Origin: Oceanipulchritudo coccoides
Lineage (GTDB): Bacteria > Verrucomicrobiota > Verrucomicrobiia > Opitutales > Oceanipulchritudinaceae
Assembly: GCF_010500615.1 (NCBI RefSeq)
Contig: NZ_JAAGNX010000001.1
Coordinates: 1,379,531-1,443,530, forward strand
Direction: 5' to 3'
DNA: 64,000 bases
The position numbers and the translations under genes were made by a program. Below are positions 1 through 64,000 of the stretch, in pieces. The notes below the pieces were generated by a model, which saw nothing but the letters and a program-made list of their open reading frames with translations, did not search any database and was not told the DNA's origin. Each line of letters opens with the position of its first letter. Positions within the stretch are counted from its first letter, which is position 1.

Positions 1-886
1 CGGAAGTGAATTCCATGGTCACTTCGTAACCACCGGTTTGGGTAATCTGCGGACGGGCCTCTTCAATGATTTCCCCCGTCATTACCGGAATGATTTTCAC
101 GTACGTCGGGCTCTCAACAATTTCCCCGGTTTCCGGATCTTCTGTTTCCTCAACAAGCACTTGGTAACCCAGTGGGGGCTCAGCGCCCGGGCGCGGTTGA
201 GCGGTCCGGTGGACCAGCTTGAATTCAAGCAGGGCAGGGGCTCCAATTGTCTCGGCAATATTGGGATTGTCCTCGGTATTGATACCGGGCATCTGCACCT
301 CGATCAGGTTTGCCCCTTTGAGGCGTACCACGGGTTCAGCCACTCCAAGACCATCGACTCGGTCGAGAACCACTTGACGCGCATCCTCCAGCTGTCGCTG
401 GCGAAAGAACATGTCCTCGGACAAGCTTGCTTCGTCCACATCAAAGGTAATGGCAACCCCCCCATTGAGGTCCAGCCCAAGGCTGATTTCACCCTTTGAA
501 CGGCGGAGCAGCTCGGTGAGAAGAATTTTGTTCTTCTTCTTGAGGTTACGAATTTCCTGAAGCCGGATGTCCTGAAAATATTGCGAGAGGTCGATTGATT
601 CATCCTCTGAAATTCTCAACAGGGCCGTATAGAGGGTGGCGTAGGGAGACGTTGCATCTCCAGCGGCCTCTTCAACCTTTTCATTGGCCCGCACGACAAG
701 CGCTTCAAACTCGGAGAAATTGTCCTCGCGGGACTTTATCTCGGTACCTGACTCGTCTACGGCTGCAGTTACCTGACTGGTCAAATACGGTTCAAAGGGT
801 GTTCCTGTTGGTGGGAGCAGCTCCGTGGTTGCCCATGCGGCAACGAGGAGGGTGACAATCAGCCTGAAAAGGTTTGTTCCGTTCAT
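1..886 (-). CDS. secD: Protein translocase subunit SecD, N-terminal part (cut by window start)
   Basis: Inner-membrane subunit that uses the proton gradient to pull secreted proteins out of the SecYEG channel on the periplasmic side. Translating the minus strand from an ATG at 884-886 gives an open frame of about 295 residues running off the window. It has an N-terminal membrane helix (FRLIVTLLVAAWA) and then the typical SecD first periplasmic domain with LGLDLNGGVAITFDVD, followed by VVLDRVDGLGVAEPVV and the IEVQMPGI motif. The gene sits 45 bases downstream of yajC on the same strand, the usual yajC-secD order. The C-terminal membrane domain lies outside the window, so it cannot be seen whether SecF is fused to it, as happens in some Verrucomicrobiota. 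Identification is confident from motifs and neighbour. Confidence 0.93.
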   Translation of the reverse strand, partial: MNGTNLFRLIVTLLVAAWATTELLPPTGTPFEPYLTSQVTAAVDESGTEIKSREDNFSEFEALVVRANEKVEEAAGDATSPYATLYTALLRISEDESIDLSQYFQDIRLQEIRNLKKKNKILLTELLRRSKGEISLGLDLNGGVAITFDVDEASLSEDMFFRQRQLEDARQVVLDRVDGLGVAEPVVRLKGANLIEVQMPGINTEDNPNIAETIGAPALLEFKLVHRTAQPRPGAEPPLGYQVLVEETEDPETGEIVESPTYVKIIPVMTGEIIEEARPQITQTGGYEVTMEFTS

Positions 887-931
887 TGGATATATTGGTT
901 GGTTTACTGGAAAAAGGGGGAGGGGGGCGCT

Positions 932-1243
932 TTACTGGTCTGCGGTGTCACGGGCCGTGATGGATCCCTTCAGGACATCGATGCGGGTGTTGTCATCAAT
1001 TTTGACCTGGAATCGATCCTTTTTCACGTGCGTGATCACGCCGCAAATACCGCCGGCAGTGACAACAGTATCACCGGGCTTCAATTCCGTGATCATTTGC
1101 TGGTGCTCTTTTTGCTTCTTGCGCTGTGGCTGGATCAGGAGGAACCAGAAGCCCACCATCAGAAGAATAAAGGCGAGAAGCTGCATGAGCATGTTTCCCT
1201 GTGAAGGGCCGCCCTGTGCGAGGATGTAAAATACACTGTTCAT
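932..1243 (-). CDS. yajC: Preprotein translocase subunit YajC
   Basis: Small inner-membrane accessory of the SecDF complex. The 103-residue product has one membrane helix (about residues 19-39, ending FWFLLIQPQRKKQKEHQ), then the conserved ELKPGDTVVTAGGICGVI segment of the family, and ends with an acidic tail. Length is normal for YajC. It lies directly upstream of secD with a 45-base gap and is very likely co-transcribed with it. About 140 bases separate it from gcvH on the same strand. Confidence 0.95.
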   Translation of the reverse strand: MNSVFYILAQGGPSQGNMLMQLLAFILLMVGFWFLLIQPQRKKQKEHQQMITELKPGDTVVTAGGICGVITHVKKDRFQVKIDDNTRIDVLKGSITARDTADQ

Positions 1244-1381
1244 AGTTGTGCGAGTTAAAGGTCGTAAAAAACCAGCAACTGTGCGCCTCTCGCTGGAAGA
1301 ATCAAGAAATTTGCGTAGTCCCGGCCAATTAAGGACGGTTGCGAGGGGCTTGTTGCCGGATCAGCTGGCTGAAGGCTGTAT

Positions 1382-1765
1382 TCAGCCAACAATATTAGCA
1401 TAGGCGGCAGCGTCCATCAGATCATCAAGATTGGCTCCCTCATCCAATTGAACGCGAATCATCCAAGCTTCTCCGTACGGATCGGAATTGACGGTCTCAG
1501 GGGCTCCGGTCAGCTCATCATTAACGGCCCTGATCGTGCCTTGAACCGGCATGTAAAGGTCGCTGGCCGCCTTGACGGATTCGACCACCCCGAATGAATC
1601 GCCGGCTTCGAAGGTGTCATCGACTTCAGGAAGTTCCACAAAGGTAATATCCCCAAGGCTGTTTTGAGCATAGTCGGTAACGCCAACGGTGACCGTTCCA
1701 TCTTCCTCAAGACGAATCCACTCATGATCCTTGGTATATTTCAAATTATCCGGAATTGAACTCAT
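1382..1765 (-). CDS. gcvH: Glycine cleavage system H protein
   Basis: Lipoyl carrier that shuttles the aminomethyl group of glycine between the P, T and L proteins. From the ATG at 1763-1765 it is 127 residues, the normal length. It starts SSIPDNLKYTKDHEW, and the lipoylation motif is GVVESVKAAS with Lys65 as the expected lipoyl lysine. An ATG four codons upstream (1777) is in frame, but the downstream start fits the family better. The gene follows gcvT by about 70 bases in the same direction, so T and H are made together. The P protein (gcvP) is not next to them in this window. A small inverted repeat (GGCTGAA/TTCAGCC, 1367-1387) overlaps the stop codon but has no T run. Confidence 0.96.
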   Translation of the reverse strand: MSSIPDNLKYTKDHEWIRLEEDGTVTVGVTDYAQNSLGDITFVELPEVDDTFEAGDSFGVVESVKAASDLYMPVQGTIRAVNDELTGAPETVNSDPYGEAWMIRVQLDEGANLDDLMDAAAYANIVG

Positions 1766-1838
1766 GCCTCTCTTCAAGGGGCTTGAGCACGACCTGACAA
1801 CCGGAAAAACGCTTTGCCGGACAATTTAGCCTGCAAAA

Positions 1839-2939
1839 TCACACTTTGTGCAGCGGAGGCTGGGCAATTTCCAAGGGAATCCGCGTTTTGCGTATCTCGA
1901 CAAGCAGCGGAATCTTATCCTTGAGCGCTTGTGTGGAAACGCATGCGGAACCAATGGGACGACCCAGCATGGGGGATTGAGTCCCAGATAGAACTTTTCC
2001 GCATGGATTGCCATCCTCGTCGATGATTTCAGTTCCCTCGCGGGCAATGCGCCGGTCTTCCAGGCGGAAAAAGACCACTTTCCGGTCAAGACCCTCGTCG
2101 AGCCGCTTCTGCAGGGCAGTCCTCCCGACAAAGTCCGTGGCCTTCTGGAACTTGACGACCCAGCCCAGTCCGCCTGTGAGGGGATCAATCTGGGCGCTGA
2201 TTTCGTGCCCATAGAGGGGATAACCCGCCTCAAGGCGTAGGCTGTCGCGTGCGCCAAGCCCGACCAACTGAAGGCCGTGATCCTTGCCGATCTCCAGTAT
2301 ACGGTTTGCGACCCGTGCCGCTTCACCGGCGGGCAGGTAGATCTCCACGCCATCCTCGCCGGTGTAGCCGGTGCGGCTGACAATGGCGTTGGTCTCCATG
2401 AATGATCCTTGGATAAAGTGGAAGCGCTTCAGGGAGGAGAGGTCCTGTCCAGAGGCCAGCTTGAAGATCTCCATGGCCTTCGGTCCCTGCAATGCCAGCT
2501 GCCCGAAATCCTCGGAAACATCATCGATCAGGCAATCAAAGCCAACTGCCTGGCCGGTGATCCATTCAACATCCTTGGAGACATTGGCGGCATTCACACA
2601 GAGAAAATACTCTTCATCGCCAACCTGATAAATGATCAGGTCATCGACAACCCCGCCATCCTCATAGCACATCACCGTGTAGATGGCTTTGCCGACTTGA
2701 AGCTTCTCGACGTTGTTGGTCACGAGTTTGTTCAGGAAGGCCCGTGCCCCGGATCCATGCACGCGCACTTCACCCATGTGGCTGACATCAAACAAGCCCG
2801 CAGCTTCGCGGACAGCACGGTGTTCCTGCAGAATGGAAGTATACTGGACCGGCATTTCCCAGCCGGCGAATGGCACCAATCGAGCATTATGATCCGTGTG
2901 AAAGGCATGCAAGGGGGTGCGTTTTAGTGAATCACTCAT
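1839..2939 (-). CDS. gcvT: Glycine cleavage system T protein (aminomethyltransferase)
   Basis: Transfers the methylene group from the H-protein-bound aminomethyl arm to tetrahydrofolate, releasing ammonia. The 366-residue product from the ATG at 2937-2939 starts SDSLKRTPLHAFH and contains the family signatures VPFAGWEMPVQY, GLFDVSHMGEV, SRTGYTGEDGVEIY and GLGARDSLRLEAGYPLYG. An alternative ATG eight codons upstream (2963) adds MKCLLMGI and looks spurious. It is followed by gcvH on the same strand. No glycine-riboswitch-like structure was seen upstream, where only 54 bases separate it from the preceding dehydrogenase gene. Threonine dehydrogenase and Kbl, which produce glycine, are also encoded in this window. 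Confidence 0.96.
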   Translation of the reverse strand: MSDSLKRTPLHAFHTDHNARLVPFAGWEMPVQYTSILQEHRAVREAAGLFDVSHMGEVRVHGSGARAFLNKLVTNNVEKLQVGKAIYTVMCYEDGGVVDDLIIYQVGDEEYFLCVNAANVSKDVEWITGQAVGFDCLIDDVSEDFGQLALQGPKAMEIFKLASGQDLSSLKRFHFIQGSFMETNAIVSRTGYTGEDGVEIYLPAGEAARVANRILEIGKDHGLQLVGLGARDSLRLEAGYPLYGHEISAQIDPLTGGLGWVVKFQKATDFVGRTALQKRLDEGLDRKVVFFRLEDRRIAREGTEIIDEDGNPCGKVLSGTQSPMLGRPIGSACVSTQALKDKIPLLVEIRKTRIPLEIAQPPLHKV

Positions 2940-2993
2940 AATTCCCATTAAAAGGCATTTCACGGAAAAACCAATAAAACTTGGCAGGAATTC

Positions 2994-3716
2994 CTAACTT
3001 TTCATTTTCCGTATATCGATGAACGATCCAGAGGGCTCGGACATGAATTTTTCCATTGCACTGGATATGCGGTGGGCCGCCGCCTCAGCGGAAGGCATGT
3101 CCGGGGTGTTCTTTGCCTTCTTAAGTCGCCTGACCGTTTCGAAATTCTGATCAGCCTCAATGCCGCAGATGTAATCCTGCATGGCCGTATCGATCAGGCC
3201 GGGGGCCAGCGAGGTAAAGTGCACCTCCGGTTCCTCGGCGGCGTAGAGCATCACCAGCATGTTCAAGGCCGCCTTGGAAATGGAATAGCCGTTCCAACCA
3301 CGGCTGCCCGATACGGCCGCCCCGGACGAAATAGCTACCACCTGTCGCGGCTTTTGTTCCATGCGGAGGAGCGCATCCAGCAACCACTTGTTTGACCAGA
3401 CGTTGATCTCCATGGTGTCACGAAGGGATTCCAAGGGCGTGTCACGCATGTCACGGATTTCGGAAAGGATTCCCGCGTTGAGAATTACCCGGTCGAATCC
3501 CGAAACCCGCTTCAGCCAATTCTCAAGGGTGGACTTGCCCTTAAGATGGTCGGCGAGATCAATGGAGGCGTAGTTGAACTGTTCCGGGTAAGCTTCAACC
3601 AGGTCACACTCACCACGACTGCAACCAAAGACCGTATGCCCGCTTTCCAGATACACCTTTGCCAATCCGTGGCCCAAGCCGCGGCTGACGCCCGTGATAA
3701 AGATTGTTTCCTTCAT
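2994..3716 (-). CDS. Short-chain dehydrogenase/reductase family oxidoreductase
   Basis: Cytoplasmic NAD(P)-dependent oxidoreductase of the classical SDR family; substrate unknown. The 240-residue product begins with the Rossmann nucleotide-binding loop TGVSRGLGHGLA (residues 8-19). It has the NAG motif at 80-82, catalytic Ser at 130/131 (VAISSGAA) and the Tyr-x-x-x-Lys pair Tyr144/Lys148 in GYSISKAA. Length and motif spacing are typical, so it should be active. It lies 54 bases upstream of gcvT in the same direction and may be the first gene of that operon, although no role in glycine metabolism is implied. The gene to its other side is divergent (3810), with about 90 bases of shared promoter space. 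Confidence 0.88.
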   Translation of the reverse strand: MKETIFITGVSRGLGHGLAKVYLESGHTVFGCSRGECDLVEAYPEQFNYASIDLADHLKGKSTLENWLKRVSGFDRVILNAGILSEIRDMRDTPLESLRDTMEINVWSNKWLLDALLRMEQKPRQVVAISSGAAVSGSRGWNGYSISKAALNMLVMLYAAEEPEVHFTSLAPGLIDTAMQDYICGIEADQNFETVRRLKKAKNTPDMPSAEAAAHRISSAMEKFMSEPSGSFIDIRKMKS

Positions 3717-3809
3717 AAACGGAAATTTTTGTCAGCCTTCAACATTTGGCAAACGAGGAATGAGAAATGGTCTTTTCTTACAGCCAGTTATCACGTATCG
3801 TAATTTATT

Positions 3810-4622
3810 ATGATGAAGAACAACAAGCTGCTTGGCTTTATCTTTTTGCTTGGAGCGTTAACGGGTGTGGGCCTGACGCTGATTTTCCGGCCTCTTGATC
3901 AACCTCCTGCAGATACTCCGGGAACCGAGAGTCAAGTCGAGGCAACTGAAGAGAGTGGGGCATTGCTCGCCCGGATCCGTGAGCAGGAACAGGAGATTGT
4001 CCGCCTGCGGGGTGAATTGGCCACTGTCGGAGCGCAGGAAATTTCCGCTTCAATCGTCGAGCCCGAGCCGGAGCCTGAAGCAGAGCCAGAACGCCGATCC
4101 GGATTTGCCCGGCAAATGGAAAACCGGATGGCTCGGCGGGTCGATTCCCTCGTGGCCGATTATGACCTGAATGAGGCACAGCGGGGACAGCTTGAGGAGG
4201 TCTTCCGGATGCAATTGGAGAATTTCAGGGCACGCCGGAACGGGGAAGCTGTGGAACCGTTCAATTTGGATGAGGCCATTGCCGGGGTGCTATCCGAGGA
4301 ACAGTTTGCCCAATACCTTGAGGAGTCCCAGGAAGAAATCTACAACCGGGCGGAGTTGATCGCGACGACACAACTGGTCCGCTTGATCCAGTCAGTTGAG
4401 CTTTCGGATGAGCAGCAAGCCACTGTCTATGACACGGTGAACGCCACAGCCCAGGAATGGCTGATTGCGCGGCAGACCGGTGAGGATTTCAATATGCGGG
4501 AAGCCGTGCAGGAACAGCTTGGCACCATCCTGACCGAAGAACAGTTGTCCAGCTATCTGGAAAGTCTCGGAAACGGCTCCGGGTTTGGTCCTCCGGGTGG
4601 GGGTCGGCCCCCAGGGCCGTGA
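3810..4622 (+). CDS. Membrane-anchored helical periplasmic protein of unknown function
   Basis: Not recognised as a named family. The 270-residue product has an N-terminal membrane helix (about residues 7-26, LLGFIFLLGALTGVGLTLIF) with no clear signal-peptidase site, so it is probably anchored with its body in the periplasm. A short heptad-like stretch (IREQEQEIVRLRGEL, about 55-70) and an acidic Glu-Pro run (PEPEPEAEPE) follow. Two similar helical segments then contain LNEAQRGQLEEVFRMQL and LSDEQQATVYDTVN, each followed by a SEEQFAQYLE or TEEQLSSYLE unit, which suggests an internal duplication. The tail is Gly/Pro-rich (FGPPGGGRPPGP). The repeated L-x-x-x-Q helices recall LTXXQ/CpxP-like chaperones, but that is only a resemblance. 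The gene stands alone, divergent from the dehydrogenase and upstream of tmRNA. Confidence 0.75.
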   Translation: MMKNNKLLGFIFLLGALTGVGLTLIFRPLDQPPADTPGTESQVEATEESGALLARIREQEQEIVRLRGELATVGAQEISASIVEPEPEPEAEPERRSGFARQMENRMARRVDSLVADYDLNEAQRGQLEEVFRMQLENFRARRNGEAVEPFNLDEAIAGVLSEEQFAQYLEESQEEIYNRAELIATTQLVRLIQSVELSDEQQATVYDTVNATAQEWLIARQTGEDFNMREAVQEQLGTILTEEQLSSYLESLGNGSGFGPPGGGRPPGP

Positions 4623-4635
4623 ATTACTAATCCGT

Positions 4636-4665
4636 TTGACAAGCAGGGTCCACCGGAGCGATATT
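4636..4665 (+). promoter_or_regulatory. Candidate sigma-70-type promoter for tmRNA
   Basis: A perfect TTGACA (4636-4641) is followed after 18 bases by GATATT (4660-4665), a 4-of-6 match to TATAAT. It lies in the 105-base gap between the preceding gene's stop and the tmRNA 5' end, as expected if ssrA has its own promoter with a short 5' leader removed by RNase P. Evidence is sequence resemblance only. Confidence 0.5.
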
Positions 4666-4727
4666 CGACTCTTAGTTCTTTGACTCATCGACCCGGTTTC
4701 GATGGTCAATTTCGGACTTTCTCTTTT

Positions 4728-5078
4728 GGGGGTGTTTTGGAATTCGACCGGTCGTGAACGGAAATCGTGGCAGGCAGGAGTTGGCCGAAGGCTCCTTAAC
4801 AATCGGCCAAGCCTATAAATGGCGAAAACGAATACGCACTCGCAGCTTAATTGTGCTGTGACGGTGAACCTCTGACACCCGCTGAGAGGGAATCCGACGA
4901 TTAGCGGGCATAGCCTTCGTCCGGGATACCGGGGCGAGGCCGTATTCAACAGGTATCTGGCCTGCGGAAAACGCGCTGTTTCGTGCTCCAAAGGCGAGAC
5001 TTAAACATACAGCTAAGCTTGTAGAGGCGGTTTCTTGAAACGACCGGGACAGGGGTTCAAATCCCCTCACCTCCACCA
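4728..5078 (+). ncRNA. ssrA: Transfer-messenger RNA (tmRNA)
   Basis: Rescues ribosomes stalled on mRNAs lacking a stop codon and tags the nascent peptide for proteolysis. The 5' end GGGGGTGTTTTGGAATTCGA and the 3' end GGGTTCAAATCCCCTCACCT plus CCACCA form the tRNA-like acceptor and T arm. GGGGGUG (4728-4734) pairs with CACCUCC (5068-5074), leaving A5075 and an encoded CCA (5076-5078). The tag reading frame encodes NGENEYALAA and stops at TAA 4848-4850, the classic ALAA degradation end. The codon before the Asn is ATA rather than the usual GCA, so the exact resume codon is uncertain. It is a normal one-piece tmRNA of about 351 nt, not a permuted two-piece form. Open frames on the opposite strand across this region are coincidental. 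Confidence 0.96.
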
Positions 5079-5104
5079 TCCTTCGCCCTGCGGGCTTCGG
5101 ATGG
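5076..5104 (+). repeat. Hairpin immediately downstream of tmRNA
   Basis: CCATCC (5076-5081) and GGATGG (5099-5104) pair, with an inner CCC/GGG stem, directly overlapping the encoded CCA of tmRNA. There is no T run, so it is not a classical intrinsic terminator. It resembles repetitive palindromes often seen after tRNA genes and may aid 3'-end processing. The rest of the gap to fabD (5105-5208) shows nothing else recognisable. Confidence 0.5.
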
Positions 5105-5208
5105 CAAGCCAAGTGAGCGCGGCGAGCCCGGACGAAGCCTGCGGCACGGGCATCAAACTGTGATTAGGATATTGATTTCTTCCCGAGAGGTCATTTGATG
5201 ACCCGCTT

Positions 5209-6114
5209 ATGTCTAAAGGAATCATATTTTCAGGTCAGGGAGCGCAGAAGGTCGGCATGGGCCAGTCCCTGTTTGAGGGCAGTCCCACTGCAAAAGCGCT
5301 GTATGAAAAGGCGGATGAGGTACTGGGCTGGAAGCTGAGCGAAATCAGCTTCAACGGGCCGGAGGAAACCCTCACGGAGACCCGCGTCTGCCAGCCGGCA
5401 CTATATGTCCACGGCTTTACGGTCTACACTTTACTCGAGGAAGCGGGCAAGACGGGCGACATCAGCCTCGCCGCCGGCTTGAGCTTGGGTGAGCTGACGG
5501 CCCTGGCCGCCGCCGGATCCTTTTCCTTTGAAGACGGCTTGCGGGTGGTCGCGGAGCGTGGTCGCCTGATGCAGGAGGCTTGTGACGCCACAGACGGTGC
5601 GATGGCCTCGATGATCGGTGGCGAAGTGGAGGCGGTGAAAGAACTCTGTGCAGCGCACGATGTCGACATGGCCAACCTCAACTGCCCCGGTCAGATAGTG
5701 ATTTCCGGGGAGACGGCGAAGGTCGGGCAGGCCGTTGAAGCCGCCAAAGCCGCTGGGACTTTCCGCATGGTGGTGCCGCTCAAGGTGGCAGGCGCCTATC
5801 ACAGCCGCCTGATGGAGCCGGCTCGGGTCAAGTTTGAGGAATTCCTCCAAGGGGTCGAAATTAAAGAACCGCAGCTGACTGTGTTGAGCAACACCACCGG
5901 CAAGGCGGTCAAGACGGCTGCCGAAATCCGGGAAGCCCTCGCGAAGCAGGTAGTCTCCAGTGTCCTCTGGGAGGATTGCATGCGGGAAGCGGCCTCAATG
6001 GGCGTGACAGACTTCTACGAATGCGGCCTTGGTGCGGTTCTGGCCGGTATGGCCAAGCGGACCGACCGCTCATGGATCGTCAAGTCCATTGCGGAATTCG
6101 CGGATCTGGGTTAA
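5209..6114 (+). CDS. fabD: Malonyl-CoA:ACP transacylase
   Basis: Loads the malonyl group from CoA onto acyl carrier protein for fatty-acid synthesis in the cytoplasm. The 301-residue product has the N-terminal GQGAQ loop (residues 9-13), the nucleophile motif GLSLGE with Ser92, and the catalytic His198 in AYHSRLM. Length is typical. The gene is not clustered with other fab genes here. It is preceded by tmRNA and followed by lepA after about 100 bases that contain an inverted repeat. The start codon is ATG at 5209. Confidence 0.96.
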   Translation: MSKGIIFSGQGAQKVGMGQSLFEGSPTAKALYEKADEVLGWKLSEISFNGPEETLTETRVCQPALYVHGFTVYTLLEEAGKTGDISLAAGLSLGELTALAAAGSFSFEDGLRVVAERGRLMQEACDATDGAMASMIGGEVEAVKELCAAHDVDMANLNCPGQIVISGETAKVGQAVEAAKAAGTFRMVVPLKVAGAYHSRLMEPARVKFEEFLQGVEIKEPQLTVLSNTTGKAVKTAAEIREALAKQVVSSVLWEDCMREAASMGVTDFYECGLGAVLAGMAKRTDRSWIVKSIAEFADLG

Positions 6115-6201
6115 CTACGAATTGCACGAATCATTCGAATCGAAAAACTTATTGAAACCAGCGTCCCTAATTAATCCGCGAAATTCGCGGGATTCGTAGT
6201 T
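6113..6201. repeat. Intergenic inverted-repeat element between fabD and lepA
   Basis: AACTACGAAT (6113-6122) and ATTCGTAGTT (6192-6201) are perfect 10-base inverted arms. The space between them is filled by further ATTCG/CGAAT words such as GCACGAATCATTCGAATCG and CGCGAAATTCGCGGGATTCG. The left arm overlaps the fabD stop codon and the right arm ends 11 bases before the lepA start. It looks like a small extragenic repetitive element rather than a terminator, as no T run follows. Confidence 0.6.
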
Positions 6202-6212
6202 TCTAAACTCAT

Positions 6213-8018
6213 ATGTCCAAGCTCTCCAAAATTCGCAATTTTTGCATCATCGCCCATATCGACCACGGGAAGACCACCCTCAGCGACCGCTTGCTGGAGG
6301 CTACCCAGACGGTCAGCGCGCGCGACATGCAGGCGCAATTGCTGGATTCAATGGATCTGGAGCGGGAGCGAGGAATCACCATCAAGAGCCATCCGGTGAC
6401 TTTGAAGCACAAGGCCGCCGATGGAATCGACTACATTTTCAACCTGATCGACACCCCCGGGCACGTGGACTTTTCGTACGAGGTGTCGCGGAGCCTGACA
6501 GCCTGTGAAGGCGCACTTTTGCTCGTTGATGCCGCACAGGGGATTGAGGCGCAGACCGTGGCCAACGCCCATTTGGCACTTGATCTTGGGATGGAGGTCA
6601 TTCCGGTCATCAACAAGATTGACCTGCCCGGTTCAGATATCCCGTTGGTCAAACAACAGCTTGAGGATATTTTGGCCATTCCTGCGGATGAGGCAATTCT
6701 CGCCAGTGCCAAGGCTGGCAAGGGGATTCCCGAAATCATGGAGGCCATCATCCAGCGCGTTCCACCGCCGCGGTGGGGAGAACATCCGCATACCCGCACA
6801 CTGATTTTTGACTGTGTTTATGATGCCTACAAAGGCGTGATCTGTTTTGTCCGCGTTTTCTCAGGAACCATTAAACGCGGTGACACCATCCTCATGATGA
6901 GCGACGGCACAAAGGCCGAAGTGAAAGAAGTTGGAATCTTTTCCCCGAGCATGAAACCCTCCTCGACAATCGAGGCCGGCTGGGTCGGGTATATCGTGAC
7001 CAACATCAAGGACGTCTCTGAAATCAAGATTGGCGACACGATCACGACCGCCGCAAACCCGGCGACTGAGATGCTTCCGGGATACAAGGAAGTGCGTCCG
7101 ATGGTGTTTTCCGGACTATACCCGATCGACACATCGGATTATGAGAAGCTGAAAGTGAGCATGGGCAAGCTCCAGCTCAATGATTCGGCCCTGGTCTTTA
7201 CTCCTGAATCCTCAGTTGCTCTTGGGTTCGGTTTTCGGTGCGGGTTCCTCGGGTTGCTGCACATGGAAATTGTCACGGAGCGCATCCGCCGCGAGTATGA
7301 CCTGGATATCATCTCAACGTATCCAAGTGTTGTATACAAAGTGCTGAAAACCGACGGGACCGAGATTGAAGTCCACAATCCCGTTAACATGCCAGACCCG
7401 GCGGAAATCACTTCCATCTCCGAGCCGACAATCAAGGCGACCCTGCATATTCCATCCAAATCCATCGGGGACATCCTGGCTCTTGCCACGGAAAAGCGCG
7501 GATACGTTGATCACACTGAAACTCTCGATGAATCCCGCGTCATGATGGTTGCCCATTTGCCTCTCAATGAGATCCTTGTTGATTTCAATGACCGGCTCAA
7601 GAGCATCACCAAGGGATATGGCTCGATGGATTACGAATTGTCTGATTACCAGCAGAGCAAACTTGTCCGGTTGGACATTCTCGTCAATGGCGAGACAGTG
7701 GATGCCTTTTCCAGTATCGTCCACATGGAAAGAAGCGAGGCAAAGGGCCGCCAGTTGTGCGAGAAGCTCAAGGAGATTCTTCCGCGGCAGATGTTCAAGA
7801 TTGCCATTCAGGCCTCCGTGGGGAGCAAGGTAGTCGCCCGGGAAACCATCAGCGCCCTGCGCAAGGATGTGACGGCAAAATGTTATGGCGGTGATATTTC
7901 CAGAAAGCGCAAACTCCTCGAAAAGCAAAAGGAGGGAAAAAAGCGCATGAAACAGATCGGAAAAGTTTCGATCCCCCAGGAAGCCTTCGTCGACATTCTG
8001 AAGTCGACAAGCCGGTAA
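6213..8018 (+). CDS. lepA: Elongation factor 4 (back-translocating GTPase LepA)
   Basis: Ribosome-associated GTPase involved in translation fidelity and 30S biogenesis. The 601-residue product opens with the G1 motif [16 protein letters not shown], then [16 protein letters not shown] (G3) and NKIDLPGSD (G4). The LepA-specific C-terminal domain includes [13 protein letters not shown] and ends with [20 protein letters not shown], the diagnostic LepA tail. Full length and intact. lepB follows 22 bases downstream, the classic lepA-lepB pairing. Confidence 0.98.
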
Positions 8019-8040
8019 CCCCAACCCAGAAAACCAGATA

Positions 8041-9264
8041 GTGAAATTTTTTGCAGACAAGAAGGTCAAGGCGGCACGCAAACAGGCGACAGAGTGCTAC
8101 CATATGGCTAAAAAGATCTACGACTATCGGCACGATATTTTGCCGGAAGCAGATCGGGACGCCCTGAAAAATGTAGTGGATCGTCTCTACAAGTTACTCA
8201 AGGACAAGCGCACACCAGTTGAAGGCCTGGAGATTGTCCAGAATGAAGCGGAGCCCATCATGAAACGGACCGGTGGACATTTCTACCCGAAGAGTTTCAT
8301 CGCGGAGAATTCCGAAATGATATTGTTCGCGGCCATACTGGCTATCGGGATCCGGTCTTTTTTCCTGCAACCCTTCAAGATTCCGACCAATTCAATGTAC
8401 CCGACCTACAACGGGATGACTGCGAGGGTCTACCAGGCCGACACGGGGCCCAATCCTGTCCTCCGCGTCTTCCGCTTTGTCACACTTGGGGCAGCGAACA
8501 AGTCCGTCACTGCGCCTGATTCAGGAGAATTGTCCTTTGGCGTGGAAAGATCGGTTGTCCCGGGCAGGAAGTGGTTTGTGCTACCGACAAAAAAGCTGCG
8601 CTACACCTTTTACGTGGGGGAATCCCCGGTCGCCTTGGACTTGCCCTTGGAATTTGATATCCGCCAAGTCATTGAGCCCTTGATGGAAGGTTCCGAGGGA
8701 AACATGGGACGCCTCTCAAATGGGACGCGCGTATTGAAAACGGGAATACAAATCAACAAGGGCGAGACCGCTTTTTCCTTCGATTTATTGACCGGCGACC
8801 AACTGTTCGTGGATCGTTTCAGCTACCATTTCAAGCGCCCTAGTGTGGGTGATCCCATTGTCTTCCGTACCGACAACTTGGAACACATCGACCGCGATAA
8901 CCGGGGGAAGTACTACATCAAGCGCGCGGTTGCCGGCCCCAATGACGTTCTCGAAATTGATCCGCCCGGACTGGTGCTCAACGGCCAGCCGGCGACAGGG
9001 GCAAAGGCTTTTGAGGCAAACCGTAATCAGGAAGCTCCTTACTCGGGATATGTCTACGGGATGCGTTCACAGAACTATCCGTTACCCCAGGCAGATGGGC
9101 GAACGCCTATCAAGATCCCGGACGGACATTATTTTGCCATGGGCGATAACTCGCCCAACAGCGCTGACAGCCGCATGTGGGGATTTGTCCCACAGACGGA
9201 AATTGTCGGGAAGGCGATGTTTATCTATTATCCCTTCAGCCACCGCTGGGGACCAGCGGAGTAG
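8041..9264 (+). CDS. lepB: Signal peptidase I
   Basis: Membrane serine protease that removes signal peptides from exported proteins on the periplasmic face. It starts with GTG at 8041. Catalytic Ser118 lies in FKIPTNSMYPT right after the membrane helix (ILFAAILAIGIRSFFLQP), and the general base Lys294 lies in YYIKRAVAGP. The GDNSPNSADSRMWGFV box near the C-terminus completes the family signature. At 407 residues it is longer than typical: about 95 residues precede the membrane helix, and a large insert separates the Ser and Lys boxes. It is probably translated together with lepA. The transketolase gene converges on it with a 9-base gap. Confidence 0.95.
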   Translation: MKFFADKKVKAARKQATECYHMAKKIYDYRHDILPEADRDALKNVVDRLYKLLKDKRTPVEGLEIVQNEAEPIMKRTGGHFYPKSFIAENSEMILFAAILAIGIRSFFLQPFKIPTNSMYPTYNGMTARVYQADTGPNPVLRVFRFVTLGAANKSVTAPDSGELSFGVERSVVPGRKWFVLPTKKLRYTFYVGESPVALDLPLEFDIRQVIEPLMEGSEGNMGRLSNGTRVLKTGIQINKGETAFSFDLLTGDQLFVDRFSYHFKRPSVGDPIVFRTDNLEHIDRDNRGKYYIKRAVAGPNDVLEIDPPGLVLNGQPATGAKAFEANRNQEAPYSGYVYGMRSQNYPLPQADGRTPIKIPDGHYFAMGDNSPNSADSRMWGFVPQTEIVGKAMFIYYPFSHRWGPAE

Positions 9265-9273
9265 GGTAGCGGC

Positions 9274-11262
9274 TCAGAGAAGGCTTTGAGCGGCTGCGAC
9301 GACGCTGGCCGGCTCCATTCCGAGCTCCTTCATGACCAAATCACCCGGGGCACTGAGGCCGAAGCGGTCGATGCTGACAACCTTGCCGTCGAGTCCCGTG
9401 TATTTGTACCAAAGTCCACCGACACCGGCTTCTATTGCCACACGCGCCTTGCAGGCACTGGGAATGACCTCCTCCTTATATGCATTATCCTGCCGGTCGA
9501 AGACTTCCAAGGAAGGCATGCTCACGACACGAACACCATCACCCAATTGTTCAGCGGCGACCAAGGCGTGTTGCAGCTCGCTCCCTGTGGCGAGGATAAC
9601 GGCTTTCAATTCGCCGGATTCCTTCCTGGCAACGTAGCCGCCCTTGAGAGTGCCCAGACGGCGGGCCTCTACCGGAATGTCATTCTGGTTGGGGAGATTC
9701 TGTCGCGAAAGAACCAGACAGGTCGGTCCATCTTTGCGGGCAACTGCCATGGCAAAAGCGGCCGCGGTTTCCTCCGGATCACCCGGGCGAATCACGTCGA
9801 CATTAGGAATCAGGCGCAGGGCGCTGGTTGTTTCGACGGGCTGGTGAGTGGGTCCATCCTCGCCGACGCCGACCGAGTCGTGCGTAAAGACATGGAACAC
9901 CGGCAAGTTGGCGAGTCCGGCAAGGCGGATACTCGCGCGCATGTAATCGGAAAAGACAAGGAAGGTGGCCCCGGAGGTAATGAAAATCCCGTCGTAGGCG
10001 ATTCCGTTACAAACGGCTCCCATGGCGTGCTCCCGGATGCCGTACCAGGTGTTGCGTCCGCTGAAGTTGTCGCGGCTCAAATCCCCAAGGCCTTCCAGGT
10101 AGTTTTTATTGGATCCAAACAAGTCGGCTGAGCCGGTTGTCATCAGCGGCAATCCTGCAGCCAGTGGCTGGAGGACCTTGCCGCCCGCTGCACGGGTCGC
10201 CAGCTTGGCATCAGCGGGGAAAGCAGGAATCATTTCTAGGCATTCCTCGGCGGTCGGACGCTTACCGGCCTCCGCGGATTCAAGGAGTGCGGCCAGCTCG
10301 CTGTTGGCGCTCTTCCATGCTTTGTAAGTCTTTTCCCATTCGGTGAAGGAGGAAATTTTTTCCGCCTTCTTTTCAGCGAAATAGGCCTTCACGTCCTCAC
10401 TGACATAAAAGGTTTCGGCCGGTAGCCCGAGCTTTGCCCGTGCGGATTCGGCAAACTTGGCCCCACCTTCGCCGTGCGCCTTGCTCGTTCCTGCCACTTC
10501 CTCAATACCGCGGCCGATTTCGGTCTTGGCGATAATCAGCTTGGGTTTGCCGTTGTCGGCTGCCTTGGCCTCTGCAACAGCCTTGGCAACGGCGGCGAAG
10601 TCATGTCCATCAATGGTGACCACGTCAAATCCCATCGCCTCGTACCGCTTACCCGTGTCCTCACTCTGGGTTACCTCGGCCATCGCATCAAGCGTCACGT
10701 CATTGCTGTCCAGAATGACAATCAAATTATCCAATCCAAGGTGGCCGGCCAGGGAACTGGCTTCCATCGCCACACCCTCCTGGAAACAGCCGTCCCCCGC
10801 GAGGCAGACAACATGGTTATCGATGATCTGGTGCTCGGCGGTATTGAATTTCTCAGCACACATCTTCTGCGAGATGGCTATTCCCACGGCATTTCCCACA
10901 CCTTGGCCAAGCGGTCCGGTCGTACTTTCAACGCCATCAGTCTCACCGAATTCCGGGTGGCCCGGAGTCTTCGAATGGAGCTGACGGAACTTCCTGATCT
11001 CATCCATGGACAGGTCGTATCCCGAAAGGTGCAGCCATCCGTACAGGAACATGCTGCCGTGTCCGGCCGAAAGGACAAAGCGGTCGCGGTTGATCCAGCG
11101 TGGCTTGTCGGGATTAAAGGAGAGGGATTCACTGAACAGGCTGGCGCCGATTTCCGCACATCCGAGCGGAAGGCCAAGGTGGCCGATTCCGGCCGTGTGG
11201 ATCGCATCAATGGCCAGGCCCCGTGCCTGCGCCGCCGATTTCTTCAAGATTTCTGTGTCCAT
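9274..11262 (-). CDS. tkt: Transketolase
   Basis: Thiamine-diphosphate enzyme transferring two-carbon units in the pentose phosphate pathway. The most likely start is the ATG at 11260-11262 ([22 protein letters not shown]), giving 662 residues. An in-frame start 13 codons upstream adds an unlikely extension. Family motifs are [38 protein letters not shown] (the GDG thiamine-diphosphate motif), [18 protein letters not shown] and [17 protein letters not shown]. It is intact. Xylose metabolised through xylulose-5-phosphate would pass through this enzyme, but the gene is several kilobases from the xylan locus and is ordinary housekeeping. Confidence 0.97.
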
Positions 11263-11421
11263 GGTTTGGTTGTCTTTCAGTATTTTATATAAGAAGAGCA
11301 CAAACTAGGGCGGGATGGCGCTTTGATGCCAACTCTTTTTCAGCTTTACTGTCCAAAAATCTCTTAACTCGTTAAATCGATCTTGCGACAGAAGGAGTAG
11401 TGTACAAATATTCACCTATAC

Positions 11422-12567
11422 ATGTCCTCTATTGCCCATTTTGATGCGGACGCGTTTTTTGCCTCGGTTGAACAGGCGGCTGATCGCCGCCTGCGTCGGC
11501 GTCCTGTTGCGGTCGGGGGCGGCTCGCGTGGCGTAGTCTGTTCAGCCAGTTATGAGGCCCGCGCCTTTGGCATTCACAGTGCAATGCCCACCCGGAGGGC
11601 CCTCCAGCTCTGTCCGGAGCTGACCCTCATCCGCGGGCAATTCGAGCTCTACGAGCGCTTCAGCGGGCAACTCTTTGATCTGTGTGAGGATTTCACGCCG
11701 CATGTTGAGCAGACTTCCATTGATGAGGGCTACGTGGATTTCCGGGGCAGGGCAGGGGGTCCCGAGGTCGCGATTGGAATCCTCCGGGCGTTTGATCGTG
11801 AGGTGTCTGAATGGCTCAAGATTACCGTTTCCTGCGGATTTTCCTCGCAGAAGCGGATTGCCCAAATTGCCGGAAAGGCGAACAAGCCGCACGGTTTTAC
11901 CATTGTACCAGAGGGTAGCGAGGCTGCTTTCCTCGAGCCGTTGGGACTTTACCATCTGCCGGGCCTCGGGCCGGTCACCACGCGCCGGCTCGGACAAATC
12001 GGCCTGCGCTCAATCGGGGACCTGGTCCGTGTCGGGCCGGATATTCTGTATCCTATTCTCGGCAAGCAGGCTGAGCCGCTGCTGGAGCTGGCGCGGGGAC
12101 AGGACAGCCAACCAGTGACTACCGAAGCCCCACAACCTAAATCCTATGGAGAACAGGAAACCTTTGACCGCGAGACAGGGGACGAAGATCAGGTCGAACG
12201 GGACATCAAGGGCTTGCTGGAGAACCAGCTCCGGCGTCTTCGGGCGGCCCGGCAAACCGCGCGGACCCTCGGCATTGGTTTGCGCTACAGCGATCGGGAA
12301 TATGCACAGGCCTCACACAGCTTCCCGGAGCCGAGCAATCTCGATCCGGTCTTTCTTCCGCGGGTGAGGGTGCTCATGAAGCGCGCCTGGCAGCGGCGGG
12401 TTCAGGTCAATCAAATCCGCGTGCAACTCAGTAACCTGTATCCCGCTTGGATCCAGAATGACCTGTTTGACGAGACGCAGCTGCGCGCGCGGCGTATTTG
12501 CGAAGTGGGGGACGACCTCAACTCCCGTTTTGGCAAGGGCAGCCTGATGCGCGCAAGCCAGCTTTAA
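11422..12567 (+). CDS. dinB: DNA polymerase IV (Y-family, translesion)
   Basis: Error-prone polymerase bypassing DNA lesions. The 381-residue product has the first metal-binding motif HFDADAFFASVEQ (Asp8, Asp10) and the second acidic pair SIDEGYVDF (Asp101, Glu102). A helix-hairpin-helix region (LPGLGPVTTRRLGQIGL) and the little-finger domain (TARTLGIGLRYSDREY) follow. No beta-clamp motif could be assigned with certainty. It is divergent from transketolase across about 160 bases. No confident LexA box was recognised there. Its stop overlaps that of tdh by 4 bases on the opposite strand. Confidence 0.93.
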   Translation: MSSIAHFDADAFFASVEQAADRRLRRRPVAVGGGSRGVVCSASYEARAFGIHSAMPTRRALQLCPELTLIRGQFELYERFSGQLFDLCEDFTPHVEQTSIDEGYVDFRGRAGGPEVAIGILRAFDREVSEWLKITVSCGFSSQKRIAQIAGKANKPHGFTIVPEGSEAAFLEPLGLYHLPGLGPVTTRRLGQIGLRSIGDLVRVGPDILYPILGKQAEPLLELARGQDSQPVTTEAPQPKSYGEQETFDRETGDEDQVERDIKGLLENQLRRLRAARQTARTLGIGLRYSDREYAQASHSFPEPSNLDPVFLPRVRVLMKRAWQRRVQVNQIRVQLSNLYPAWIQNDLFDETQLRARRICEVGDDLNSRFGKGSLMRASQL

Positions 12568-13589
12568 TTCCACTCGAGGATGATTTTTCCGCTTTGCCCG
12601 CTCTCCATCAGATCAAAGGCTTCCCGCCAGGATTCTGCGGGAAAGCGGTGCGTTATGATTGGTTGGATATCCAGTCCGCCACGAAGAAGGACGCTCATCT
12701 TGTACCATGTCTCATACATCTTCCGGCCGTAAATACCCTTGAGGGTCAGTCCCTTGAAAATGATCCGGGTCCAGTCGACCTGGGCATCCGAAGGAAGAAT
12801 TCCCAACAGGGCGATCCGTCCGCCACTGAACATGACTTCAATCATCTGGGACAAAGCCTGCGGGTTGCCGCTCATTTCAAGCCCCACATCAAAGCCCTCC
12901 TTCATGCCAAGGAACTTCTCTGTTTCGAGTAGTGAATCTTTCGATACATCGAGGGCTACGGTTGCCCCCATTTTACGGGCCAGTTCCAACCGGTAGGGAT
13001 TGACGTCGGTGACAACCACGCTGCGGGCCCCGGCATGCCGGCAGATAGCCGCCGCCATGCAACCAATCGGGCCGGCACCGGTGATCAGAACATCTTCCCC
13101 GAGGACATCGAAATGCGTTGCGGTATGGACTGCGTTGCCAAGCGGATCAAAACAGGAGACGACATCCAGCGGGAGTGGCGGATTAACCCGCCAGACATTC
13201 GTCTTCGGCAGGCAGAGAAAATCGGCAAAGGCTCCCTGGCGGTTTACACCGACACCCTTGGTGTGTGGACAGAGATGCATCCGGCCCCCGAGACAGTTGC
13301 GGCATTCCCCGCAGACCAGATGCCCTTCACCGGAAACAATCTCCCCGGGATTCAGGCCTTTCACATGTTCACCCGTCTCAACGATTTCCCCGACAAATTC
13401 ATGCCCGATGACCAATGGGGGCTCAATAGTCTGCGAAGCCCACTTATCCCACAGGTCGATGTGTACGTCGGTTCCGCAAATGGAGGTCCTCAGAATGCGT
13501 ATGAGAACCTCGTCAGGTCCCGGAACCGGTGCTTCAACCTCCTTCATCGCAAGACCGGGCCCTGCCTTTTCCTTCATGATGGCTCGCAT
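12564..13589 (-). CDS. tdh: L-threonine 3-dehydrogenase
   Basis: Zinc- and NAD-dependent enzyme oxidising threonine to 2-amino-3-oxobutyrate, the substrate of Kbl. The start chosen is the ATG at 13587-13589 (MRAIMKEKAGPG), which aligns with the family N-terminus and gives 341 residues. A longer frame begins at 13646. Motifs are SICGTDVHIDLWDKW (catalytic zinc Cys and His), GHEFVGEIVETG and the structural-zinc cysteines in CGECRNCLGGRMHLC. The Rossmann loop is ITGAGPIGCMAAAICRHAG. It is divergent from kbl with a 105-base shared promoter region, so the two steps are likely co-regulated. Confidence 0.95.
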   Translation of the reverse strand: MRAIMKEKAGPGLAMKEVEAPVPGPDEVLIRILRTSICGTDVHIDLWDKWASQTIEPPLVIGHEFVGEIVETGEHVKGLNPGEIVSGEGHLVCGECRNCLGGRMHLCPHTKGVGVNRQGAFADFLCLPKTNVWRVNPPLPLDVVSCFDPLGNAVHTATHFDVLGEDVLITGAGPIGCMAAAICRHAGARSVVVTDVNPYRLELARKMGATVALDVSKDSLLETEKFLGMKEGFDVGLEMSGNPQALSQMIEVMFSGGRIALLGILPSDAQVDWTRIIFKGLTLKGIYGRKMYETWYKMSVLLRGGLDIQPIITHRFPAESWREAFDLMESGQSGKIILEWN

Positions 13590-13694
13590 ACGACTATCCT
13601 GCACGGCCTTTTCTAGATTGGCAAGAGTGAGAATGACTCTGCCCAATTCAAATTCCTGTTGTCGAACCAGCCAATTCCGGCTAGCGTCCTTTTC

Positions 13695-14894
13695 ATGTAT
13701 TCAAAGGGATTTCGTGAAGAGTTGAAGCAAACACTTGAATCAATCGAAAGTGAAGGGCTTTACAAGGATGAGCTAGTCATCGTCGGATCACAATCGGCGC
13801 AGGTCCGGCTGGCCGACGGGCGGACTGTCCTGAATTTCTGTGCCAACAATTACCTCGGGCTGGCTGACCACCCGGATATCATGGCCGCCGCCAAAAAGGG
13901 CATGGACGAGCATGGCTTTGGAATGGCCAGCGTGCGCTTCATCTGTGGAACCCTCGACTTGCACAAGGAGCTCGAGGCCGAGCTCAGCACATTCCTCGGC
14001 ATGGAAGACACAATCCTCTATGCTGCCTGTTTTGATGCCAACAGCGGGGTTTTTGAGGCATTGCTTGGTACGGATGATGCCATCATCAGTGACCAGCTCA
14101 ACCACGCCAGCCTCATCGACGGCATCCGCCTCTGCAAAGCGGCCCGATACCGTTACCAACACAACGATATGGCTGACCTGGAGAAGCAGCTCAAGGAAGC
14201 CGTGGCAAAGGGAGCGCGGCAAAAAGTCATCGTTACTGACGGGGTCTTTTCGATGGACGGAGTGGTCGCTGACCTGAAAGGAATCACGGACCTTGCAGAG
14301 CAATATGATGCCCTGGTGCTGGTTGATGACTGCCACGCGACAGGGTTCATGGGAGAGTCGGGGCGAGGCACGCATGAACATCACAATGTGATGGGGAAAG
14401 TGGATATTCTCACTGGCACTCTTGGAAAAGCCCTTGGTGGGGGAAGCGGTGGCTATGTCAGCGGCCCGAAGGAGATGATCGATCTCCTCCGCCAACGATC
14501 GCGTCCGTATCTATTTTCCAATACATTGGCCCCAGCGGTTGCTGCTGGTTCATTAAAGGTATTGAGGATGCTTGAGCGCTCAACTTATCTTCGGGAACGC
14601 TTGATGGAAAACACCCTTTACTATCGGGAAGGGCTCAAGAAGCTGGGCCTCACAGTGAGGGGCACCGAGCACCCAATCGTCCCGGTAATGGTGGGAGATG
14701 CCGCGCTTTCCCAGAAAATCTCGAAGCGCATGCTCGAGAAGGGAATTTTCATGGTCGGGTTCTTTTATCCGGTTGTTCCAAAAGGTGAGGCTCGTTTGCG
14801 CACGCAGATAAGCGCAGCTCATTCCCGAAATGATCTCGACCAGGTACTCGACGCGTGGAAGGAAATTGCAGAGGAATTCAATCTTGTTGATTGA
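13695..14894 (+). CDS. kbl: Glycine C-acetyltransferase (2-amino-3-ketobutyrate CoA ligase)
   Basis: PLP enzyme that splits 2-amino-3-oxobutyrate with CoA into glycine and acetyl-CoA, completing threonine catabolism after Tdh. The ATG at 13695 gives 399 residues, matching the usual length. An in-frame TTG at 13659 adds 12 residues and is less likely. Motifs are [30 protein letters not shown] and the PLP-lysine loop [13 protein letters not shown] with Lys245. Its 3' end overlaps the convergent waaA gene by 17 bases. The glycine produced can feed the cleavage system whose T and H genes lie near the window start. Confidence 0.96.
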
Positions 14895-16191
14895 GTAGTT
14901 CGAGAAGTGTGGCCGCGGTAAAATCAGCAGCCCCACGGCTGACATCAATAAAGGCGCCAGCTCGTTGTCCCATGGCAAGCCGTTCGTCCGGATTCTCCAG
15001 AAACCTTGCCACCTGAGCGGTGAGTTCTTCCACGGATTGAAGGCGGACAATGGCGTTTTCGCGCAGCAACGACCGAGTGACATCGCGGAAGTTATTCATT
15101 TGAGGACCGCAGATAATGGCCTTGCCCATTGAGGCGGCTTCAATGGGAGTTTGCCCGCCTGAATTGGGAGGTAGCGATTTCCCGATGAAGACAAGGTCGG
15201 CCACGCGGGTAAGCGATTTCAATTCACCGGTGGTATCGGCCACATAGACCTCCGTTCCGGGAGGCGCCTGTTTCCTGTCCGTGCGGTAATGGGTCTGTAC
15301 CGGCAACGCCTTGAGATCTGCCTCCAGTTCCTTTCGGCGCTCCGCATGACGGGGCACAATCAGCAGGCGCAAATTCGGAAAGCGCTTGCGCAAGTCGATG
15401 TAGGATTGCACCAGGGCGGCTTCTTCCCCGGGCCACGTCGATGAGCCGAGAAGCACCTGGATGTCAGTGGATTCATCCGAGAGATTGGCAAATCCCAATT
15501 CGGAGAGGAGGCGCTTTCGTTCCTCTGTTGGGAAATCCGGCTCTTGGTCCAAGTCCAGCTTCAGGTTACCCGACCGGAGGATCCTTTCCTCGGGCAACCA
15601 GCCCAGCTTCCGGATTCGTTTCAGATCAGTCGTGCTTCCCGCGAGGATTGCACTGAGCTTGCAGAGATACGATCGCATGAATGACCGGACTTTATAATGC
15701 CGCCTGAAGGAGCGGTCCGAGAGTCTTGCGTTGATCATAACCACCGGGACTTTCCTCAGGTACGCCTGATGAATGTGTTCCGGCCAAAGTTCGCCTTCCA
15801 TGAGGACCGCCATGTCGGGTTGGAGAAGTTTCCAGGCCTTCCGGCTGCAGGCCCAGAAATCCAAAGGGAAGGTGCCTCTCCAGACGGTTTCCTCCGAATA
15901 TTTATCGTTCAGAAGCCGGTATCCCGTGCTCGTTGTGGTCGTGAGGACAATTTCGGTATCCTTTTCAGCCAGCAAATTCCTGAGCAACGGCCCAATCGCC
16001 ATCAACTCTCCGACACTCACTGCCTGAATCCAGATCCGCCGGATACCCGGCTTCCGTGGGGGAACTCCCTCGAGGATGCCAAAGCGGTTTGCAAAGCCTT
16101 TGCGGTAGCCGCCACGACGCCACATGCGGTAGGCGAAGTAGGGCAAGGCAAGGACCAGAGCCGGTATGTACAAAATCCGATACAGTAGCAT
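14878..16191 (-). CDS. waaA: 3-deoxy-D-manno-octulosonic acid (Kdo) transferase
   Basis: Inner-membrane-associated glycosyltransferase adding Kdo to lipid A precursors, which shows that the organism makes lipopolysaccharide. The start is placed at the ATG at 16189-16191 ([19 protein letters not shown]), whose hydrophobic helix is the family's N-terminal anchor, giving 437 residues. Motifs include [38 protein letters not shown] and the donor-site segment [23 protein letters not shown]. It is divergent from trpA across 95 bases and convergent with kbl. Confidence 0.95.
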
Positions 16192-16286
16192 CGCCTGCCA
16201 TACTCCCCATTTTTTTTGATTTTGGGCAAGCTTCCGGTTGCCCTCGGGCACTTCTTTTCCCAACTTCCCTCAAACAAGGACACACC

Positions 16287-17090
16287 ATGAACCGCATCCA
16301 ACACGCATTTGATTCAGCCAAAGCCGAAAACCGGGCCGTTTTTGTCGCCTATGTCTGCGCTGGCGATCCCGACCTCGAATCCTCCCTGGCAGTCTGCTGC
16401 ACCTTGATTGAGAAGGGTACAGACATTCTCGAGCTGGGAGTGCCGTTTTCCGATCCCTTGGCTGACGGCTTGACCAATCAACTGGCTGCCGAGCGTGCCC
16501 TGGCCTCGGGAATGGACCAGCAGAAGGTCTTCGAGCTGATCCGCAGAATCCGTGAATTCTCGGAGGTTCCGATTGTTCTCTACACTTACTACAACCTTGT
16601 CTTCTCACAGGGCCTGGAGGCCTACGCGGGGCAGGTCTCTTCTGCCGGGGCAGACGGCGTCCTGACGCTTGACCTGCCGCCTGAGGAAGCTGGCGAATTT
16701 GAACAAGTGTGTGATAAAGCCGGTGTTAAGACAGTTTACATCATCGCGCCCACGACCCCTGAAGACCGAATTCGCATGATCTGCCAGCACGTGACCGGAT
16801 TCCTGTACTACGTCAGCCAGGAAGGGGTCACCGGGGAACGCAGCGAGATTGCAACCAATCTTGCCGAAAAACTCCAGCTCATCCAAAAACACGCCACACA
16901 GCCCGTTGTAGTCGGGTTTGGCATTTCCCAGCCGCATCATGTCCGGACCGTGGCAGCCGTCGCCGACGGCGTGGTTGTCGGGAGCGCATTGGTCAATTGT
17001 ATTGCCCATAATCTGGGTGACCAGGAGGCTATTTTATCCGAATTGGGGAGCAAGATGGAAGCCCTCCGTCCGGGCCTCGTAAAAGAGTAG
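16287..17090 (+). CDS. trpA: Tryptophan synthase alpha chain
   Basis: Cleaves indole-3-glycerol phosphate to indole, which is channelled to TrpB. From the ATG at 16287 (MNRIQHAFDSAKAENRA) it is 267 residues, standard length. Signatures are FVAYVCAGDPDLESSL, ILELGVPFSDPLADG (catalytic Glu and Asp), GVLTLDLPPEEAGEF, GFLYYVSQEGVTGER and VVGFGISQPHHV. The frame is open upstream to 16056, but that extension overlaps the divergent waaA gene and is not part of the protein. trpB and other trp genes are not adjacent. Confidence 0.96.
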   Translation: MNRIQHAFDSAKAENRAVFVAYVCAGDPDLESSLAVCCTLIEKGTDILELGVPFSDPLADGLTNQLAAERALASGMDQQKVFELIRRIREFSEVPIVLYTYYNLVFSQGLEAYAGQVSSAGADGVLTLDLPPEEAGEFEQVCDKAGVKTVYIIAPTTPEDRIRMICQHVTGFLYYVSQEGVTGERSEIATNLAEKLQLIQKHATQPVVVGFGISQPHHVRTVAAVADGVVVGSALVNCIAHNLGDQEAILSELGSKMEALRPGLVKE

Positions 17091-17175
17091 GGGAGCCTAT
17101 CCCGATTTTTCCTATAAATCGTTTGACAGCCCCAGTCCAAACACCTTTCTTCCTCTCTTTTAACCAGTTCCGAAA

Positions 17176-17301
17176 ATGAAAGTAGCTTCTTCAATCAAGT
17201 CTTTGAAAACCCGTCACCCGGATTGCCAGGTGGTTCGCCGCCGCGGCCGTCTCTACGTGATTTGTAAAACCAACCCGCGCTTCAAGGCGCGTCAGGGCTA
17301 A
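17176..17301 (+). CDS. rpmJ: 50S ribosomal protein L36, zinc-independent (YkgO) type
   Basis: A 41-residue basic protein that runs [20 protein letters not shown] and ends NPRFKARQG. It carries the internal [16 protein letters not shown] of the 41-aa L36 class. It lacks the four-ligand zinc ribbon of the short L36 form; only two isolated Cys remain. It is followed 22 bases later by the L31 gene, the same pairing as the ykgM-ykgO alternatives of E. coli. A TTGACA at 17123-17128 lies upstream, but no good -10 was seen at the expected distance. Confidence 0.93.
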
Positions 17302-17323
17302 TTTCCAGAAAGGGATCATTCCA

Positions 17324-17569
17324 ATGAAGCCAGAAATTCATCCGAAATCTCATCCCGTTTGCTTCCGCGACGTTTCCAGCGGAAAAAACTTCCTCACCCA
17401 GTCCACTATGAAGTCGGATCGGAAGGAAACCATCGATGGCATCGAATATGATGTTGTTGTCCGGGATATTACCATGGATTCACACCCGGTCTACACCGGC
17501 GAAAAACGCTTTGTCGACTCCGCCGGCCGCGTTGAGAAATTCCAGAACAAGTTCCGCCGCAAGCGCTAG
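17324..17569 (+). CDS. rpmE2: 50S ribosomal protein L31 type B
   Basis: The 81-residue product begins MKPEIHPKSHPVCFRDVSSG and ends VEKFQNKFRRKR, the profile of type B L31. It has the SSGKNFLTQST and HPVYTGEKRFVDSAGRVE signatures and no CxxC zinc motif. It forms a two-gene unit with the L36 gene and is followed by an intrinsic terminator that closes the left flank before the polysaccharide locus. Confidence 0.95.
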   Translation: MKPEIHPKSHPVCFRDVSSGKNFLTQSTMKSDRKETIDGIEYDVVVRDITMDSHPVYTGEKRFVDSAGRVEKFQNKFRRKR

Positions 17570-17601
17570 AGCTCGTTTATTTCATTCCACTTTACCAGAA
17601 G

Positions 17602-17628
17602 GCCCTCCCTAACCGGAGGGCTTTTTTT
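17602..17628 (+). terminator. Rho-independent terminator after rpmE2
   Basis: Perfect 7-base stem GCCCTCC (17602-17608) and GGAGGGC (17615-17621), loop CTAACC, then seven T residues. It is 33 bases after the L31 stop and separates ribosomal protein transcription from the downstream locus. Confidence 0.93.
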
Positions 17629-17656
17629 GTCCCCAATACGCCGATTTTCTCAATTT

Positions 17657-17676
17657 TTAATTAAACCTTTAATTAA
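17657..17676. promoter_or_regulatory. AT-rich palindrome, candidate operator 1
   Basis: A 20-base inverted repeat with arms TTAATTAAA and TTTAATTAA around CC. Its core ATTAA-ACCT-TTAAT matches the ATTAA-N4-TTAAT pattern also found at 17703-17716 and 28518-28531. It lies about 95 bases upstream of the first gene of the xylan locus. A role as a binding site for the locus LacI-family regulator is inferred. Confidence 0.5.
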
Positions 17677-17702
17677 GTGCTTGACCTGCTTGCGCGGCCT
17701 GA

Positions 17703-17716
17703 ATTAAACGGTTAAT
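17703..17716. promoter_or_regulatory. AT-rich palindrome, candidate operator 2
   Basis: ATTAA-ACGG-TTAAT: perfect 5-base arms around a CG-containing centre, as in many LacI-family operators. It is 52 bases upstream of the first CBM gene start and 46 bases (centre to centre) after candidate operator 1, so it lies where a repressor could block the promoter. A TTGACC at 17681-17686 lies just upstream; the -10 element is unclear. Confidence 0.5.
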
Positions 17717-17717
17717 C

Positions 17718-17735
17718 CTGTATTGTTTAATACAG
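17718..17735. promoter_or_regulatory. Palindrome in the leader of the xylan locus
   Basis: CTGTATT (17718-17724) and AATACAG (17729-17735) are perfect arms around GTTT. It directly follows candidate operator 2 and precedes a TATATT (17737-17742) that could be a -10 element. It shares GTATTGT with the palindrome beside the XylR-like gene (43122-43136). It could be a second regulator's site or a small RNA hairpin. Confidence 0.4.
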
Positions 17736-17768
17736 CTATATTCACCGACTTACCCTTGGATTCAACAA

Positions 17769-18311
17769 ATGAAAGTATCGATAAAGATTACCCTAACCAT
17801 CCTGATTGGCACGCTCGGACTCTCAACGGCGCTGAAAGGCGAAGAGCTCCTGACGAACCCTAGTTTCGAGGATGAAATTTCAAATTATGACAAGCAAGGC
17901 TGGGATGCCCGCGGCCCTCAAGCGATAAGCCTGGAACGGGTCAAGGACCCGGTGAAAGAGGGGGATTACGCGCTGCTTGTCGATGGCCGGAGTGGCCCCA
18001 AGTGGGAAGGCGTCAAGCAGGCGGTGAAATTGGAGATGGGTAAAACCTACCGGATTTCAGGATCCATTCGCCTTGGGAAGGGTGAAAAAGCCGACAAGGG
18101 AGCGGTGCAGTTGATCAAATCCTATGGGCCGGGGAAAACCGAGTTTCAGGACATTTTCCGCAGCAAGCTCAACGCGAGCGAATACACGACCTTCACGGAA
18201 ACCTTCTCGATAGAGGGAAAGCAACCCGAGGAACTCTTCATTTCCATCCACGGGATGGGCGGCGGAAAATCGTTTATCATCGACGGATTCAGCCTTCAGG
18301 AGATCGATTAA
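17769..18311 (+). CDS. Secreted single-module carbohydrate-binding protein (CBM22/CBM4_9-like)
   Basis: Predicted to bind xylan-type chains outside the cytoplasm; there is no catalytic domain. The 180-residue product has a signal peptide (about 24 residues, TILIGTLGLSTALKG) and one beta-sandwich module covering nearly the whole chain. Module hallmarks are LLTNPSFEDE, GWDARGP, VDGRSGPKWEGVKQ, MGKTYRISGSIRLGKGE and the closing FIIDGFSLQE. The same hallmarks recur in the two neighbouring multi-module proteins. It is the first gene of a run of plus-strand genes with short gaps (33 bases to the next). Being the promoter-proximal gene, it may be strongly expressed. Family assignment to CBM22 rather than CBM4/9 rests on the GR-x-WNG-like motif. 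Confidence 0.85.
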   Translation: MKVSIKITLTILIGTLGLSTALKGEELLTNPSFEDEISNYDKQGWDARGPQAISLERVKDPVKEGDYALLVDGRSGPKWEGVKQAVKLEMGKTYRISGSIRLGKGEKADKGAVQLIKSYGPGKTEFQDIFRSKLNASEYTTFTETFSIEGKQPEELFISIHGMGGGKSFIIDGFSLQEID

Positions 18312-18344
18312 ATTTAACCTCAAGAACCCCAAGAAATCATAGCC

Positions 18345-21300
18345 ATGAAAACTCGTATACTACTGCCTGCCCTCAGTCTTGTTTTTGCCATCACAATACA
18401 AGCTGAGAACTTATTTCTAAATCCTGGTTTTGAGGACGGAAATGTTATCCCCTCTAACAACGTCGATTGGAACCGTCGTGGCGACACGGTCACCTTGACC
18501 CGTGTGGCCTCTCCCGTACAGGAAGGTGCATTCGCCCTGTTTGTATCTGACAGGAATGCGGCCCAGCCTTGGAACGGGGTTGTGCATTCACTGGATTTGA
18601 TTCCCGGGCAAATCTATCGACTTTCTGGTTATGCAAGGCTTGCGAGCGGTGGACCAGAACCATTCAAGGTACAGGTCATAAAAGACGGAATCGGGGCGAC
18701 TCCAGTCAACTTGATTGAATTCCCTATAGACGGTTCGACCTGGTCATTCTTCGACATCTACTTTTCAATTGATGGACCTTTTGAAACAACCGTGGTTTCA
18801 TTTTCTGGTCCGACTGGTGGAGTGGCATTCCTGATCGACAATCTCTCTCTGGAGGAAAGTCCGACGCTTCTGGCCAATCCCGGATTCGAATCTGACATTG
18901 GATTGGTCGACTGGGTGGAGCGCGGAGGAACCACTCTGACCCAAATCACGAGCCCAGTATCCGAAGGAACCAAGGCATTGGAAGTCACGGGCCGGAACGC
19001 TGGCTTTGATGGTGTCAAGCAAGGCCTTTATAATGTTCTTTCCCAAGATAAGCTATACCGTGTGACAGGAGATCTACGCATGTCTGCGGGTGAATCTCCT
19101 GATGCCATCAAGGTGCAGTTGATTAAGAATGGGAATGGCGGCGCTCCGGTAACACTCGAAACAGTCAATGTCACGGATGCCGCGTATACACCTTTTTCGG
19201 CAAGTTTTTCCTTCGGGTCAGAGGTTACCTCTAATCTTGAATTGACTGTGGGAGGCCTCAGCTCAACCACCGCCAGTTTTATTCTGGATAATTTCTCAAT
19301 TGCGGAGGAACCCCTGGATTTGCTTGTAAACGCTGATTTCGAGGACGGAACAAGTGGTTGGGCCAAGCGTGGATCTCCCACATTTACAGCAGTGACGAGC
19401 CCTGTTTCATCCGGACTTTTTGCGGTTCAACTCACCAATCGCACTGCAGGGTTTCATAGCATTGCGCAAGATATTACAGGCGTCACCTCACCCGGATTAA
19501 CCTACAGGCTCTCAGGAGATCTTAGGATGAACGCGGGCGAGTCAACGGATTCTGTCAAGATCCAGCTAATCGTCAACGGGAACGGTGGTGCTCCAGTGAA
19601 TATTGCAACTGTTGGGGCAGGGGATAGTGCATTCACTTCTTTCACGACGACATTTTCTGTTGATGCTTTTTCAACACTGCAATTATCGGTCGGCGCAGTA
19701 ACAAGTGCCTCATTGGTTGAAGGCGTGGGGGTGCTGAAAGGTTTTACGGTAGATAACTTCTCTCTAGAGCTCGTTTCGACCCTGCTGGTTAATCCTGGCT
19801 TTGAATACCCGATTAATAGTCTAGCCGGCACTGGTTGGGATCCCCGTGGCATCACAGGATCTGAATTGATTCTCGTCACGAGCCCAATAACCGAAGGCGA
19901 TAACGCCTTGCAGGTCATCAGTCGAACGGCCACCTTTCATGGTGTCTTGCAAAACCTCCTTGGTACCCTTCAAGCCGATACCAATTACAGGATCAGTGGG
20001 GATGTTCGTCTCGTCGGTTCCTCTTCAGACGCTGTTCAAGTTCAGCTGATAAAGGACATTGGCGCAGGAAACATTTTCCAAACCATTGCTTCAACAACCG
20101 CCACCGACACAGGTTGGTCTAGCTTTTCAAACACTTTTTCATTCAGTGACACTGGCCTGACCAAACTCGATCTGTCCATCCACGGACCTGCTGCAGGGGT
20201 AGACTTGATTATCGATAATGTAGTGCTTGAGAGAGTGCCTGAACTCGTGAATCCAAGTTTTGAAACGGCCCCGGTTGTAGCCGACGGGATTGGCTGGGAG
20301 CAGCGCGGCAGCAGCGTAACCCTTTCACAGGTAAGTTCTCCAACGCCTGATGACGGGAGCTTTGCGATTCTTGTTGCGGGGCGTACACCTGGTGAAGCAT
20401 TCAATGGCGTAAAGCAGAGTCTTCTTCCCATAACAAAACCCAATACGCTTTATCGGATTTCCGGAAAAGTCCAGATGGGGGCAGGAGAAGCCGATGACCT
20501 GATCCGCGTACAATTGATCAAGGACGACGGGAGTGGACAGGTTCTTGATACGCTTTACACGTTCAGTACGGCCACATCAGGTTCATGGCAGGAATTCATT
20601 GCCCTATTTTCCTATCCGGAAACTGGTCTGTCTATTCTTGATTTATCGATACATGGTCCAGCCAATGTTTCGGTGCCGGACAGCCCGAATCTGGCTACTT
20701 TTCTTGTGGACAATTGTGTCCTTGAGGAAGTCACACCTGCCTTTCCAATAGAAAATCCAAGTTTTGAAGATGTTGTTGTTCCAGCCACTGGGTCCAACCC
20801 GGGATGGAGCAACCGTGGAGGAACGGTCACCTTGACCCAAGTTGCTTCCCCAACCCCCACCAATGGGTCAAGCGCCCTGCAGGTTGGTGGTCGCACAGCC
20901 ACCTTCAATGGTATCAAGTACGCCAACCTTAATTTGGACCCTGGAATGACTTACCAGATTACCGGTGATGTCAGGATGGCCACCGGAGAAAGTGCAGACA
21001 CCATCGCCATACAGGGCATCGGCACAGAAGAAGACGGCGTATCCTATTTCGGGGCGAACACGCTTGTTTCAGTTTCCGATGCTGAATGGACAAGTTTCTC
21101 GAAGGTCTTCACCGTACCCACGAATTTGCACCTGTTTGAAATTTCCATTCACGGTCCCGCAATTGGCGCTGATTTCATCGTCGACAATATTAACCTTTTT
21201 GTGGCGAGCACAACCTATGATAGTTTTGCCGGTTTCATAGCTGAAGATCCGCTGTTTCCGTATACTTCTGAAACCGCTATCTTGAATTTCGCCGGTCCTG

Positions 21301-21656
21301 GCTACGACTTCGATAAAGATGGTTTGTCCAACTTCTTCGAATATGTGTTCGGATATGATCCCCTCGTTGCGGACGCTCCCGGCGGAGTGAATTCCTTCCT
21401 GGTGGATAACAGTTTCACTGTGGGGACCAATCGCATCCTCTCTTGGACAATACCTGTTCGTGACGGCATCACTGACCTGTTTGCCGACATTGAACAATCC
21501 TCGGATTTGTCCGGTTGGGGTCCTGTTACAGAAATCCCAGTGATTATAGAAGGAGCAGCCAATAACGGAATCATTGAAACGACCGTTGAGGCAACCCTGA
21601 TTGGGCCACATCCTGACAAGGAATTTTACCGGTTCAATGTTGATCAAGCCCCATGA
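18345..21656 (+). CDS. Secreted protein with six tandem CBM22/CBM4_9-like modules, no catalytic domain
   Basis: The 1103-residue product has a signal peptide (about residues 1-20). Six binding modules of about 150-165 residues start near residues 21, 174, 324, 478, 632 and 800. Each starts with an N-[PA]-x-F-E motif (NPGFE, NADFE, NPSFE) and then a GW-x-x-RG motif. Most continue with a GRTA-FNG-like motif, a YRISG-like strand and a FIIDN-like closing strand. From about residue 955 a different C-terminal domain follows. It has a calcium-type loop DFDKDGLSNFFEYVFG (about 988) and ends KEFYRFNVDQAP, resembling the ends of the proteins at 22749 and 54035. No glycosidase or sulfatase motif is present. 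It probably captures or organises xylan chains at the cell surface or in the medium. It lies between the single-module protein and a small secreted protein in one apparent operon. Confidence 0.87.
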   Translation: MKTRILLPALSLVFAITIQAENLFLNPGFEDGNVIPSNNVDWNRRGDTVTLTRVASPVQEGAFALFVSDRNAAQPWNGVVHSLDLIPGQIYRLSGYARLASGGPEPFKVQVIKDGIGATPVNLIEFPIDGSTWSFFDIYFSIDGPFETTVVSFSGPTGGVAFLIDNLSLEESPTLLANPGFESDIGLVDWVERGGTTLTQITSPVSEGTKALEVTGRNAGFDGVKQGLYNVLSQDKLYRVTGDLRMSAGESPDAIKVQLIKNGNGGAPVTLETVNVTDAAYTPFSASFSFGSEVTSNLELTVGGLSSTTASFILDNFSIAEEPLDLLVNADFEDGTSGWAKRGSPTFTAVTSPVSSGLFAVQLTNRTAGFHSIAQDITGVTSPGLTYRLSGDLRMNAGESTDSVKIQLIVNGNGGAPVNIATVGAGDSAFTSFTTTFSVDAFSTLQLSVGAVTSASLVEGVGVLKGFTVDNFSLELVSTLLVNPGFEYPINSLAGTGWDPRGITGSELILVTSPITEGDNALQVISRTATFHGVLQNLLGTLQADTNYRISGDVRLVGSSSDAVQVQLIKDIGAGNIFQTIASTTATDTGWSSFSNTFSFSDTGLTKLDLSIHGPAAGVDLIIDNVVLERVPELVNPSFETAPVVADGIGWEQRGSSVTLSQVSSPTPDDGSFAILVAGRTPGEAFNGVKQSLLPITKPNTLYRISGKVQMGAGEADDLIRVQLIKDDGSGQVLDTLYTFSTATSGSWQEFIALFSYPETGLSILDLSIHGPANVSVPDSPNLATFLVDNCVLEEVTPAFPIENPSFEDVVVPATGSNPGWSNRGGTVTLTQVASPTPTNGSSALQVGGRTATFNGIKYANLNLDPGMTYQITGDVRMATGESADTIAIQGIGTEEDGVSYFGANTLVSVSDAEWTSFSKVFTVPTNLHLFEISIHGPAIGADFIVDNINLFVASTTYDSFAGFIAEDPLFPYTSETAILNFAGPGYDFDKDGLSNFFEYVFGYDPLVADAPGGVNSFLVDNSFTVGTNRILSWTIPVRDGITDLFADIEQSSDLSGWGPVTEIPVIIEGAANNGIIETTVEATLIGPHPDKEFYRFNVDQAP

Positions 21657-21745
21657 ACCTTGTTTTAGTCAAAACGGTTGCTCAAGCCACCCGTCAAACA
21701 ATACTATAAACTCTATTTTCAAATATCTATAAACCTCATCCAATC

Positions 21746-22702
21746 ATGAAAAAAAGTGCATTATTAACTCTTCTCTGTCTGCCCATTATTGCCAATGGAG
21801 CCACTGTCCTAAATCTGGACATCTACACGATGCAGACCGATACTTCCGACAGTACGCTTGCCGCTTACAATGGTTCTTTCGGTAAAATCATTCCGTTGGA
21901 CATAACGACTCCCGTTTTGACTGGCGATGAAAGTTACTCCGGACCCAATGTTTACGGAGGACTCACGCGGAACATTTTCAAGGGTGGGGGCGGTGTCTCC
22001 AACTCGGGTGGATCCGGTTGGAGGATTCGTGCCAATGCAACCGTTCCTTTCGACGAACTCACTGCCAATACCGGTGCATTGCAGATTAGTGTATTGCATG
22101 TTTTTAAGACTGAAATCAGCGGGGAACCGGCACCCGTAAAGTTCACAGCGCTGAACGACTTGATCGATGCGCCTGATATCTTTACCTCAGACATGGCCCG
22201 CGTGGAGATTTCAACAATCAGCTTTGTTGTCCGCGATGCGGGAACATGGTACATTTCCGAGTCATCAGAAAATCTGCAAACAGGCGGATTGGCCGGAAAT
22301 ACGCCTTCAGCCTATTCTGCGAATGCTCTTGCTGCGAACTGGTACGAATACGATCCGCTAACCGATGTGGATTCTGCCGTCACCGGGGGCGCTCTTGCTA
22401 GCCCTTCTTTTGAAAGTGTTGATTATGTCGGCTTCCTCTTGGAACTCACGACAATTGAGGAGCAATTGGGCTTGAATTATGGGGTAAGGGTTTTCACGGT
22501 CAGCGGAGAGCCTACAGAGCCGAGCACTGGCTGGGCTGGATATGCAATTGAGGAAGATGGCTGGGTAGATACCGGAGATTGGCTTGGTTGGATCAATGTC
22601 ACCAGCGGGGATTTTGTATATGTGAATTCTTCGAAGATGTACATTTACTTGCCCGAGGCTTTAGTCACCGACTCTGGCGCATGGAATTACGCACCTAAAT
22701 AA
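21746..22702 (+). CDS. Secreted protein of unknown function with Trp-rich C-terminal domain
   Basis: Not recognised. The 318-residue product has a signal peptide (KKSALLTLLCLPIIANGA), then about 240 residues of likely beta-sandwich with no known catalytic motif. The last 55 residues carry GWVDTGDWLGWINV, then FVYVNSSKMYIYLP and a final GAWNYAPK. This aromatic, W/Y-rich tail resembles C-terminal domains repeated in many verrucomicrobial secreted proteins, perhaps for sorting or attachment. It sits between the six-module binding protein (89 bases upstream) and the xylanase-sulfatase fusion (46 bases downstream), so a role in glycan binding or surface display is inferred only from position. Confidence 0.8.
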   Translation: MKKSALLTLLCLPIIANGATVLNLDIYTMQTDTSDSTLAAYNGSFGKIIPLDITTPVLTGDESYSGPNVYGGLTRNIFKGGGGVSNSGGSGWRIRANATVPFDELTANTGALQISVLHVFKTEISGEPAPVKFTALNDLIDAPDIFTSDMARVEISTISFVVRDAGTWYISESSENLQTGGLAGNTPSAYSANALAANWYEYDPLTDVDSAVTGGALASPSFESVDYVGFLLELTTIEEQLGLNYGVRVFTVSGEPTEPSTGWAGYAIEEDGWVDTGDWLGWINVTSGDFVYVNSSKMYIYLPEALVTDSGAWNYAPK

Positions 22703-22748
22703 TACAAGGCTGAGTCTCCTCGCCCCCAAGCCCTCCACGAGAGTCATT

Positions 22749-25700
22749 ATGCCACGTATAAAATTTGTCCTGAATCGATTTTTGAACCAATGGAAATGGA
22801 TCTGCCTTGCGGTGCTGTTTTCTGGTCTTACCCATTCCTCAGCGAACCTTCTGGTCAATCCCAGTTTTGAGTCGCCTGTTTCTCCAGGTGATGGAAATGG
22901 TTGGGACCGAAGGGGTCCAACGACCATTACGCTCACGCAGGTCAGCAATCCGGTTGTTCAAGGAGCCTCTGCCTTGGAAGTTGACGGACGAACCTCAGCT
23001 GTTTGGAACGGCATACGCCAAGACCTGACAAGTATCCTGACACCAGGAAGACTTTACCGCATCAAGGGCCATGTTCGCATGGCTCAGGGTGAGGCTCCTG
23101 ATACCATTCGGATTAAGTTGCTGACTACAACGGGTGGAGTTGAGAAATTACTGGTGGAATTATCCGCGGTTACTGACTCCGAATATGTGGAATTCAGTGC
23201 AGATTTTGAGTTTGCGGAAGAAGATACCTACCTCTCGGTCAACGGACCGGCTGTTAATGCGGCCTTTCTACTGGATTACTTCACTCTGACCGAGCTTCCC
23301 AATATTCTCGTTAACCCTGGATTTGAGGATACGATTAATCCCACCGACGGAAGCGGTTGGGACAGGAGAGGTGATGCAACTTTGTCTCAGCCAGCAAGCC
23401 CAGTTGTTACAGGCGCAAGCTCTGTGTTGGTCGAATCCAGAACCCAAACTTGGAACGGAATCCAACAGGATCTGCTGGGAATCTTACTCCCAAGTACAAC
23501 CTATCGAATAACCGGGCACGTGAGACTTGCTACAGGAGAAACAGATACCAACATACAGATTCAATTACTCAAGAATGATGGTTCTGGAAACACTTTCACC
23601 CAGCTCACGACTGTTGCCTCAACCGATTCCGAGTATCGTGATTTTTCAGCTGAGTTCTCCTTTACAGAGACAAGCCTTACGGATCTCAAGTTGGCCATTA
23701 ATTCCCCCAGCGGCGGGTCACTCGCTTCCTTCTATCTGGACAGCTTTAACCTTATCGAACCCAATCCAGTTGTACCGTTAGATTCACTTGCACCGGATAC
23801 CTTTGTCTTCCGATCAAGTGGCAGTTCAGCGGGCTCGGGAGCTTGGACGCTGGATGGCCCCGGATACATCGGCAGCTTCCTGAATAATCTCGGCTCTGAG
23901 GATTCAGAAGTCACCCTGAGTCTGGATGTTACAGGCATTGATTACCTTGCGGTCTCACCCGTGCTTGAAGTATTCACTGGGGTCACCAGAGAGCAAAGGA
24001 CCGTCTCTGGAGCTGCAACAGAGAATTACACTTTTACTCTGCCTCCAGGAGTCCACACCCTTCGTTTAAGCCTCATGAATCCAGAATTGGGACCGGCCCG
24101 TTCCATCACCCTGAATTCAATTACGGTATCTGGTATTGATGTGGTTTTTGACAATGTTGAGAGCCACACCCTGCAAGCTGCGGAGAACAGTTTTGAGTAC
24201 TACCGCAAGAACGCTTTTTCCCTGATACTGCATGATGCAGATGGACAGCGTCTCGTTCCGGGAACTCCGGTCACAATTACCCCCTTGGAAACCAGCCTTA
24301 ATTTTGGCGTGGGTGTGAAGGGCTGGAACAGTAGTGCCGGGCAGGCCGCCAAACGCGATTGGGTAGATCCAACACATCCCGATTATGCAGACCTGCAACC
24401 CATCCGGGATTTTCTTGCCCAAAATTTCAACACCATCGTGACAAACAATGCAGGCAAGTGGGCGCCAGTTGAAAATGTCCGGGATCTGCTCGATTACGAC
24501 GTACTTGACCTGATCCAAGGCTTTGCATCCACAAACAACTTGAGACTGCGCATGCACGCGCTCGCCTGGGCTAAATCCGGGGGGAACCCGGGGTGGGCTG
24601 TTGATTTGATGGATGAAGGCATTGGCGGGAATGTTGCCTCAGCAAACGCTCTTCGTAGCGAAATTTCCGAGCGCATCACCGACTACATTACCGGTCGCGC
24701 GACTGATTGGATAGAAATGGATGGCATCAACGAGGGTTGGCACGTTGATGGCCTGCTTCAACTTTATGGCTACGCTGGTGTGGCCGATATTTATGAGGAA
24801 GCCTATGATGAGTTGCGACTAATCGGCTCAACCACGCCCATATATTTCAATGAGTACGGAACTTTCAGTTCCACTGCGAACGACTACGCCAGTTGGTTTG
24901 TCGATCATATCCAGAATGTTTTGGCGAACATTCCGGAGAGCAAGCGATTGGACGGTTTTGGGATTGGACATCAATCGTATGTCTCCAACAAACCGGGCCA
25001 GAATTCCTTTCTCGATCCAATAGTGTATTACAAGGTCCTTCAAAACACGGCCTCAATGGGCCTTCCCCTTTCAATCACTGAATTTGGAGTCAAGCAGGAG
25101 CCCGCTCCAGTCCCGACATATATGGAAAGCGCGGAACTCTTGCGACAGGCAATGACCATCGCTCTCGGGAATGACCGCGTGAATTCCTTCCTTGTCTGGA
25201 ATTTCCTTGAAGGAGAAATGTTCACAAATGCAACAGCGGCCCCAATGTTGCTGGATGACGGAAATTTCAATTACACTTTGACAGATTTTGGACGGGCCTG
25301 GCAGCACATGACCGGCAGAGTCGATCATAGCAGCCTTTTTCCCGGTTACCCGGTCTTTATGGAAACGCTGGAAGAAACCGTCGGGGCCGATGGCATGGTT
25401 CAGGTGAGGGGAATTCCCGGTAAGTATCGAATTTCCGGTGACAACTTCCAATATGATGTCGATCTTGACCAGGCAGGGGAGTTTGTTGTCAACGGACCGC
25501 CCGTACGCAATGTTCTGATGATCATTGTTGACGACTTGAAGCCGACCATTGGTGCCTTTGGAGACCCGATTGCCGTGACACCCCGGATGGACCAATTGGC
25601 TGACCAAGGGGTGATCTTTTCCAACGCACATTGCCAGATGGCTATATGTGGACCCTCAAGGGCATCGGTTCTGACGGGATTACGCCCGGACTCAACAGGT

Positions 25701-27419
25701 GTCTTTGACTTGAACACTCTGGTCCGCGACGTGAACCCGGAAATCGTTACTTTGCCGCAACATTTTTCCGACCACGGCTACACAACCCATGGCATTTCCA
25801 AAATCTTCCATGGAACAAATTCTGCCGGACAGGATGTTGCGCTGTCATGGAATGATGGTTGGGAAGCTCATGGAGTGACCAAGAAATTTTATGAACCCGG
25901 AAAATCTGAATTTGAGGATGCATTGAGGTCGAGCGGCAACGGTTCGGTTGCGGGGAGGGTTTCTTCGACCGACCGGGGAATTGTCAGCGCAGACACTGAT
26001 TATGGTGACGGGATGGCTGCCCAGAAGGGCGTGGATAAAATTGCTGAATACGCTCCGGAATTCATCAATAATGGAACGCCTTTCTTCCTGACGGTTGGTT
26101 TCCAGAAACCACACCTGCCCTTTAATGCCCCGGATCAATATTGGGCACTTTATGACGGGGTAGACTTTGGTATGGGTTCCTACAACGCTCTCTTTGATTA
26201 TCCGGTCGGCGCACCCACCTACGCCCGTCCGTTCAGTGGAGAACCCGGATCATATGAAGTGCAGGGTCAAATCCCAGATGAAACATACGGCGCAGGATGG
26301 CCTGCAGGTGATGAGGGAGTAGTATTAGCCCCGGATGCCTCGGAAGCTACACGACTGGTGCACGGCTACTACGCTTGTGCCAGTTTCATTGATGCACAAA
26401 TTGGAAGACTCCTGGATGAGCTGGAGGCCCAAGGGATTGCTGATGACACCATTGTCGTGCTTTGGAGTGACCACGGTTTTCACCTTGGGGATCACGGTGC
26501 CTTCTGGGCCAAGCACAGTAACTATGAGCAATCCACCCGCAGCGTCCTGATGGTGAAAGCGCCTGGGGTAACTGAGGCGGGTGGGGTTGTCACTTCGCCT
26601 GTCGAACTGGTCGATATCTTCCCCACACTCTGTCAGTTAACTGGACTTGCTTATCCTGTTCAACCGAATGTCGGACCACTCGAAGGGAATGGGCTTGAGC
26701 CAGTTTTGCGTGACAGCAATCGACCCTGGCGCAAGGCGGCTTTCAGCCAGTATCACCGGAATCCCGGTTCGCTCTACATGGGTTATTCCATGAGGACTGA
26801 CCAGTACCGGCTGACCTCGTGGTTCCCTCGTGGTTCCCTCATTGACGCGAGTACCACAGGGTCTACTCCAGTAGATGAGGAGTTCTATGATTATGGCAAC
26901 GCCCCGGACGAGCCAGTCAACTTGATTGGCGATTCAGCTTATGCTCTGCAAGTCGCTGCTTTCAGGCCAGTCATGGAGGGTGCCCGGTGGGAGGATTCCA
27001 TCATTGCCCAGTATGTCGGTGATCCAGTTCAAGTTACTCCGATCGCAAATTGGAAATCTGTCTATTTTCCATTGGGAACAGAGTCGGCCCTATTGGCGGA
27101 CAATTTGGATTATGACGGAGATGGTCTACCAACATCCGTTGAATACTTCCTCGGCTTGTCTCCAGTGGTATGGGATGACAAACCTTTATCGTTTGGGGCG
27201 AGCAATGGAGGCGGCTCTCTGGAAATTACACTTGGTTATCCATCTCCAGTGATTCGGCCAGACTATACAGGCTACCCTGAGAAGAGTTTTGATTTGTCGA
27301 CCTGGTCCACAAGCGGATTAACCATAAACAACAATACTGAAACCGGACGGACGGATGCCACGCTTAACACCACGGAAGCCAAGGGGTTTATCCGGTTGAA
27401 TGTTCAGGCGAATCCTTGA
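22749..27419 (+). CDS. Multimodular secreted enzyme: CBM-CBM-X-GH10 xylanase-S1 sulfatase
   Basis: Predicted to bind xylan, cut its beta-1,4 backbone and remove sulfate esters with one 1556-residue chain. After a signal region (to about residue 31) come two CBM22-like modules (about 32-183 and 184-340). A third beta-sandwich (about 342-460) resembles calcium-dependent xylan-binding domains. The GH10-like domain (about 464-890) has acid/base Glu662 in DGINEGW and nucleophile Glu778 in SITEFGV. These are variants of the usual VVNEA and TELD boxes, so it is a divergent GH10. An S1 sulfatase domain follows (about 918-1417) with IIVDDLKP metal ligands and the formylglycine site CGPSR (Cys967), most like iduronate-2-sulfatase-type enzymes. 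The tail has DYDGDGLPTSVEYFLG (about 1454) and ends KGFIRLNVQANP. The frame is continuous over 4.6 kb, so the fusion is real in this sequence. Exact substrate is unknown. Confidence 0.9.
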   Translation: MPRIKFVLNRFLNQWKWICLAVLFSGLTHSSANLLVNPSFESPVSPGDGNGWDRRGPTTITLTQVSNPVVQGASALEVDGRTSAVWNGIRQDLTSILTPGRLYRIKGHVRMAQGEAPDTIRIKLLTTTGGVEKLLVELSAVTDSEYVEFSADFEFAEEDTYLSVNGPAVNAAFLLDYFTLTELPNILVNPGFEDTINPTDGSGWDRRGDATLSQPASPVVTGASSVLVESRTQTWNGIQQDLLGILLPSTTYRITGHVRLATGETDTNIQIQLLKNDGSGNTFTQLTTVASTDSEYRDFSAEFSFTETSLTDLKLAINSPSGGSLASFYLDSFNLIEPNPVVPLDSLAPDTFVFRSSGSSAGSGAWTLDGPGYIGSFLNNLGSEDSEVTLSLDVTGIDYLAVSPVLEVFTGVTREQRTVSGAATENYTFTLPPGVHTLRLSLMNPELGPARSITLNSITVSGIDVVFDNVESHTLQAAENSFEYYRKNAFSLILHDADGQRLVPGTPVTITPLETSLNFGVGVKGWNSSAGQAAKRDWVDPTHPDYADLQPIRDFLAQNFNTIVTNNAGKWAPVENVRDLLDYDVLDLIQGFASTNNLRLRMHALAWAKSGGNPGWAVDLMDEGIGGNVASANALRSEISERITDYITGRATDWIEMDGINEGWHVDGLLQLYGYAGVADIYEEAYDELRLIGSTTPIYFNEYGTFSSTANDYASWFVDHIQNVLANIPESKRLDGFGIGHQSYVSNKPGQNSFLDPIVYYKVLQNTASMGLPLSITEFGVKQEPAPVPTYMESAELLRQAMTIALGNDRVNSFLVWNFLEGEMFTNATAAPMLLDDGNFNYTLTDFGRAWQHMTGRVDHSSLFPGYPVFMETLEETVGADGMVQVRGIPGKYRISGDNFQYDVDLDQAGEFVVNGPPVRNVLMIIVDDLKPTIGAFGDPIAVTPRMDQLADQGVIFSNAHCQMAICGPSRASVLTGLRPDSTGVFDLNTLVRDVNPEIVTLPQHFSDHGYTTHGISKIFHGTNSAGQDVALSWNDGWEAHGVTKKFYEPGKSEFEDALRSSGNGSVAGRVSSTDRGIVSADTDYGDGMAAQKGVDKIAEYAPEFINNGTPFFLTVGFQKPHLPFNAPDQYWALYDGVDFGMGSYNALFDYPVGAPTYARPFSGEPGSYEVQGQIPDETYGAGWPAGDEGVVLAPDASEATRLVHGYYACASFIDAQIGRLLDELEAQGIADDTIVVLWSDHGFHLGDHGAFWAKHSNYEQSTRSVLMVKAPGVTEAGGVVTSPVELVDIFPTLCQLTGLAYPVQPNVGPLEGNGLEPVLRDSNRPWRKAAFSQYHRNPGSLYMGYSMRTDQYRLTSWFPRGSLIDASTTGSTPVDEEFYDYGNAPDEPVNLIGDSAYALQVAAFRPVMEGARWEDSIIAQYVGDPVQVTPIANWKSVYFPLGTESALLADNLDYDGDGLPTSVEYFLGLSPVVWDDKPLSFGASNGGGSLEITLGYPSPVIRPDYTGYPEKSFDLSTWSTSGLTINNNTETGRTDATLNTTEAKGFIRLNVQANP

Positions 27420-27454
27420 GCTCTGGTTCTGGCCTGTAGTACAACTTAAACATC

Positions 27455-28501
27455 ATGAGAAAATCCAATTCAAAAAGGACGACCATCAAGGATGTGGCTG
27501 AAGCTGCGGGTGTGAGTACCGCGGCAGTTTCCCAAGCGCTGCGGCCCAAGGAAAACTCCAATATAAAGCTTCAGGAGACCAAGATCCAATTAATCCGGGA
27601 AACAGCAAAAAAACTCAATTACAGGCCACATACGGGCGCCCGCTCCATTCGCTCACAACGTTTTGGCTCAATTGGGTACTTTTCTTCCAAGTCACTTAAC
27701 CTTGTCTACACTCCATACGGATATCAGCACGGTGTACATGATGCCCTGGAAGAGAGTGATTTCCGGCTCACCCTCATTCGCGTCTCTGCAGGGGTGGACC
27801 AGGCAAGCGAGGAAATCCCCAAGGCCTTTAGTGAATTTCACCTCGATGGCCTGATCGTTGAAAGCTATAGTGAGTTGGCGTCGAAACTCCACGACCTGTA
27901 TGCCGACAGGGACTTTCCCTTTCTTTACCTGAATGATCGACACGAATTTGATTCAGTCTTTGTCGGGGAAATTGAAGCTTCAAAGGTTCTAACAAACCAT
28001 GTTATCTCAAAGGGTTATAGAAAAATCGCTTTTGCCCACCGTTACATCAAGGGGGAACCGGTAATTGAGAAAATGCACCACAGCGCCCTCGATCGGGAAA
28101 CTGGATACCGGCAGACCATGTCTGCAAATGGACTGAACCCGACAGTTGTTACGGTTGAATCACCTGCTGTGCTTGGAAGGGAAGTTAACCTGACTGATGA
28201 GCAGTGGGAACAGCTTAAAGAATTCGATGCGATTATCGCCTATGATGACGACTTTGCCAATTGTATTGCCCGCAAGTGCTATGATAAAGGCATTCGGATA
28301 CCAGACGATATTGGTCTCGCAGGGTTTAATGGTGATTATGCTTCCCTTTCCTCTTGGCGCGCCTTGACCACAATGCAGATTCCCGCTTACGAAATGGGTC
28401 TGACGCTCGGTCGAATGGCCGTCAACCGGATCAAGGGGGATGCTGGTAAGCTACCAAGCGTAAGATTTGTTCCCTCGCTGATCCAGGGGAATACCATCTG
28501 A
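27455..28501 (+). CDS. LacI-family transcriptional regulator
   Basis: DNA-binding regulator with an N-terminal helix-turn-helix (TIKDVAEAAGVSTAAVSQAL, about residues 10-29) and the hinge segment AKKLNYRPHTGARSIRSQ. A periplasmic-binding-protein-like sensor domain (about 70-348) ends with SVRFVPSLIQGNT. At 348 residues it is standard size. It lies inside the locus between the xylanase-sulfatase fusion and the beta-xylosidase, with 35- and 36-base gaps, so it likely controls this operon in response to a xylo-oligosaccharide or related sugar. ATTAA-N4-TTAAT palindromes at 17660-17673, 17703-17716 and 28518-28531 are its candidate operators. Whether it represses or activates cannot be seen. Confidence 0.93.
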   Translation: MRKSNSKRTTIKDVAEAAGVSTAAVSQALRPKENSNIKLQETKIQLIRETAKKLNYRPHTGARSIRSQRFGSIGYFSSKSLNLVYTPYGYQHGVHDALEESDFRLTLIRVSAGVDQASEEIPKAFSEFHLDGLIVESYSELASKLHDLYADRDFPFLYLNDRHEFDSVFVGEIEASKVLTNHVISKGYRKIAFAHRYIKGEPVIEKMHHSALDRETGYRQTMSANGLNPTVVTVESPAVLGREVNLTDEQWEQLKEFDAIIAYDDDFANCIARKCYDKGIRIPDDIGLAGFNGDYASLSSWRALTTMQIPAYEMGLTLGRMAVNRIKGDAGKLPSVRFVPSLIQGNTI

Positions 28502-28516
28502 TTTTTTTTACCAATT

Positions 28517-28532
28517 CATTAAAGGATTAATG
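28517..28532. promoter_or_regulatory. Palindrome overlapping the GH43 ribosome-binding site, candidate operator 3
   Basis: CATTAA-AGGA-TTAATG, with perfect 6-base arms, is six bases before the ATG of the GH43 gene and contains its AAAGGA Shine-Dalgarno-like sequence. The core ATTAA-N4-TTAAT matches the two palindromes upstream of the first gene of the locus. It may be an internal operator, or a purine-rich ribosome-binding site that is palindromic by chance. Confidence 0.4.
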
Positions 28533-28537
28533 TAGAT

Positions 28538-30151
28538 ATGATAGGGGCACAGAAAGGCACTGAAACAGGGACAATTCAAAATCCCATCCTGCGGGGATTT
28601 AATCCGGACCCATCGATTCTCAGGGTAGGAAAAGACTACTACATCGCGACTTCAACTTTCGAATGGTTTCCGGGAGTACAGATCCATCACTCCCGTGATC
28701 TGGCCAACTGGAGGCTGATAACCCGTCCTCTCACGCGCAGAAGCCAACTGGACATGTTGGGCAATCCTGATTCGGGCGGGGTTTGGGCTCCTTGTTTGAG
28801 CCATTGCGATGGAAAATTCCATTTGATTTATTCGAATGTGAGGAGATGGAAAGAAGATCCCTATAAGGTGGTCGACAATTTCCTGGTCACGGCACCGGCT
28901 ATTGATGGGCCCTGGTCAGAACCAATCTACCTGAATTCCACCGGGTTTGACCCCTCACTTTTTCATGATGAGGACGGCCGCAAGTGGTTGGTAAGCATGG
29001 AGTGGGATCACCGGAAGGGTCGGGATCGTTTCAGTGGCATTCTTTTGCAGGAATTTTCGCCCGCTGAGAAGAAGCTGATTGGCCCTGTCCAAAAAATCTT
29101 CAAGGGCACGGAAATTGGCCTCGTGGAAGGTCCGCATTTGTATCGACTCAATGGTTACTATTACCTTTTGACAGCTGAAGGAGGAACGCAGTACCAACAT
29201 GCTGTGAGCCTTTGTCGTTCGCGACAGATTGAAGGCCCCTACGAAATTCACCCGGAAAACCCATTATTGACTTCCTACGGAAAGCCGGAACTGAACCTCC
29301 AGAAAGCGGGGCACGGATCCCTTGTCGAAACTCCGGAAGGCGAGTGGTACCTGGCTCATTTGTGTGGTCGTCCAGTCGACGGGCGACATTGCATCCTGGG
29401 CCGGGAGACAGCCCTGCAAAAGTGCAACTGGAAGGATGATGGCTGGATTTATCTTGAGAGCGGCGGATCTTCTCCACAAGTGGAAGTGACGGGGCCTTTG
29501 AATCTGGATCATTCAGATGGGACTGAAGATGTTTGGGATGGCGAATTTTCTCCCAGCGCGCTTGATATCCATTTTCAATCCCTTCGCCAGCCTATCACCG
29601 AGGACTGGTGCAGCCTTACGGAGCGTCCCGGGTGGCTAAGGCTGAAGGGGTTTGAACCGACCACGAGCCAGTTTCGCCAAAGTCTGATCGCCCGGCGGGT
29701 ACAGGCCTTTACTATTGAGGCCTCCACCGAAGTTGACTTCAAGCCGGAAGGATTCAACCAAATGGCAGGGCTTATCGCCTATTATGATACAGAGAACCAC
29801 TATTACCTTCGATTAAGCCATGACGAAAAAGTCGGCCGCTCATTAAACATCATTCAGACTGTTGCCGGACCAAGTGGTGAAATTCTTTCCGAAGATGTGC
29901 CGGTTCCATCGGACGGATCTGTCCACCTAAGGGTTCGAATCGAGCAAACTGAACTCCAATTTTATTTTTCCCTCGACGGGGAAAGCTGGACACCCATTGG
30001 ACCGGTCCTTGAGAGCACAATCTTATCCGATGACTTTAATCACTTGGGCTTTACAGGAGCGTTTGTGGGTATGTGTGCCCAAGACTTTGTACGGTCAGGC
30101 AATCCAGCCGATTTCAAGTATTTCAAGTACCAAGAACTTTCACTGCCGTAA
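28538..30151 (+). CDS. Cytoplasmic GH43 beta-xylosidase / arabinofuranosidase
   Basis: Predicted to release xylose (or arabinose) from the ends of imported xylo-oligosaccharides. The 537-residue product has no signal peptide, so it acts in the cytoplasm. The five-blade propeller catalytic domain (about residues 15-320) opens NPILRGFNPDPSILRVGKDY. The three expected catalytic carboxylates are Asp24 (NPDPS), Asp138 (STGFDPSLF) and the general acid Glu197 (LVEGPHLY). A C-terminal beta-sandwich (about 340-530) as in GH43 subfamily 11 xylosidases includes NHYYLRLSHDEK. Length is typical of that group. It follows the LacI-type regulator by 36 bases and precedes the TonB-dependent receptor by 33 bases, consistent with uptake followed by intracellular hydrolysis. 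Confidence 0.93.
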   Translation: MIGAQKGTETGTIQNPILRGFNPDPSILRVGKDYYIATSTFEWFPGVQIHHSRDLANWRLITRPLTRRSQLDMLGNPDSGGVWAPCLSHCDGKFHLIYSNVRRWKEDPYKVVDNFLVTAPAIDGPWSEPIYLNSTGFDPSLFHDEDGRKWLVSMEWDHRKGRDRFSGILLQEFSPAEKKLIGPVQKIFKGTEIGLVEGPHLYRLNGYYYLLTAEGGTQYQHAVSLCRSRQIEGPYEIHPENPLLTSYGKPELNLQKAGHGSLVETPEGEWYLAHLCGRPVDGRHCILGRETALQKCNWKDDGWIYLESGGSSPQVEVTGPLNLDHSDGTEDVWDGEFSPSALDIHFQSLRQPITEDWCSLTERPGWLRLKGFEPTTSQFRQSLIARRVQAFTIEASTEVDFKPEGFNQMAGLIAYYDTENHYYLRLSHDEKVGRSLNIIQTVAGPSGEILSEDVPVPSDGSVHLRVRIEQTELQFYFSLDGESWTPIGPVLESTILSDDFNHLGFTGAFVGMCAQDFVRSGNPADFKYFKYQELSLP

Positions 30152-30184
30152 TTACCCAATTACCAAACTCCAATACTAAAACAT

Positions 30185-33151
30185 ATGAAAACCAAATACC
30201 TCATAACAGGATTGTTCGCTTCCTCTGCGTTTGTTCTTTTCGGTCAGGACGAAAAAGCAGAAGCCGATGATGTTTTTAATTTATCTCCATTCGTCGTCGA
30301 TGCCTCAAAGGATACCGGTTACCTCGCTTCACAAACGCTGGCTGGCACACGCCTTGCCACCGACCTGAAGGATGCCCCGTCACCCGTCACTGTCCTTACG
30401 ATGGAATTCCTGGAGGATATTGATGCCACCGATATAAACGACGCCTTGTCCTTTGTTCCTGCCGTGGATGATGATCCGCGGCCTTACAACTCCCTGAACA
30501 ACAATCCGGTTTCATCACGGATCAGGGGGTTCCAGCAGACAAATACAAACGTGAACTTTTTCCCCACGCGGACCACGACGGACCGCTATAATATTGATCG
30601 CATTGAGATTAATCGCGGCCCCAACGCGATTCTCTTCGGAATCGGCAATCCTGGCGGCACCTATGTCGCGACAACGAAAAACGCTGAGTTGAGGAAGAAT
30701 TTTGGGTGGGTGGAAAACCGGGTGGATACCCTCGACAGCTGGCGCTTTGCCGGGGATTGGAATCAGGTTGTCATCGAAGACCGTCTGGCAATCCGTATTG
30801 CCGGAATGACAGAAGACAGAAAGGGCTTTATCGAACCCATGTCCGACCGGGACAAGCGGTTCTACATCGCCCTTAACGCCAAGATAGCTGATACCAAAAA
30901 TTATGACCTGAGCGTTCGCTATCAGTTTGAAGATGTTTCTCAGGTCACGACTACACGGGCATGGAATTTGCCATGGGACAACATCACAGCCTGGCAGGAT
31001 GCGGGTTCGCCAACATATGATTCCCCAGACCAGGTTCCTGCCGCATTAAGATGGCCTGCCGGGATGACCCGAATTCCCAATGCTTTCACGATAGCGCCCG
31101 TAATTAGCGGCTCTGAAGTGAATGTTCCCACTTTCACATATGGTAACAGGCCCGCCAGCATGCAATCTCGCTCCGACAACAATCAGCGCTATCGAATCGG
31201 CACTCCCTTAAGCAGAGCAACCATCCCCGGCACGGATATACCTATTCCGACTGATTTATCCTATCAAGGTGCCGCTTGGGGATATACGCTGGACTCTGAT
31301 TCCCATGCTGTCTTTGTCGAGCAGACCTTCTTCGATAAACTCTTCACGGAAATTGCCTGGTATCAACAAAGTGTCGACCGTGACTGGAACCGAAGCAACG
31401 GTGGGCAAGACCTGTATGTCGATGTCTTGGAGTTTCTACCCAATGGGGACTCCAATCCAAATGTCGGCAAGGTCTTTACACAGGGAACCCCGCGGGTCCA
31501 GCAACAGTATCGTGAGATTGAAGTCGGAAGACTGACTGTCGGATATGAATTGGATCTTCGCGATACGGCTGACTGGTTGGGTCGCCATCGCTTTGGTGTT
31601 CTTTTGGAAAGTTCGCGTGACCTTCTGGGGCTCAATGACCTTCTTGAAGTCAATCTTCTGACTGACCGTCCTGGGGCATTTCAAAGTGATTTGACCAATT
31701 TCGGCAATCGCACCGTCCGCAGGAGTTATCTTTTCACCGGGTATGGCAATGTCTGGCAGGGGATGGCGAATCCAGGCAGGGATGCCTATTCCTCAATCAG
31801 CGGTCTTGTTGATCCTTCCAGCGTGCAGAGTGAAGCGGGGGATCGGTTTGCAACTGAACTCGCCAATTTCCGGGTGAGCCGTGGGGAGACGGAAACCGAC
31901 TCATGGGTCTTCTCCATGCAGAGCTTCTTCCCAGCGCCTGGATTTGGTAACATCAGGGAACGCCTTGTCCCATTCTGGGGTCTTCGGAAAGACGACCAAG
32001 TATCGACCCAGTTGATACAATCAGAAATGAATGCCTCTAAAGTCCGTGGTGTTTTTCCGGACTGGAGGACACTACCATATGAGAGAGCATCAACATTCGA
32101 TGACACAACTTTGACATGGGGTGTCGTTTATCGGATCACACCTTTCATTGATTTATTCTACAATGAATCAGAGGTCCTGTCTCCAGGAAGCAGCCGACAG
32201 GATGTATTTGGTGAAACGATATCCTCGTCAACGGGCGAGGGTTGGGATGCCGGCGTTCGCTTTGAACTCCTTGATGGCAAATTAGTTGGAAGCTTTTCAG
32301 TCTTTGAATCCACCCAATTGAATATTCCCTTGTTCAATATTATTGGTGGGAATGTTGGAGCCCAGTTTCCTGATCCCACAAACAACCTTCTGGACGCACT
32401 CATTGAAGTCCAGGAAGGGACCGATCAACCCGCTGGATTTCCTGACTTGAATTACGGAGCCGCACAGGTGGAAATAGCTGACCCGATCGATACCTTTGAT
32501 AACGAGGCGGAAGGAATGGATTGGGAAATCACATATAATCCCAAGCCAAACTGGCGTATTTCCTTCCGGGGACAAAAAATGGAGAACAAGGAATCGAACG
32601 TTCTGAACAGAAGCTTCCGGCATTTCCAGGAATTTCTTCTCCCGATTGAGGCTGCCTTCATTTCAACTGGTTTGGATGATTGGGACATTCCTGACTACGA
32701 CCGGACAATTTCGGAGTTCTTCGCTGATACAAGGCAGGAAATTGCCAATGACAAGTTCTCAAGGGAAGGAACGCTGGCAATCCGTTCGAGCAAATGGCGC
32801 TACACACTGGTGACCAATTACAGTTTCCGAAAAGGGCCATTGAAGGGGATTTCCATTGGTGGAAATTTGCGTTACTCAAGCAAGAAGGCCATCCAGGCTA
32901 TCATTGACCCCCAGACCGGCTTTACCGGAGCTTACGTTTATGATGACCCCAACTATATCCTTGGAATGAATCTCGGATATTGGAAAAAGTTTTCCAATGG
33001 AGTCATCATGAATATCCGCCTGAACATTAGCAATGTCCTCGATAACGATGATTTCTCAGTGCAGTCGGCCAATTCGATAACAGGAGAAATCTATGCTCTA
33101 CGACCCGTTGAAGGCCGTGAAGCTTCCCTGACCACCTCCTTCAGGTTTTAA
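30185..33151 (+). CDS. TonB-dependent outer-membrane receptor
   Basis: Predicted to import glycan fragments across the outer membrane using TonB energy. The 988-residue product has a signal peptide ending near LFGQ. A short N-terminal segment DDVFNLSPFVVDASKD follows, likely containing the TonB box and typical of Opitutales receptors. The plug domain has AGTRLATDLKDAPSPVTVLT, SSRIRGFQQTNTNV and IDRIEINRGPNAILFGIGNP, and then comes the long beta-barrel. The last residues TTSFRF end in an aromatic, as needed for barrel assembly. No SusD partner is adjacent, as is usual outside Bacteroidota. It lies between the GH43 gene and a sulfatase in the same direction, so xylo-oligosaccharides, perhaps sulfated, are the inferred cargo. 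Confidence 0.94.
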   Translation: MKTKYLITGLFASSAFVLFGQDEKAEADDVFNLSPFVVDASKDTGYLASQTLAGTRLATDLKDAPSPVTVLTMEFLEDIDATDINDALSFVPAVDDDPRPYNSLNNNPVSSRIRGFQQTNTNVNFFPTRTTTDRYNIDRIEINRGPNAILFGIGNPGGTYVATTKNAELRKNFGWVENRVDTLDSWRFAGDWNQVVIEDRLAIRIAGMTEDRKGFIEPMSDRDKRFYIALNAKIADTKNYDLSVRYQFEDVSQVTTTRAWNLPWDNITAWQDAGSPTYDSPDQVPAALRWPAGMTRIPNAFTIAPVISGSEVNVPTFTYGNRPASMQSRSDNNQRYRIGTPLSRATIPGTDIPIPTDLSYQGAAWGYTLDSDSHAVFVEQTFFDKLFTEIAWYQQSVDRDWNRSNGGQDLYVDVLEFLPNGDSNPNVGKVFTQGTPRVQQQYREIEVGRLTVGYELDLRDTADWLGRHRFGVLLESSRDLLGLNDLLEVNLLTDRPGAFQSDLTNFGNRTVRRSYLFTGYGNVWQGMANPGRDAYSSISGLVDPSSVQSEAGDRFATELANFRVSRGETETDSWVFSMQSFFPAPGFGNIRERLVPFWGLRKDDQVSTQLIQSEMNASKVRGVFPDWRTLPYERASTFDDTTLTWGVVYRITPFIDLFYNESEVLSPGSSRQDVFGETISSSTGEGWDAGVRFELLDGKLVGSFSVFESTQLNIPLFNIIGGNVGAQFPDPTNNLLDALIEVQEGTDQPAGFPDLNYGAAQVEIADPIDTFDNEAEGMDWEITYNPKPNWRISFRGQKMENKESNVLNRSFRHFQEFLLPIEAAFISTGLDDWDIPDYDRTISEFFADTRQEIANDKFSREGTLAIRSSKWRYTLVTNYSFRKGPLKGISIGGNLRYSSKKAIQAIIDPQTGFTGAYVYDDPNYILGMNLGYWKKFSNGVIMNIRLNISNVLDNDDFSVQSANSITGEIYALRPVEGREASLTTSFRF

Positions 33152-33239
33152 TCGGACAATCAAACATGAAGCTAAACTCCCGGATTCCATTACATTCGAT
33201 GGGTCCGGCCGGTTATGAACCTGTCCGCGACTGTTTCGT

Positions 33240-34862
33240 ATGAAAATCAGCACGTCAGCATTGGTCTTTGTTTTCATTCTATTCCTGTCCACACAAGTGG
33301 CGGCGGGGAAGAAGGGAGGGGATGTTCCAAATGTCATTTTTATCATCTGCGATGACCTGAATGATTCCGTTGAGGGATTTGGCGGGCACCCACAGGCAAT
33401 CACGCCAAACATGGACCGTTTGGCTAGAAAAGGGGTGAAGTTCGTTAACGCCCAGTGTAATGTTCCGATCTGCGGGCCTTCAAGGGCCAGTCTCTGGAGT
33501 GGTCTTTATCCACACACGACAGGAAATTTTGGCTACAAGCAGCAACAGAACCCATGGCGGAAAAACCCCGTCATGAAGGAGACTGTCACGCTGTTTGAGC
33601 ACCTCACTAACGAGGGATACAAAGTCTTCGCGAGTGGTAAAATTCATCACAACGGCCACGAGGACTGGGATATTTTCAAGGACCTTGATGGGAATACCGG
33701 CTTTAAGGTTGAGCCCAGCATGGGGCCCTATCCAGCGGGTGATAAACATGAGTATCCCGGCCGGGGGAACACCCATCCCGACATGCCTTCGGGAATGAAA
33801 GGGGTGGGGTGGGACTCTGGTTTCGGAGCCATCCGGGATATATCCGCTGAATACGGTGGTACCGGTTACTGGAAATATAAATTCAGTTGGGAAGACGAGT
33901 ACCGGTACGAAGGTCCGGATGACCGGGATTTAATGCCCGATGAACGCTGTGCGGATTATGCCATCGAGCTCTTGCAGCAAAAGCACGACAAACCGTTCAT
34001 GCTGGCAATCGGATTTAACCGGCCGCATTCCCCGAGGCATGTTCCAGAAAACTACTTTGATCTGTACCCATTGGATGAGCTTCAATTGACCCCGATGCTT
34101 AAGGATGATTTGGAGGATTGTGCCCCGACATTCAGCACGAAGAAGGATATTGGAACGGAGGGCTACGGTTTTGAAAAATTCAGCCATGTCATTAACAATG
34201 GGGGTCTGGAAAACCTGAAAGCATGGACACAGGCATACCTGGCCTGCGTCACTTTTGTTGATGACCAATTGGGTCGCGTGCTCGACGCATTGGACGAGAG
34301 TGCGTATGCGGATAACACCATCGTCATATTCACAAGCGACCACGGATACCACATGGGAGAGAAATCGCATTTGTTCAAAAACTCTGTTTGGGAAGAGAGT
34401 ACCCGTGTTCCGATGGTAATTGCTGGTCCCGATATTGCTGTTGATGCCGTTTGCACAGCGCCGGTATCTTTGATAGACCTTTATCCGACACTGGTTGATT
34501 ATGGGCAGTTGGATCAGGAACCGAACGCAAGGAAGAATGGAAAGTCTCTCGATGGATTCACCATGAGGGGGTTGCTGGAAAATCCCTCTGCAAATAAATG
34601 GGAGGGTCCACCGATAGCCATAACCGCATTGTCCTCAAATAAGCCACTTGAGATCAACGAACCGGGGGCGCCGGAGGACCAGCACTATTCGATCCGCAGC
34701 GAGCGCTATCGCTATGTCCTGACAAGGAACGGTGAAGAGGAACTGTACGATCATCTGACTGACCCCAACGAATGGTACAACCTCGCTAGCCGCCCGCAAT
34801 ACGCGCCAGTGGTTCAAACCCTTCGCAAGGAATTTTTTCAAGTAATCAATACCACCCGCTAA
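33240..34862 (+). CDS. Secreted S1-family sulfatase (iduronate-2-sulfatase-like)
   Basis: Hydrolyses sulfate esters on a sugar, inferred to be part of a sulfated xylan-type glycan. The 540-residue product has a signal peptide (LVFVFILFLSTQVAAG). Metal-ligand Asp residues lie in IFIICDDLNDSVEGFGGHP, and the formylglycine site CGPSRASLWSG has Cys78. The distal metal site is in FTSDHGYHMGEKSHL, followed by WEESTRVPM. Cys78 needs conversion to formylglycine, but no maturase gene is seen in the window. It precedes the sugar symporter by 12 bases and is clearly part of the same operon. Which sugar position it desulfates cannot be told from sequence. Confidence 0.93.
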   Translation: MKISTSALVFVFILFLSTQVAAGKKGGDVPNVIFIICDDLNDSVEGFGGHPQAITPNMDRLARKGVKFVNAQCNVPICGPSRASLWSGLYPHTTGNFGYKQQQNPWRKNPVMKETVTLFEHLTNEGYKVFASGKIHHNGHEDWDIFKDLDGNTGFKVEPSMGPYPAGDKHEYPGRGNTHPDMPSGMKGVGWDSGFGAIRDISAEYGGTGYWKYKFSWEDEYRYEGPDDRDLMPDERCADYAIELLQQKHDKPFMLAIGFNRPHSPRHVPENYFDLYPLDELQLTPMLKDDLEDCAPTFSTKKDIGTEGYGFEKFSHVINNGGLENLKAWTQAYLACVTFVDDQLGRVLDALDESAYADNTIVIFTSDHGYHMGEKSHLFKNSVWEESTRVPMVIAGPDIAVDAVCTAPVSLIDLYPTLVDYGQLDQEPNARKNGKSLDGFTMRGLLENPSANKWEGPPIAITALSSNKPLEINEPGAPEDQHYSIRSERYRYVLTRNGEEELYDHLTDPNEWYNLASRPQYAPVVQTLRKEFFQVINTTR

Positions 34863-34874
34863 CCAGAAACTTAC

Positions 34875-36233
34875 ATGAGCACTTCACTACCTCCACTTTC
34901 AAAATCCCGCATCTTTGGATACTCACTCGGGGACTTGGGGATCAACCTCAATTTCCAGATGATCGGTTTCTATCTGGCTTATTTCTACACCGATGTCTTT
35001 GGAATCTCTCCCGGGCATGTAGCGGGGCTTTTCCTGGTGGCGCGAATATGGGATGCGGTTAATGACCCGATCATGGGGTATATCGCTGACCATACCAAAT
35101 CCCGGTGGGGACGGTTTCGCCCGTACCTGCTTTTCATGGCCATTCCGTTGAATCTAATGTTGGTCGCCTGTTTCTTTACGCCAGAGATTTCCGTGGAGGC
35201 AAAAGTGGTCTATGCTTATGTTACTTATCTCCTTCATGGAATGGTCTTCACGGCGCTTGGGCTGCCATACTCCTCGATCGCCGCGGTAATGACACAAGAC
35301 CAGCAGGAGCGGTCCGTCATTGCCTCCTTTCGGATGTTTTTTGCGGTGATCATCGGCATGAGTATCATCGCGGTCGGGGTCCGCCCCATGGTTGCCGCTT
35401 TTTCAAGCGAACAAACCGGCTTCTCTTTGGTGTCCATTATCTTTGCCATTGCCTCGACCCTCCTGATTTGGCTCGCATTCCGATTCTCCCAAGAGCGGGT
35501 TGAAGTGCCAAAAGAACGCTATCACCTCAAGGACATCATCACCATTATCCGGAAGAACGACGCCTTGCTCATTTTAGGCCTGGCCATGATCCTGAACACC
35601 GGTGTCTGGGTCATTGGAAATGCAGTAGCTCTGTACTTTTTCAAATACATACTAGGTGATGCCGGCCTTCAGCCGATCTTTTTCTTCGTCATGATTCCCT
35701 TCAACCTGCTGGGAGTTATCCTTGCCCCGATGCTCACCAAATGGATCGGGAAACGACAGGCGTTTATTTTGGGAAGCTTCGTCGTAGCCGTCTTCGCCCT
35801 TGGTCGTTACTTTGTTCCGGATTCAATGATTTGGTTGCTGTTTGTCGTATCGGCATTGGGGACTGTCGGGCAAATGGCCTGTTCGGTCACCCAGTGGGGG
35901 ATGGTCCCGGACACGGTGGAGTATGGTCACTGGAAAACGGGTTTCCGCTCCGAGGGAATACCCATCGCCTTCTTCTCTTTTTCGCAAAAAGTTGGTATGG
36001 CTTTGGCAGGTGCTTTCGCGGCCTATGTTCTTTCCCTGACCGGATACGTTGCCAATACCGAACTAACGGCGCAGGCGGCGGAAGGCATCCGTTGGCTATT
36101 CAATATATTTCCTGGACTGTGTTCAGTTTTGTGCCTCTTGAGCTTGCTTTTTTATAAGCTGACTGGTGAGCGATACGAACAAATCCTGATCGATCTCCAG
36201 AACAACCGGTTCCATCCAAGTGTCGGAAAGTGA
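34875..36233 (+). CDS. GPH-family sugar:cation symporter
   Basis: Inner-membrane transporter (MelB/XynP type) of 452 residues with about 12 membrane helices. The family signature is seen in VARIWDAVNDPIMGYIADH followed by TKSRWGRFRPYLLF, and a second in WGMVPDTVEYGHWKTGFRSEG. XynP-like members carry xylosides, which fits the neighbouring xylosidase and xylanases. It starts 12 bases after the preceding sulfatase and is followed 41 bases later by the sulfatase-xylanase-sulfatase gene. It is inferred to bring xylo-oligosaccharides from the periplasm to the cytoplasm for the GH43 enzyme. Confidence 0.92.
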   Translation: MSTSLPPLSKSRIFGYSLGDLGINLNFQMIGFYLAYFYTDVFGISPGHVAGLFLVARIWDAVNDPIMGYIADHTKSRWGRFRPYLLFMAIPLNLMLVACFFTPEISVEAKVVYAYVTYLLHGMVFTALGLPYSSIAAVMTQDQQERSVIASFRMFFAVIIGMSIIAVGVRPMVAAFSSEQTGFSLVSIIFAIASTLLIWLAFRFSQERVEVPKERYHLKDIITIIRKNDALLILGLAMILNTGVWVIGNAVALYFFKYILGDAGLQPIFFFVMIPFNLLGVILAPMLTKWIGKRQAFILGSFVVAVFALGRYFVPDSMIWLLFVVSALGTVGQMACSVTQWGMVPDTVEYGHWKTGFRSEGIPIAFFSFSQKVGMALAGAFAAYVLSLTGYVANTELTAQAAEGIRWLFNIFPGLCSVLCLLSLLFYKLTGERYEQILIDLQNNRFHPSVGK

Positions 36234-36274
36234 ACAACCGGACCGAATTTGAATCTATATAACTAGCAGGATTT

Positions 36275-39200
36275 ATGAAACTACTTCCCCTGACCTTATT
36301 ATTAATCTCCTCTTTCGCCGCCATTTCCGGTTTTGCGGGGGAACGACCAAACATTCTGTTCATTGCAGTTGATGACTTACGCTTGCAATCGACTGTCTAT
36401 GGACAGAACCAGATGAAGACGCCCGGACTGAGCCGCCTTGCGGATGAATCGGTCGTATTCTCGCGCGCGTATTGCAGCGTCCCCGTCTGTGGGGCATCAA
36501 GAGCCAGCTTGATGACAGGCGTTCGCCCGACTGCAGATCGGTTTTTCAATTACTATACGCGCAAGGATAGGGATTTACCCGAAGTACCGAGCGTCGCCAA
36601 ATGGTTCAAGGACCATGGGTACACGACAATCTCCAATGGGAAAATCTATCACCATACGGATGACGACCTTGTCGCATGGTCTGAGCGTCCATGGGGCCCG
36701 CCGAGCAAAGGGATTGGATGGCAGGGCTACCTCACGGAAGAATCCAAGACAATGATCCTTGCCAACCAAACTGCTGAAAACCCGAACCAGATCATTGGTC
36801 CCGCCACGGAGAATGCGGATGTCGATGACAACATGTACCCAGACGGAATGTTGGCCGACAAGGCAATCGAGGATCTAAAGCGTTTTGCAAAATCTGGTGA
36901 GCCGTTTTTTCTTGGAGTAGGATTCTGGAAACCACATCTGCCCTTCAATGCACCGAAGAAGTATTGGGATTTATACAATCCCGAGGATATTGAACTCGCC
37001 GATAATCCCTACCAACCCAAGGACTCACCTGATGCGGCAATGCATCGCTTTGGTGAGCTTCGTGACATGTATGGCGATATCCCGCAGGACGGTCCGATTT
37101 CTGATGAGTTGGCCCGCCGACTTATTCACGGATACTTTGCAGCTGTTTCATACTCTGATGCCCAAATCAACAAGCTGCTTGATACGCTTGAAGAGACCGG
37201 CCTGGCGGAAAACACGATTGTTGTCCTCTGGGGAGATCACGGCTATCATCTGGGTGAACACGGTCTCTGGTGCAAACATGCCAATTTTGACCGCACGATG
37301 AACGCTCCGCTGATTGTCAAGGCGCCGGGTATCAAAGGCGGCGTTAAAACTTCCGCCATTACCGAGTTTATTGATATCTATCCGACCTTGTGCGAATTGG
37401 CGGATCTGCCCATTCCGGGACATCTGGATGGAAAGAGCTTTGTTTCCGAACTCAGGGAACCGGACAACCAATTCAAGGAGTATGCTTACAGCCGGTACCA
37501 TTGGGGTGAATCCATTATTAGTGATCAACACATCTATACTGAGTGGATCAACCAATCCGGTGAACTTTATGGACGAATGTTGTACGACCATGAAAACGAT
37601 CCTGCCGAAAACTTGAATGTTTCTGAATCGCCGGAATATGCCGGTGTAGTGGAGGCAATGAAGAGCCAATTGGAGGATGTACGCCAGTCCATCGCAAAAA
37701 AGGATTTCAACGTATCGGGTTCCATTAAGAAAACCTATGCGGATTACTTCCCAGTCGGAACAGCGATCAGTTATCGCGAAGTAATGGAAGCTGATCCTGA
37801 GAGACTTTCATTGATCAAAAATAACTTTTCCATCCTGACAGCGGAAAATTGCTTCAAATGGGACGCCATCCATCCGGAAGAGGACCGGTATGATTTTGTT
37901 CAGGCTGATAAAGTGGCTGAATTTGCGCGCGCAAACGGGTACAAGCTCTGGGGACACGTCCTCGTCTGGCATCACCAGACTCCCGAATGGATATTCAAGG
38001 ATGGCGACTCCACAGCCTCCCGGGAATTGGTACTGAAGCGAATGCGGGAGCATATCCACACCGTGATGAATCGCTACAAGGATGTAATTTATGGTTGGGA
38101 TGTCGTGAACGAGGCTATTTCTGATGAGGAGGATGTTTTCCTTTATCCATCAAAGTGGCTGGAGATTGTTGGAGAAGACTTCATTGAGAAGGCCTTTCTG
38201 TACGCAATGGAAGCAGGAACAGGCGCCTTGCTGAGCTACAACGATTATTCATTGCCTGATCCACCAAAGCGGAAAAAACTTGTCCGCTTGATTTCGGGTC
38301 TTCTGGAAAAGGGTATTCAGGTAGATACAGTCGGCTTCCAGTCGCATTACAACCTGTACTATCCAGAGCTTGAAGAATTGGCGAAGAGCATTAAGGCCGT
38401 CAGTAATATGGGCTTGAAGGTATCGGTCTCCGAAATCGACATGAGTGTATTCGACATGGGGGACAAGTCCGACCGCTATTCCGGGGGATTGCCAGGAGAG
38501 CTCGAAATCTACCAGGGGATTAAATATGCCAACTTAATGAGTCTCTACCAGGAATATGCGGGTGATTTAGAACGCGTGACTTTTTGGGGGATTTACGATG
38601 CCGACAATTGGAGAAATTACTGGCCAGTCGATCGCAGGACTGACTACGCAGGCTTAATAAACAGGGAAGGGCGGGCCAAATCAGCTTACTCAGCGGTCAT
38701 CAACCCTTCGGCCTACTTGGAGGAGCATTCCGCCATTGAGGAACCTGTATCACCCCACTTGCTGGAAGAGCAAGCGTCAACGAATGTCATCCGCCCGGAT
38801 CTATTCTTTTATCTGGCTGATGATCAGAATTACTGGGATTACGGTTTCGCGGGTAATGACAAAGTCAGTACACCGAATGTGGACAAGCTGGTTAACGAGA
38901 GCCTTCTGTTTACGCGGGCATACACCAGCATGGCCATCTGTTCACCGAGTCGAAACAGCCTGTATACCGGACTCTACCCACTCAGGAACGGTTGCTACAT
39001 GAATCACATTCGCTCGCGGAATGACATCCGCAGCGTTGCCCAGTATCTCAAGGACCTTGGATACACGGTGATTCTGGCTGGGAAAAGCCATGTCAATCCG
39101 AATTCAGTATTTGACTGGTCGCATCATTGGCCGACTGTCCCCGTCAGGGGAGAAAAGGGTGGACGATTACCATTGGAAAAGGTTGAGGAGTTTCTTCGAA

Positions 39201-40132
39201 CAAAGGAAGGTCCAGCCTGTGTTTTCTTCGCCTCTGAGTTTCCCCATGGCCCATATCCGGACATGCCAGCCCTTGATGAGTCAGAATTCAGTCCGAAGCC
39301 ATATCAATCCAACAACTTCAGAGCCCGTAAACGGACTGCCGGTTACTATGAAAACATCCGGAAAGATGACCAGCAGCTTGGCCAGCTTGTGGAAATGCTC
39401 AAGGGAACGGGCAATTGGGAGAACGATGTTTTCTTTTACGCCTCTGATCATGGAATAGATGGAAAGTACACAACTTTTGACCGTGGCCTTCGCGTTCCCT
39501 TGATAATGAGATGGAAAGGCCAGGCATCACCAGGGGGCGAGATCGACGCCCTCGTTCATTTCGTGGATATTGTTCCCACAATGGTAGAGATTGCAGGCGG
39601 GGAGGCAAATGAGAGCCTCGACGGAACAAGTATTTTGCCCTTGGTGAAAGGGGATGCGGATGCAATCCATGAAGCGGTCTACGGACTTCAGACCTACCAG
39701 AATATTCAGGATACACGGGTTTTTCCGGGCCGCAGTATTACAACTGGCAGATATAAGTTATCCATTAATTTCAACGCCGTTGAGGCCCTTGAGAAAAACT
39801 ATGGTGACAATACCGTCGTCAATGAATTTCTCCAACTGGGTGCGCAAAAGGACCACTGGCGGCGGTTTATTGAGCTGTACGATCTTTCAGCCGATCCCTT
39901 CGAGCAAGACAACCTCGGTAAAAAGCCTGAATTCAAGGAACTCAGGCAACAGTTGATGGTTCAGTTATTGCAATGGATGGGGGAGCAGGGCGATTTCATC
40001 GAACTTGGCAAGCCCCTTCCCTTGCTGAAACCCACCCTTCACCCATTGGACAAGACAACCCGGTTCAAGAATGTCCCGGGTCATCTTGAAGGAAGGTTGA
40101 AACCATCCGACTACATGCAGGACCATTATTGA
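36275..40132 (+). CDS. Trimodular secreted enzyme: S1 sulfatase-GH10 xylanase-S1 sulfatase
   Basis: One 1285-residue chain with three catalytic domains and a signal peptide (LTLLLISSFAAISGFAG). Domain 1 (about 25-480) is an S1 sulfatase with FIAVDDLRLQ, formylglycine motif CGASR (Cys72), GDHGYHLGEHGLW and KPHLPFNAPKKYWDLY. It closely resembles the sulfatase at 40181. Domain 2 (about 486-810) is a canonical GH10 endo-beta-1,4-xylanase with acid/base Glu613 in WDVVNEA and nucleophile Glu720 in VSEIDMSV, 107 residues apart as usual for GH10. Domain 3 (about 838-1285) is a second S1 sulfatase with FYLADDQNYWDYG and CSPSR (Cys889), from a different subgroup. All three sets of catalytic residues are present, and linkers are short. 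The frame is uninterrupted over 3.9 kb. It probably desulfates and cuts the same chain from two sides; the substrate is inferred. Confidence 0.93.
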   Translation: MKLLPLTLLLISSFAAISGFAGERPNILFIAVDDLRLQSTVYGQNQMKTPGLSRLADESVVFSRAYCSVPVCGASRASLMTGVRPTADRFFNYYTRKDRDLPEVPSVAKWFKDHGYTTISNGKIYHHTDDDLVAWSERPWGPPSKGIGWQGYLTEESKTMILANQTAENPNQIIGPATENADVDDNMYPDGMLADKAIEDLKRFAKSGEPFFLGVGFWKPHLPFNAPKKYWDLYNPEDIELADNPYQPKDSPDAAMHRFGELRDMYGDIPQDGPISDELARRLIHGYFAAVSYSDAQINKLLDTLEETGLAENTIVVLWGDHGYHLGEHGLWCKHANFDRTMNAPLIVKAPGIKGGVKTSAITEFIDIYPTLCELADLPIPGHLDGKSFVSELREPDNQFKEYAYSRYHWGESIISDQHIYTEWINQSGELYGRMLYDHENDPAENLNVSESPEYAGVVEAMKSQLEDVRQSIAKKDFNVSGSIKKTYADYFPVGTAISYREVMEADPERLSLIKNNFSILTAENCFKWDAIHPEEDRYDFVQADKVAEFARANGYKLWGHVLVWHHQTPEWIFKDGDSTASRELVLKRMREHIHTVMNRYKDVIYGWDVVNEAISDEEDVFLYPSKWLEIVGEDFIEKAFLYAMEAGTGALLSYNDYSLPDPPKRKKLVRLISGLLEKGIQVDTVGFQSHYNLYYPELEELAKSIKAVSNMGLKVSVSEIDMSVFDMGDKSDRYSGGLPGELEIYQGIKYANLMSLYQEYAGDLERVTFWGIYDADNWRNYWPVDRRTDYAGLINREGRAKSAYSAVINPSAYLEEHSAIEEPVSPHLLEEQASTNVIRPDLFFYLADDQNYWDYGFAGNDKVSTPNVDKLVNESLLFTRAYTSMAICSPSRNSLYTGLYPLRNGCYMNHIRSRNDIRSVAQYLKDLGYTVILAGKSHVNPNSVFDWSHHWPTVPVRGEKGGRLPLEKVEEFLRTKEGPACVFFASEFPHGPYPDMPALDESEFSPKPYQSNNFRARKRTAGYYENIRKDDQQLGQLVEMLKGTGNWENDVFFYASDHGIDGKYTTFDRGLRVPLIMRWKGQASPGGEIDALVHFVDIVPTMVEIAGGEANESLDGTSILPLVKGDADAIHEAVYGLQTYQNIQDTRVFPGRSITTGRYKLSINFNAVEALEKNYGDNTVVNEFLQLGAQKDHWRRFIELYDLSADPFEQDNLGKKPEFKELRQQLMVQLLQWMGEQGDFIELGKPLPLLKPTLHPLDKTTRFKNVPGHLEGRLKPSDYMQDHY

Positions 40133-40180
40133 TCCAGCAGTTTCACATTTTCCGACTTTAATATCTCAAAAAACCAAGCC

Positions 40181-41899
40181 ATGCACTTATCTAAAATTTC
40201 ATTCCCATTTTTTGCTGGAGCACTGATGCTGTTGCATGTCGGACTCTGCGCTGAAACATCTGAACATCCAAATATTCTGTTCATCGCAGTCGATGATCTC
40301 CGTCCTGAACTTGGAGCTTACGGAGTTGAGGAAGTCATCAGCCCGAACATTGACCGTCTGGCCAGCCAGGGAACCTTGTTTTCCCAAGCCTACTGTCAAG
40401 TGCCAGTCTGTGGAGCCTCCAGAGCCAGCCTGATGACAGGCCTTTATCCGACCCCGGATCGTTTTGTCACTTACCATTCAAGGGCTGACGAGGATGCTCC
40501 TGGCATTGTCGACCTTCCGGGTTGGCTCAAGAAGTATGGATACCAGACAATATCCCACGGGAAGATTTATCATAACCGGGATGATAACAAACCCTCATGG
40601 GACGAAATTGACCGTACGAAGAATTTCAGGGTATACCTGCTCCCCGAAAACGCCAACCTGCCCAATGGAAAGCAGCCGGCATACGAGTCAGCGGATGTCC
40701 CGGATAATGCGTATCCCACAGGACAAATGACGGTCAGGATTATCGATGACCTCCGACAGGCCAAAAAGGACGGAACTCCTTTTTTTATCGCGGCAGGATA
40801 CACAAAGCCACATTTGCCCTTCAATGCACCCAAGAAGTATTGGGATCTCTATGATCACGAAAGCATTGAACTGGCTGATAATCCCTTCGCTCCAAAGGGA
40901 GCTCCACGGCAGGCAATCCATCAATGGCAGGAGCTGCGGAACGGGTATGGGGGAATTCCGAAGTCCGGTCCCTTGCCAGATGAATTGGCCCGGACCTTAA
41001 TCCATGGCTATCGGGCAGCCGTCTCTTATACTGATGCGATGATTGGCCAGGTTCTGGCTGAACTGGACCGGCTCGAAATGAGAGAAAATACTATTGTGAT
41101 TCTGTGGGGAGACCACGGTTGGCAATTGGGTGAGCATTCCCTCTGGTGCAAGCACGCCTTGTTTGATACCTCCCTGAATGCTCCGCTCATTATCAGCGCG
41201 CCCGGAATGAAAGAAGAACAGCGGACAAGCTCCCTTGTCGAATTTGTGGATATCTTCCCGACCCTTTGTGAACTTGCCGGACTGAAAATGCCGGGACACC
41301 TCCAAGGGACGAGCCTAGTGCCGCTCCTGAAAAATGATGAGCTTGTGCTGAAGAGAGCCGCTTTTTCCAGGTACCACGGTGGGGAGGCTGTCCGCACAGA
41401 AAGATTTCTTTACGCGGAATGGAGCGGAGGGGCCAGAATGCTGTATGACCAATCAATTGATCCGGACCAAAACATCAACGTGGCCGAGAATTCCGAATAC
41501 AAGGAGGTAGTGGCCAAGTTGTCCGCAGTGCTCAAGGCTCACCGTACAGAGGTTAAAAACTCAGACCCACTTCTGGAAATCAGTGCGAAGGAGAAGGGCT
41601 CCGTCAATCAAGCACCAAAATGGAAGCGGGGCACTTTCAAGCTAAAGGATGCAACCGTTGGTGAGGATTATGTCTCCTATGTGAATTGGGCGGCTACCGA
41701 TAAGGAAGAGGATGCCTTGGAGTATGCCTTGCTCTCCGGACCAGACTGGCTGTCGATGACAAACTCAAAATACGGCAAAGTGGAAGGGACTCCTTCGGCA
41801 GAAGATTTGGGCACAAATGAGTTTGTTGTCAGTGTCTCTGATGGTCAAAATTCGCCTGTGACGGCAAATCTCAAAATTGCCGTCATTCCAGCGAACTAA
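40181..41899 (+). CDS. Secreted S1 sulfatase with C-terminal Ig-like domain
   Basis: Sulfate-ester hydrolase of 572 residues. The signal peptide ends near HVGLCA. The sulfatase domain (about 28-455) has FIAVDDLRPELGAYG, formylglycine motif CGASRASLMTG with Cys77, KPHLPFNAPKKYWDLYDHE and WGDHGWQLGEHSLW. It is strikingly similar to the first domain of the upstream trimodular protein, indicating duplication and domain transfer within the locus. The last 95 residues (about 476-570, APKWKRGTFKLKDATVGED to LKIAVIPAN) look like a cadherin/He_PIG-type Ig fold, possibly for adhesion. It is the last gene of the main plus-strand run. The next gene is a regulator on the opposite strand, converging with a 30-base gap. 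Confidence 0.92.
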   Translation: MHLSKISFPFFAGALMLLHVGLCAETSEHPNILFIAVDDLRPELGAYGVEEVISPNIDRLASQGTLFSQAYCQVPVCGASRASLMTGLYPTPDRFVTYHSRADEDAPGIVDLPGWLKKYGYQTISHGKIYHNRDDNKPSWDEIDRTKNFRVYLLPENANLPNGKQPAYESADVPDNAYPTGQMTVRIIDDLRQAKKDGTPFFIAAGYTKPHLPFNAPKKYWDLYDHESIELADNPFAPKGAPRQAIHQWQELRNGYGGIPKSGPLPDELARTLIHGYRAAVSYTDAMIGQVLAELDRLEMRENTIVILWGDHGWQLGEHSLWCKHALFDTSLNAPLIISAPGMKEEQRTSSLVEFVDIFPTLCELAGLKMPGHLQGTSLVPLLKNDELVLKRAAFSRYHGGEAVRTERFLYAEWSGGARMLYDQSIDPDQNINVAENSEYKEVVAKLSAVLKAHRTEVKNSDPLLEISAKEKGSVNQAPKWKRGTFKLKDATVGEDYVSYVNWAATDKEEDALEYALLSGPDWLSMTNSKYGKVEGTPSAEDLGTNEFVVSVSDGQNSPVTANLKIAVIPAN

Positions 41900-41929
41900 G
41901 CTCATCGTTCAAAATGAGAGGGTAGGGAT

Positions 41930-43084
41930 TCATATCAAGTATTCTGCTCTCTTAAGCTGACGGTACTTTCCTGGAGTTGTCCCGTAGGCTGCCTTGAAAT
42001 TATTTATCAGGGAATTCACCGAGTAGTAACCACAGTTTTCGGCTATTTCATCCAAGCTGGCATTGGTAGTGCCTAGTAAATGTGCAACAGCTTGAATCCG
42101 CTGCTGGCGAATTTCCTCGCCGGGTGAACGTGTATAACTTTTCGCAAAAGCTTTCTGTAATCCTTGCTGGCTAACGCCAACAGCATTTGCCACATCAATG
42201 GCTTGTATCCCCATGTAAAAGTTTTTATGAATCCAGTGCAGGGCCTTTGCTACAACCGCATTGTTAACCGCGTAACAATCGGTACTACCACGAGTGACAA
42301 CACCTTTGGGAGGGTGCCGATGGACCAGGATGTCTTTCGGGCAATTCTCCCCTCTGAAAACAGATTGAAGAAGTTCCCCTGCTGCCATCCCAAGGCCTTC
42401 CTGGTCGCTGTCGATACTGCTGAGGCCAATTGTCAGACCGCTGTTGATCAGGTCGTCGTTATCAACACCCAGAACGGCAATATTCTCAGGAACTTTCAGC
42501 TCCTGCTGCAAGCACAGGGAAATCATCTCGGATGCCATGGTATCTTCGTAAGCAAAAAGCCCCACGGACGTTTCCTTTAGTCGCTTTCCCTCCCGTTCCA
42601 CAACTTGACTTAATTTTTCAATGATATCGGGCTTAACTGTCCTTGAGGATCCCAGCATGGTGACTTTTCCTCCTTCACTCTCCATGAACTCCCTTAAGCC
42701 TTCAAAGCGCTCCCTGAACATGGTTTTTCCTCCATGATCAAAGGTGAAAACTTCCCTGTAGCCGTGATCCCGGAAATGTTCTGCCGCTAATCGACCGATT
42801 TGTCGGTTATCGGTCACGACTCGCGGAACCGGTCGCTTGTAACTGTGTAATCCGAGATCGACCAAGGGGATATTGTTCTTCCAAAAATAATCCAGAGTAT
42901 CCCTGCATTCGAGGAGAGCAATGCACCCGTCACCCTGCCAGTCCTTCAAAAACCCTTCGTTGGCAACCATGTCCTTGGGGCAATTCAGCTGCCAGCCATA
43001 TTTCCGCGCGATCATGGCAACACCACGATGAATCCGGTAGTCATACCATTCCAACAGGAGCAGGATATGTTTGGTTTTCAGCAC
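41930..43084 (-). CDS. XylR-like transcriptional regulator (LacI-type sensor + AraC-type DNA-binding domain)
   Basis: The 384-residue product combines an N-terminal sugar-binding domain (HILLLLEWYDYRIHRGVAMI, then VVTDNRQIGRLAAEHFRDHG) with a C-terminal AraC helix-turn-helix pair (about residues 285-380). The latter includes AIDVANAVGVSQQGLQKAFAK and ENCGYYSVNSLINNFKAAYG. This domain order is that of xylose-responsive XylR. It is transcribed away from the PEP-CTERM gene, and a 15-base palindrome lies in the shared 190-base gap. It is inferred to sense xylose or a related pentose and activate parts of the locus, acting beside the LacI-type regulator. Confidence 0.92.
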   Translation of the reverse strand: MLKTKHILLLLEWYDYRIHRGVAMIARKYGWQLNCPKDMVANEGFLKDWQGDGCIALLECRDTLDYFWKNNIPLVDLGLHSYKRPVPRVVTDNRQIGRLAAEHFRDHGYREVFTFDHGGKTMFRERFEGLREFMESEGGKVTMLGSSRTVKPDIIEKLSQVVEREGKRLKETSVGLFAYEDTMASEMISLCLQQELKVPENIAVLGVDNDDLINSGLTIGLSSIDSDQEGLGMAAGELLQSVFRGENCPKDILVHRHPPKGVVTRGSTDCYAVNNAVVAKALHWIHKNFYMGIQAIDVANAVGVSQQGLQKAFAKSYTRSPGEEIRQQRIQAVAHLLGTTNASLDEIAENCGYYSVNSLINNFKAAYGTTPGKYRQLKRAEYLI

Positions 43085-43121
43085 GGCAGTCAGCCAGTTT
43101 CAAAATTTAGGATTTAGATGT

Positions 43122-43136
43122 CAATACTGTGTATTG
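43122..43136. promoter_or_regulatory. Palindrome between the XylR-like gene and the PEP-CTERM gene
   Basis: CAATAC (43122-43127), TGT, GTATTG (43131-43136): a perfect 6-base inverted repeat 37 bases upstream of the regulator start. It is a plausible autoregulatory or divergent-promoter operator. The remaining gap up to 43277 contains no other clear element. Confidence 0.45.
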
Positions 43137-43277
43137 TGATCTTCCGGATAAACAAGTAGAATCCGTATGTTCCCCATATGCAAAGTAGTTCCGAATGCCA
43201 TTAGCGGCACTCGCCGGTATTGATCAAAATTTACCATTTTTCCCGACCAACAACTCCCATAACCCCAAAAACTAACA

Positions 43278-44162
43278 ATGACTAAAACTACCATAGGATT
43301 ACTGGCCTTAACCCTCGGGTTTTCAAGCCTCAGCGCACAACTTGTTCTCAGGGATTGGCAGTTCGCTGACGCCAACGGGACGAATTTAAACGTCGCGACC
43401 ACGACAGGCGCAGAGAGCGGCAGTTGGAATTTCGGAGGTCCGCAAACGCAAAACGGGGCTTTGAACTTCGGCTACACATCATTTTTTAAATGGCAGGATG
43501 TTGATGATGCGGCGGGTTCAGGAGCTTTCCGGACATTTGCTTTCTCTAGCGCAATCACCAGTGCCAATTATTCCACTTACACCTTCGAAATTGATTTATC
43601 AAAGTGGGATCTTCGCCAAAACTGGGATCCCAGCAACGCTTCTGCAGCTGCCAAGGGCATCGGCTTCCGCATATTGGAGTCGACCGCTGGGGGTGCGGAT
43701 AATGCGCAAATCGGGTTTGATACGCAGGGGACAAGTGGCTTTCGCGCTTTCAGTCAAGGCACTGGAACTGTATTTTCCCAAGTCAATGGGGGTGATTTTG
43801 ATAATGCCGTAAATCGATTCGAAGCCAACGGCGGCATATTGAGGATTACAGGCGATTTGACCACTGGAGCATGGACCGCTTCAGCCAACGATGGTGACGG
43901 AGGCGCATTCAAGGTCATCACTTCAGGTAGCGGACTGACTGAGATTGCGGCGATTGGCGTGTTTGCTAAGAGTCCCACCATTGGTTCCTGGGGTGGTGCG
44001 GGAGCCGGGCAAACCACGGACCCAACGGTTGGCGGAACAGCAGGCGACTATGTTCTAATTGACAGTATGACTTTAACCGCTGTTCCCGAGCCGGCGACTT
44101 TCGCCCTTTGGGCAGCCTTTGCGACGCTCGGCCTTGTTATGTACCGCCGTCGGCGTCTATGA
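43278..44162 (+). CDS. Secreted PEP-CTERM sorting-domain protein of unknown function
   Basis: The 294-residue product has a signal peptide (LLALTLGFSSLSAQ) and a beta-rich body with no recognised catalytic motif. Its C-terminus is VPEPATFALWAAFATLGLVM followed by YRRRRL, the PEP-CTERM signal processed by an exosortase and linked to exopolysaccharide-producing, biofilm-forming bacteria. It is divergent from the XylR-like regulator, so it may be under its control. A strong terminator follows, making it a single-gene unit. The body begins LVLRDWQFADANGTNLN, a style common in verrucomicrobial PEP-CTERM proteins. A glycan-binding role is possible but unproven. Confidence 0.88.
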   Translation: MTKTTIGLLALTLGFSSLSAQLVLRDWQFADANGTNLNVATTTGAESGSWNFGGPQTQNGALNFGYTSFFKWQDVDDAAGSGAFRTFAFSSAITSANYSTYTFEIDLSKWDLRQNWDPSNASAAAKGIGFRILESTAGGADNAQIGFDTQGTSGFRAFSQGTGTVFSQVNGGDFDNAVNRFEANGGILRITGDLTTGAWTASANDGDGGAFKVITSGSGLTEIAAIGVFAKSPTIGSWGGAGAGQTTDPTVGGTAGDYVLIDSMTLTAVPEPATFALWAAFATLGLVMYRRRRL

Positions 44163-44195
44163 TTTTCTAAGGGGTTTCGAGAAGGGTTATAAAGT

Positions 44196-44227
44196 AAAGC
44201 GCAACTTGAGAAGTTGCGCTTTATTTT
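44196..44227 (+). terminator. Rho-independent terminator after the PEP-CTERM gene
   Basis: Perfect 12-base stem AAAGCGCAACTT (44196-44207) and AAGTTGCGCTTT (44211-44222) with a GAG loop, followed by ATTTTT. It overlaps the earliest possible in-frame start of the next gene, which argues that the esterase starts further downstream. Confidence 0.92.
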
Positions 44228-44264
44228 TAGCGCAATACCATTCACTTTCCAAACTAGGTTCATT

Positions 44265-45113
44265 TTGAAAACAACTCGACACTATCTGTACATTTTATTC
44301 ATCTGCGCCTTTTTTCAGGCATTTTCGCTTGAGAGCAAGGGTTTCACTGCCGATCAAGTCATCGAATACAAGAAGGTTGGAGAAACGAGCCTTAACCTGC
44401 ATGTCTTTTATCCGCATGGGCACAGGAAGGGAGACAAGCGCCCGGCGATTGTATTCTTCTTTGGCGGTGGTTGGAATGGCGGTTCTCCCAGCCAGTTCTA
44501 CGCGCATTGCCAGCACTTGGCCTCCAAGGGCATGGTCGCCATGTCTGCCGAGTACCGCGTAAAGTCCCGAGACAAGACAACCCCGCGCGAGTGCGTGAAG
44601 GATGGTAAATCTGCTGTCAGATGGATCCGGCAACAGGCAAAGGAACTCGGAATTGATCCTGATCGAATCGCCGCAGGGGGTGGATCAGCAGGGGGTCAAG
44701 TCGCCGCCGCTGCCGCCATGGCAAGCGGATTTGAGGAAGAGGGCGAAGATTCAGCTATCAGCGCCCGCCCAGATGCCTTGATTCTTTTCAATCCCGTCTT
44801 CGATAATGGCCCCAATGGCTACGGCTATTATCGGGTTAAGGAATACTGGAAAGAGTTTTCGCCCATTCACAATATAAGCGAAGCCACGCCACCGACTATC
44901 GTTTTTCTCGGCACCGCGGATAAGCTGATCCCGGTAAAAACAGCAAAGAAATACAAGCGCCTGATGGAAGAGAAGGGGCGGCGTTGCGATTTGCACCTTT
45001 ATGAGGGCGAACCCCACGGCTTCTTCAATTATGGAAATCGAGACAACTACTTGAGAACCCTGACAGAGATGGATCGATTCCTTTCTTCTCTGGGATACCT
45101 GATTGAAGAATAA
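44265..45113 (+). CDS. Secreted alpha/beta-hydrolase esterase (acetyl-xylan/feruloyl esterase-like)
   Basis: Predicted to remove acyl groups from the glycan. The start is placed at the TTG at 44265, with a fair AGG ribosome-binding site and a clean signal peptide (YLYILFICAFFQAFS). The frame is open back to 44214, but that start lies inside a terminator stem. The 282-residue product has the oxyanion segment FFFGGGWNGGSPSQF and nucleophile Ser141 in GGGSAGGQ. Asp219 is in GTADKLIP and His251 in EPHGFFN, forming a complete triad. It resembles bifunctional carbohydrate esterases found with xylanases. The GH10 gene follows 12 bases later, so the two are co-transcribed. Confidence 0.87.
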   Translation: MKTTRHYLYILFICAFFQAFSLESKGFTADQVIEYKKVGETSLNLHVFYPHGHRKGDKRPAIVFFFGGGWNGGSPSQFYAHCQHLASKGMVAMSAEYRVKSRDKTTPRECVKDGKSAVRWIRQQAKELGIDPDRIAAGGGSAGGQVAAAAAMASGFEEEGEDSAISARPDALILFNPVFDNGPNGYGYYRVKEYWKEFSPIHNISEATPPTIVFLGTADKLIPVKTAKKYKRLMEEKGRRCDLHLYEGEPHGFFNYGNRDNYLRTLTEMDRFLSSLGYLIEE

Positions 45114-45125
45114 TTTAAATCACTC

Positions 45126-46508
45126 ATGAAAAGCCTCATTCAAATCCTAAGCCTGATAACTGGGCTCACAGTATCAGCTATGCCGATACATGAGGCATGG
45201 AATTTGAAGGAGGCAGAGCAGCGTATTGAGCAATATCGAAAAGGAACCTGTACACTCACCATCAGTCTCCCTGACGGATCATTCCTTCCTGAGGGTACTC
45301 CTGTCGGAATTGAGCAGACCCGGCATGCCTTCAACTTTGGAGGCTCACTGGCGCAAGTTCGATCCCTTCATGGCCAAGGGGTCCTTGAAGAGTACAAGGT
45401 GAACTTTGCCCGATTGTTCAACTATTCCACTATTGGCTTTTACTGGTCGCTGCATGAAAGGAGGCGAGGGGAGTGGAATCTTCAAGACTACACCCGTGAT
45501 GCAATTGACTGGGCCCAGAGCAAAGGAATGACACTGAGAGGGCATCCTCTGATGTGGCATAACGCTATTCCCAAATGGATCAGCGACACAAATCGCCCCG
45601 TTTCTGAAATTGATAAAGACATCAAGGAGCACGTCCGTCGCCTGGTTAGATTGTATCCTGAAATACACCAGTGGGACCTGTATAATGAGGCACCTGGAAT
45701 AAGACTTGTGGATCCGGACTGGGGTGCCCGAAGATGGGTTGAATCAACTGGCGGTGCAGGACCCATGACTGCACTTGTCGTGAAGGAAGTCCGCTCGGTG
45801 AAACCTGATGGTTATTTCATCCTGAATCACTTCAATGGGAATGATCCCGAGTATTGGGACCAAGTGGAATTCTGCCTCAGTAACGATGTTCCTTTTGATG
45901 CCATAGGCATTCAAACTCACATGCATTCGCGAGATTCCGTCCTCCAGGAGGAGGAGATGAATGAGATGTTAAAGCGTTTCTCCGTATTTGAAAAACCACT
46001 ACATTTAAGTGAGATCAGCGTCCTTAGCTGTGAACCCTTCGAATCATACAAGGAGATCAAGGCCTACAAGGAGTCCATCAATCAGGCAAGGCGACAAGGC
46101 AAGGACCTGCCGTTCATCAATAGTAGCCCCGAATGGGAAAAGTATCAGGCTGATTACACGCGGGATTTTTACACATTGGCCTTCAGCTATCCCAAGGTCG
46201 AGGCAATCATCTGGTGGTCTGTTTCGGACAGGGCTGCCTGGCGCGGGGCTCCCGCTGGCTTGCTGGATCGGGATTGTCGGCCCAAACCTGTTTACCGCGT
46301 ACTCGATAAGCTTATTAACCAGCAGTGGAAAACTCGTCTGAGAACCTCAACTGATGAGTCTGGTTCAATCGGGTTACGCGGTTTCTATGGCTCCTATAGA
46401 TTGACAGTCAGTCTCGGGAAGAAGAGTTACGTCGGCAGTTTTGAGATTTCCCGGGATTCCGACAATACAGTCAACATCCACTTGACGAAGCTTATCCCTG
46501 AATCGTGA
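45126..46508 (+). CDS. Secreted GH10 endo-1,4-beta-xylanase
   Basis: Cuts internal beta-1,4-xylosidic bonds. The 460-residue product has a signal peptide (SLIQILSLITGLTVSA). A short N-terminal beta domain (CTLTISLPDGSFLPEGTPVG) leads into the barrel (about 60-400). Acid/base Glu188 is in QWDLYNEAPG and nucleophile Glu296 in HLSEISVLS, 108 residues apart. Substrate-binding motifs are LRGHPLMWHN and WWSVSDRAAWRG. A C-terminal beta stretch of about 60 residues (SIGLRGFYGSYRLTVSLG) follows. It belongs to the same divergent GH10 subtype as the domain in the 1556-aa fusion, with the shared N-terminal FNFG motif. It is the last enzyme of the locus and is paired with the upstream esterase. Confidence 0.93.
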   Translation: MKSLIQILSLITGLTVSAMPIHEAWNLKEAEQRIEQYRKGTCTLTISLPDGSFLPEGTPVGIEQTRHAFNFGGSLAQVRSLHGQGVLEEYKVNFARLFNYSTIGFYWSLHERRRGEWNLQDYTRDAIDWAQSKGMTLRGHPLMWHNAIPKWISDTNRPVSEIDKDIKEHVRRLVRLYPEIHQWDLYNEAPGIRLVDPDWGARRWVESTGGAGPMTALVVKEVRSVKPDGYFILNHFNGNDPEYWDQVEFCLSNDVPFDAIGIQTHMHSRDSVLQEEEMNEMLKRFSVFEKPLHLSEISVLSCEPFESYKEIKAYKESINQARRQGKDLPFINSSPEWEKYQADYTRDFYTLAFSYPKVEAIIWWSVSDRAAWRGAPAGLLDRDCRPKPVYRVLDKLINQQWKTRLRTSTDESGSIGLRGFYGSYRLTVSLGKKSYVGSFEISRDSDNTVNIHLTKLIPES

Positions 46509-46599
46509 ATCTTGTTTACGCTTTCCTGTGCTCCTAAGCAGGGGTACCCATCCCTAAAAAAAGGTTTTACCGAGGGAAGTTTGTCTGCAAACTGGCTTC

Positions 46600-47562
46600 A
46601 TGAGCGACACACGAAGAATACTCCAATTCGGCATTGGCTTAGTCGTCTTTGCCTCTGTTTTACCACCTGTTTCCGCCAAGGTTTTCGAGCGGGATATATC
46701 CCGGGAATTTGTCAGTCAATCCGGTAGGGAATTGGTCATCGATACCAGGGCAGGGGATATCCAAGTCCGGGCAGGGGACGATGATTCCACTTTAATTCAG
46801 GTGAAAATCTCCGTGAAGGCCTCAAATCAGGAAAAAGCTGATGCACTTTTCGACAAGATTGAGGTCAACATTGATGAATCCGACAGCGGGGTTCAAGTAA
46901 AGGTCCGCAATCAAAAAGGGTATTCCTCCTGGGGTTGGCTCGTCGGCAGGAAAGCTCCACCAGTGGTCGTTTATGCGATTTGCCCGAAATCCTGCGATCT
47001 TGTCCTCGATACCGGCTCCGGGAATGTTTTCGTCGCCGGGGTCGAAGGAGAGATCACGCTCGACACCGGTTCCGGTAATATTACAGGCGAAAACCTGACC
47101 GGTTCGGTGAATTCCGATACCGGTTCCGGGAATATCTCCGTCAAGATGATCTCAGGAGTTTTTCGCGGAGATACCGGCTCCGGGAATATCATGGTTCAGG
47201 ACCTTGAGGGAGAATTTTATGGCGATACCGGCTCCGGGAACATCCAGGCACGCGGACGGATCAGTTCCTTTTCCGCAGATACCGGTAGTGGATCCGTCAT
47301 CATTGAGACCGCCTTGAATGATCCCGATCCGTCCTCCGTCTCAACCGGTAGCGGCAATATCGATATTTTTCTCCCCATCTCCGCCAACGCCCAGTTCAAT
47401 GGCTCAACCAACTCCGGCGAGGTCCGCGCTGACTTTCCCAATGCCAATTTCCTGTCCGTCTCACAAAAGGAGGTCGATCTGGTCCTGAATAACAACGGGG
47501 CCCTGATTTCCGCCAAGGCCGGTACAGGGAATGTCTCCCTCTATCCAGCCGCTCCACAGTAG
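46600..47562 (+). CDS. DTGSGN-repeat beta-helix protein (DUF4097-like)
   Basis: The 320-residue product has a signal peptide (about residues 1-26) and then an adhesin/auto-transporter-like repeat region. The motif DTGSGN occurs about six times with roughly 20-residue spacing (about residues 135-260), with related STGSGN and GTGNVS ends. Such repeats build a right-handed beta-helix as in DUF4097/head-GIN proteins. Function is unknown; surface or periplasmic location is inferred. The DNA repeats as well (GATACCGGCTCCGGGAAT several times), which favours copy-number variation. It is 91 bases after the last xylan-locus enzyme, but its content gives no link to glycans. Confidence 0.85.
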   Translation: MSDTRRILQFGIGLVVFASVLPPVSAKVFERDISREFVSQSGRELVIDTRAGDIQVRAGDDDSTLIQVKISVKASNQEKADALFDKIEVNIDESDSGVQVKVRNQKGYSSWGWLVGRKAPPVVVYAICPKSCDLVLDTGSGNVFVAGVEGEITLDTGSGNITGENLTGSVNSDTGSGNISVKMISGVFRGDTGSGNIMVQDLEGEFYGDTGSGNIQARGRISSFSADTGSGSVIIETALNDPDPSSVSTGSGNIDIFLPISANAQFNGSTNSGEVRADFPNANFLSVSQKEVDLVLNNNGALISAKAGTGNVSLYPAAPQ

Positions 47563-47638
47563 ATTGAGGCACAATATGTATTATGTCTAATTTGTAATAA
47601 ACTGGGGCTGAACGAGTTAATACTAATTAGCTGGAGTC

Positions 47639-47682
47639 CCGCCTTCAGGCGGTCCCCTGTCCACCAGACCGCCTGAAGGTGG
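47639..47682. repeat. Intergenic inverted repeat
   Basis: CCGCCTTCAGGCGGTC (47639-47654) pairs with GACCGCCTGAAGGTGG (47667-47682), with one G:T mismatch and a 12-base loop. The left arm alone can also form a small CCGCC/GGCGG hairpin. It lies between two convergent genes and could act as a bidirectional transcription stop without a T run, or be a REP-type element. Confidence 0.65.
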
Positions 47683-47756
47683 AACTCCAACGAGAATTCT
47701 AAAGGCGTAACTCCAACGAGAATATTAAAGGTCGTATTCCGACGAGAAACTTTAAT
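47681..47756. repeat. 26-bp tandem repeat, three copies
   Basis: CTCCAACGAGAA occurs at 47685 and 47711, and a variant TTCCGACGAGAA at 47737, a constant 26-base period. Flanking bases are partly conserved (TTCTAAAGGCGTAA, TATTAAAGGTCGTA). The third copy ends a few bases before the cysJ stop codon. There are no spacers of CRISPR type and no cas genes. Confidence 0.7.
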
Positions 47757-49569
47757 AGACATCGCGCTGATAGCGCTTGGATTTCTGGAGTTCCTTAACG
47801 GCAATCTCGGCGGCATCGAGTGCGAGTCCACCCTCCTCGGCATAAATCTGGATGAGTGCCTGATGAACATCCTTGGCCATTCGGTTGGCATCGCCGCAGA
47901 CGTAAAAATAAGCCCCCTCCTGCATCCAGGCATAGATATCGCGGGCCTTTTCCTTCATCCGGTGCTGGACATAGATCTTATGGTCGGTGTCGCGTGAGAA
48001 AGCGACATCGAGCCGATCGAGAACGCCTTTTTTCAAATAGTTAGTCCATTCAAGCTGGTAGAGGAAATCCGTATTGAAGTGTTGATCGCCAAAAAAGAGC
48101 CAATTCTTGCCCTTTTGTCCCAAGGCGTCCCTTTCCTCAACGAAGGCCCTGAACGGAGCAATGCCAGTACCTGGACCAATCATAATGATCGGGGTCTCCC
48201 CATTTTCAGGCAGGAAGAAATTTTTGTTGTGATGAGTGTACAGGGAAACGGTGTCACCGGGCTTGATTCTCTGATTCAGATAAGTTGAGCAAACCCCCTT
48301 ACGGTGCCTGTCATGGGCCTGATACTCGACTGAGCCAACGGTCAGGTGAACCTCGTCCGGATGGGCCCGCAGACTCGAGGCGATTGAATAAAGCCGAGGA
48401 GGCATCTTGCGCAAAAGCCCGAGGATCTGAGCCGTGTCCAACTTCTTCTCTGGCGGAAACTCAAGGAACATGTCGCGAATTTCCCGTCCCCAGAGCCATT
48501 CCTTTACGTCTTCCTTCTTATCCGGCTGCAGAAAAGCATCCAATTGCTTGTTCTTGGCGATTGGGGCATACTTTTTCAGGAGCAAGGCGTTCAAGGATGT
48601 CAGATCGTGGCGAGTTGCCAGCACCTCGTTGAGGACCTGTTGCGCGTCTTCAACTTGCTCATCTGCCCGAAGCCCGGTCACCTTTAAGAAATCCTCAACC
48701 ACTTCGGGACAATTCCTCGGGAAAACTCCGACAACATCACCGGGTTCGTAGCTCAACCCTGACCCTTCGAGGGAAAATTCCAAATGGCAGGTCTCCTTGG
48801 CGGATCCCCTTCCATTCAGGTTGATAAAAGTTTTCAACGGTGCTTGAAATGGATTCTTCTTACCGAAGACCGGCACATCCTTGGCGATGGAGGAATTATC
48901 CATAACCGCCACAGATGGTGCCTTGCCGGCTTGGCCGGCCCCGGTCGCATCGACAAATTTCGGAATAGCGAGCCCCAGCCACTTCGAAAACGGTTCTTCG
49001 TAGTCCACATCGGAGTCCACTCGATCCAAGATCCGCGTTGCCCCGAGCTCGGAAAAGCGCCGGTCAAACTGCTTCCCGCACTCGCAGAACTCCGCGTAGC
49101 TTGTATCGCCCAATGCGAATACCGCAAAGTTTGTCTGCTTAAATCTGGGGGCCGCATCGCTCATGAAATACTCATGGAAATCAACCGCGCCTTCCGGTGG
49201 ATCGCCCTCGCCCCAGGTGCTGACAATTACGAGGACATTTTCCTCTTTGGGGAGGTTTGAGCGGTCATAATCAGCCATATCGCACACGGACACCTTAAAT
49301 CCCGCGTTCTTGGCCAAGTTGGCGGCCTCGTCAGCGCAACCTTCCGCGTTTCCGGATTCCGAGCCGTACAGAATGGTCATTGGGACTGCGGAAGTCTCAC
49401 TGGAATGCCCAGAGGCACCCTCCCCTTTTTCTTGTCCCAAACCTGCCAAGAAACCGCTCAACCAAGCGGTTTGCGAGGCATCCAATGTTGAAATCAACGA
49501 ATTAAGGGCCTCTTTCTGCTTTTGCCCGAAGGGCGCATTTTCCGGTAAACTCGTGGGTGATTTACTCAT
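47752..49569 (-). CDS. cysJ: Sulfite reductase (NADPH) flavoprotein alpha component
   Basis: Passes electrons from NADPH through FAD and FMN to the sulfite reductase haemoprotein for sulfur assimilation. The 605-residue product has a flavodoxin domain (about 62-205, ILYGSESGNAEGCADEAANL and VIVSTWGEGDPPEGAV). An FAD-binding domain follows (about 230-440, RLYSIASS and GVCSTYLNQRI). The NADPH domain (about 455-590) has MIGPGTGIAPFRAFVEER and YVCGDANRMAKDVHQAL, and the chain ends YQRDVY. The partner cysI is not adjacent. It lies about 1.2 kb from the end of the sulfatase-rich locus, but a direct link is not shown. Confidence 0.93.
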   Translation of the reverse strand: MSKSPTSLPENAPFGQKQKEALNSLISTLDASQTAWLSGFLAGLGQEKGEGASGHSSETSAVPMTILYGSESGNAEGCADEAANLAKNAGFKVSVCDMADYDRSNLPKEENVLVIVSTWGEGDPPEGAVDFHEYFMSDAAPRFKQTNFAVFALGDTSYAEFCECGKQFDRRFSELGATRILDRVDSDVDYEEPFSKWLGLAIPKFVDATGAGQAGKAPSVAVMDNSSIAKDVPVFGKKNPFQAPLKTFINLNGRGSAKETCHLEFSLEGSGLSYEPGDVVGVFPRNCPEVVEDFLKVTGLRADEQVEDAQQVLNEVLATRHDLTSLNALLLKKYAPIAKNKQLDAFLQPDKKEDVKEWLWGREIRDMFLEFPPEKKLDTAQILGLLRKMPPRLYSIASSLRAHPDEVHLTVGSVEYQAHDRHRKGVCSTYLNQRIKPGDTVSLYTHHNKNFFLPENGETPIIMIGPGTGIAPFRAFVEERDALGQKGKNWLFFGDQHFNTDFLYQLEWTNYLKKGVLDRLDVAFSRDTDHKIYVQHRMKEKARDIYAWMQEGAYFYVCGDANRMAKDVHQALIQIYAEEGGLALDAAEIAVKELQKSKRYQRDVY

Positions 49570-49700
49570 CTTGGAGGTAACTTTAGGATTTATGGTCAGT
49601 TTGCAATCCGCTTCAGGGTCTTATCGTGGGAAATCTTTGCATCTGGCCATGAAGAATCCTGTGCCTTGACAAAGTGCTCGCTCTCCCGGATTTTCCTCAA

Positions 49701-50192
49701 ATGGCTGATACAGACAACAAGCAATGCGAGGTTGGAATTAATACCAATCAGGGAACAATTCGGATCAAGCTGTTCCCGCAACATGCACCAAAAACGATCG
49801 AAAATTTCCTCGGACTGGCCAAAAAGGGCTATTACGACGGCATTATTTTCCACCGTGTCATAACTGAGTTCATGATTCAGGGCGGCGATCCCACTGGGAC
49901 CGGCCGCGGTGGGCAATCCCTATGGGGAAAGCCGTTTGAGGACGAATGCTCCCCCGAGCTGAGCTTCAACAAGCGCGGCATTCTGGCGATGGCCAATGCC
50001 GGTCCGAACACCAACGGAAGCCAGTTTTTCATTACCACTGCCCTCACCCCATGGCTCGATGGTCGCCATACAATCTTTGGCGAAGTCATTGAAGGGTATG
50101 AAGTTGTGGAAAAGATTGAGCGGACACCGACTGGTCGGGATGACCGCCCTGTCGATGATCAGGTGATTCAGAGTATCACCATTCACGAATAA
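49701..50192 (+). CDS. Peptidyl-prolyl cis-trans isomerase, cyclophilin type
   Basis: Folding catalyst. From the ATG at 49701 it is 163 residues without a signal peptide, so cytoplasmic. Motifs are GIIFHRVITEFMIQGGDPTG (with the active-site Arg), LAMANAGPNTNGSQFFIT and WLDGRHTIFGEV. A GTG at 49674 would add nine residues but seems less natural. It is divergent from cysJ across about 130 bases that show no other element. It precedes a MenH-like gene by 29 bases and probably heads that operon. Confidence 0.95.
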   Translation: MADTDNKQCEVGINTNQGTIRIKLFPQHAPKTIENFLGLAKKGYYDGIIFHRVITEFMIQGGDPTGTGRGGQSLWGKPFEDECSPELSFNKRGILAMANAGPNTNGSQFFITTALTPWLDGRHTIFGEVIEGYEVVEKIERTPTGRDDRPVDDQVIQSITIHE

Positions 50193-50221
50193 GTTTCGCT
50201 CTTCGGGCGACTGGAGGCGAC

Positions 50222-51058
50222 ATGGTCATGCGAGCTCGCTTGATCGAGGTTCTTGTGGCGGGGTCGCAGGCTACTCTAACCTTCCATCCAGCTGCTAAAG
50301 AGGGCTCTCCAACCCTCATTGCCCTGCACGGATTTACCGGATCTGGTGAAGATTTTCTCCCACTCCGGTCAAGCCTTGGCGCGGACTCCTTCAACTGGGT
50401 CTGTGTGGATTTCATGGGCCACGGTCGGAGTCAAAGCCCCGATTCGCTGGATCCGTATCTTCTTGTCAACGCGCTTAGCCTGATCGATGCAGCCCGCAGT
50501 TTTGCGCCGGATCCACATCAGGTCTGTCTTCTCGGCTATTCGATGGGGGCGCGGGTCGGCCTGCATTATTTGAAATGGGCAACGCCCATGCCGGCCGTCC
50601 TGATCGCTGCGAATCCCGGCATCGATAACGCGGAAGAGCGGTCGAAGCGCCGCCAGAGAGATGGTCTCCTCATCTCCGGACCAGACGCCTCCATAAACGA
50701 TTTCTGTGATCAGTGGGAGGCTCAGGATTTGATCCGACCACAGACGCAACTACCCGAGCCGATCAAGTCAGAACTGGCTGCACGGCGTCGACAGAATGAC
50801 CCAATTGGACTCCGCAATACCTTGCTCGCCCTTGGCAGCGGCGTCCTGCCAAGCCTTTGGGCGGATCTTGCCAAGCTACCCCCAGCACTTTGCCTCTTTG
50901 GACAGGAAGACGACAAATTTCAGCAAATTGCCCGCTCGATGCAGCGTGAACATAGTGGCCTTGAGGCAATCGCTGTTCCTGGGAGCGGACATGCCCCCCA
51001 CCTGGAAGCTCCAGAAGCAACGGCAGCGGTGCTGAGCAATTTCTTACTTTCCCGTTGA
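50222..51058 (+). CDS. Alpha/beta-hydrolase, MenH-like
   Basis: The 278-residue product has the oxyanion segment LIALHGFTGSGEDFLPL, the nucleophile elbow LLGYSMGAR with Ser107, a later acid (FGQEDDKF) and catalytic His in GSGHAPHLEAP. The SMGAR and HGFTGSGEDF motifs resemble MenH (SHCHC synthase) of menaquinone synthesis, but no other men genes are adjacent, so the specific function stays open. No signal peptide. It lies between the cyclophilin and pepF in the same direction. Confidence 0.8.
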   Translation: MVMRARLIEVLVAGSQATLTFHPAAKEGSPTLIALHGFTGSGEDFLPLRSSLGADSFNWVCVDFMGHGRSQSPDSLDPYLLVNALSLIDAARSFAPDPHQVCLLGYSMGARVGLHYLKWATPMPAVLIAANPGIDNAEERSKRRQRDGLLISGPDASINDFCDQWEAQDLIRPQTQLPEPIKSELAARRRQNDPIGLRNTLLALGSGVLPSLWADLAKLPPALCLFGQEDDKFQQIARSMQREHSGLEAIAVPGSGHAPHLEAPEATAAVLSNFLLSR

Positions 51059-51089
51059 AAGGTCGTTCTTTCCTGCCAATCTGCTTCTT

Positions 51090-52883
51090 ATGGATTGGAG
51101 TTTAAAAAGCTATTTCACGCAGTTCGGGAGCCCTGTTTTCACAATTTTCAAGCAGGATCTGGCAGACTCCTTCGAGCAACTGGATTCCCTTGCCCAGAAG
51201 TTGCTCGAGGCACCATCCTTTAGCTCCGGTGATTGGGAAACCTTTCTCCTCGACTATGAGCACATGCTGGCAAACTTTTCACATCTTTCCAGTTACATCA
51301 GCTGCCTCACTGCGGCTGACGCCACGAACGAAGCATACCTGAAAGAGGAAAGTCTGCTTTCCGAAATGCAGGCCACAGCAGCCAAACTCAATGATAAAAT
51401 CATTCGTGGAATCGGACAGATGTCTGAAGAGGAGTTTTCCACCTTGATCCATCGTGACCGTCTCTCCGAGGCAGCCTTTCGGTTAAAGGAATTCCGGAGG
51501 GAATCGAAGCACCGCATGAGTTCGGATCTTGAAGAGCTGACGGCCGACCTTGGCGTGAATGGGATCTCCGCATGGAGCCGTCTCTATTTCACGACCATGG
51601 GCACCCTAAGTTTTACCTACATAGACCCGGAGACCGGTGAGACGGATGTTCCCATGTCACAACTGAACAGCCTTCTCTCCAACCCGCTTCGGGAGAGACG
51701 CCTCGCCGCATACAAAGGCGCCGTGAAAACCTTCGAGGCCAACCAGCACCTTTACGCGAGCGCCTTGAATTCAATTTCGGGAACCCGGCATGTACTCAAC
51801 AAGCGCCGTGGTATCGGGAATTTCCTTCAGCCTTCGCTTGAGCAATCCCGCATCAAGCACACCACGCTTCAGGCCCTCATGCGGGCCATTGAGGACAGGC
51901 TGCCGTTTGTAAGGGAAGTGTTCACCTTCCGGACCAAATTCCTGAAAATTGATAATCCAAGCTATGCTGACTTGCGGGCCCCGCTGCCATTGGGAGAAGG
52001 ATCCGGCCCAACGTGGGATGAAGGTGTGGAGCTTGTCTCCAATGCCTTTAACACAATCTATCCATCGCTGGGATCTTTCTTTGACGAATTGATCTCCAAA
52101 AGCTGGGTCGATTTTACTCCTCGCATGGGTAAGCGCCCGGGCGGGTTTTGTACTGGTTCTCTCATGACAAGGGAATCGAGGATCTTCATGACTTACAAGG
52201 ACACCTTGAACGATGTCCTCACCCTTGCACACGAAGCAGGCCATGCATGGCATTCGCGTATTCTCAAGGACGCGCGGGTGCTCTGTGCAGGCTACCCGAT
52301 GACACTTGCTGAAACGGCGTCCACCCTTGCTGAGCGCATGCTCACAGAGGGCGTCCTGAAAGATACCCGAATCGATAAGTTGACCAAATTGATCATTCTT
52401 GATGCAGAGATTGAGCACATGCTGGCCTTCCTGCTCGATATCCCGGTGCGTTTTCGATTCGAGGAGGAAGTTTATCATCGTCGTCGTAATGGGACACTCT
52501 CCCCGGGAGAGCTCTGTTCGCTGATGAAAGACATGCAGCGGAAAGTGTTCGGTGAGTCACTATCGGTTGGCGGAGAGGACCCGTGGTTTTGGACCTCCAA
52601 ATTGCATTTCTATATTAACCAGGTGCAGTTCTACAATTATCCCTACACTTTTGGCTATCTGTTGAGTACCGCTTTCATGGAACAATTCCGTCAAGGCGGC
52701 ACGGAAACCCTCAATTCCTACGAAAGGTTTTTGGCCCTCTCTGGGCAGATGAGCTGTGAGGAGGTTGTCTCCGAAACCCTTGCCGAGGACATAGAAGACC
52801 CAAATTTCTGGGCCGGTCTAATCGACAAGTTGCAGCGGCCATTTGGAGAATACAAAACCCTCCTTCAGGAACTGAGTCATTGA
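51090..52883 (+). CDS. pepF: Oligoendopeptidase F (M3 family metallopeptidase)
   Basis: Cytoplasmic zinc peptidase degrading short peptides. The 597-residue product has the zinc motif HEAGH at residues 381-385 (LAHEAGHAWHS), the downstream Glu region (AETASTLAERMLTE) and the Tyr/His-rich substrate segment FYNYPYTFGYLLS. Length is normal for PepF. It starts 31 bases after the MenH-like gene and ends six bases before the dihydrouridine synthase start, so these form an operon. Confidence 0.94.
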   Translation: MDWSLKSYFTQFGSPVFTIFKQDLADSFEQLDSLAQKLLEAPSFSSGDWETFLLDYEHMLANFSHLSSYISCLTAADATNEAYLKEESLLSEMQATAAKLNDKIIRGIGQMSEEEFSTLIHRDRLSEAAFRLKEFRRESKHRMSSDLEELTADLGVNGISAWSRLYFTTMGTLSFTYIDPETGETDVPMSQLNSLLSNPLRERRLAAYKGAVKTFEANQHLYASALNSISGTRHVLNKRRGIGNFLQPSLEQSRIKHTTLQALMRAIEDRLPFVREVFTFRTKFLKIDNPSYADLRAPLPLGEGSGPTWDEGVELVSNAFNTIYPSLGSFFDELISKSWVDFTPRMGKRPGGFCTGSLMTRESRIFMTYKDTLNDVLTLAHEAGHAWHSRILKDARVLCAGYPMTLAETASTLAERMLTEGVLKDTRIDKLTKLIILDAEIEHMLAFLLDIPVRFRFEEEVYHRRRNGTLSPGELCSLMKDMQRKVFGESLSVGGEDPWFWTSKLHFYINQVQFYNYPYTFGYLLSTAFMEQFRQGGTETLNSYERFLALSGQMSCEEVVSETLAEDIEDPNFWAGLIDKLQRPFGEYKTLLQELSH

Positions 52884-52889
52884 CCATTG

Positions 52890-53903
52890 ATGCCGCCCGC
52901 TGAAACAGGCTTACCGGTTAGCCGCCTTCCCTGGTTTGACGGGGGAAAGTTTCCCCTTTACCTCGCTCCGATGGCAGGCTTTACGGACCGTATTTTCCGC
53001 GAGTTGTGCAAGGAGCAGGGAGCCGATGTCATGGTGACCGAGTTTGTCATGGCGAACAAATTCCTTGACCCTCGCGGGGAACGCGACGCTTGGGAAATTG
53101 TTGATTTTACTCCGCAACAGCGACCGATGGGAGTCCAGATTTTCGGCAGCGAACCTGGAAAAATGGCAGAGGCATCACGCAGGATTGTCGATCGCCTGAA
53201 GCCCGATTTTATCGATATCAACTACGGTTGTCCCGCACCCAAGGTAGTCGACAACGCTGCCGGATCATCCCTCTTGAAAGACCCATGCCGGCTTCAGGCT
53301 GTCGCCGCAGAAGTTGTCGAGTCCGTTGGAAAAGACGTTCCTGTCACTGCCAAAATTCGTATTGGCTGGGACGCTACAAGTGTAAACGCGGTTGAGAATT
53401 CAAGGCGACTTGAAGATGTGGGCATCGAGGCCGTTGCCGTGCACGGAAGAACCAAGGAGCAAGGTTACAGTGGTGATGCAGATTGGGAGGTAATCCATGC
53501 CGTTGCAGATGCTGTTTCTGTCCCGGTGATTGGAAATGGGAGCGTGCGCACGGCGGAGGATGTGAGGCGGATCAAGACAGCTGGCAAGGTGCGTGGTCTT
53601 ATGATCGGCCGGGCCGCCCTTGGCAATCCATGGATTTTCCGGGAAATCAAACACACCCTTCAGACAGGTGAGGAGCTGCCACCACCTGACATCGCTGAAC
53701 GTTGGGACGTGATAATCCGCTATTGCGAGCAATTGACCGAGCATCGGGAAAGGGCACAATCCGACCGGATCAACTGGATGCGGTCACGCCTCAAGGCTTT
53801 CGCCAAGAATTTTCCGGGATCAAAGTCCATGCGTCGAGAGCTTGAAACAGTCACCTCTGTGGAACAATTGCGACTGCTGTCAGAATCCTGGGAATCCGCC
53901 TGA
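52890..53903 (+). CDS. tRNA-dihydrouridine synthase
   Basis: FMN-dependent enzyme reducing uridines in tRNA. The 337-residue product starts at the ATG at 52890 (an in-frame TTG immediately precedes it). It has LAPMAGFTDRIFRELCKEQG, DINYGCPAPKVVDNAAGSSL with the catalytic Cys, VTAKIRIGWD, AVHGRTKEQGYSG and VIGNGSVRTAEDVRRI. It is most similar to the DusB class. It is co-transcribed with pepF. About 130 bases follow before the next gene, with no terminator recognised. Confidence 0.94.
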   Translation: MPPAETGLPVSRLPWFDGGKFPLYLAPMAGFTDRIFRELCKEQGADVMVTEFVMANKFLDPRGERDAWEIVDFTPQQRPMGVQIFGSEPGKMAEASRRIVDRLKPDFIDINYGCPAPKVVDNAAGSSLLKDPCRLQAVAAEVVESVGKDVPVTAKIRIGWDATSVNAVENSRRLEDVGIEAVAVHGRTKEQGYSGDADWEVIHAVADAVSVPVIGNGSVRTAEDVRRIKTAGKVRGLMIGRAALGNPWIFREIKHTLQTGEELPPPDIAERWDVIIRYCEQLTEHRERAQSDRINWMRSRLKAFAKNFPGSKSMRRELETVTSVEQLRLLSESWESA

Positions 53904-54034
53904 ATTGGCATAAATAAGTGGAACAGCCCAGTGGGTCGTGGATTTTGCCCCCTATGATTGTCAGAAACTTGTTTTTATTTGTTAAAATGAGAGTGTGGCT
54001 TGTCAGCGCTGTAACATCATACACTTAGATATGC

Positions 54035-57000
54035 ATGCGTCTAAATTCATGGAAATTCCCCCTTATTGGAGGAGCTCTCACTATGGCTGCTGCGGCCATT
54101 TTCATATCTGGTCATTCCCGGCTTCCTCAGAAGCAATTAATTGGGCCCCAATCCGCGGAAATTGCCAATTTGGACACATCGGCCCGCGGGGGATCCGCCA
54201 CACCTGAATCTGCTTCAGTTACTCAGGTTAGTCAGAAGGAAGCGATCGCCAACACGGCCTCCAATGCCAGACGGCTCCTCCCCGATATTCCCCAATCAAC
54301 TTTCCGCCAGGGGCTTCTTGAACTCGACACAGTGGCACGCGCCAAGGCCCTCGGGCAATTCAACGACTTGGAAATCCCCATTCAGGACTCTTCATCTCTC
54401 CGCGTTGGATCCTGTGGAAGCCTCCATTACGCTTGCTCGGGCGTTCATCACTCAGATGCCTCAGAAAGTGTTTTCCTTGAGTTTACTCCCCAGCAATCAG
54501 AAGCCCTTGCCCTCACCGCAGAGGCCTCCGTGCCTGTGAGCCAACCACCTGTCTATCATTCAAAGCCAGGCGCCCCGTATGCCATCTATTTGGATTTCAA
54601 TGGTGGCGTGATCTCCGGTACGCTGTGGAACTCGAATTACAACAGCGGTGCCGACTACGATACATATATTTGGACCAAGGATAGTGACAGCACAACCTTC
54701 TCCGATGCTGAGCAGGCCATCATTCGCGAAATCTGGCAGCGCATTTCCGAAGATTACGCACCCTTCAATGTCAATGTGACAACTGACCCGAGCTTTGATC
54801 CGGATGTGACAGGTGGTTCCAATTCGATCGGGTGGATCCTCTTCACCCGCGACGAGGATAAAAGCGGAACAGCCATGCCCGCCAAAGGCGCAGGCGGCGT
54901 TGCCTGGTTGAATGTGTTCGGCAGTTCCCTCTATGCATCCAATTACTCCCCTGCCCTCGTGTATGCAGACAACCTTGGACCCAACGTGGGGCACTTTATG
55001 GCGGAAGCCGGTTCCCACGAGATGGGTCATAATATGGGATTGGCCCATGATGGTTCGAGTACAGTTGAATATTATGCCGGCCATGGGTCGGGTGAGACTG
55101 AGTGGGCCCCGATTATGGGGTCTTCATACTATGAGAATGTCACTACATGGAGCAAAGGTGATTATCTGAACGCCAATAACACTCAGGATGACATCAATAT
55201 CATTACGGGAAAAGTCGGAAGCGATCCTGACGTAGTCGGTGATACTCGAGCCAGTGCCACTCCGCTCAGCCTTGTCGGAAACTCCATCGAGGCACCTTCA
55301 ACTGAGTTTTTTATCGGGGATGATTCAAATGAGGGAATTATCCAAACTCCCACCGACAAGGATTTCTTTTCCTTTGAGACAAGCGGCGGCCCTCTTTCCA
55401 TTACAGTGGATCCGTTCATCTCCGAAGTAACCCAATATGCCCGCGGTAATAACTTAGACCTAAAACTGACTCTATTCGACAGCGCCGGCAATACAGTCGC
55501 GGTGGCCGATCCGACAGCGGAAGTCGCAGCCTCGCTGAACCTCAGTGTAACTCAAGGGGCTTATACGATTTCCATTGAAGGAACAGGTTCAGGAAATCCC
55601 CTCGGCGATCCACCTTCTGGATATACCAGTTATGGCAGTCTCGGGATGTATTTTATTTCTGGAACGATTCCGCAGGACTTGTCTGTCGCCTCCCCTGCCC
55701 TTGGCGCTACCTGGCAACCCGGTCTTCTTTATGAAATCATTTGGGGCGGGACGGTCGCCGGCCAATCGGTCGATCTGGATCTATACCGAAACGGTTCATT
55801 TGTGCAGAGTATTGTCTCAAATTTAGATGGTGCCAACAGTTCGACCTTGTGGACCGTCCCCTCCGGCCTGGAACAGGGTTCTGGCTATACTGTGCGGGTC
55901 AGTGTTGACGGAGTTACGGGAACGTCTGATTCGGGTATATTTGAAATCCGGGAAGTTCTTCCTGTTGTAGCGGGTCAGGCACCTTCTGCGAGTGACCTGC
56001 TTGAAGGTCCGCAGACCTCGGTGACAATTACCTTCAATGAGACAATGGACCCAGCCTCATTCACGATTACCGACGACGTTGCCAGCTTTACGGGTCCCCA
56101 GGCAGTGGATTTGTCTTCGTCGATAACCGGATTTTCCTGGTCCGCCTCGAATACGGTTCTCACCATTTCCTTCAATGCTTTGGACACCACCGGATTTTAT
56201 CGAATGGTCATGGGTCCTGAAATTCTCGATACAAATGGTAATCCGCTCGATCAGGACGGCGACCTTTTACCAGGTGAAGCATTTGAAGACCAGTATGCCC
56301 TGATCTTTGAAATTACGGAAGAAATACCGGGCGGTATCTCAACCGTGTACACTGCGGACATGTCATCAAATCCGGGCGCTTCCACCGATCCCGGTTGGGC
56401 TTGGGGAGTTCCCTCTCAAGGAGGCTTGGGTGGACCCAATTCAGCCTACACCGGAAATTCCGTTCTAGGTTACAATCTGTCCGGACAGTATGAACCGGGG
56501 ATTGTACGTAAAGCCACATTGCCCGCTATTGCCACAACCGGCAAAACTCAGGTCCAGCTGCAATTCCGGCGCTGGCTCGGGGTCTCTCTAAAGGCGAACG
56601 GTTCGCCTAATTCACGGCATGCAGACTATGCCCGGGTTGAGTACTCGACGAATGGCACGTCATGGACATCGATCTGGGAAAACAGCACGGAGATTGTCGA
56701 TACGGGATGGGCCCTTCAAAGCTTCTCGTTGCCCGCCAGCGCGGAGAATCAGGAATCCCTCTTAATTCGCTTTGTCATCGAATCAGACGGGCAAAGCGAA
56801 TCATTTGGTTGGAACATTGATGACATAGAAGTTCTGGTAAACACACCTTCGCAGACAGTTGCCCCGCCACCTCCAGTTGTCATTTGTCATACTCCCAACG
56901 ATGAATCAAGCGGGAGCCAATCAGCCCTCTTTTTTGAATACTCCCAACCGATGGATCCGGGTAGCTTCAGCCTTGGAGACATCTCACAATTTGACGGGCC

Positions 57001-57667
57001 AAACGGTTCAATCTCTTCGAGTGGTTTCGAATGGATCTCTTCAACCCTACTGCGCGTTGATTTTCCCGAGCAATCAGTGGATGGAAATTATTCAATGGTC
57101 CTCAATCCAACCGTTGCTGATACGTATGGTCAATTGGTCGATCAGGATCTGGACCTGACAGGTGGCGAAAGTATTGCCGACCAATATACAGCTTCCTTCT
57201 CGATCAATAACTCCCCAGGCTTGAGCCCGCCTGAATCGTGGCGTCTGACCTACTTCGAAACAACCCTCAATGAGGGTGTGGCCTCTGATGAATTTGATTT
57301 TGACCGGGACGGCCTTGCCAACGTAATGGAACGGGCCTTCGGAACGCTCCCAACGGATGGCGGGAATGCCTACCGGCCCATTCAGTCTTCCACTGTTGTT
57401 GAGGATCTGGAATACCTCACCTTTCAATACCGCCGGCTTGCAGGAGGAATTGAATCCGGAGCAAGTGGATATTCGGTCGACGATCTGGTCTATGTTGTGG
57501 AAACAAGCCAGACGCTGGGAGCATCATCATGGAGCCCAGTTGCTGGAACTGTGGAATCCAGAAATACGGTCAACGGCGTGGAAACGGTGACGATTCGTCT
57601 GAACAGTCCCATGACGCCGGGAGCCCGGAAATTCATCCGGCTGAATGTGACCTCGAACCAGGACTAG
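54035..57667 (+). CDS. Large secreted zinc metalloprotease with Ig-like domains
   Basis: The 1210-residue product has an N-terminal export signal (FPLIGGALTMAAAAIFISG), a propeptide-like region and a reprolysin-type catalytic domain. The zinc site HEMGHNMGLAHD is at residues 328-339, followed by a Met-turn-like APIMGSSY. A PPC-like domain comes next (about 400-545), then a Kre9/KNH-like beta domain (about 550-645, ASPALGATWQPGLLYEIIW). A Big_5 Ig-like domain (about 650-765) precedes a MAM-like sandwich (about 770-945) and a second Big_5 domain (about 950-1065). The C-terminal domain has DFDRDGLANVMERAFG (about 1087) and ends RKFIRLNVTSNQD, matching the ends of two xylan-locus proteins. It probably digests extracellular protein. 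Its stop overlaps that of the glutaredoxin gene by four bases. Confidence 0.87.
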   Translation: MRLNSWKFPLIGGALTMAAAAIFISGHSRLPQKQLIGPQSAEIANLDTSARGGSATPESASVTQVSQKEAIANTASNARRLLPDIPQSTFRQGLLELDTVARAKALGQFNDLEIPIQDSSSLRVGSCGSLHYACSGVHHSDASESVFLEFTPQQSEALALTAEASVPVSQPPVYHSKPGAPYAIYLDFNGGVISGTLWNSNYNSGADYDTYIWTKDSDSTTFSDAEQAIIREIWQRISEDYAPFNVNVTTDPSFDPDVTGGSNSIGWILFTRDEDKSGTAMPAKGAGGVAWLNVFGSSLYASNYSPALVYADNLGPNVGHFMAEAGSHEMGHNMGLAHDGSSTVEYYAGHGSGETEWAPIMGSSYYENVTTWSKGDYLNANNTQDDINIITGKVGSDPDVVGDTRASATPLSLVGNSIEAPSTEFFIGDDSNEGIIQTPTDKDFFSFETSGGPLSITVDPFISEVTQYARGNNLDLKLTLFDSAGNTVAVADPTAEVAASLNLSVTQGAYTISIEGTGSGNPLGDPPSGYTSYGSLGMYFISGTIPQDLSVASPALGATWQPGLLYEIIWGGTVAGQSVDLDLYRNGSFVQSIVSNLDGANSSTLWTVPSGLEQGSGYTVRVSVDGVTGTSDSGIFEIREVLPVVAGQAPSASDLLEGPQTSVTITFNETMDPASFTITDDVASFTGPQAVDLSSSITGFSWSASNTVLTISFNALDTTGFYRMVMGPEILDTNGNPLDQDGDLLPGEAFEDQYALIFEITEEIPGGISTVYTADMSSNPGASTDPGWAWGVPSQGGLGGPNSAYTGNSVLGYNLSGQYEPGIVRKATLPAIATTGKTQVQLQFRRWLGVSLKANGSPNSRHADYARVEYSTNGTSWTSIWENSTEIVDTGWALQSFSLPASAENQESLLIRFVIESDGQSESFGWNIDDIEVLVNTPSQTVAPPPPVVICHTPNDESSGSQSALFFEYSQPMDPGSFSLGDISQFDGPNGSISSSGFEWISSTLLRVDFPEQSVDGNYSMVLNPTVADTYGQLVDQDLDLTGGESIADQYTASFSINNSPGLSPPESWRLTYFETTLNEGVASDEFDFDRDGLANVMERAFGTLPTDGGNAYRPIQSSTVVEDLEYLTFQYRRLAGGIESGASGYSVDDLVYVVETSQTLGASSWSPVAGTVESRNTVNGVETVTIRLNSPMTPGARKFIRLNVTSNQD

Positions 57668-57999
57668 AAGAACCGGATCGTCTTTGATTGCATCCGCGCG
57701 TGTTCTTCGTCTGTACAAGGAGCATTCGTGGGGACATCCACATCCCCTTCACTGGGCTGGACCAGTCCGTTGGAAAGAAGATAGTTTTCAACTTCTTCAC
57801 CACTGACATCGGCCAGCATCACCCCATCCACGACGACGCACGGTGACAAGGGCTGACCCGACTTCTGCACCATTTCCGCGTAATTTTCCGCGTTGTTAAT
57901 GATGTCCTTGTCGGTGTATTCGAGGTTGTACTTCTTGAGTATGGCGCGAACACCAGTACTCCATCCGCAGGTTGGTTTAAGGTAGGCAACTATTTCCAT
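57664..57999 (-). CDS. Glutaredoxin-like protein with CGWS active site
   Basis: A 111-residue thioredoxin-fold protein starting at the ATG at 57997-57999 (MEIVAYLKPTCGWSTGVRA). The single-cysteine CGWS site recalls monothiol CGFS glutaredoxins, which carry iron-sulfur clusters. The cis-Pro region is QPLSPCVVVDG, and a C-terminal extension of about 30 residues contains another Cys (NAPCTDEEH). It is the third gene of a minus-strand operon with lgt 11 bases upstream. Function as redox or Fe-S carrier is inferred. Confidence 0.85.
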   Translation of the reverse strand: MEIVAYLKPTCGWSTGVRAILKKYNLEYTDKDIINNAENYAEMVQKSGQPLSPCVVVDGVMLADVSGEEVENYLLSNGLVQPSEGDVDVPTNAPCTDEEHARMQSKTIRFF

Positions 58000-58010
58000 A
58001 TGTTGGAAGG

Positions 58011-58886
58011 TTATCCAATTTGGCCGTTTGTCAACTTTGAGCGGCGACTCCAGGCAATGAAGAAAATCCCGGCTATCAGGAGAAAGAGGGAATAAAAACT
58101 TCCTCGGTTGATTCCCATGATGAGCGCAGCATCTGGTTCCCGGAAGAGCTCTGCGATCCACCGCCCGATGCTGTAAAAGACCAGAAACTCTCCAGTCAGG
58201 TGGCCGGGCCTTGAAGATGGAGAGCCCACCTTGGTCGGGTCTTCACGCCCCTTGACCATCCAGAACCGTGCCTGCATGTAGATAAACAGGAAGAGGCCTT
58301 CAAGGAGGGCCTCATAGAGTTGCGATGGGTGCCTCGGGGGGATCAGCTGCACTGGCAAGCCAACAGGAGCACTTGCCGGAAAGATAACCGCCCACGAGAC
58401 GTCTGTGACCTTGCCCCATAGCTCACCATTGATGAAATTTGCGACCCGCCCAAAGAACAGTCCTGCCGCCGAGACCGAAGCAACCAAATCCCCAAGCATC
58501 AGCAGATGTAGCTTAAACTTCCGCGCAGTCAAAAGCGCAGCGACTGCTACTCCGGCAAATCCCCCGTGGCTGGCCATTCCCCCTTCCCAGACTTTGAAGA
58601 AAACCAGCGGATTGGCGATGAAGGTGGAAAACTCGTACAGGAGAAAATATCCCAACCGTCCGCCAATCATCACCCCGAGGATCATTGTCATCCCCATGGA
58701 TTCGAGCATCTGCGGGCTGAGCTGTGAGCGACCTTTCTTCCAGTACAAGCCAAGCAAGGCGAATGCGACCAGAAATCCCGCCACATAGGCTAATCCGTAC
58801 CAGCGTACGGCAAGGGTATCGGTAAACTGGATAATGACAGGATCGAGATCGTGGACCCAGTAGCTGACCTGACCGCTTTCCTCCAT
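58011..58886 (-). CDS. lgt: Prolipoprotein diacylglyceryl transferase
   Basis: Inner-membrane enzyme attaching diacylglycerol to the lipobox Cys of lipoproteins. The 291-residue product has seven membrane helices. Signatures are MIGGRLGYFLLYE, GGMASHGGFAG, GRVANFINGELWG, HPSQLYEALLEG and GHLTGEFLVFYSIGRWIAEL. Length is standard. It sits nine bases downstream of the CNNM-family gene and 11 bases upstream of the glutaredoxin gene. Confidence 0.96.
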   Translation of the reverse strand: MEESGQVSYWVHDLDPVIIQFTDTLAVRWYGLAYVAGFLVAFALLGLYWKKGRSQLSPQMLESMGMTMILGVMIGGRLGYFLLYEFSTFIANPLVFFKVWEGGMASHGGFAGVAVAALLTARKFKLHLLMLGDLVASVSAAGLFFGRVANFINGELWGKVTDVSWAVIFPASAPVGLPVQLIPPRHPSQLYEALLEGLFLFIYMQARFWMVKGREDPTKVGSPSSRPGHLTGEFLVFYSIGRWIAELFREPDAALIMGINRGSFYSLFLLIAGIFFIAWSRRSKLTNGQIG

Positions 58887-58894
58887 CGCCTTGA

Positions 58895-59947
58895 TCAGTC
58901 TTCGCGTAAGTTCGGAGTGGCACTTGGCATCCGCTCAGCCCGCTTTTTAGCCAACTCGCGCATATCGACTGCCATGTCGGATTCCTCGTAAATCTCATCG
59001 CCCAGCAAGTGCTCAACTACGTCTTCCATCGTAATAACACCGACGGTTGACCCGTATTCATCCACGACAACCCCGATTTGCTGGTGTTTTTTCATGAATA
59101 ACTGCAAGGCCTGCAGACCGGATGCGGTCTCTGGAATGAAAAGGGCATCCCCCTTCAGTTCCTCAAGCGTCATTTCCGCTTTACCTTCCCCGTTCGCCTC
59201 GAGGATATCACGACGCCGGACAATTCCAGCAATTTCATCTATCGTTTCCTTGTAAATGGGAATGCGTGCAAAGGGGATGTTTTTGAATTCATTGCAAACT
59301 TCCTCCACGGTCAGACTCTCCTTGAGGAAGGTTACGACAGTTCTCGGCGTCATGATCGATTCAACCGACACATCGTCCAAGCTGAGGGCGTTGGAAATCA
59401 GATCGCGCTCATCATCACTCAAGGCACCGCTCTGAGCGCTTCGCTCAGCCAAAAGCCGGATTTCCTCCTCCTGTTCCTCCTCCGTCGGCTGCCCCGTCGG
59501 CATGATCAGGGTCAGCATTTTCTTGGCCACATACGACAATGGGCTCATCGACCAGCGGATTACCAGGATCGGGTAAACCAGATAGACTTGCAGGTTTTTA
59601 CGATAGGCCACTCCAAGGTTTTTCGGGATAATTTCTGAAAAGAAGAGGATTCCGAGGACCATCCCACCTGAAAGAATGCCAAGGGAGGTGCTTTCCAATA
59701 CCCGTGCCGCAAGGGCCCCGACAATCGTTGCGCCCGCCGTATTGGCGATGGTGTTCAAGGTCAGGATGGCGGAGCTGGTCTCATCAATGCCGACCTTGTA
59801 CATTTCCAGTAACTGTCCTGCCTTGGGATGGGATTTTTTCAAACCCTCGATCTCGGCCATGGTCGTGCTGAGAATAAAAGCCTCCAAAAGCGAACAGATC
59901 GCGGAAACCCCGAGAGTGAGTAGGATTGCAATGACTAATCCGGTCAT
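58895..59947 (-). CDS. CNNM/CorC-type membrane protein with CBS domains
   Basis: The 350-residue product has an N-terminal DUF21 membrane domain (about residues 1-165, with several helices and the GVAYRKNLQVYL segment). Two CBS domains follow (about 190-320, IMTPRTVVTFLKESLTVEEV and IGVVVDEYGSTVGVITMEDV). The family is linked to magnesium or cobalt efflux and was once called hemolysin C. The C-terminal CorC/HlyC domain seen in longer members is missing, so this is a short form. First gene of the operon with lgt. The 207-base gap upstream (59948-60154) has no feature I recognise. Confidence 0.9.
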   Translation of the reverse strand: MTGLVIAILLTLGVSAICSLLEAFILSTTMAEIEGLKKSHPKAGQLLEMYKVGIDETSSAILTLNTIANTAGATIVGALAARVLESTSLGILSGGMVLGILFFSEIIPKNLGVAYRKNLQVYLVYPILVIRWSMSPLSYVAKKMLTLIMPTGQPTEEEQEEEIRLLAERSAQSGALSDDERDLISNALSLDDVSVESIMTPRTVVTFLKESLTVEEVCNEFKNIPFARIPIYKETIDEIAGIVRRRDILEANGEGKAEMTLEELKGDALFIPETASGLQALQLFMKKHQQIGVVVDEYGSTVGVITMEDVVEHLLGDEIYEESDMAVDMRELAKKRAERMPSATPNLRED

Positions 59948-60154
59948 GGAGCGACCCCCCTACTAGGTGTCTGGCAGCCGCTTAAAGTCATCCTGCCGCG
60001 TAAAATGCATCTATGATGCCGGCCCTGAGGGCATCTACTGTCAGGCTCCGTTTCTTCTGGTTCACATACCTTCATTTATCAATAAACCTTATGATGTGGG
60101 CAAAAGAAGGCCGCAATGCAATTCATATTGCACCCGAATTGATGAATTCTTCTA

Positions 60155-61261
60155 ATGCTGGAAATGCAGGCTGACCCCATTCCAGTTCTCGACGCTTTTG
60201 CGACCAAGAAAAAGCCCATGTATCCGGTCGGACCGGGCCTGCGGGACTACCTTCGCCAGTACAGCCGGGAATTTGAATTACCGGTCTCCTATTCGAGGCT
60301 CCTTGAATGGGCTGAGTCGATGCCACTCTATGATGCTGATGGCGAAGATACCCTCTGGCAGACGGTTATTTACCGCCCGGAAGTCTGGAGGCGACTGAAC
60401 AAGCACCTGACTGCGATTTACGCCCTTTTGAAAACGGAGGGCGACACCTCCTTCGTCGATCACCTCTATGTGGACCGAGTGGATTACTGCACCTTCGGCA
60501 ACAGCAATCCTTTCCGGATCCGTGTCGTCAATTCCTACAACGAGAATCAGGATTACTATTATATCAAGAAGTCGGATGCGTCGCGGATCTATGGACTTGA
60601 GCTGGAACACCTGTTGTCGCCCAACCGGATGCACTACTTCATTGCTGAGGATATTCTTGTCGAGGAACACGTTGTGGGCATTCCGGGAGATGTCTTTATC
60701 GAGACATGGCTGGATGATCCGCACTTGAACAATATTCGCCTCGCCAAGGAACTTGTTAAATTCAACGAGCGTTGCTTTCTGCGCCTTCTCGGGGATATGC
60801 GGGCCTACAATTTCGTAGTCGAGGTAACCCCGGACTTCGAGGATGTGCAGGTCAAGATTCGCCCAATGGATTTTGACCAGCAAAGCTACAGCGGACGGCT
60901 CAAGTTTTATCTGCCACAATTTTTCAAGGACAATAACAAGTTGGTGGAATTCTGTGTCCAGCAATTGAATCCGCAGACCGCCAGGCAATACCAGAAGGAA
61001 GAGCAATCGGTCATTTTCCGGCGTATCCAGCTTGCCGAAACGCGTGTCAAGCGGTTGCTCCAGTGTATGTGCGAGGACCAGATTTCCTCCGATGAAAAAA
61101 TCGACGAACTACGCCGTGGACTGGCCAAGCACCACAAGGACAAGCGCTTCCTCCGATGCACTCGCATGGGGCATCTTGTTCAAACTTCCCTCGATCTCAT
61201 TGAGGAGCGAGTCCTGCGCTACCGCAAACAGGTTGAGACCCAGTTTGAGGACGATATCTAA
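60155..61261 (+). CDS. Conserved-looking cytoplasmic protein of unknown function
   Basis: Not recognised. The 368-residue product has no signal peptide or membrane helix and looks globular. Notable segments are VDYCTFGNSNPFRIRVVNSY and YYYIKKSDASRIYGLELEHL, followed by FNERCFLRLLGDMRAYNFVV. A later segment, VKIRPMDFDQQSYSG, is weakly reminiscent of the metal-binding DF(D) loop of kinase-like folds. The C-terminal third is helical and basic. It is followed 59 bases later by a single-domain response regulator in the same direction, so a signalling role is possible. No function is claimed. Confidence 0.8.
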   Translation: MLEMQADPIPVLDAFATKKKPMYPVGPGLRDYLRQYSREFELPVSYSRLLEWAESMPLYDADGEDTLWQTVIYRPEVWRRLNKHLTAIYALLKTEGDTSFVDHLYVDRVDYCTFGNSNPFRIRVVNSYNENQDYYYIKKSDASRIYGLELEHLLSPNRMHYFIAEDILVEEHVVGIPGDVFIETWLDDPHLNNIRLAKELVKFNERCFLRLLGDMRAYNFVVEVTPDFEDVQVKIRPMDFDQQSYSGRLKFYLPQFFKDNNKLVEFCVQQLNPQTARQYQKEEQSVIFRRIQLAETRVKRLLQCMCEDQISSDEKIDELRRGLAKHHKDKRFLRCTRMGHLVQTSLDLIEERVLRYRKQVETQFEDDI

Positions 61262-61320
61262 GGATTCCCCTCAATTGAGAATGGACATTATGCATGAGGT
61301 CTTCTAACTCATTTACTAAC

Positions 61321-61740
61321 ATGGCAGTGAAATTATTCCTAGTTGAGGACGAAGCCCTGGTCTGTGAATTGCTCGCAGAGTTTCTGGGTGAGCTTGAAGA
61401 AATAGAATTTCTGGGTGATGCCCGGGACGGGGCGACCGCCATTGAAAAATGCCGCAAGCTACGACCGGATTTAATTATTCTGGACCTGCGTATTCCGGAG
61501 GTCAGTGGACTCGATGTTTTGAAGGTGCTCCACATGGAATTACCAGAAACAAAAGTCATCATTTTCACGGGCTCATTGTCCGAGGAGATGTTGCGAACAA
61601 CTTTGGAAAACGGGGCCATCGCGTATGTCGAAAAGGCATACGGTCTGGAAGAACTTCAGAAGGCAATTACTTCCGCCATTGCGGGCAACCGGTATTTCAG
61701 TCCGAGCATCGCCCGCTTGATTGAAGACTACGACTTCTAG
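61321..61740 (+). CDS. Single-domain response regulator (receiver only)
   Basis: The 139-residue product from the ATG at 61321 is a complete receiver domain: acidic pocket (LVEDE), phospho-acceptor Asp55 in LIILDLRIPE, the Thr switch in IIFTGSLS and Lys in YVEKAYG. After it comes only SAIAGNRYFSPSIARLIEDYDF, the linker seen in NarL/LuxR-type regulators, but the DNA-binding helix-turn-helix is absent. It may signal by protein contact. An ATG nine codons upstream (61294) is less likely. It converges with gdhA, with a two-base gap. Confidence 0.92.
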   Translation: MAVKLFLVEDEALVCELLAEFLGELEEIEFLGDARDGATAIEKCRKLRPDLIILDLRIPEVSGLDVLKVLHMELPETKVIIFTGSLSEEMLRTTLENGAIAYVEKAYGLEELQKAITSAIAGNRYFSPSIARLIEDYDF

Positions 61741-61742
61741 GC

Positions 61743-63005
61743 CTAGGGAAAAATTCCCCTCAGCGCCTTGGCCCGGGCAACCCGCTCAATCCCCAGCGTC
61801 AGGGCGGCATTTCGGCGGCTAATTCCAAGGCGTTCCTTTTGCGTTTCCACGCTATGCCGGGCTTTGTCCAGAATATCAAAGAGCTTTCGAAGGACTTCGT
61901 CATGCTCCCAGAAAAGGCTTTGCAGGTCCTGTACCCACTCGAAATAGGAACAGATCACCCCGCCGCTGTTACAAAGAACATCTGGAATGACCTCGATGTC
62001 CCCGCGCTCATCCAAGACAGCGTCCGCGCTGACTGTCGTGGGCCCATTGGCGGCTTCAGCCAGGAAGCGGCACTTTAATTTGCGTGCCACCTTCACGGTT
62101 ATGACACGCTCCAAAGCCGCAGGGACCAGCACTGTGCATTTCTGAAGGAGCAACTCGTCGTTGGTCAGCCGGTCACCTTCCATGTACCCTTCAAGGGTAC
62201 CGTTTGCCTCGACATGCCGAAGCGCCTCATGCACATCAATCCCACCGGGATTAAATATCGCCCCTGAAATATCGCTGATTCCAGTTATGCGGCAGCCGTA
62301 CCCGAGCAGGCCCAAGGCGGCGTGGGATCCAACATTCCCGAATCCCTGGATATTCACCGTGGCTTGGTGGGGTCTCAGGCCATGTGACTCAAGGTACCGT
62401 TTGATCAAGTAGGCAACCCCGCGTCCCGTTGATTCAAGGCGGCCTTCCGAACCACCAATGTCAATTGGCTTGCCTGTGACGACAGCGGGAGTCGAGCAAC
62501 CGACAATATTGGAATACGTATCCATCATCCAGGCCATTGTCTGCGGATCCGTTCCCATATCCGGGGCCATAACATCAATATTGGGCCCGACAAAGGGCAC
62601 CAACTCCTGCATGTAGCGCCGGGAAACCCGCTCCTTTTCCGCGAGGCTGAGCTGACGTGGATCGACGGCCACTCCACCCTTGGCCCCGCCATAAGGCAGG
62701 CCAACAAGGGCGCATTTCCAGCTCATCCACATTGCCAGGGCAGCCACTTCCCCGACCGTTACGGAAGGATGGAAGCGCGTTCCGCCTTTGGTCGGCCCCT
62801 TGGAAAGATGGTGTTGGACCCGGTAGGCTTCAAATACCTCGACCCGGCCATCATCCATACGCACCGGCATGGTCACTGCGATACAGCGCTTCGGGAACTT
62901 GGTCCGGTCCCGGTCATCCATTGGAAGATCGAGAATTTCCGCAGCGGCGTCAAATTGCCGGCATGCCATGTTGAATACTTGTGAGTCAAAAATCCGGGAT
63001 TGCAT
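61743..63005 (-). CDS. gdhA: Glutamate dehydrogenase (Glu/Leu/Phe/Val dehydrogenase family)
   Basis: Interconverts glutamate and 2-oxoglutarate with ammonia. The 420-residue product has HHLSKGPTKGGTRFHPSVT and the catalytic lysine region ALVGLPYGGAKGGVAVDP. Further motifs are NIDVMAPDMGTD, the Rossmann loop NIQGFGNVGSHAALGL and AANGPTTVSADAVL. The hexameric class II type of about 420 residues is implied. It lies 74 bases downstream of the PAS/GAF gene on the same strand. Cofactor specificity cannot be told. Confidence 0.94.
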   Translation of the reverse strand: MQSRIFDSQVFNMACRQFDAAAEILDLPMDDRDRTKFPKRCIAVTMPVRMDDGRVEVFEAYRVQHHLSKGPTKGGTRFHPSVTVGEVAALAMWMSWKCALVGLPYGGAKGGVAVDPRQLSLAEKERVSRRYMQELVPFVGPNIDVMAPDMGTDPQTMAWMMDTYSNIVGCSTPAVVTGKPIDIGGSEGRLESTGRGVAYLIKRYLESHGLRPHQATVNIQGFGNVGSHAALGLLGYGCRITGISDISGAIFNPGGIDVHEALRHVEANGTLEGYMEGDRLTNDELLLQKCTVLVPAALERVITVKVARKLKCRFLAEAANGPTTVSADAVLDERGDIEVIPDVLCNSGGVICSYFEWVQDLQSLFWEHDEVLRKLFDILDKARHSVETQKERLGISRRNAALTLGIERVARAKALRGIFP

Positions 63006-63079
63006 ACAGGGGTAATGGTTTAGCCGTAGTCTCCCTTAAATCGCCAAATTAGCAATTCAAGAATGCAATCCCTGGGAGA

Positions 63080-64000
63080 TCAATTTGACTCGCTGGCCGA
63101 AAGCGAACCGGCCAGATATTCCTCGGTTTTCTCCTTGAGGTGCTTGAGGAGCTCAATCTCCTGACTGTGCCACAGGCGCGGTTTGAGGATCTGTTCAAAG
63201 CCCACAGATCCCACCAGCTTGCCATCGACCTCAAGAGGTGCCACGACAACTGAGGCAATGTCTTGTGCCTTAAGCACCTTTTTCTCACTGCCTGCTGTTC
63301 CGGGAAGCTGGTTGATGTCGCTCACATTGATCCACTGGCCCTTGTTGAGTTTTTTCATCCACCAGGAATACTCATTGTAAGAAACTCTTTGGAGTTGATC
63401 AATGTGGGAATCATCTCCGTCCGCACACCACTCAATAACATTATTTGCCAGCTCATTCTTGTCATCAAAAAGGAATACACGGATCCGATCAACCTGGGTT
63501 CTTTTCGCAACTGCCTCCACCTCACGGTTGATCCTTTTTTCATCAGCCTTACGCAAAACCGGATCAAGCGGACGGTCATCGATGAGGATCTCTTCGGCCA
63601 ACCTGACCTGTTTTATATGACCTGAAGGAAGATTCTTGATTTCCTGAAATACGCCCAAAAACTGCGGTTCACTTTCGAAAGCCCGGATTGCCCGGACAGT
63701 CATCAGCATCGCCCGGTTATCAAATTTGATGCGATAAACGATGTGATCTGATTCCGTTAGCCGTTCAAGCAACCGGTTAAAGCGCTTCTTTTCCAAGGCC
63801 GGGAACAAGTCTCCCAGATGCTTCCAGTCATTGTCCTGCAACAACTGTTCCTTGAATTCAGTGTTCCACTGAAGCAGCGTTCCGTCGGGCTTGAACAGGA
63901 TAACGGGATTCCCGCAGGCCTGCATCAGTGAATCCAGACTGGCTGTCAATTCCTCGATCTTCTGGCGACTTTTAAACAATTCTGTTTTATCCCTTCCGAC
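63080..64000 (-). CDS. PAS/GAF sensor protein, C-terminal part (cut by window end)
   Basis: The open frame runs in from the window edge (upstream residues VGRDKTELFKSRQKIEEL), so the start lies outside. The visible 306 residues hold a PAS domain (GNPVILFKPDGTLLQWNTEF, about the first 115 visible residues). A GAF domain follows (VDRIRVFLFDDKNELANNVI to VDGKLVGSVGFEQIL). The protein ends soon after (LSASESN), so no histidine-kinase or output domain is C-terminal to the GAF. Any such domain must be upstream. It may be a partner of the receiver-only protein at 61321, but that is a guess from proximity. Confidence 0.82.
   Translation of the reverse strand, partial: VGRDKTELFKSRQKIEELTASLDSLMQACGNPVILFKPDGTLLQWNTEFKEQLLQDNDWKHLGDLFPALEKKRFNRLLERLTESDHIVYRIKFDNRAMLMTVRAIRAFESEPQFLGVFQEIKNLPSGHIKQVRLAEEILIDDRPLDPVLRKADEKRINREVEAVAKRTQVDRIRVFLFDDKNELANNVIEWCADGDDSHIDQLQRVSYNEYSWWMKKLNKGQWINVSDINQLPGTAGSEKKVLKAQDIASVVVAPLEVDGKLVGSVGFEQILKPRLWHSQEIELLKHLKEKTEEYLAGSLSASESN

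Follow-up and report, generated by a model that had tools for sequence, protein, structure and literature searches.

A single open reading frame encoding an S1 sulfatase-GH10 xylanase-S1 sulfatase protein in Oceanipulchritudo coccoides, a candidate enzyme for sulfated xylan

Gene content of the locus

All coordinates refer to the window, the whole 64,000-nucleotide stretch of Oceanipulchritudo coccoides DNA that was analysed. Eight genes run in the same direction at 22749-41899, in the order CBM-GH10-S1 fusion, LacI, GH43, TonB-receptor-like, S1, GPH symporter, S1-GH10-S1 (the focal gene) and S1 with an Ig domain. Between the first fusion and the last sulfatase, LacI included, neighbouring genes lie 12-88 bp apart. 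On the 3' side of this run come a XylR-like regulator on the opposite strand, an esterase and another GH10. The neighbours of the focal gene are as follows.

22749..27419, + strand: second fusion, two CBM4_9 domains, GH10 and S1, 1556 aa; Cys967, candidate Glu662/Glu778 (Pfam, motif reading)
27455..28501, + strand: LacI-type regulator (Pfam)
28538..30151, + strand: GH43 beta-xylosidase-like protein with GH43_C2 (Pfam)
30185..33151, + strand: TonB-dependent receptor-like protein, Plug domain (Pfam)
33240..34862, + strand: S1 sulfatase (S1c), homologous to the S1 module that L100 carries joined to a GH10 (Pfam, tree)
34875..36233, + strand: GPH (glycoside-pentoside-hexuronide) symporter (Pfam)
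40181..41899, + strand: S1 sulfatase with Ig domain, 52% identical to the first sulfatase domain of the focal protein (Pfam)
41930..43084, - strand: XylR-like AraC-family regulator with periplasmic-binding domain (Pfam)
44214..45113, + strand: BD-FAE type carbohydrate esterase (Pfam)
45126..46508, + strand: separate GH10 protein of another clade (Pfam, tree)

The features that mark a sulfated-xylan utilisation locus, namely a GH10, a xylosidase-family glycoside hydrolase, several sulfatases and a sugar transporter, are present here in one locus. The genome also encodes a formylglycine-generating enzyme, FGE (PF03781 best match 276 bits, motif GGSYLCHDSYC), a xylose isomerase and a GH115. In further fusions of this genome, sulfatases are joined to esterase, GH-like and S1 modules.

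Three modules in one open reading frame

The focal protein is made up of the following parts, in which S1a and S1b denote the first and the second sulfatase domain.

36275..40132 (stop included), + strand: S1-GH10-S1 trimodular protein ORF, 1285 aa (ORF reading, Pfam)
36275..36334, + strand: probable Sec signal peptide, residues 1-20, MKLLPLTLLLISSFAAISGF (read from sequence)
36347..37687, + strand: S1a, residues 25-471, PF00884 and SGSH_C; closest solved relative 6HHM, S1_7 (Pfam, structure match)
36488..36490, + strand: Cys72, formylglycine site of S1a, CGASR (motif reading; invariant in 20/20 aligned)
37688..37720, + strand: linker 1, residues 472-482, about 11 residues by Pfam edges (Pfam edges, junction reading, AlphaFold model)
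37721..38704, + strand: GH10 xylanase domain, residues 483-810; closest folds IXT6/XynB-type xylanases (Pfam, fold comparison)
38111..38113, + strand: Glu613, GH10 acid/base, WDVVNEA (motif reading, alignment)
38432..38434, + strand: Glu720, GH10 nucleophile, SEIDM (motif reading, alignment)
38705..38788, + strand: linker 2, residues 811-838, about 28 residues (Pfam edges, junction reading)
38789..40129, + strand: S1b with C-terminal tail, residues 839-1285; sulfamidase/S1_8-like fold (Pfam, AlphaFold, fold comparison)
38939..38941, + strand: Cys889, formylglycine site of S1b, CSPSR (motif reading, alignment)

The frame opens with ATG and runs through 1285 codons with zero internal stops on the + strand, so the original prediction of one 1285-residue polypeptide holds, with neither a stop nor a frameshift between the domains, and the linkers are as short as it had claimed. 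Coding on the reverse strand of 36275-40132 was considered and rejected, as many stops interrupt that strand. The N-terminal signal peptide makes the chain probably a secreted one, and neither inner junction (S1a/GH10 or GH10/S1b) has a hydrophobic signal-like stretch. GC and third-position GC are even across the three modules.

Pfam assigns S1, GH10 and S1 to the three regions in the order that had been proposed. Sulfatase PF00884 matches in two stretches, the best at residues 25-377 with 268 bits, SGSH_C likewise matches in two, and GH10 PF00331 matches residues 483-810 with 278.8 bits against a cut-off of 22.1. These are three high-scoring whole domains, well past chance level. The four catalytic motif residues, Cys72, Glu613, Glu720 and Cys889, are intact at the positions first noted for them and conserved in relatives.

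In S1a, residues C72, D33, D34, K123, H126, H221, D321, H322 and K334 are unchanged in all 20 aligned sequences. Its best solved match is 6HHM, the Formosa P18_S1_7 sulfatase (E 2.7e-89), to which the S1a model aligns with a TM-score of 0.90 over the target and 38% identity. The nearest solved structure is thus an enzyme of SulfAtlas S1_7, at just 38% identity, and S1_7 includes carrageenan and iduronate sulfatases too. The GH10 module is modelled as a TIM-barrel xylanase fold (TM 0.95-0.97 to IXT6 and other xylanases) and retains the catalytic as well as the -1/-2 subsite residues; E613, E720, N612, K528, H561, Q689, H691 and W771 are invariant across 18 aligned GH10s. S1b is a second S1 sulfatase, distant from S1a. 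Residues C889, D849, D850, K937, H939, H991 and K1064 are unchanged in 20 of 20 aligned sequences, and D1058/H1059 in 16 of the 20. Its nearest folds are sulfamidase first and then S1_8A, at 22-25% identity (24% to the nearest). The AlphaFold model of S1a-GH10 has a mean pLDDT of 91.3, and at its pTM of 0.72 the relative orientation of the domains is uncertain. A second model was interpreted for its S1b half only, where pLDDT is mostly 85-97; its GH10 half is poor and lacks alignment depth, because two alignments (A3 and A4) placed GH10 fragments on S1b columns and both were left unused.

Separate-gene counterparts in relatives

Both junctions of the focal protein have a separate-gene counterpart in relatives. 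For the first junction, one genome (G030) has an S1a orthologue (69% identical) followed by a GH10 gene, the two overlapping by four bases as TGA/ATG (ATGA); this pair adjoins GH43 and LacI genes, with a GPH symporter and a xylose-isomerase-like ORF close by. For the second, G548 has GPH, GH10, S1b-like and S1 genes overlapping or abutting, and here GH10 and the S1b-like gene share an ATGA overlap of four bases. G010 has S1, GH10 and S1c as three abutting or overlapping genes. Further afield, S1b (44%) adjoins S1a (63%) in a Bacteroidia MAG (L078), and a Flavobacteriaceae MAG has S1b (43%) close to genes for GH10 and GH43. Among the S1a relatives of the order, a GH10 lies within 5 kb in nine of the best 13 and in 12 of the 42 checked. 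On the stretches read around three S1a/S1b pairs (G351, G205 and G361) there is no GH10, which means that the pair does not belong to xylan exclusively. In trees the modules have different kin: S1a groups with G030 and L078, GH10 with G021/G130 of the same family, and S1b with G351, L078 and L079.

A full-length S1-GH10-S1 homologue was found in none of the 17 family, 373 order and 388 phylum genomes, and a GTDB exact-peptide scan, which diverged homologues may escape, returned split relatives only. Among the genomes searched, S1-GH10-S1 as one chain is confined to this draft genome. A 1503-residue open frame for the S1a relative of G563 was discarded as a candidate, since a stop separates its S1 gene from a GH10-S1 gene, and the long GH10 ORFs of the order in L052, L055, L064 and L069 gave no sulfatase match.

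At least four architectures combine GH10 and S1 in one polypeptide: that of the focal protein, CBM-GH10-S1, S1-GH10 and GH10-S1. The S1-GH10 protein (876 aa) is intact at full length in 8 of 397 Flavobacteriaceae genomes, with a ninth copy carrying one stop, and keeps 53-78% identity over its whole length. The GH10-S1 protein, of 908 aa, is that of G563, where a GH30-like-S1 protein lies upstream. The fused state requires 3-4 changes on the GH10 tree and at least four on the S1 tree, with two fused GH10s on very long branches whose exact placement is unsure. These trees show several separate origins for the observed GH10-S1 fusions, spread over different orders and phyla.

Interpretation

We read the focal gene as encoding a secreted enzyme with three active sites, directed at sulfated xylan and formed by gene fusion, and we give this explanation as a whole a probability of about two thirds. 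The fusion would have joined, in frame, adjacent genes that overlap by four bases in relatives, with loss of the inner signal peptides. The substrate would be a beta-1,4-xylan that bears sulfate, or else a sulfated glycan rich in xylose and containing stretches of xylan. S1a (S1_7-type) would take sulfate off xylosyl units, probably at O-2, an assignment held with moderate confidence from its kinship to P18 and the GH10 neighbourhood. The GH10 module would cleave the xylan thus exposed, and here its family strongly predicts action on the desulfated chain. S1b (sulfamidase/S1_8-like) may remove sulfate of a second kind, such as that at chain ends or at a different position, the position being weakly indicated. 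GH43 and the remaining sulfatases of the locus would finish the products, which the GPH symporter would import.

Sulfated xylan is the likeliest substrate because S1a is nearest to P18_S1_7, a reported xylose-2-sulfatase, and S1b is nearest in fold to sulfamidase and S1_8. By analogy with the two xylose-2-sulfatases of the ulvan pathway, this suggests that both S1 modules may act on xylosyl sulfates, the similarity being distant for S1b. The original prediction had put forward a sulfated xylan whose desulfation and backbone cleavage are physically coupled. The gene cluster, the kinship of S1a to P18_S1_7 and the conserved S1/GH10 neighbourhoods give the inferred substrate good indirect support. 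Linkage in one chain may speed or order the steps, a putative coupling.

Might the three genes be separate in reality, and their union an error of assembly or sequencing in a draft genome? The occurrence of the arrangement in one genome only, among the 17, 373 and 388 genomes, would fit such an artefact, but the error would have had to erase, in frame, a stop, a start and a signal peptide at each of the two junctions while leaving no signal-like remnant at either, and the host contig is 1.46 Mb long in a genome that is 99.4% complete. We consider an artefact very improbable. A second alternative is that the fusion brings no gain, three enzymes of the same pathway having been joined by chance in an operon whose genes are tightly packed and overlap. 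In relatives the same genes overlap by 4 bp, so that it takes little to lose a single stop and a single signal peptide, the same genome contains other sulfatase fusions, and such fusions are common in Planctomycetes (PMC4807772). However, both the repeated fusion of GH10 with S1 in different orders and phyla and the full-length identity retained by the Flavobacteriaceae S1-GH10 protein point to selection, and we regard a neutral origin as possible but doubtful.

The choice of substrate has its own competitor, a different polysaccharide that contains xylose and sulfate, for instance ulvan (Rha3S-Xyl2S) or a xylo-rhamnan/galactan, with GH10 acting on side chains or on brief runs of xylose. The closest characterised relative of S1a acts on ulvan Xyl2S, the S1b/S1a pair of L078 lies near ORFs that by eye look like GH88/GH105 and GH3, and some S1a/S1b pairs lack a nearby GH10. 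Against this, Pfam detects two further GH10-containing proteins, GH43, the GPH symporter and the XylR-like regulator among the ORFs between 17.8 and 57.7 kb, and neither a polysaccharide lyase nor any GH78, GH88 or GH105, which speaks against an ulvan locus, and the S1a-GH10 neighbourhood is conserved across many genomes. We therefore find a substrate of the ulvan kind unlikely.

Within the sulfated-xylan reading, we tentatively propose a single-chain relay, in which two xylose sulfatases of different specificity, one S1_7-like and one S1_8-like, stand on either side of a xylanase whose cleavage is limited to chains freed of sulfate wholly or in part, and which would make sulfated beta-1,4-xylan digestible faster than the separate proteins of relatives do. 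If true, it would be the first enzyme built in this way and would give a direct readout of how sulfate is distributed on marine xylan. Sulfated xylans have been predicted from gene clusters of algal-bloom bacteria, and in the literature consulted the substrate was deduced and not isolated. A chain that carries two sulfatases and a xylanase links desulfation to the cleavage of xylan more closely than the proximity of genes can, and S1a, GH10 and S1b assayed singly could define which sulfates the xylan carries. The counterparts with four-base overlaps at both junctions offer a clear operon-to-fusion case together with natural unfused controls.

Comparison with known systems

The GH10 module resembles the intracellular-type xylanases IXT6, XynB and CbXyn10B in fold (TM 0.95-0.97) and in catalytic residues, whereas those enzymes are single-domain, unfused and without a link to sulfatases. 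The Planctomycetes P1 and P2 from Porphyra, which belong to a related phylum, have an estimated 34 and 21 multi-domain sulfatase genes (PMC4807772). Their sulfatases are fused to each other or to glycoside hydrolases, with one double-sulfatase fusion common to both, but the S1-GH10-S1 order is not among the fusions reported in the accessible text of that paper.

Formosa agariphila P18_S1_7 (PDB 6HHM) and P32_S1_8, both of the ulvan pathway, each cleave the 2-sulfate from xylose (PMC9096561). The former is the nearest solved relative of S1a, and the folds closest to S1b include those of S1_8 enzymes. Unlike the focal modules, they are separate single-domain proteins in an ulvan context, at 38% and about 23% identity. 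On whether S1_7 and S1_8 act in endo or exo mode, two reviews (PMC9096561 and PMC8360166) assign the two subfamilies in opposite ways. Formosa agariphila P36 (S1_25-GH78) is a characterised multimodular sulfatase-glycosidase for ulvan (PMC8511951). It too places a sulfatase and a glycoside hydrolase for the same oligosaccharide within one protein, but its single sulfatase is of subfamily S1_25 and its hydrolase is a rhamnosidase, not a xylanase.

A "sulfatase domain-containing GH10" is known from marine Bacteroidetes, where GH3 and sulfatase genes accompany it and the predicted substrate of the loci is sulfated xylan (Krüger et al., PMC6794258); a sulfated beta-xylan locus has also been reported by Kappelmann et al. 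(PMC6298971). In the Bacteroidetes protein (for example L134 948-3575, 876 aa) S1 is N-terminal to GH10 in one chain, and the predicted target is again sulfated xylan. It has two modules and no second sulfatase, whereas the focal protein has a third module; in L134, moreover, GH10 is far from the focal GH10 in the tree, S1 falls outside the S1a clade and the S1-GH10 gene is followed by a GH3-looking gene. Among open-licence papers we found no described S1-GH10-S1 enzyme with two sulfatases around a xylanase. The novelty is nevertheless narrower than the original prediction suggested, since the two-part proteins S1-GH10 (PMC6794258) and S1-GH78 (PMC8511951) are already on record. Sulfatase-glycoside hydrolase fusions were thus known before, and what looks new is the three-part S1-GH10-S1 order.

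Neighbouring genes and further sulfatase fusions

The locus of the focal S1-GH10-S1 protein, predicted to act on sulfated xylan, holds a second GH10-sulfatase fusion, CBM4_9 x2-GH10-S1 (window 22749-27419), in which the GH10 domain is divergent (78 bits) and retains candidate catalytic Glu residues. Immediately upstream of the locus, a small protein carries one CBM4_9 (17769-18311), and a protein of 1103 residues (18345-21656) contains six CBM4_9 modules and lacks any catalytic domain known to Pfam. Also in the locus, a protein with a PEP-CTERM-like C-terminus (VPEPATFALWAAFATLGLVMYRRRRL; 43278-44162) has no Pfam match.

Elsewhere in the same genome, an 1155-residue esterase (BD-FAE)-S1-S1 protein (contig C1, ~226-230 kb; stretch L090, 88-3552) is a further enzyme carrying two sulfatases on one chain. 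A 1295-residue protein (contig C3, ~364-368 kb; stretch L088, 10053-13937), whose C-terminal half is S1 and whose N-terminal half is weakly GH79/GH39-like, is encoded in a second island that is rich in sulfatases and also contains GH10 genes. Three other putative cases, read from stretches L091, L093 and L094, are a tandem S1-S1 protein of 1050 aa, an S1 with a big C-terminal half lacking domain assignment, and an ORF that reads as esterase-like-S1.

In G563, a genome from another family of the same phylum, two fusions lie near each other:

L100 (a stretch of G563), 4263-8075 and 11459-14185: GH30-like-S1 and GH10-S1 fusions

An S1-GH10 relative from Flavobacteriaceae at G745:C12:1545-4106 carries a single in-frame TAA, possibly a fusion in decay or else an assembly error.
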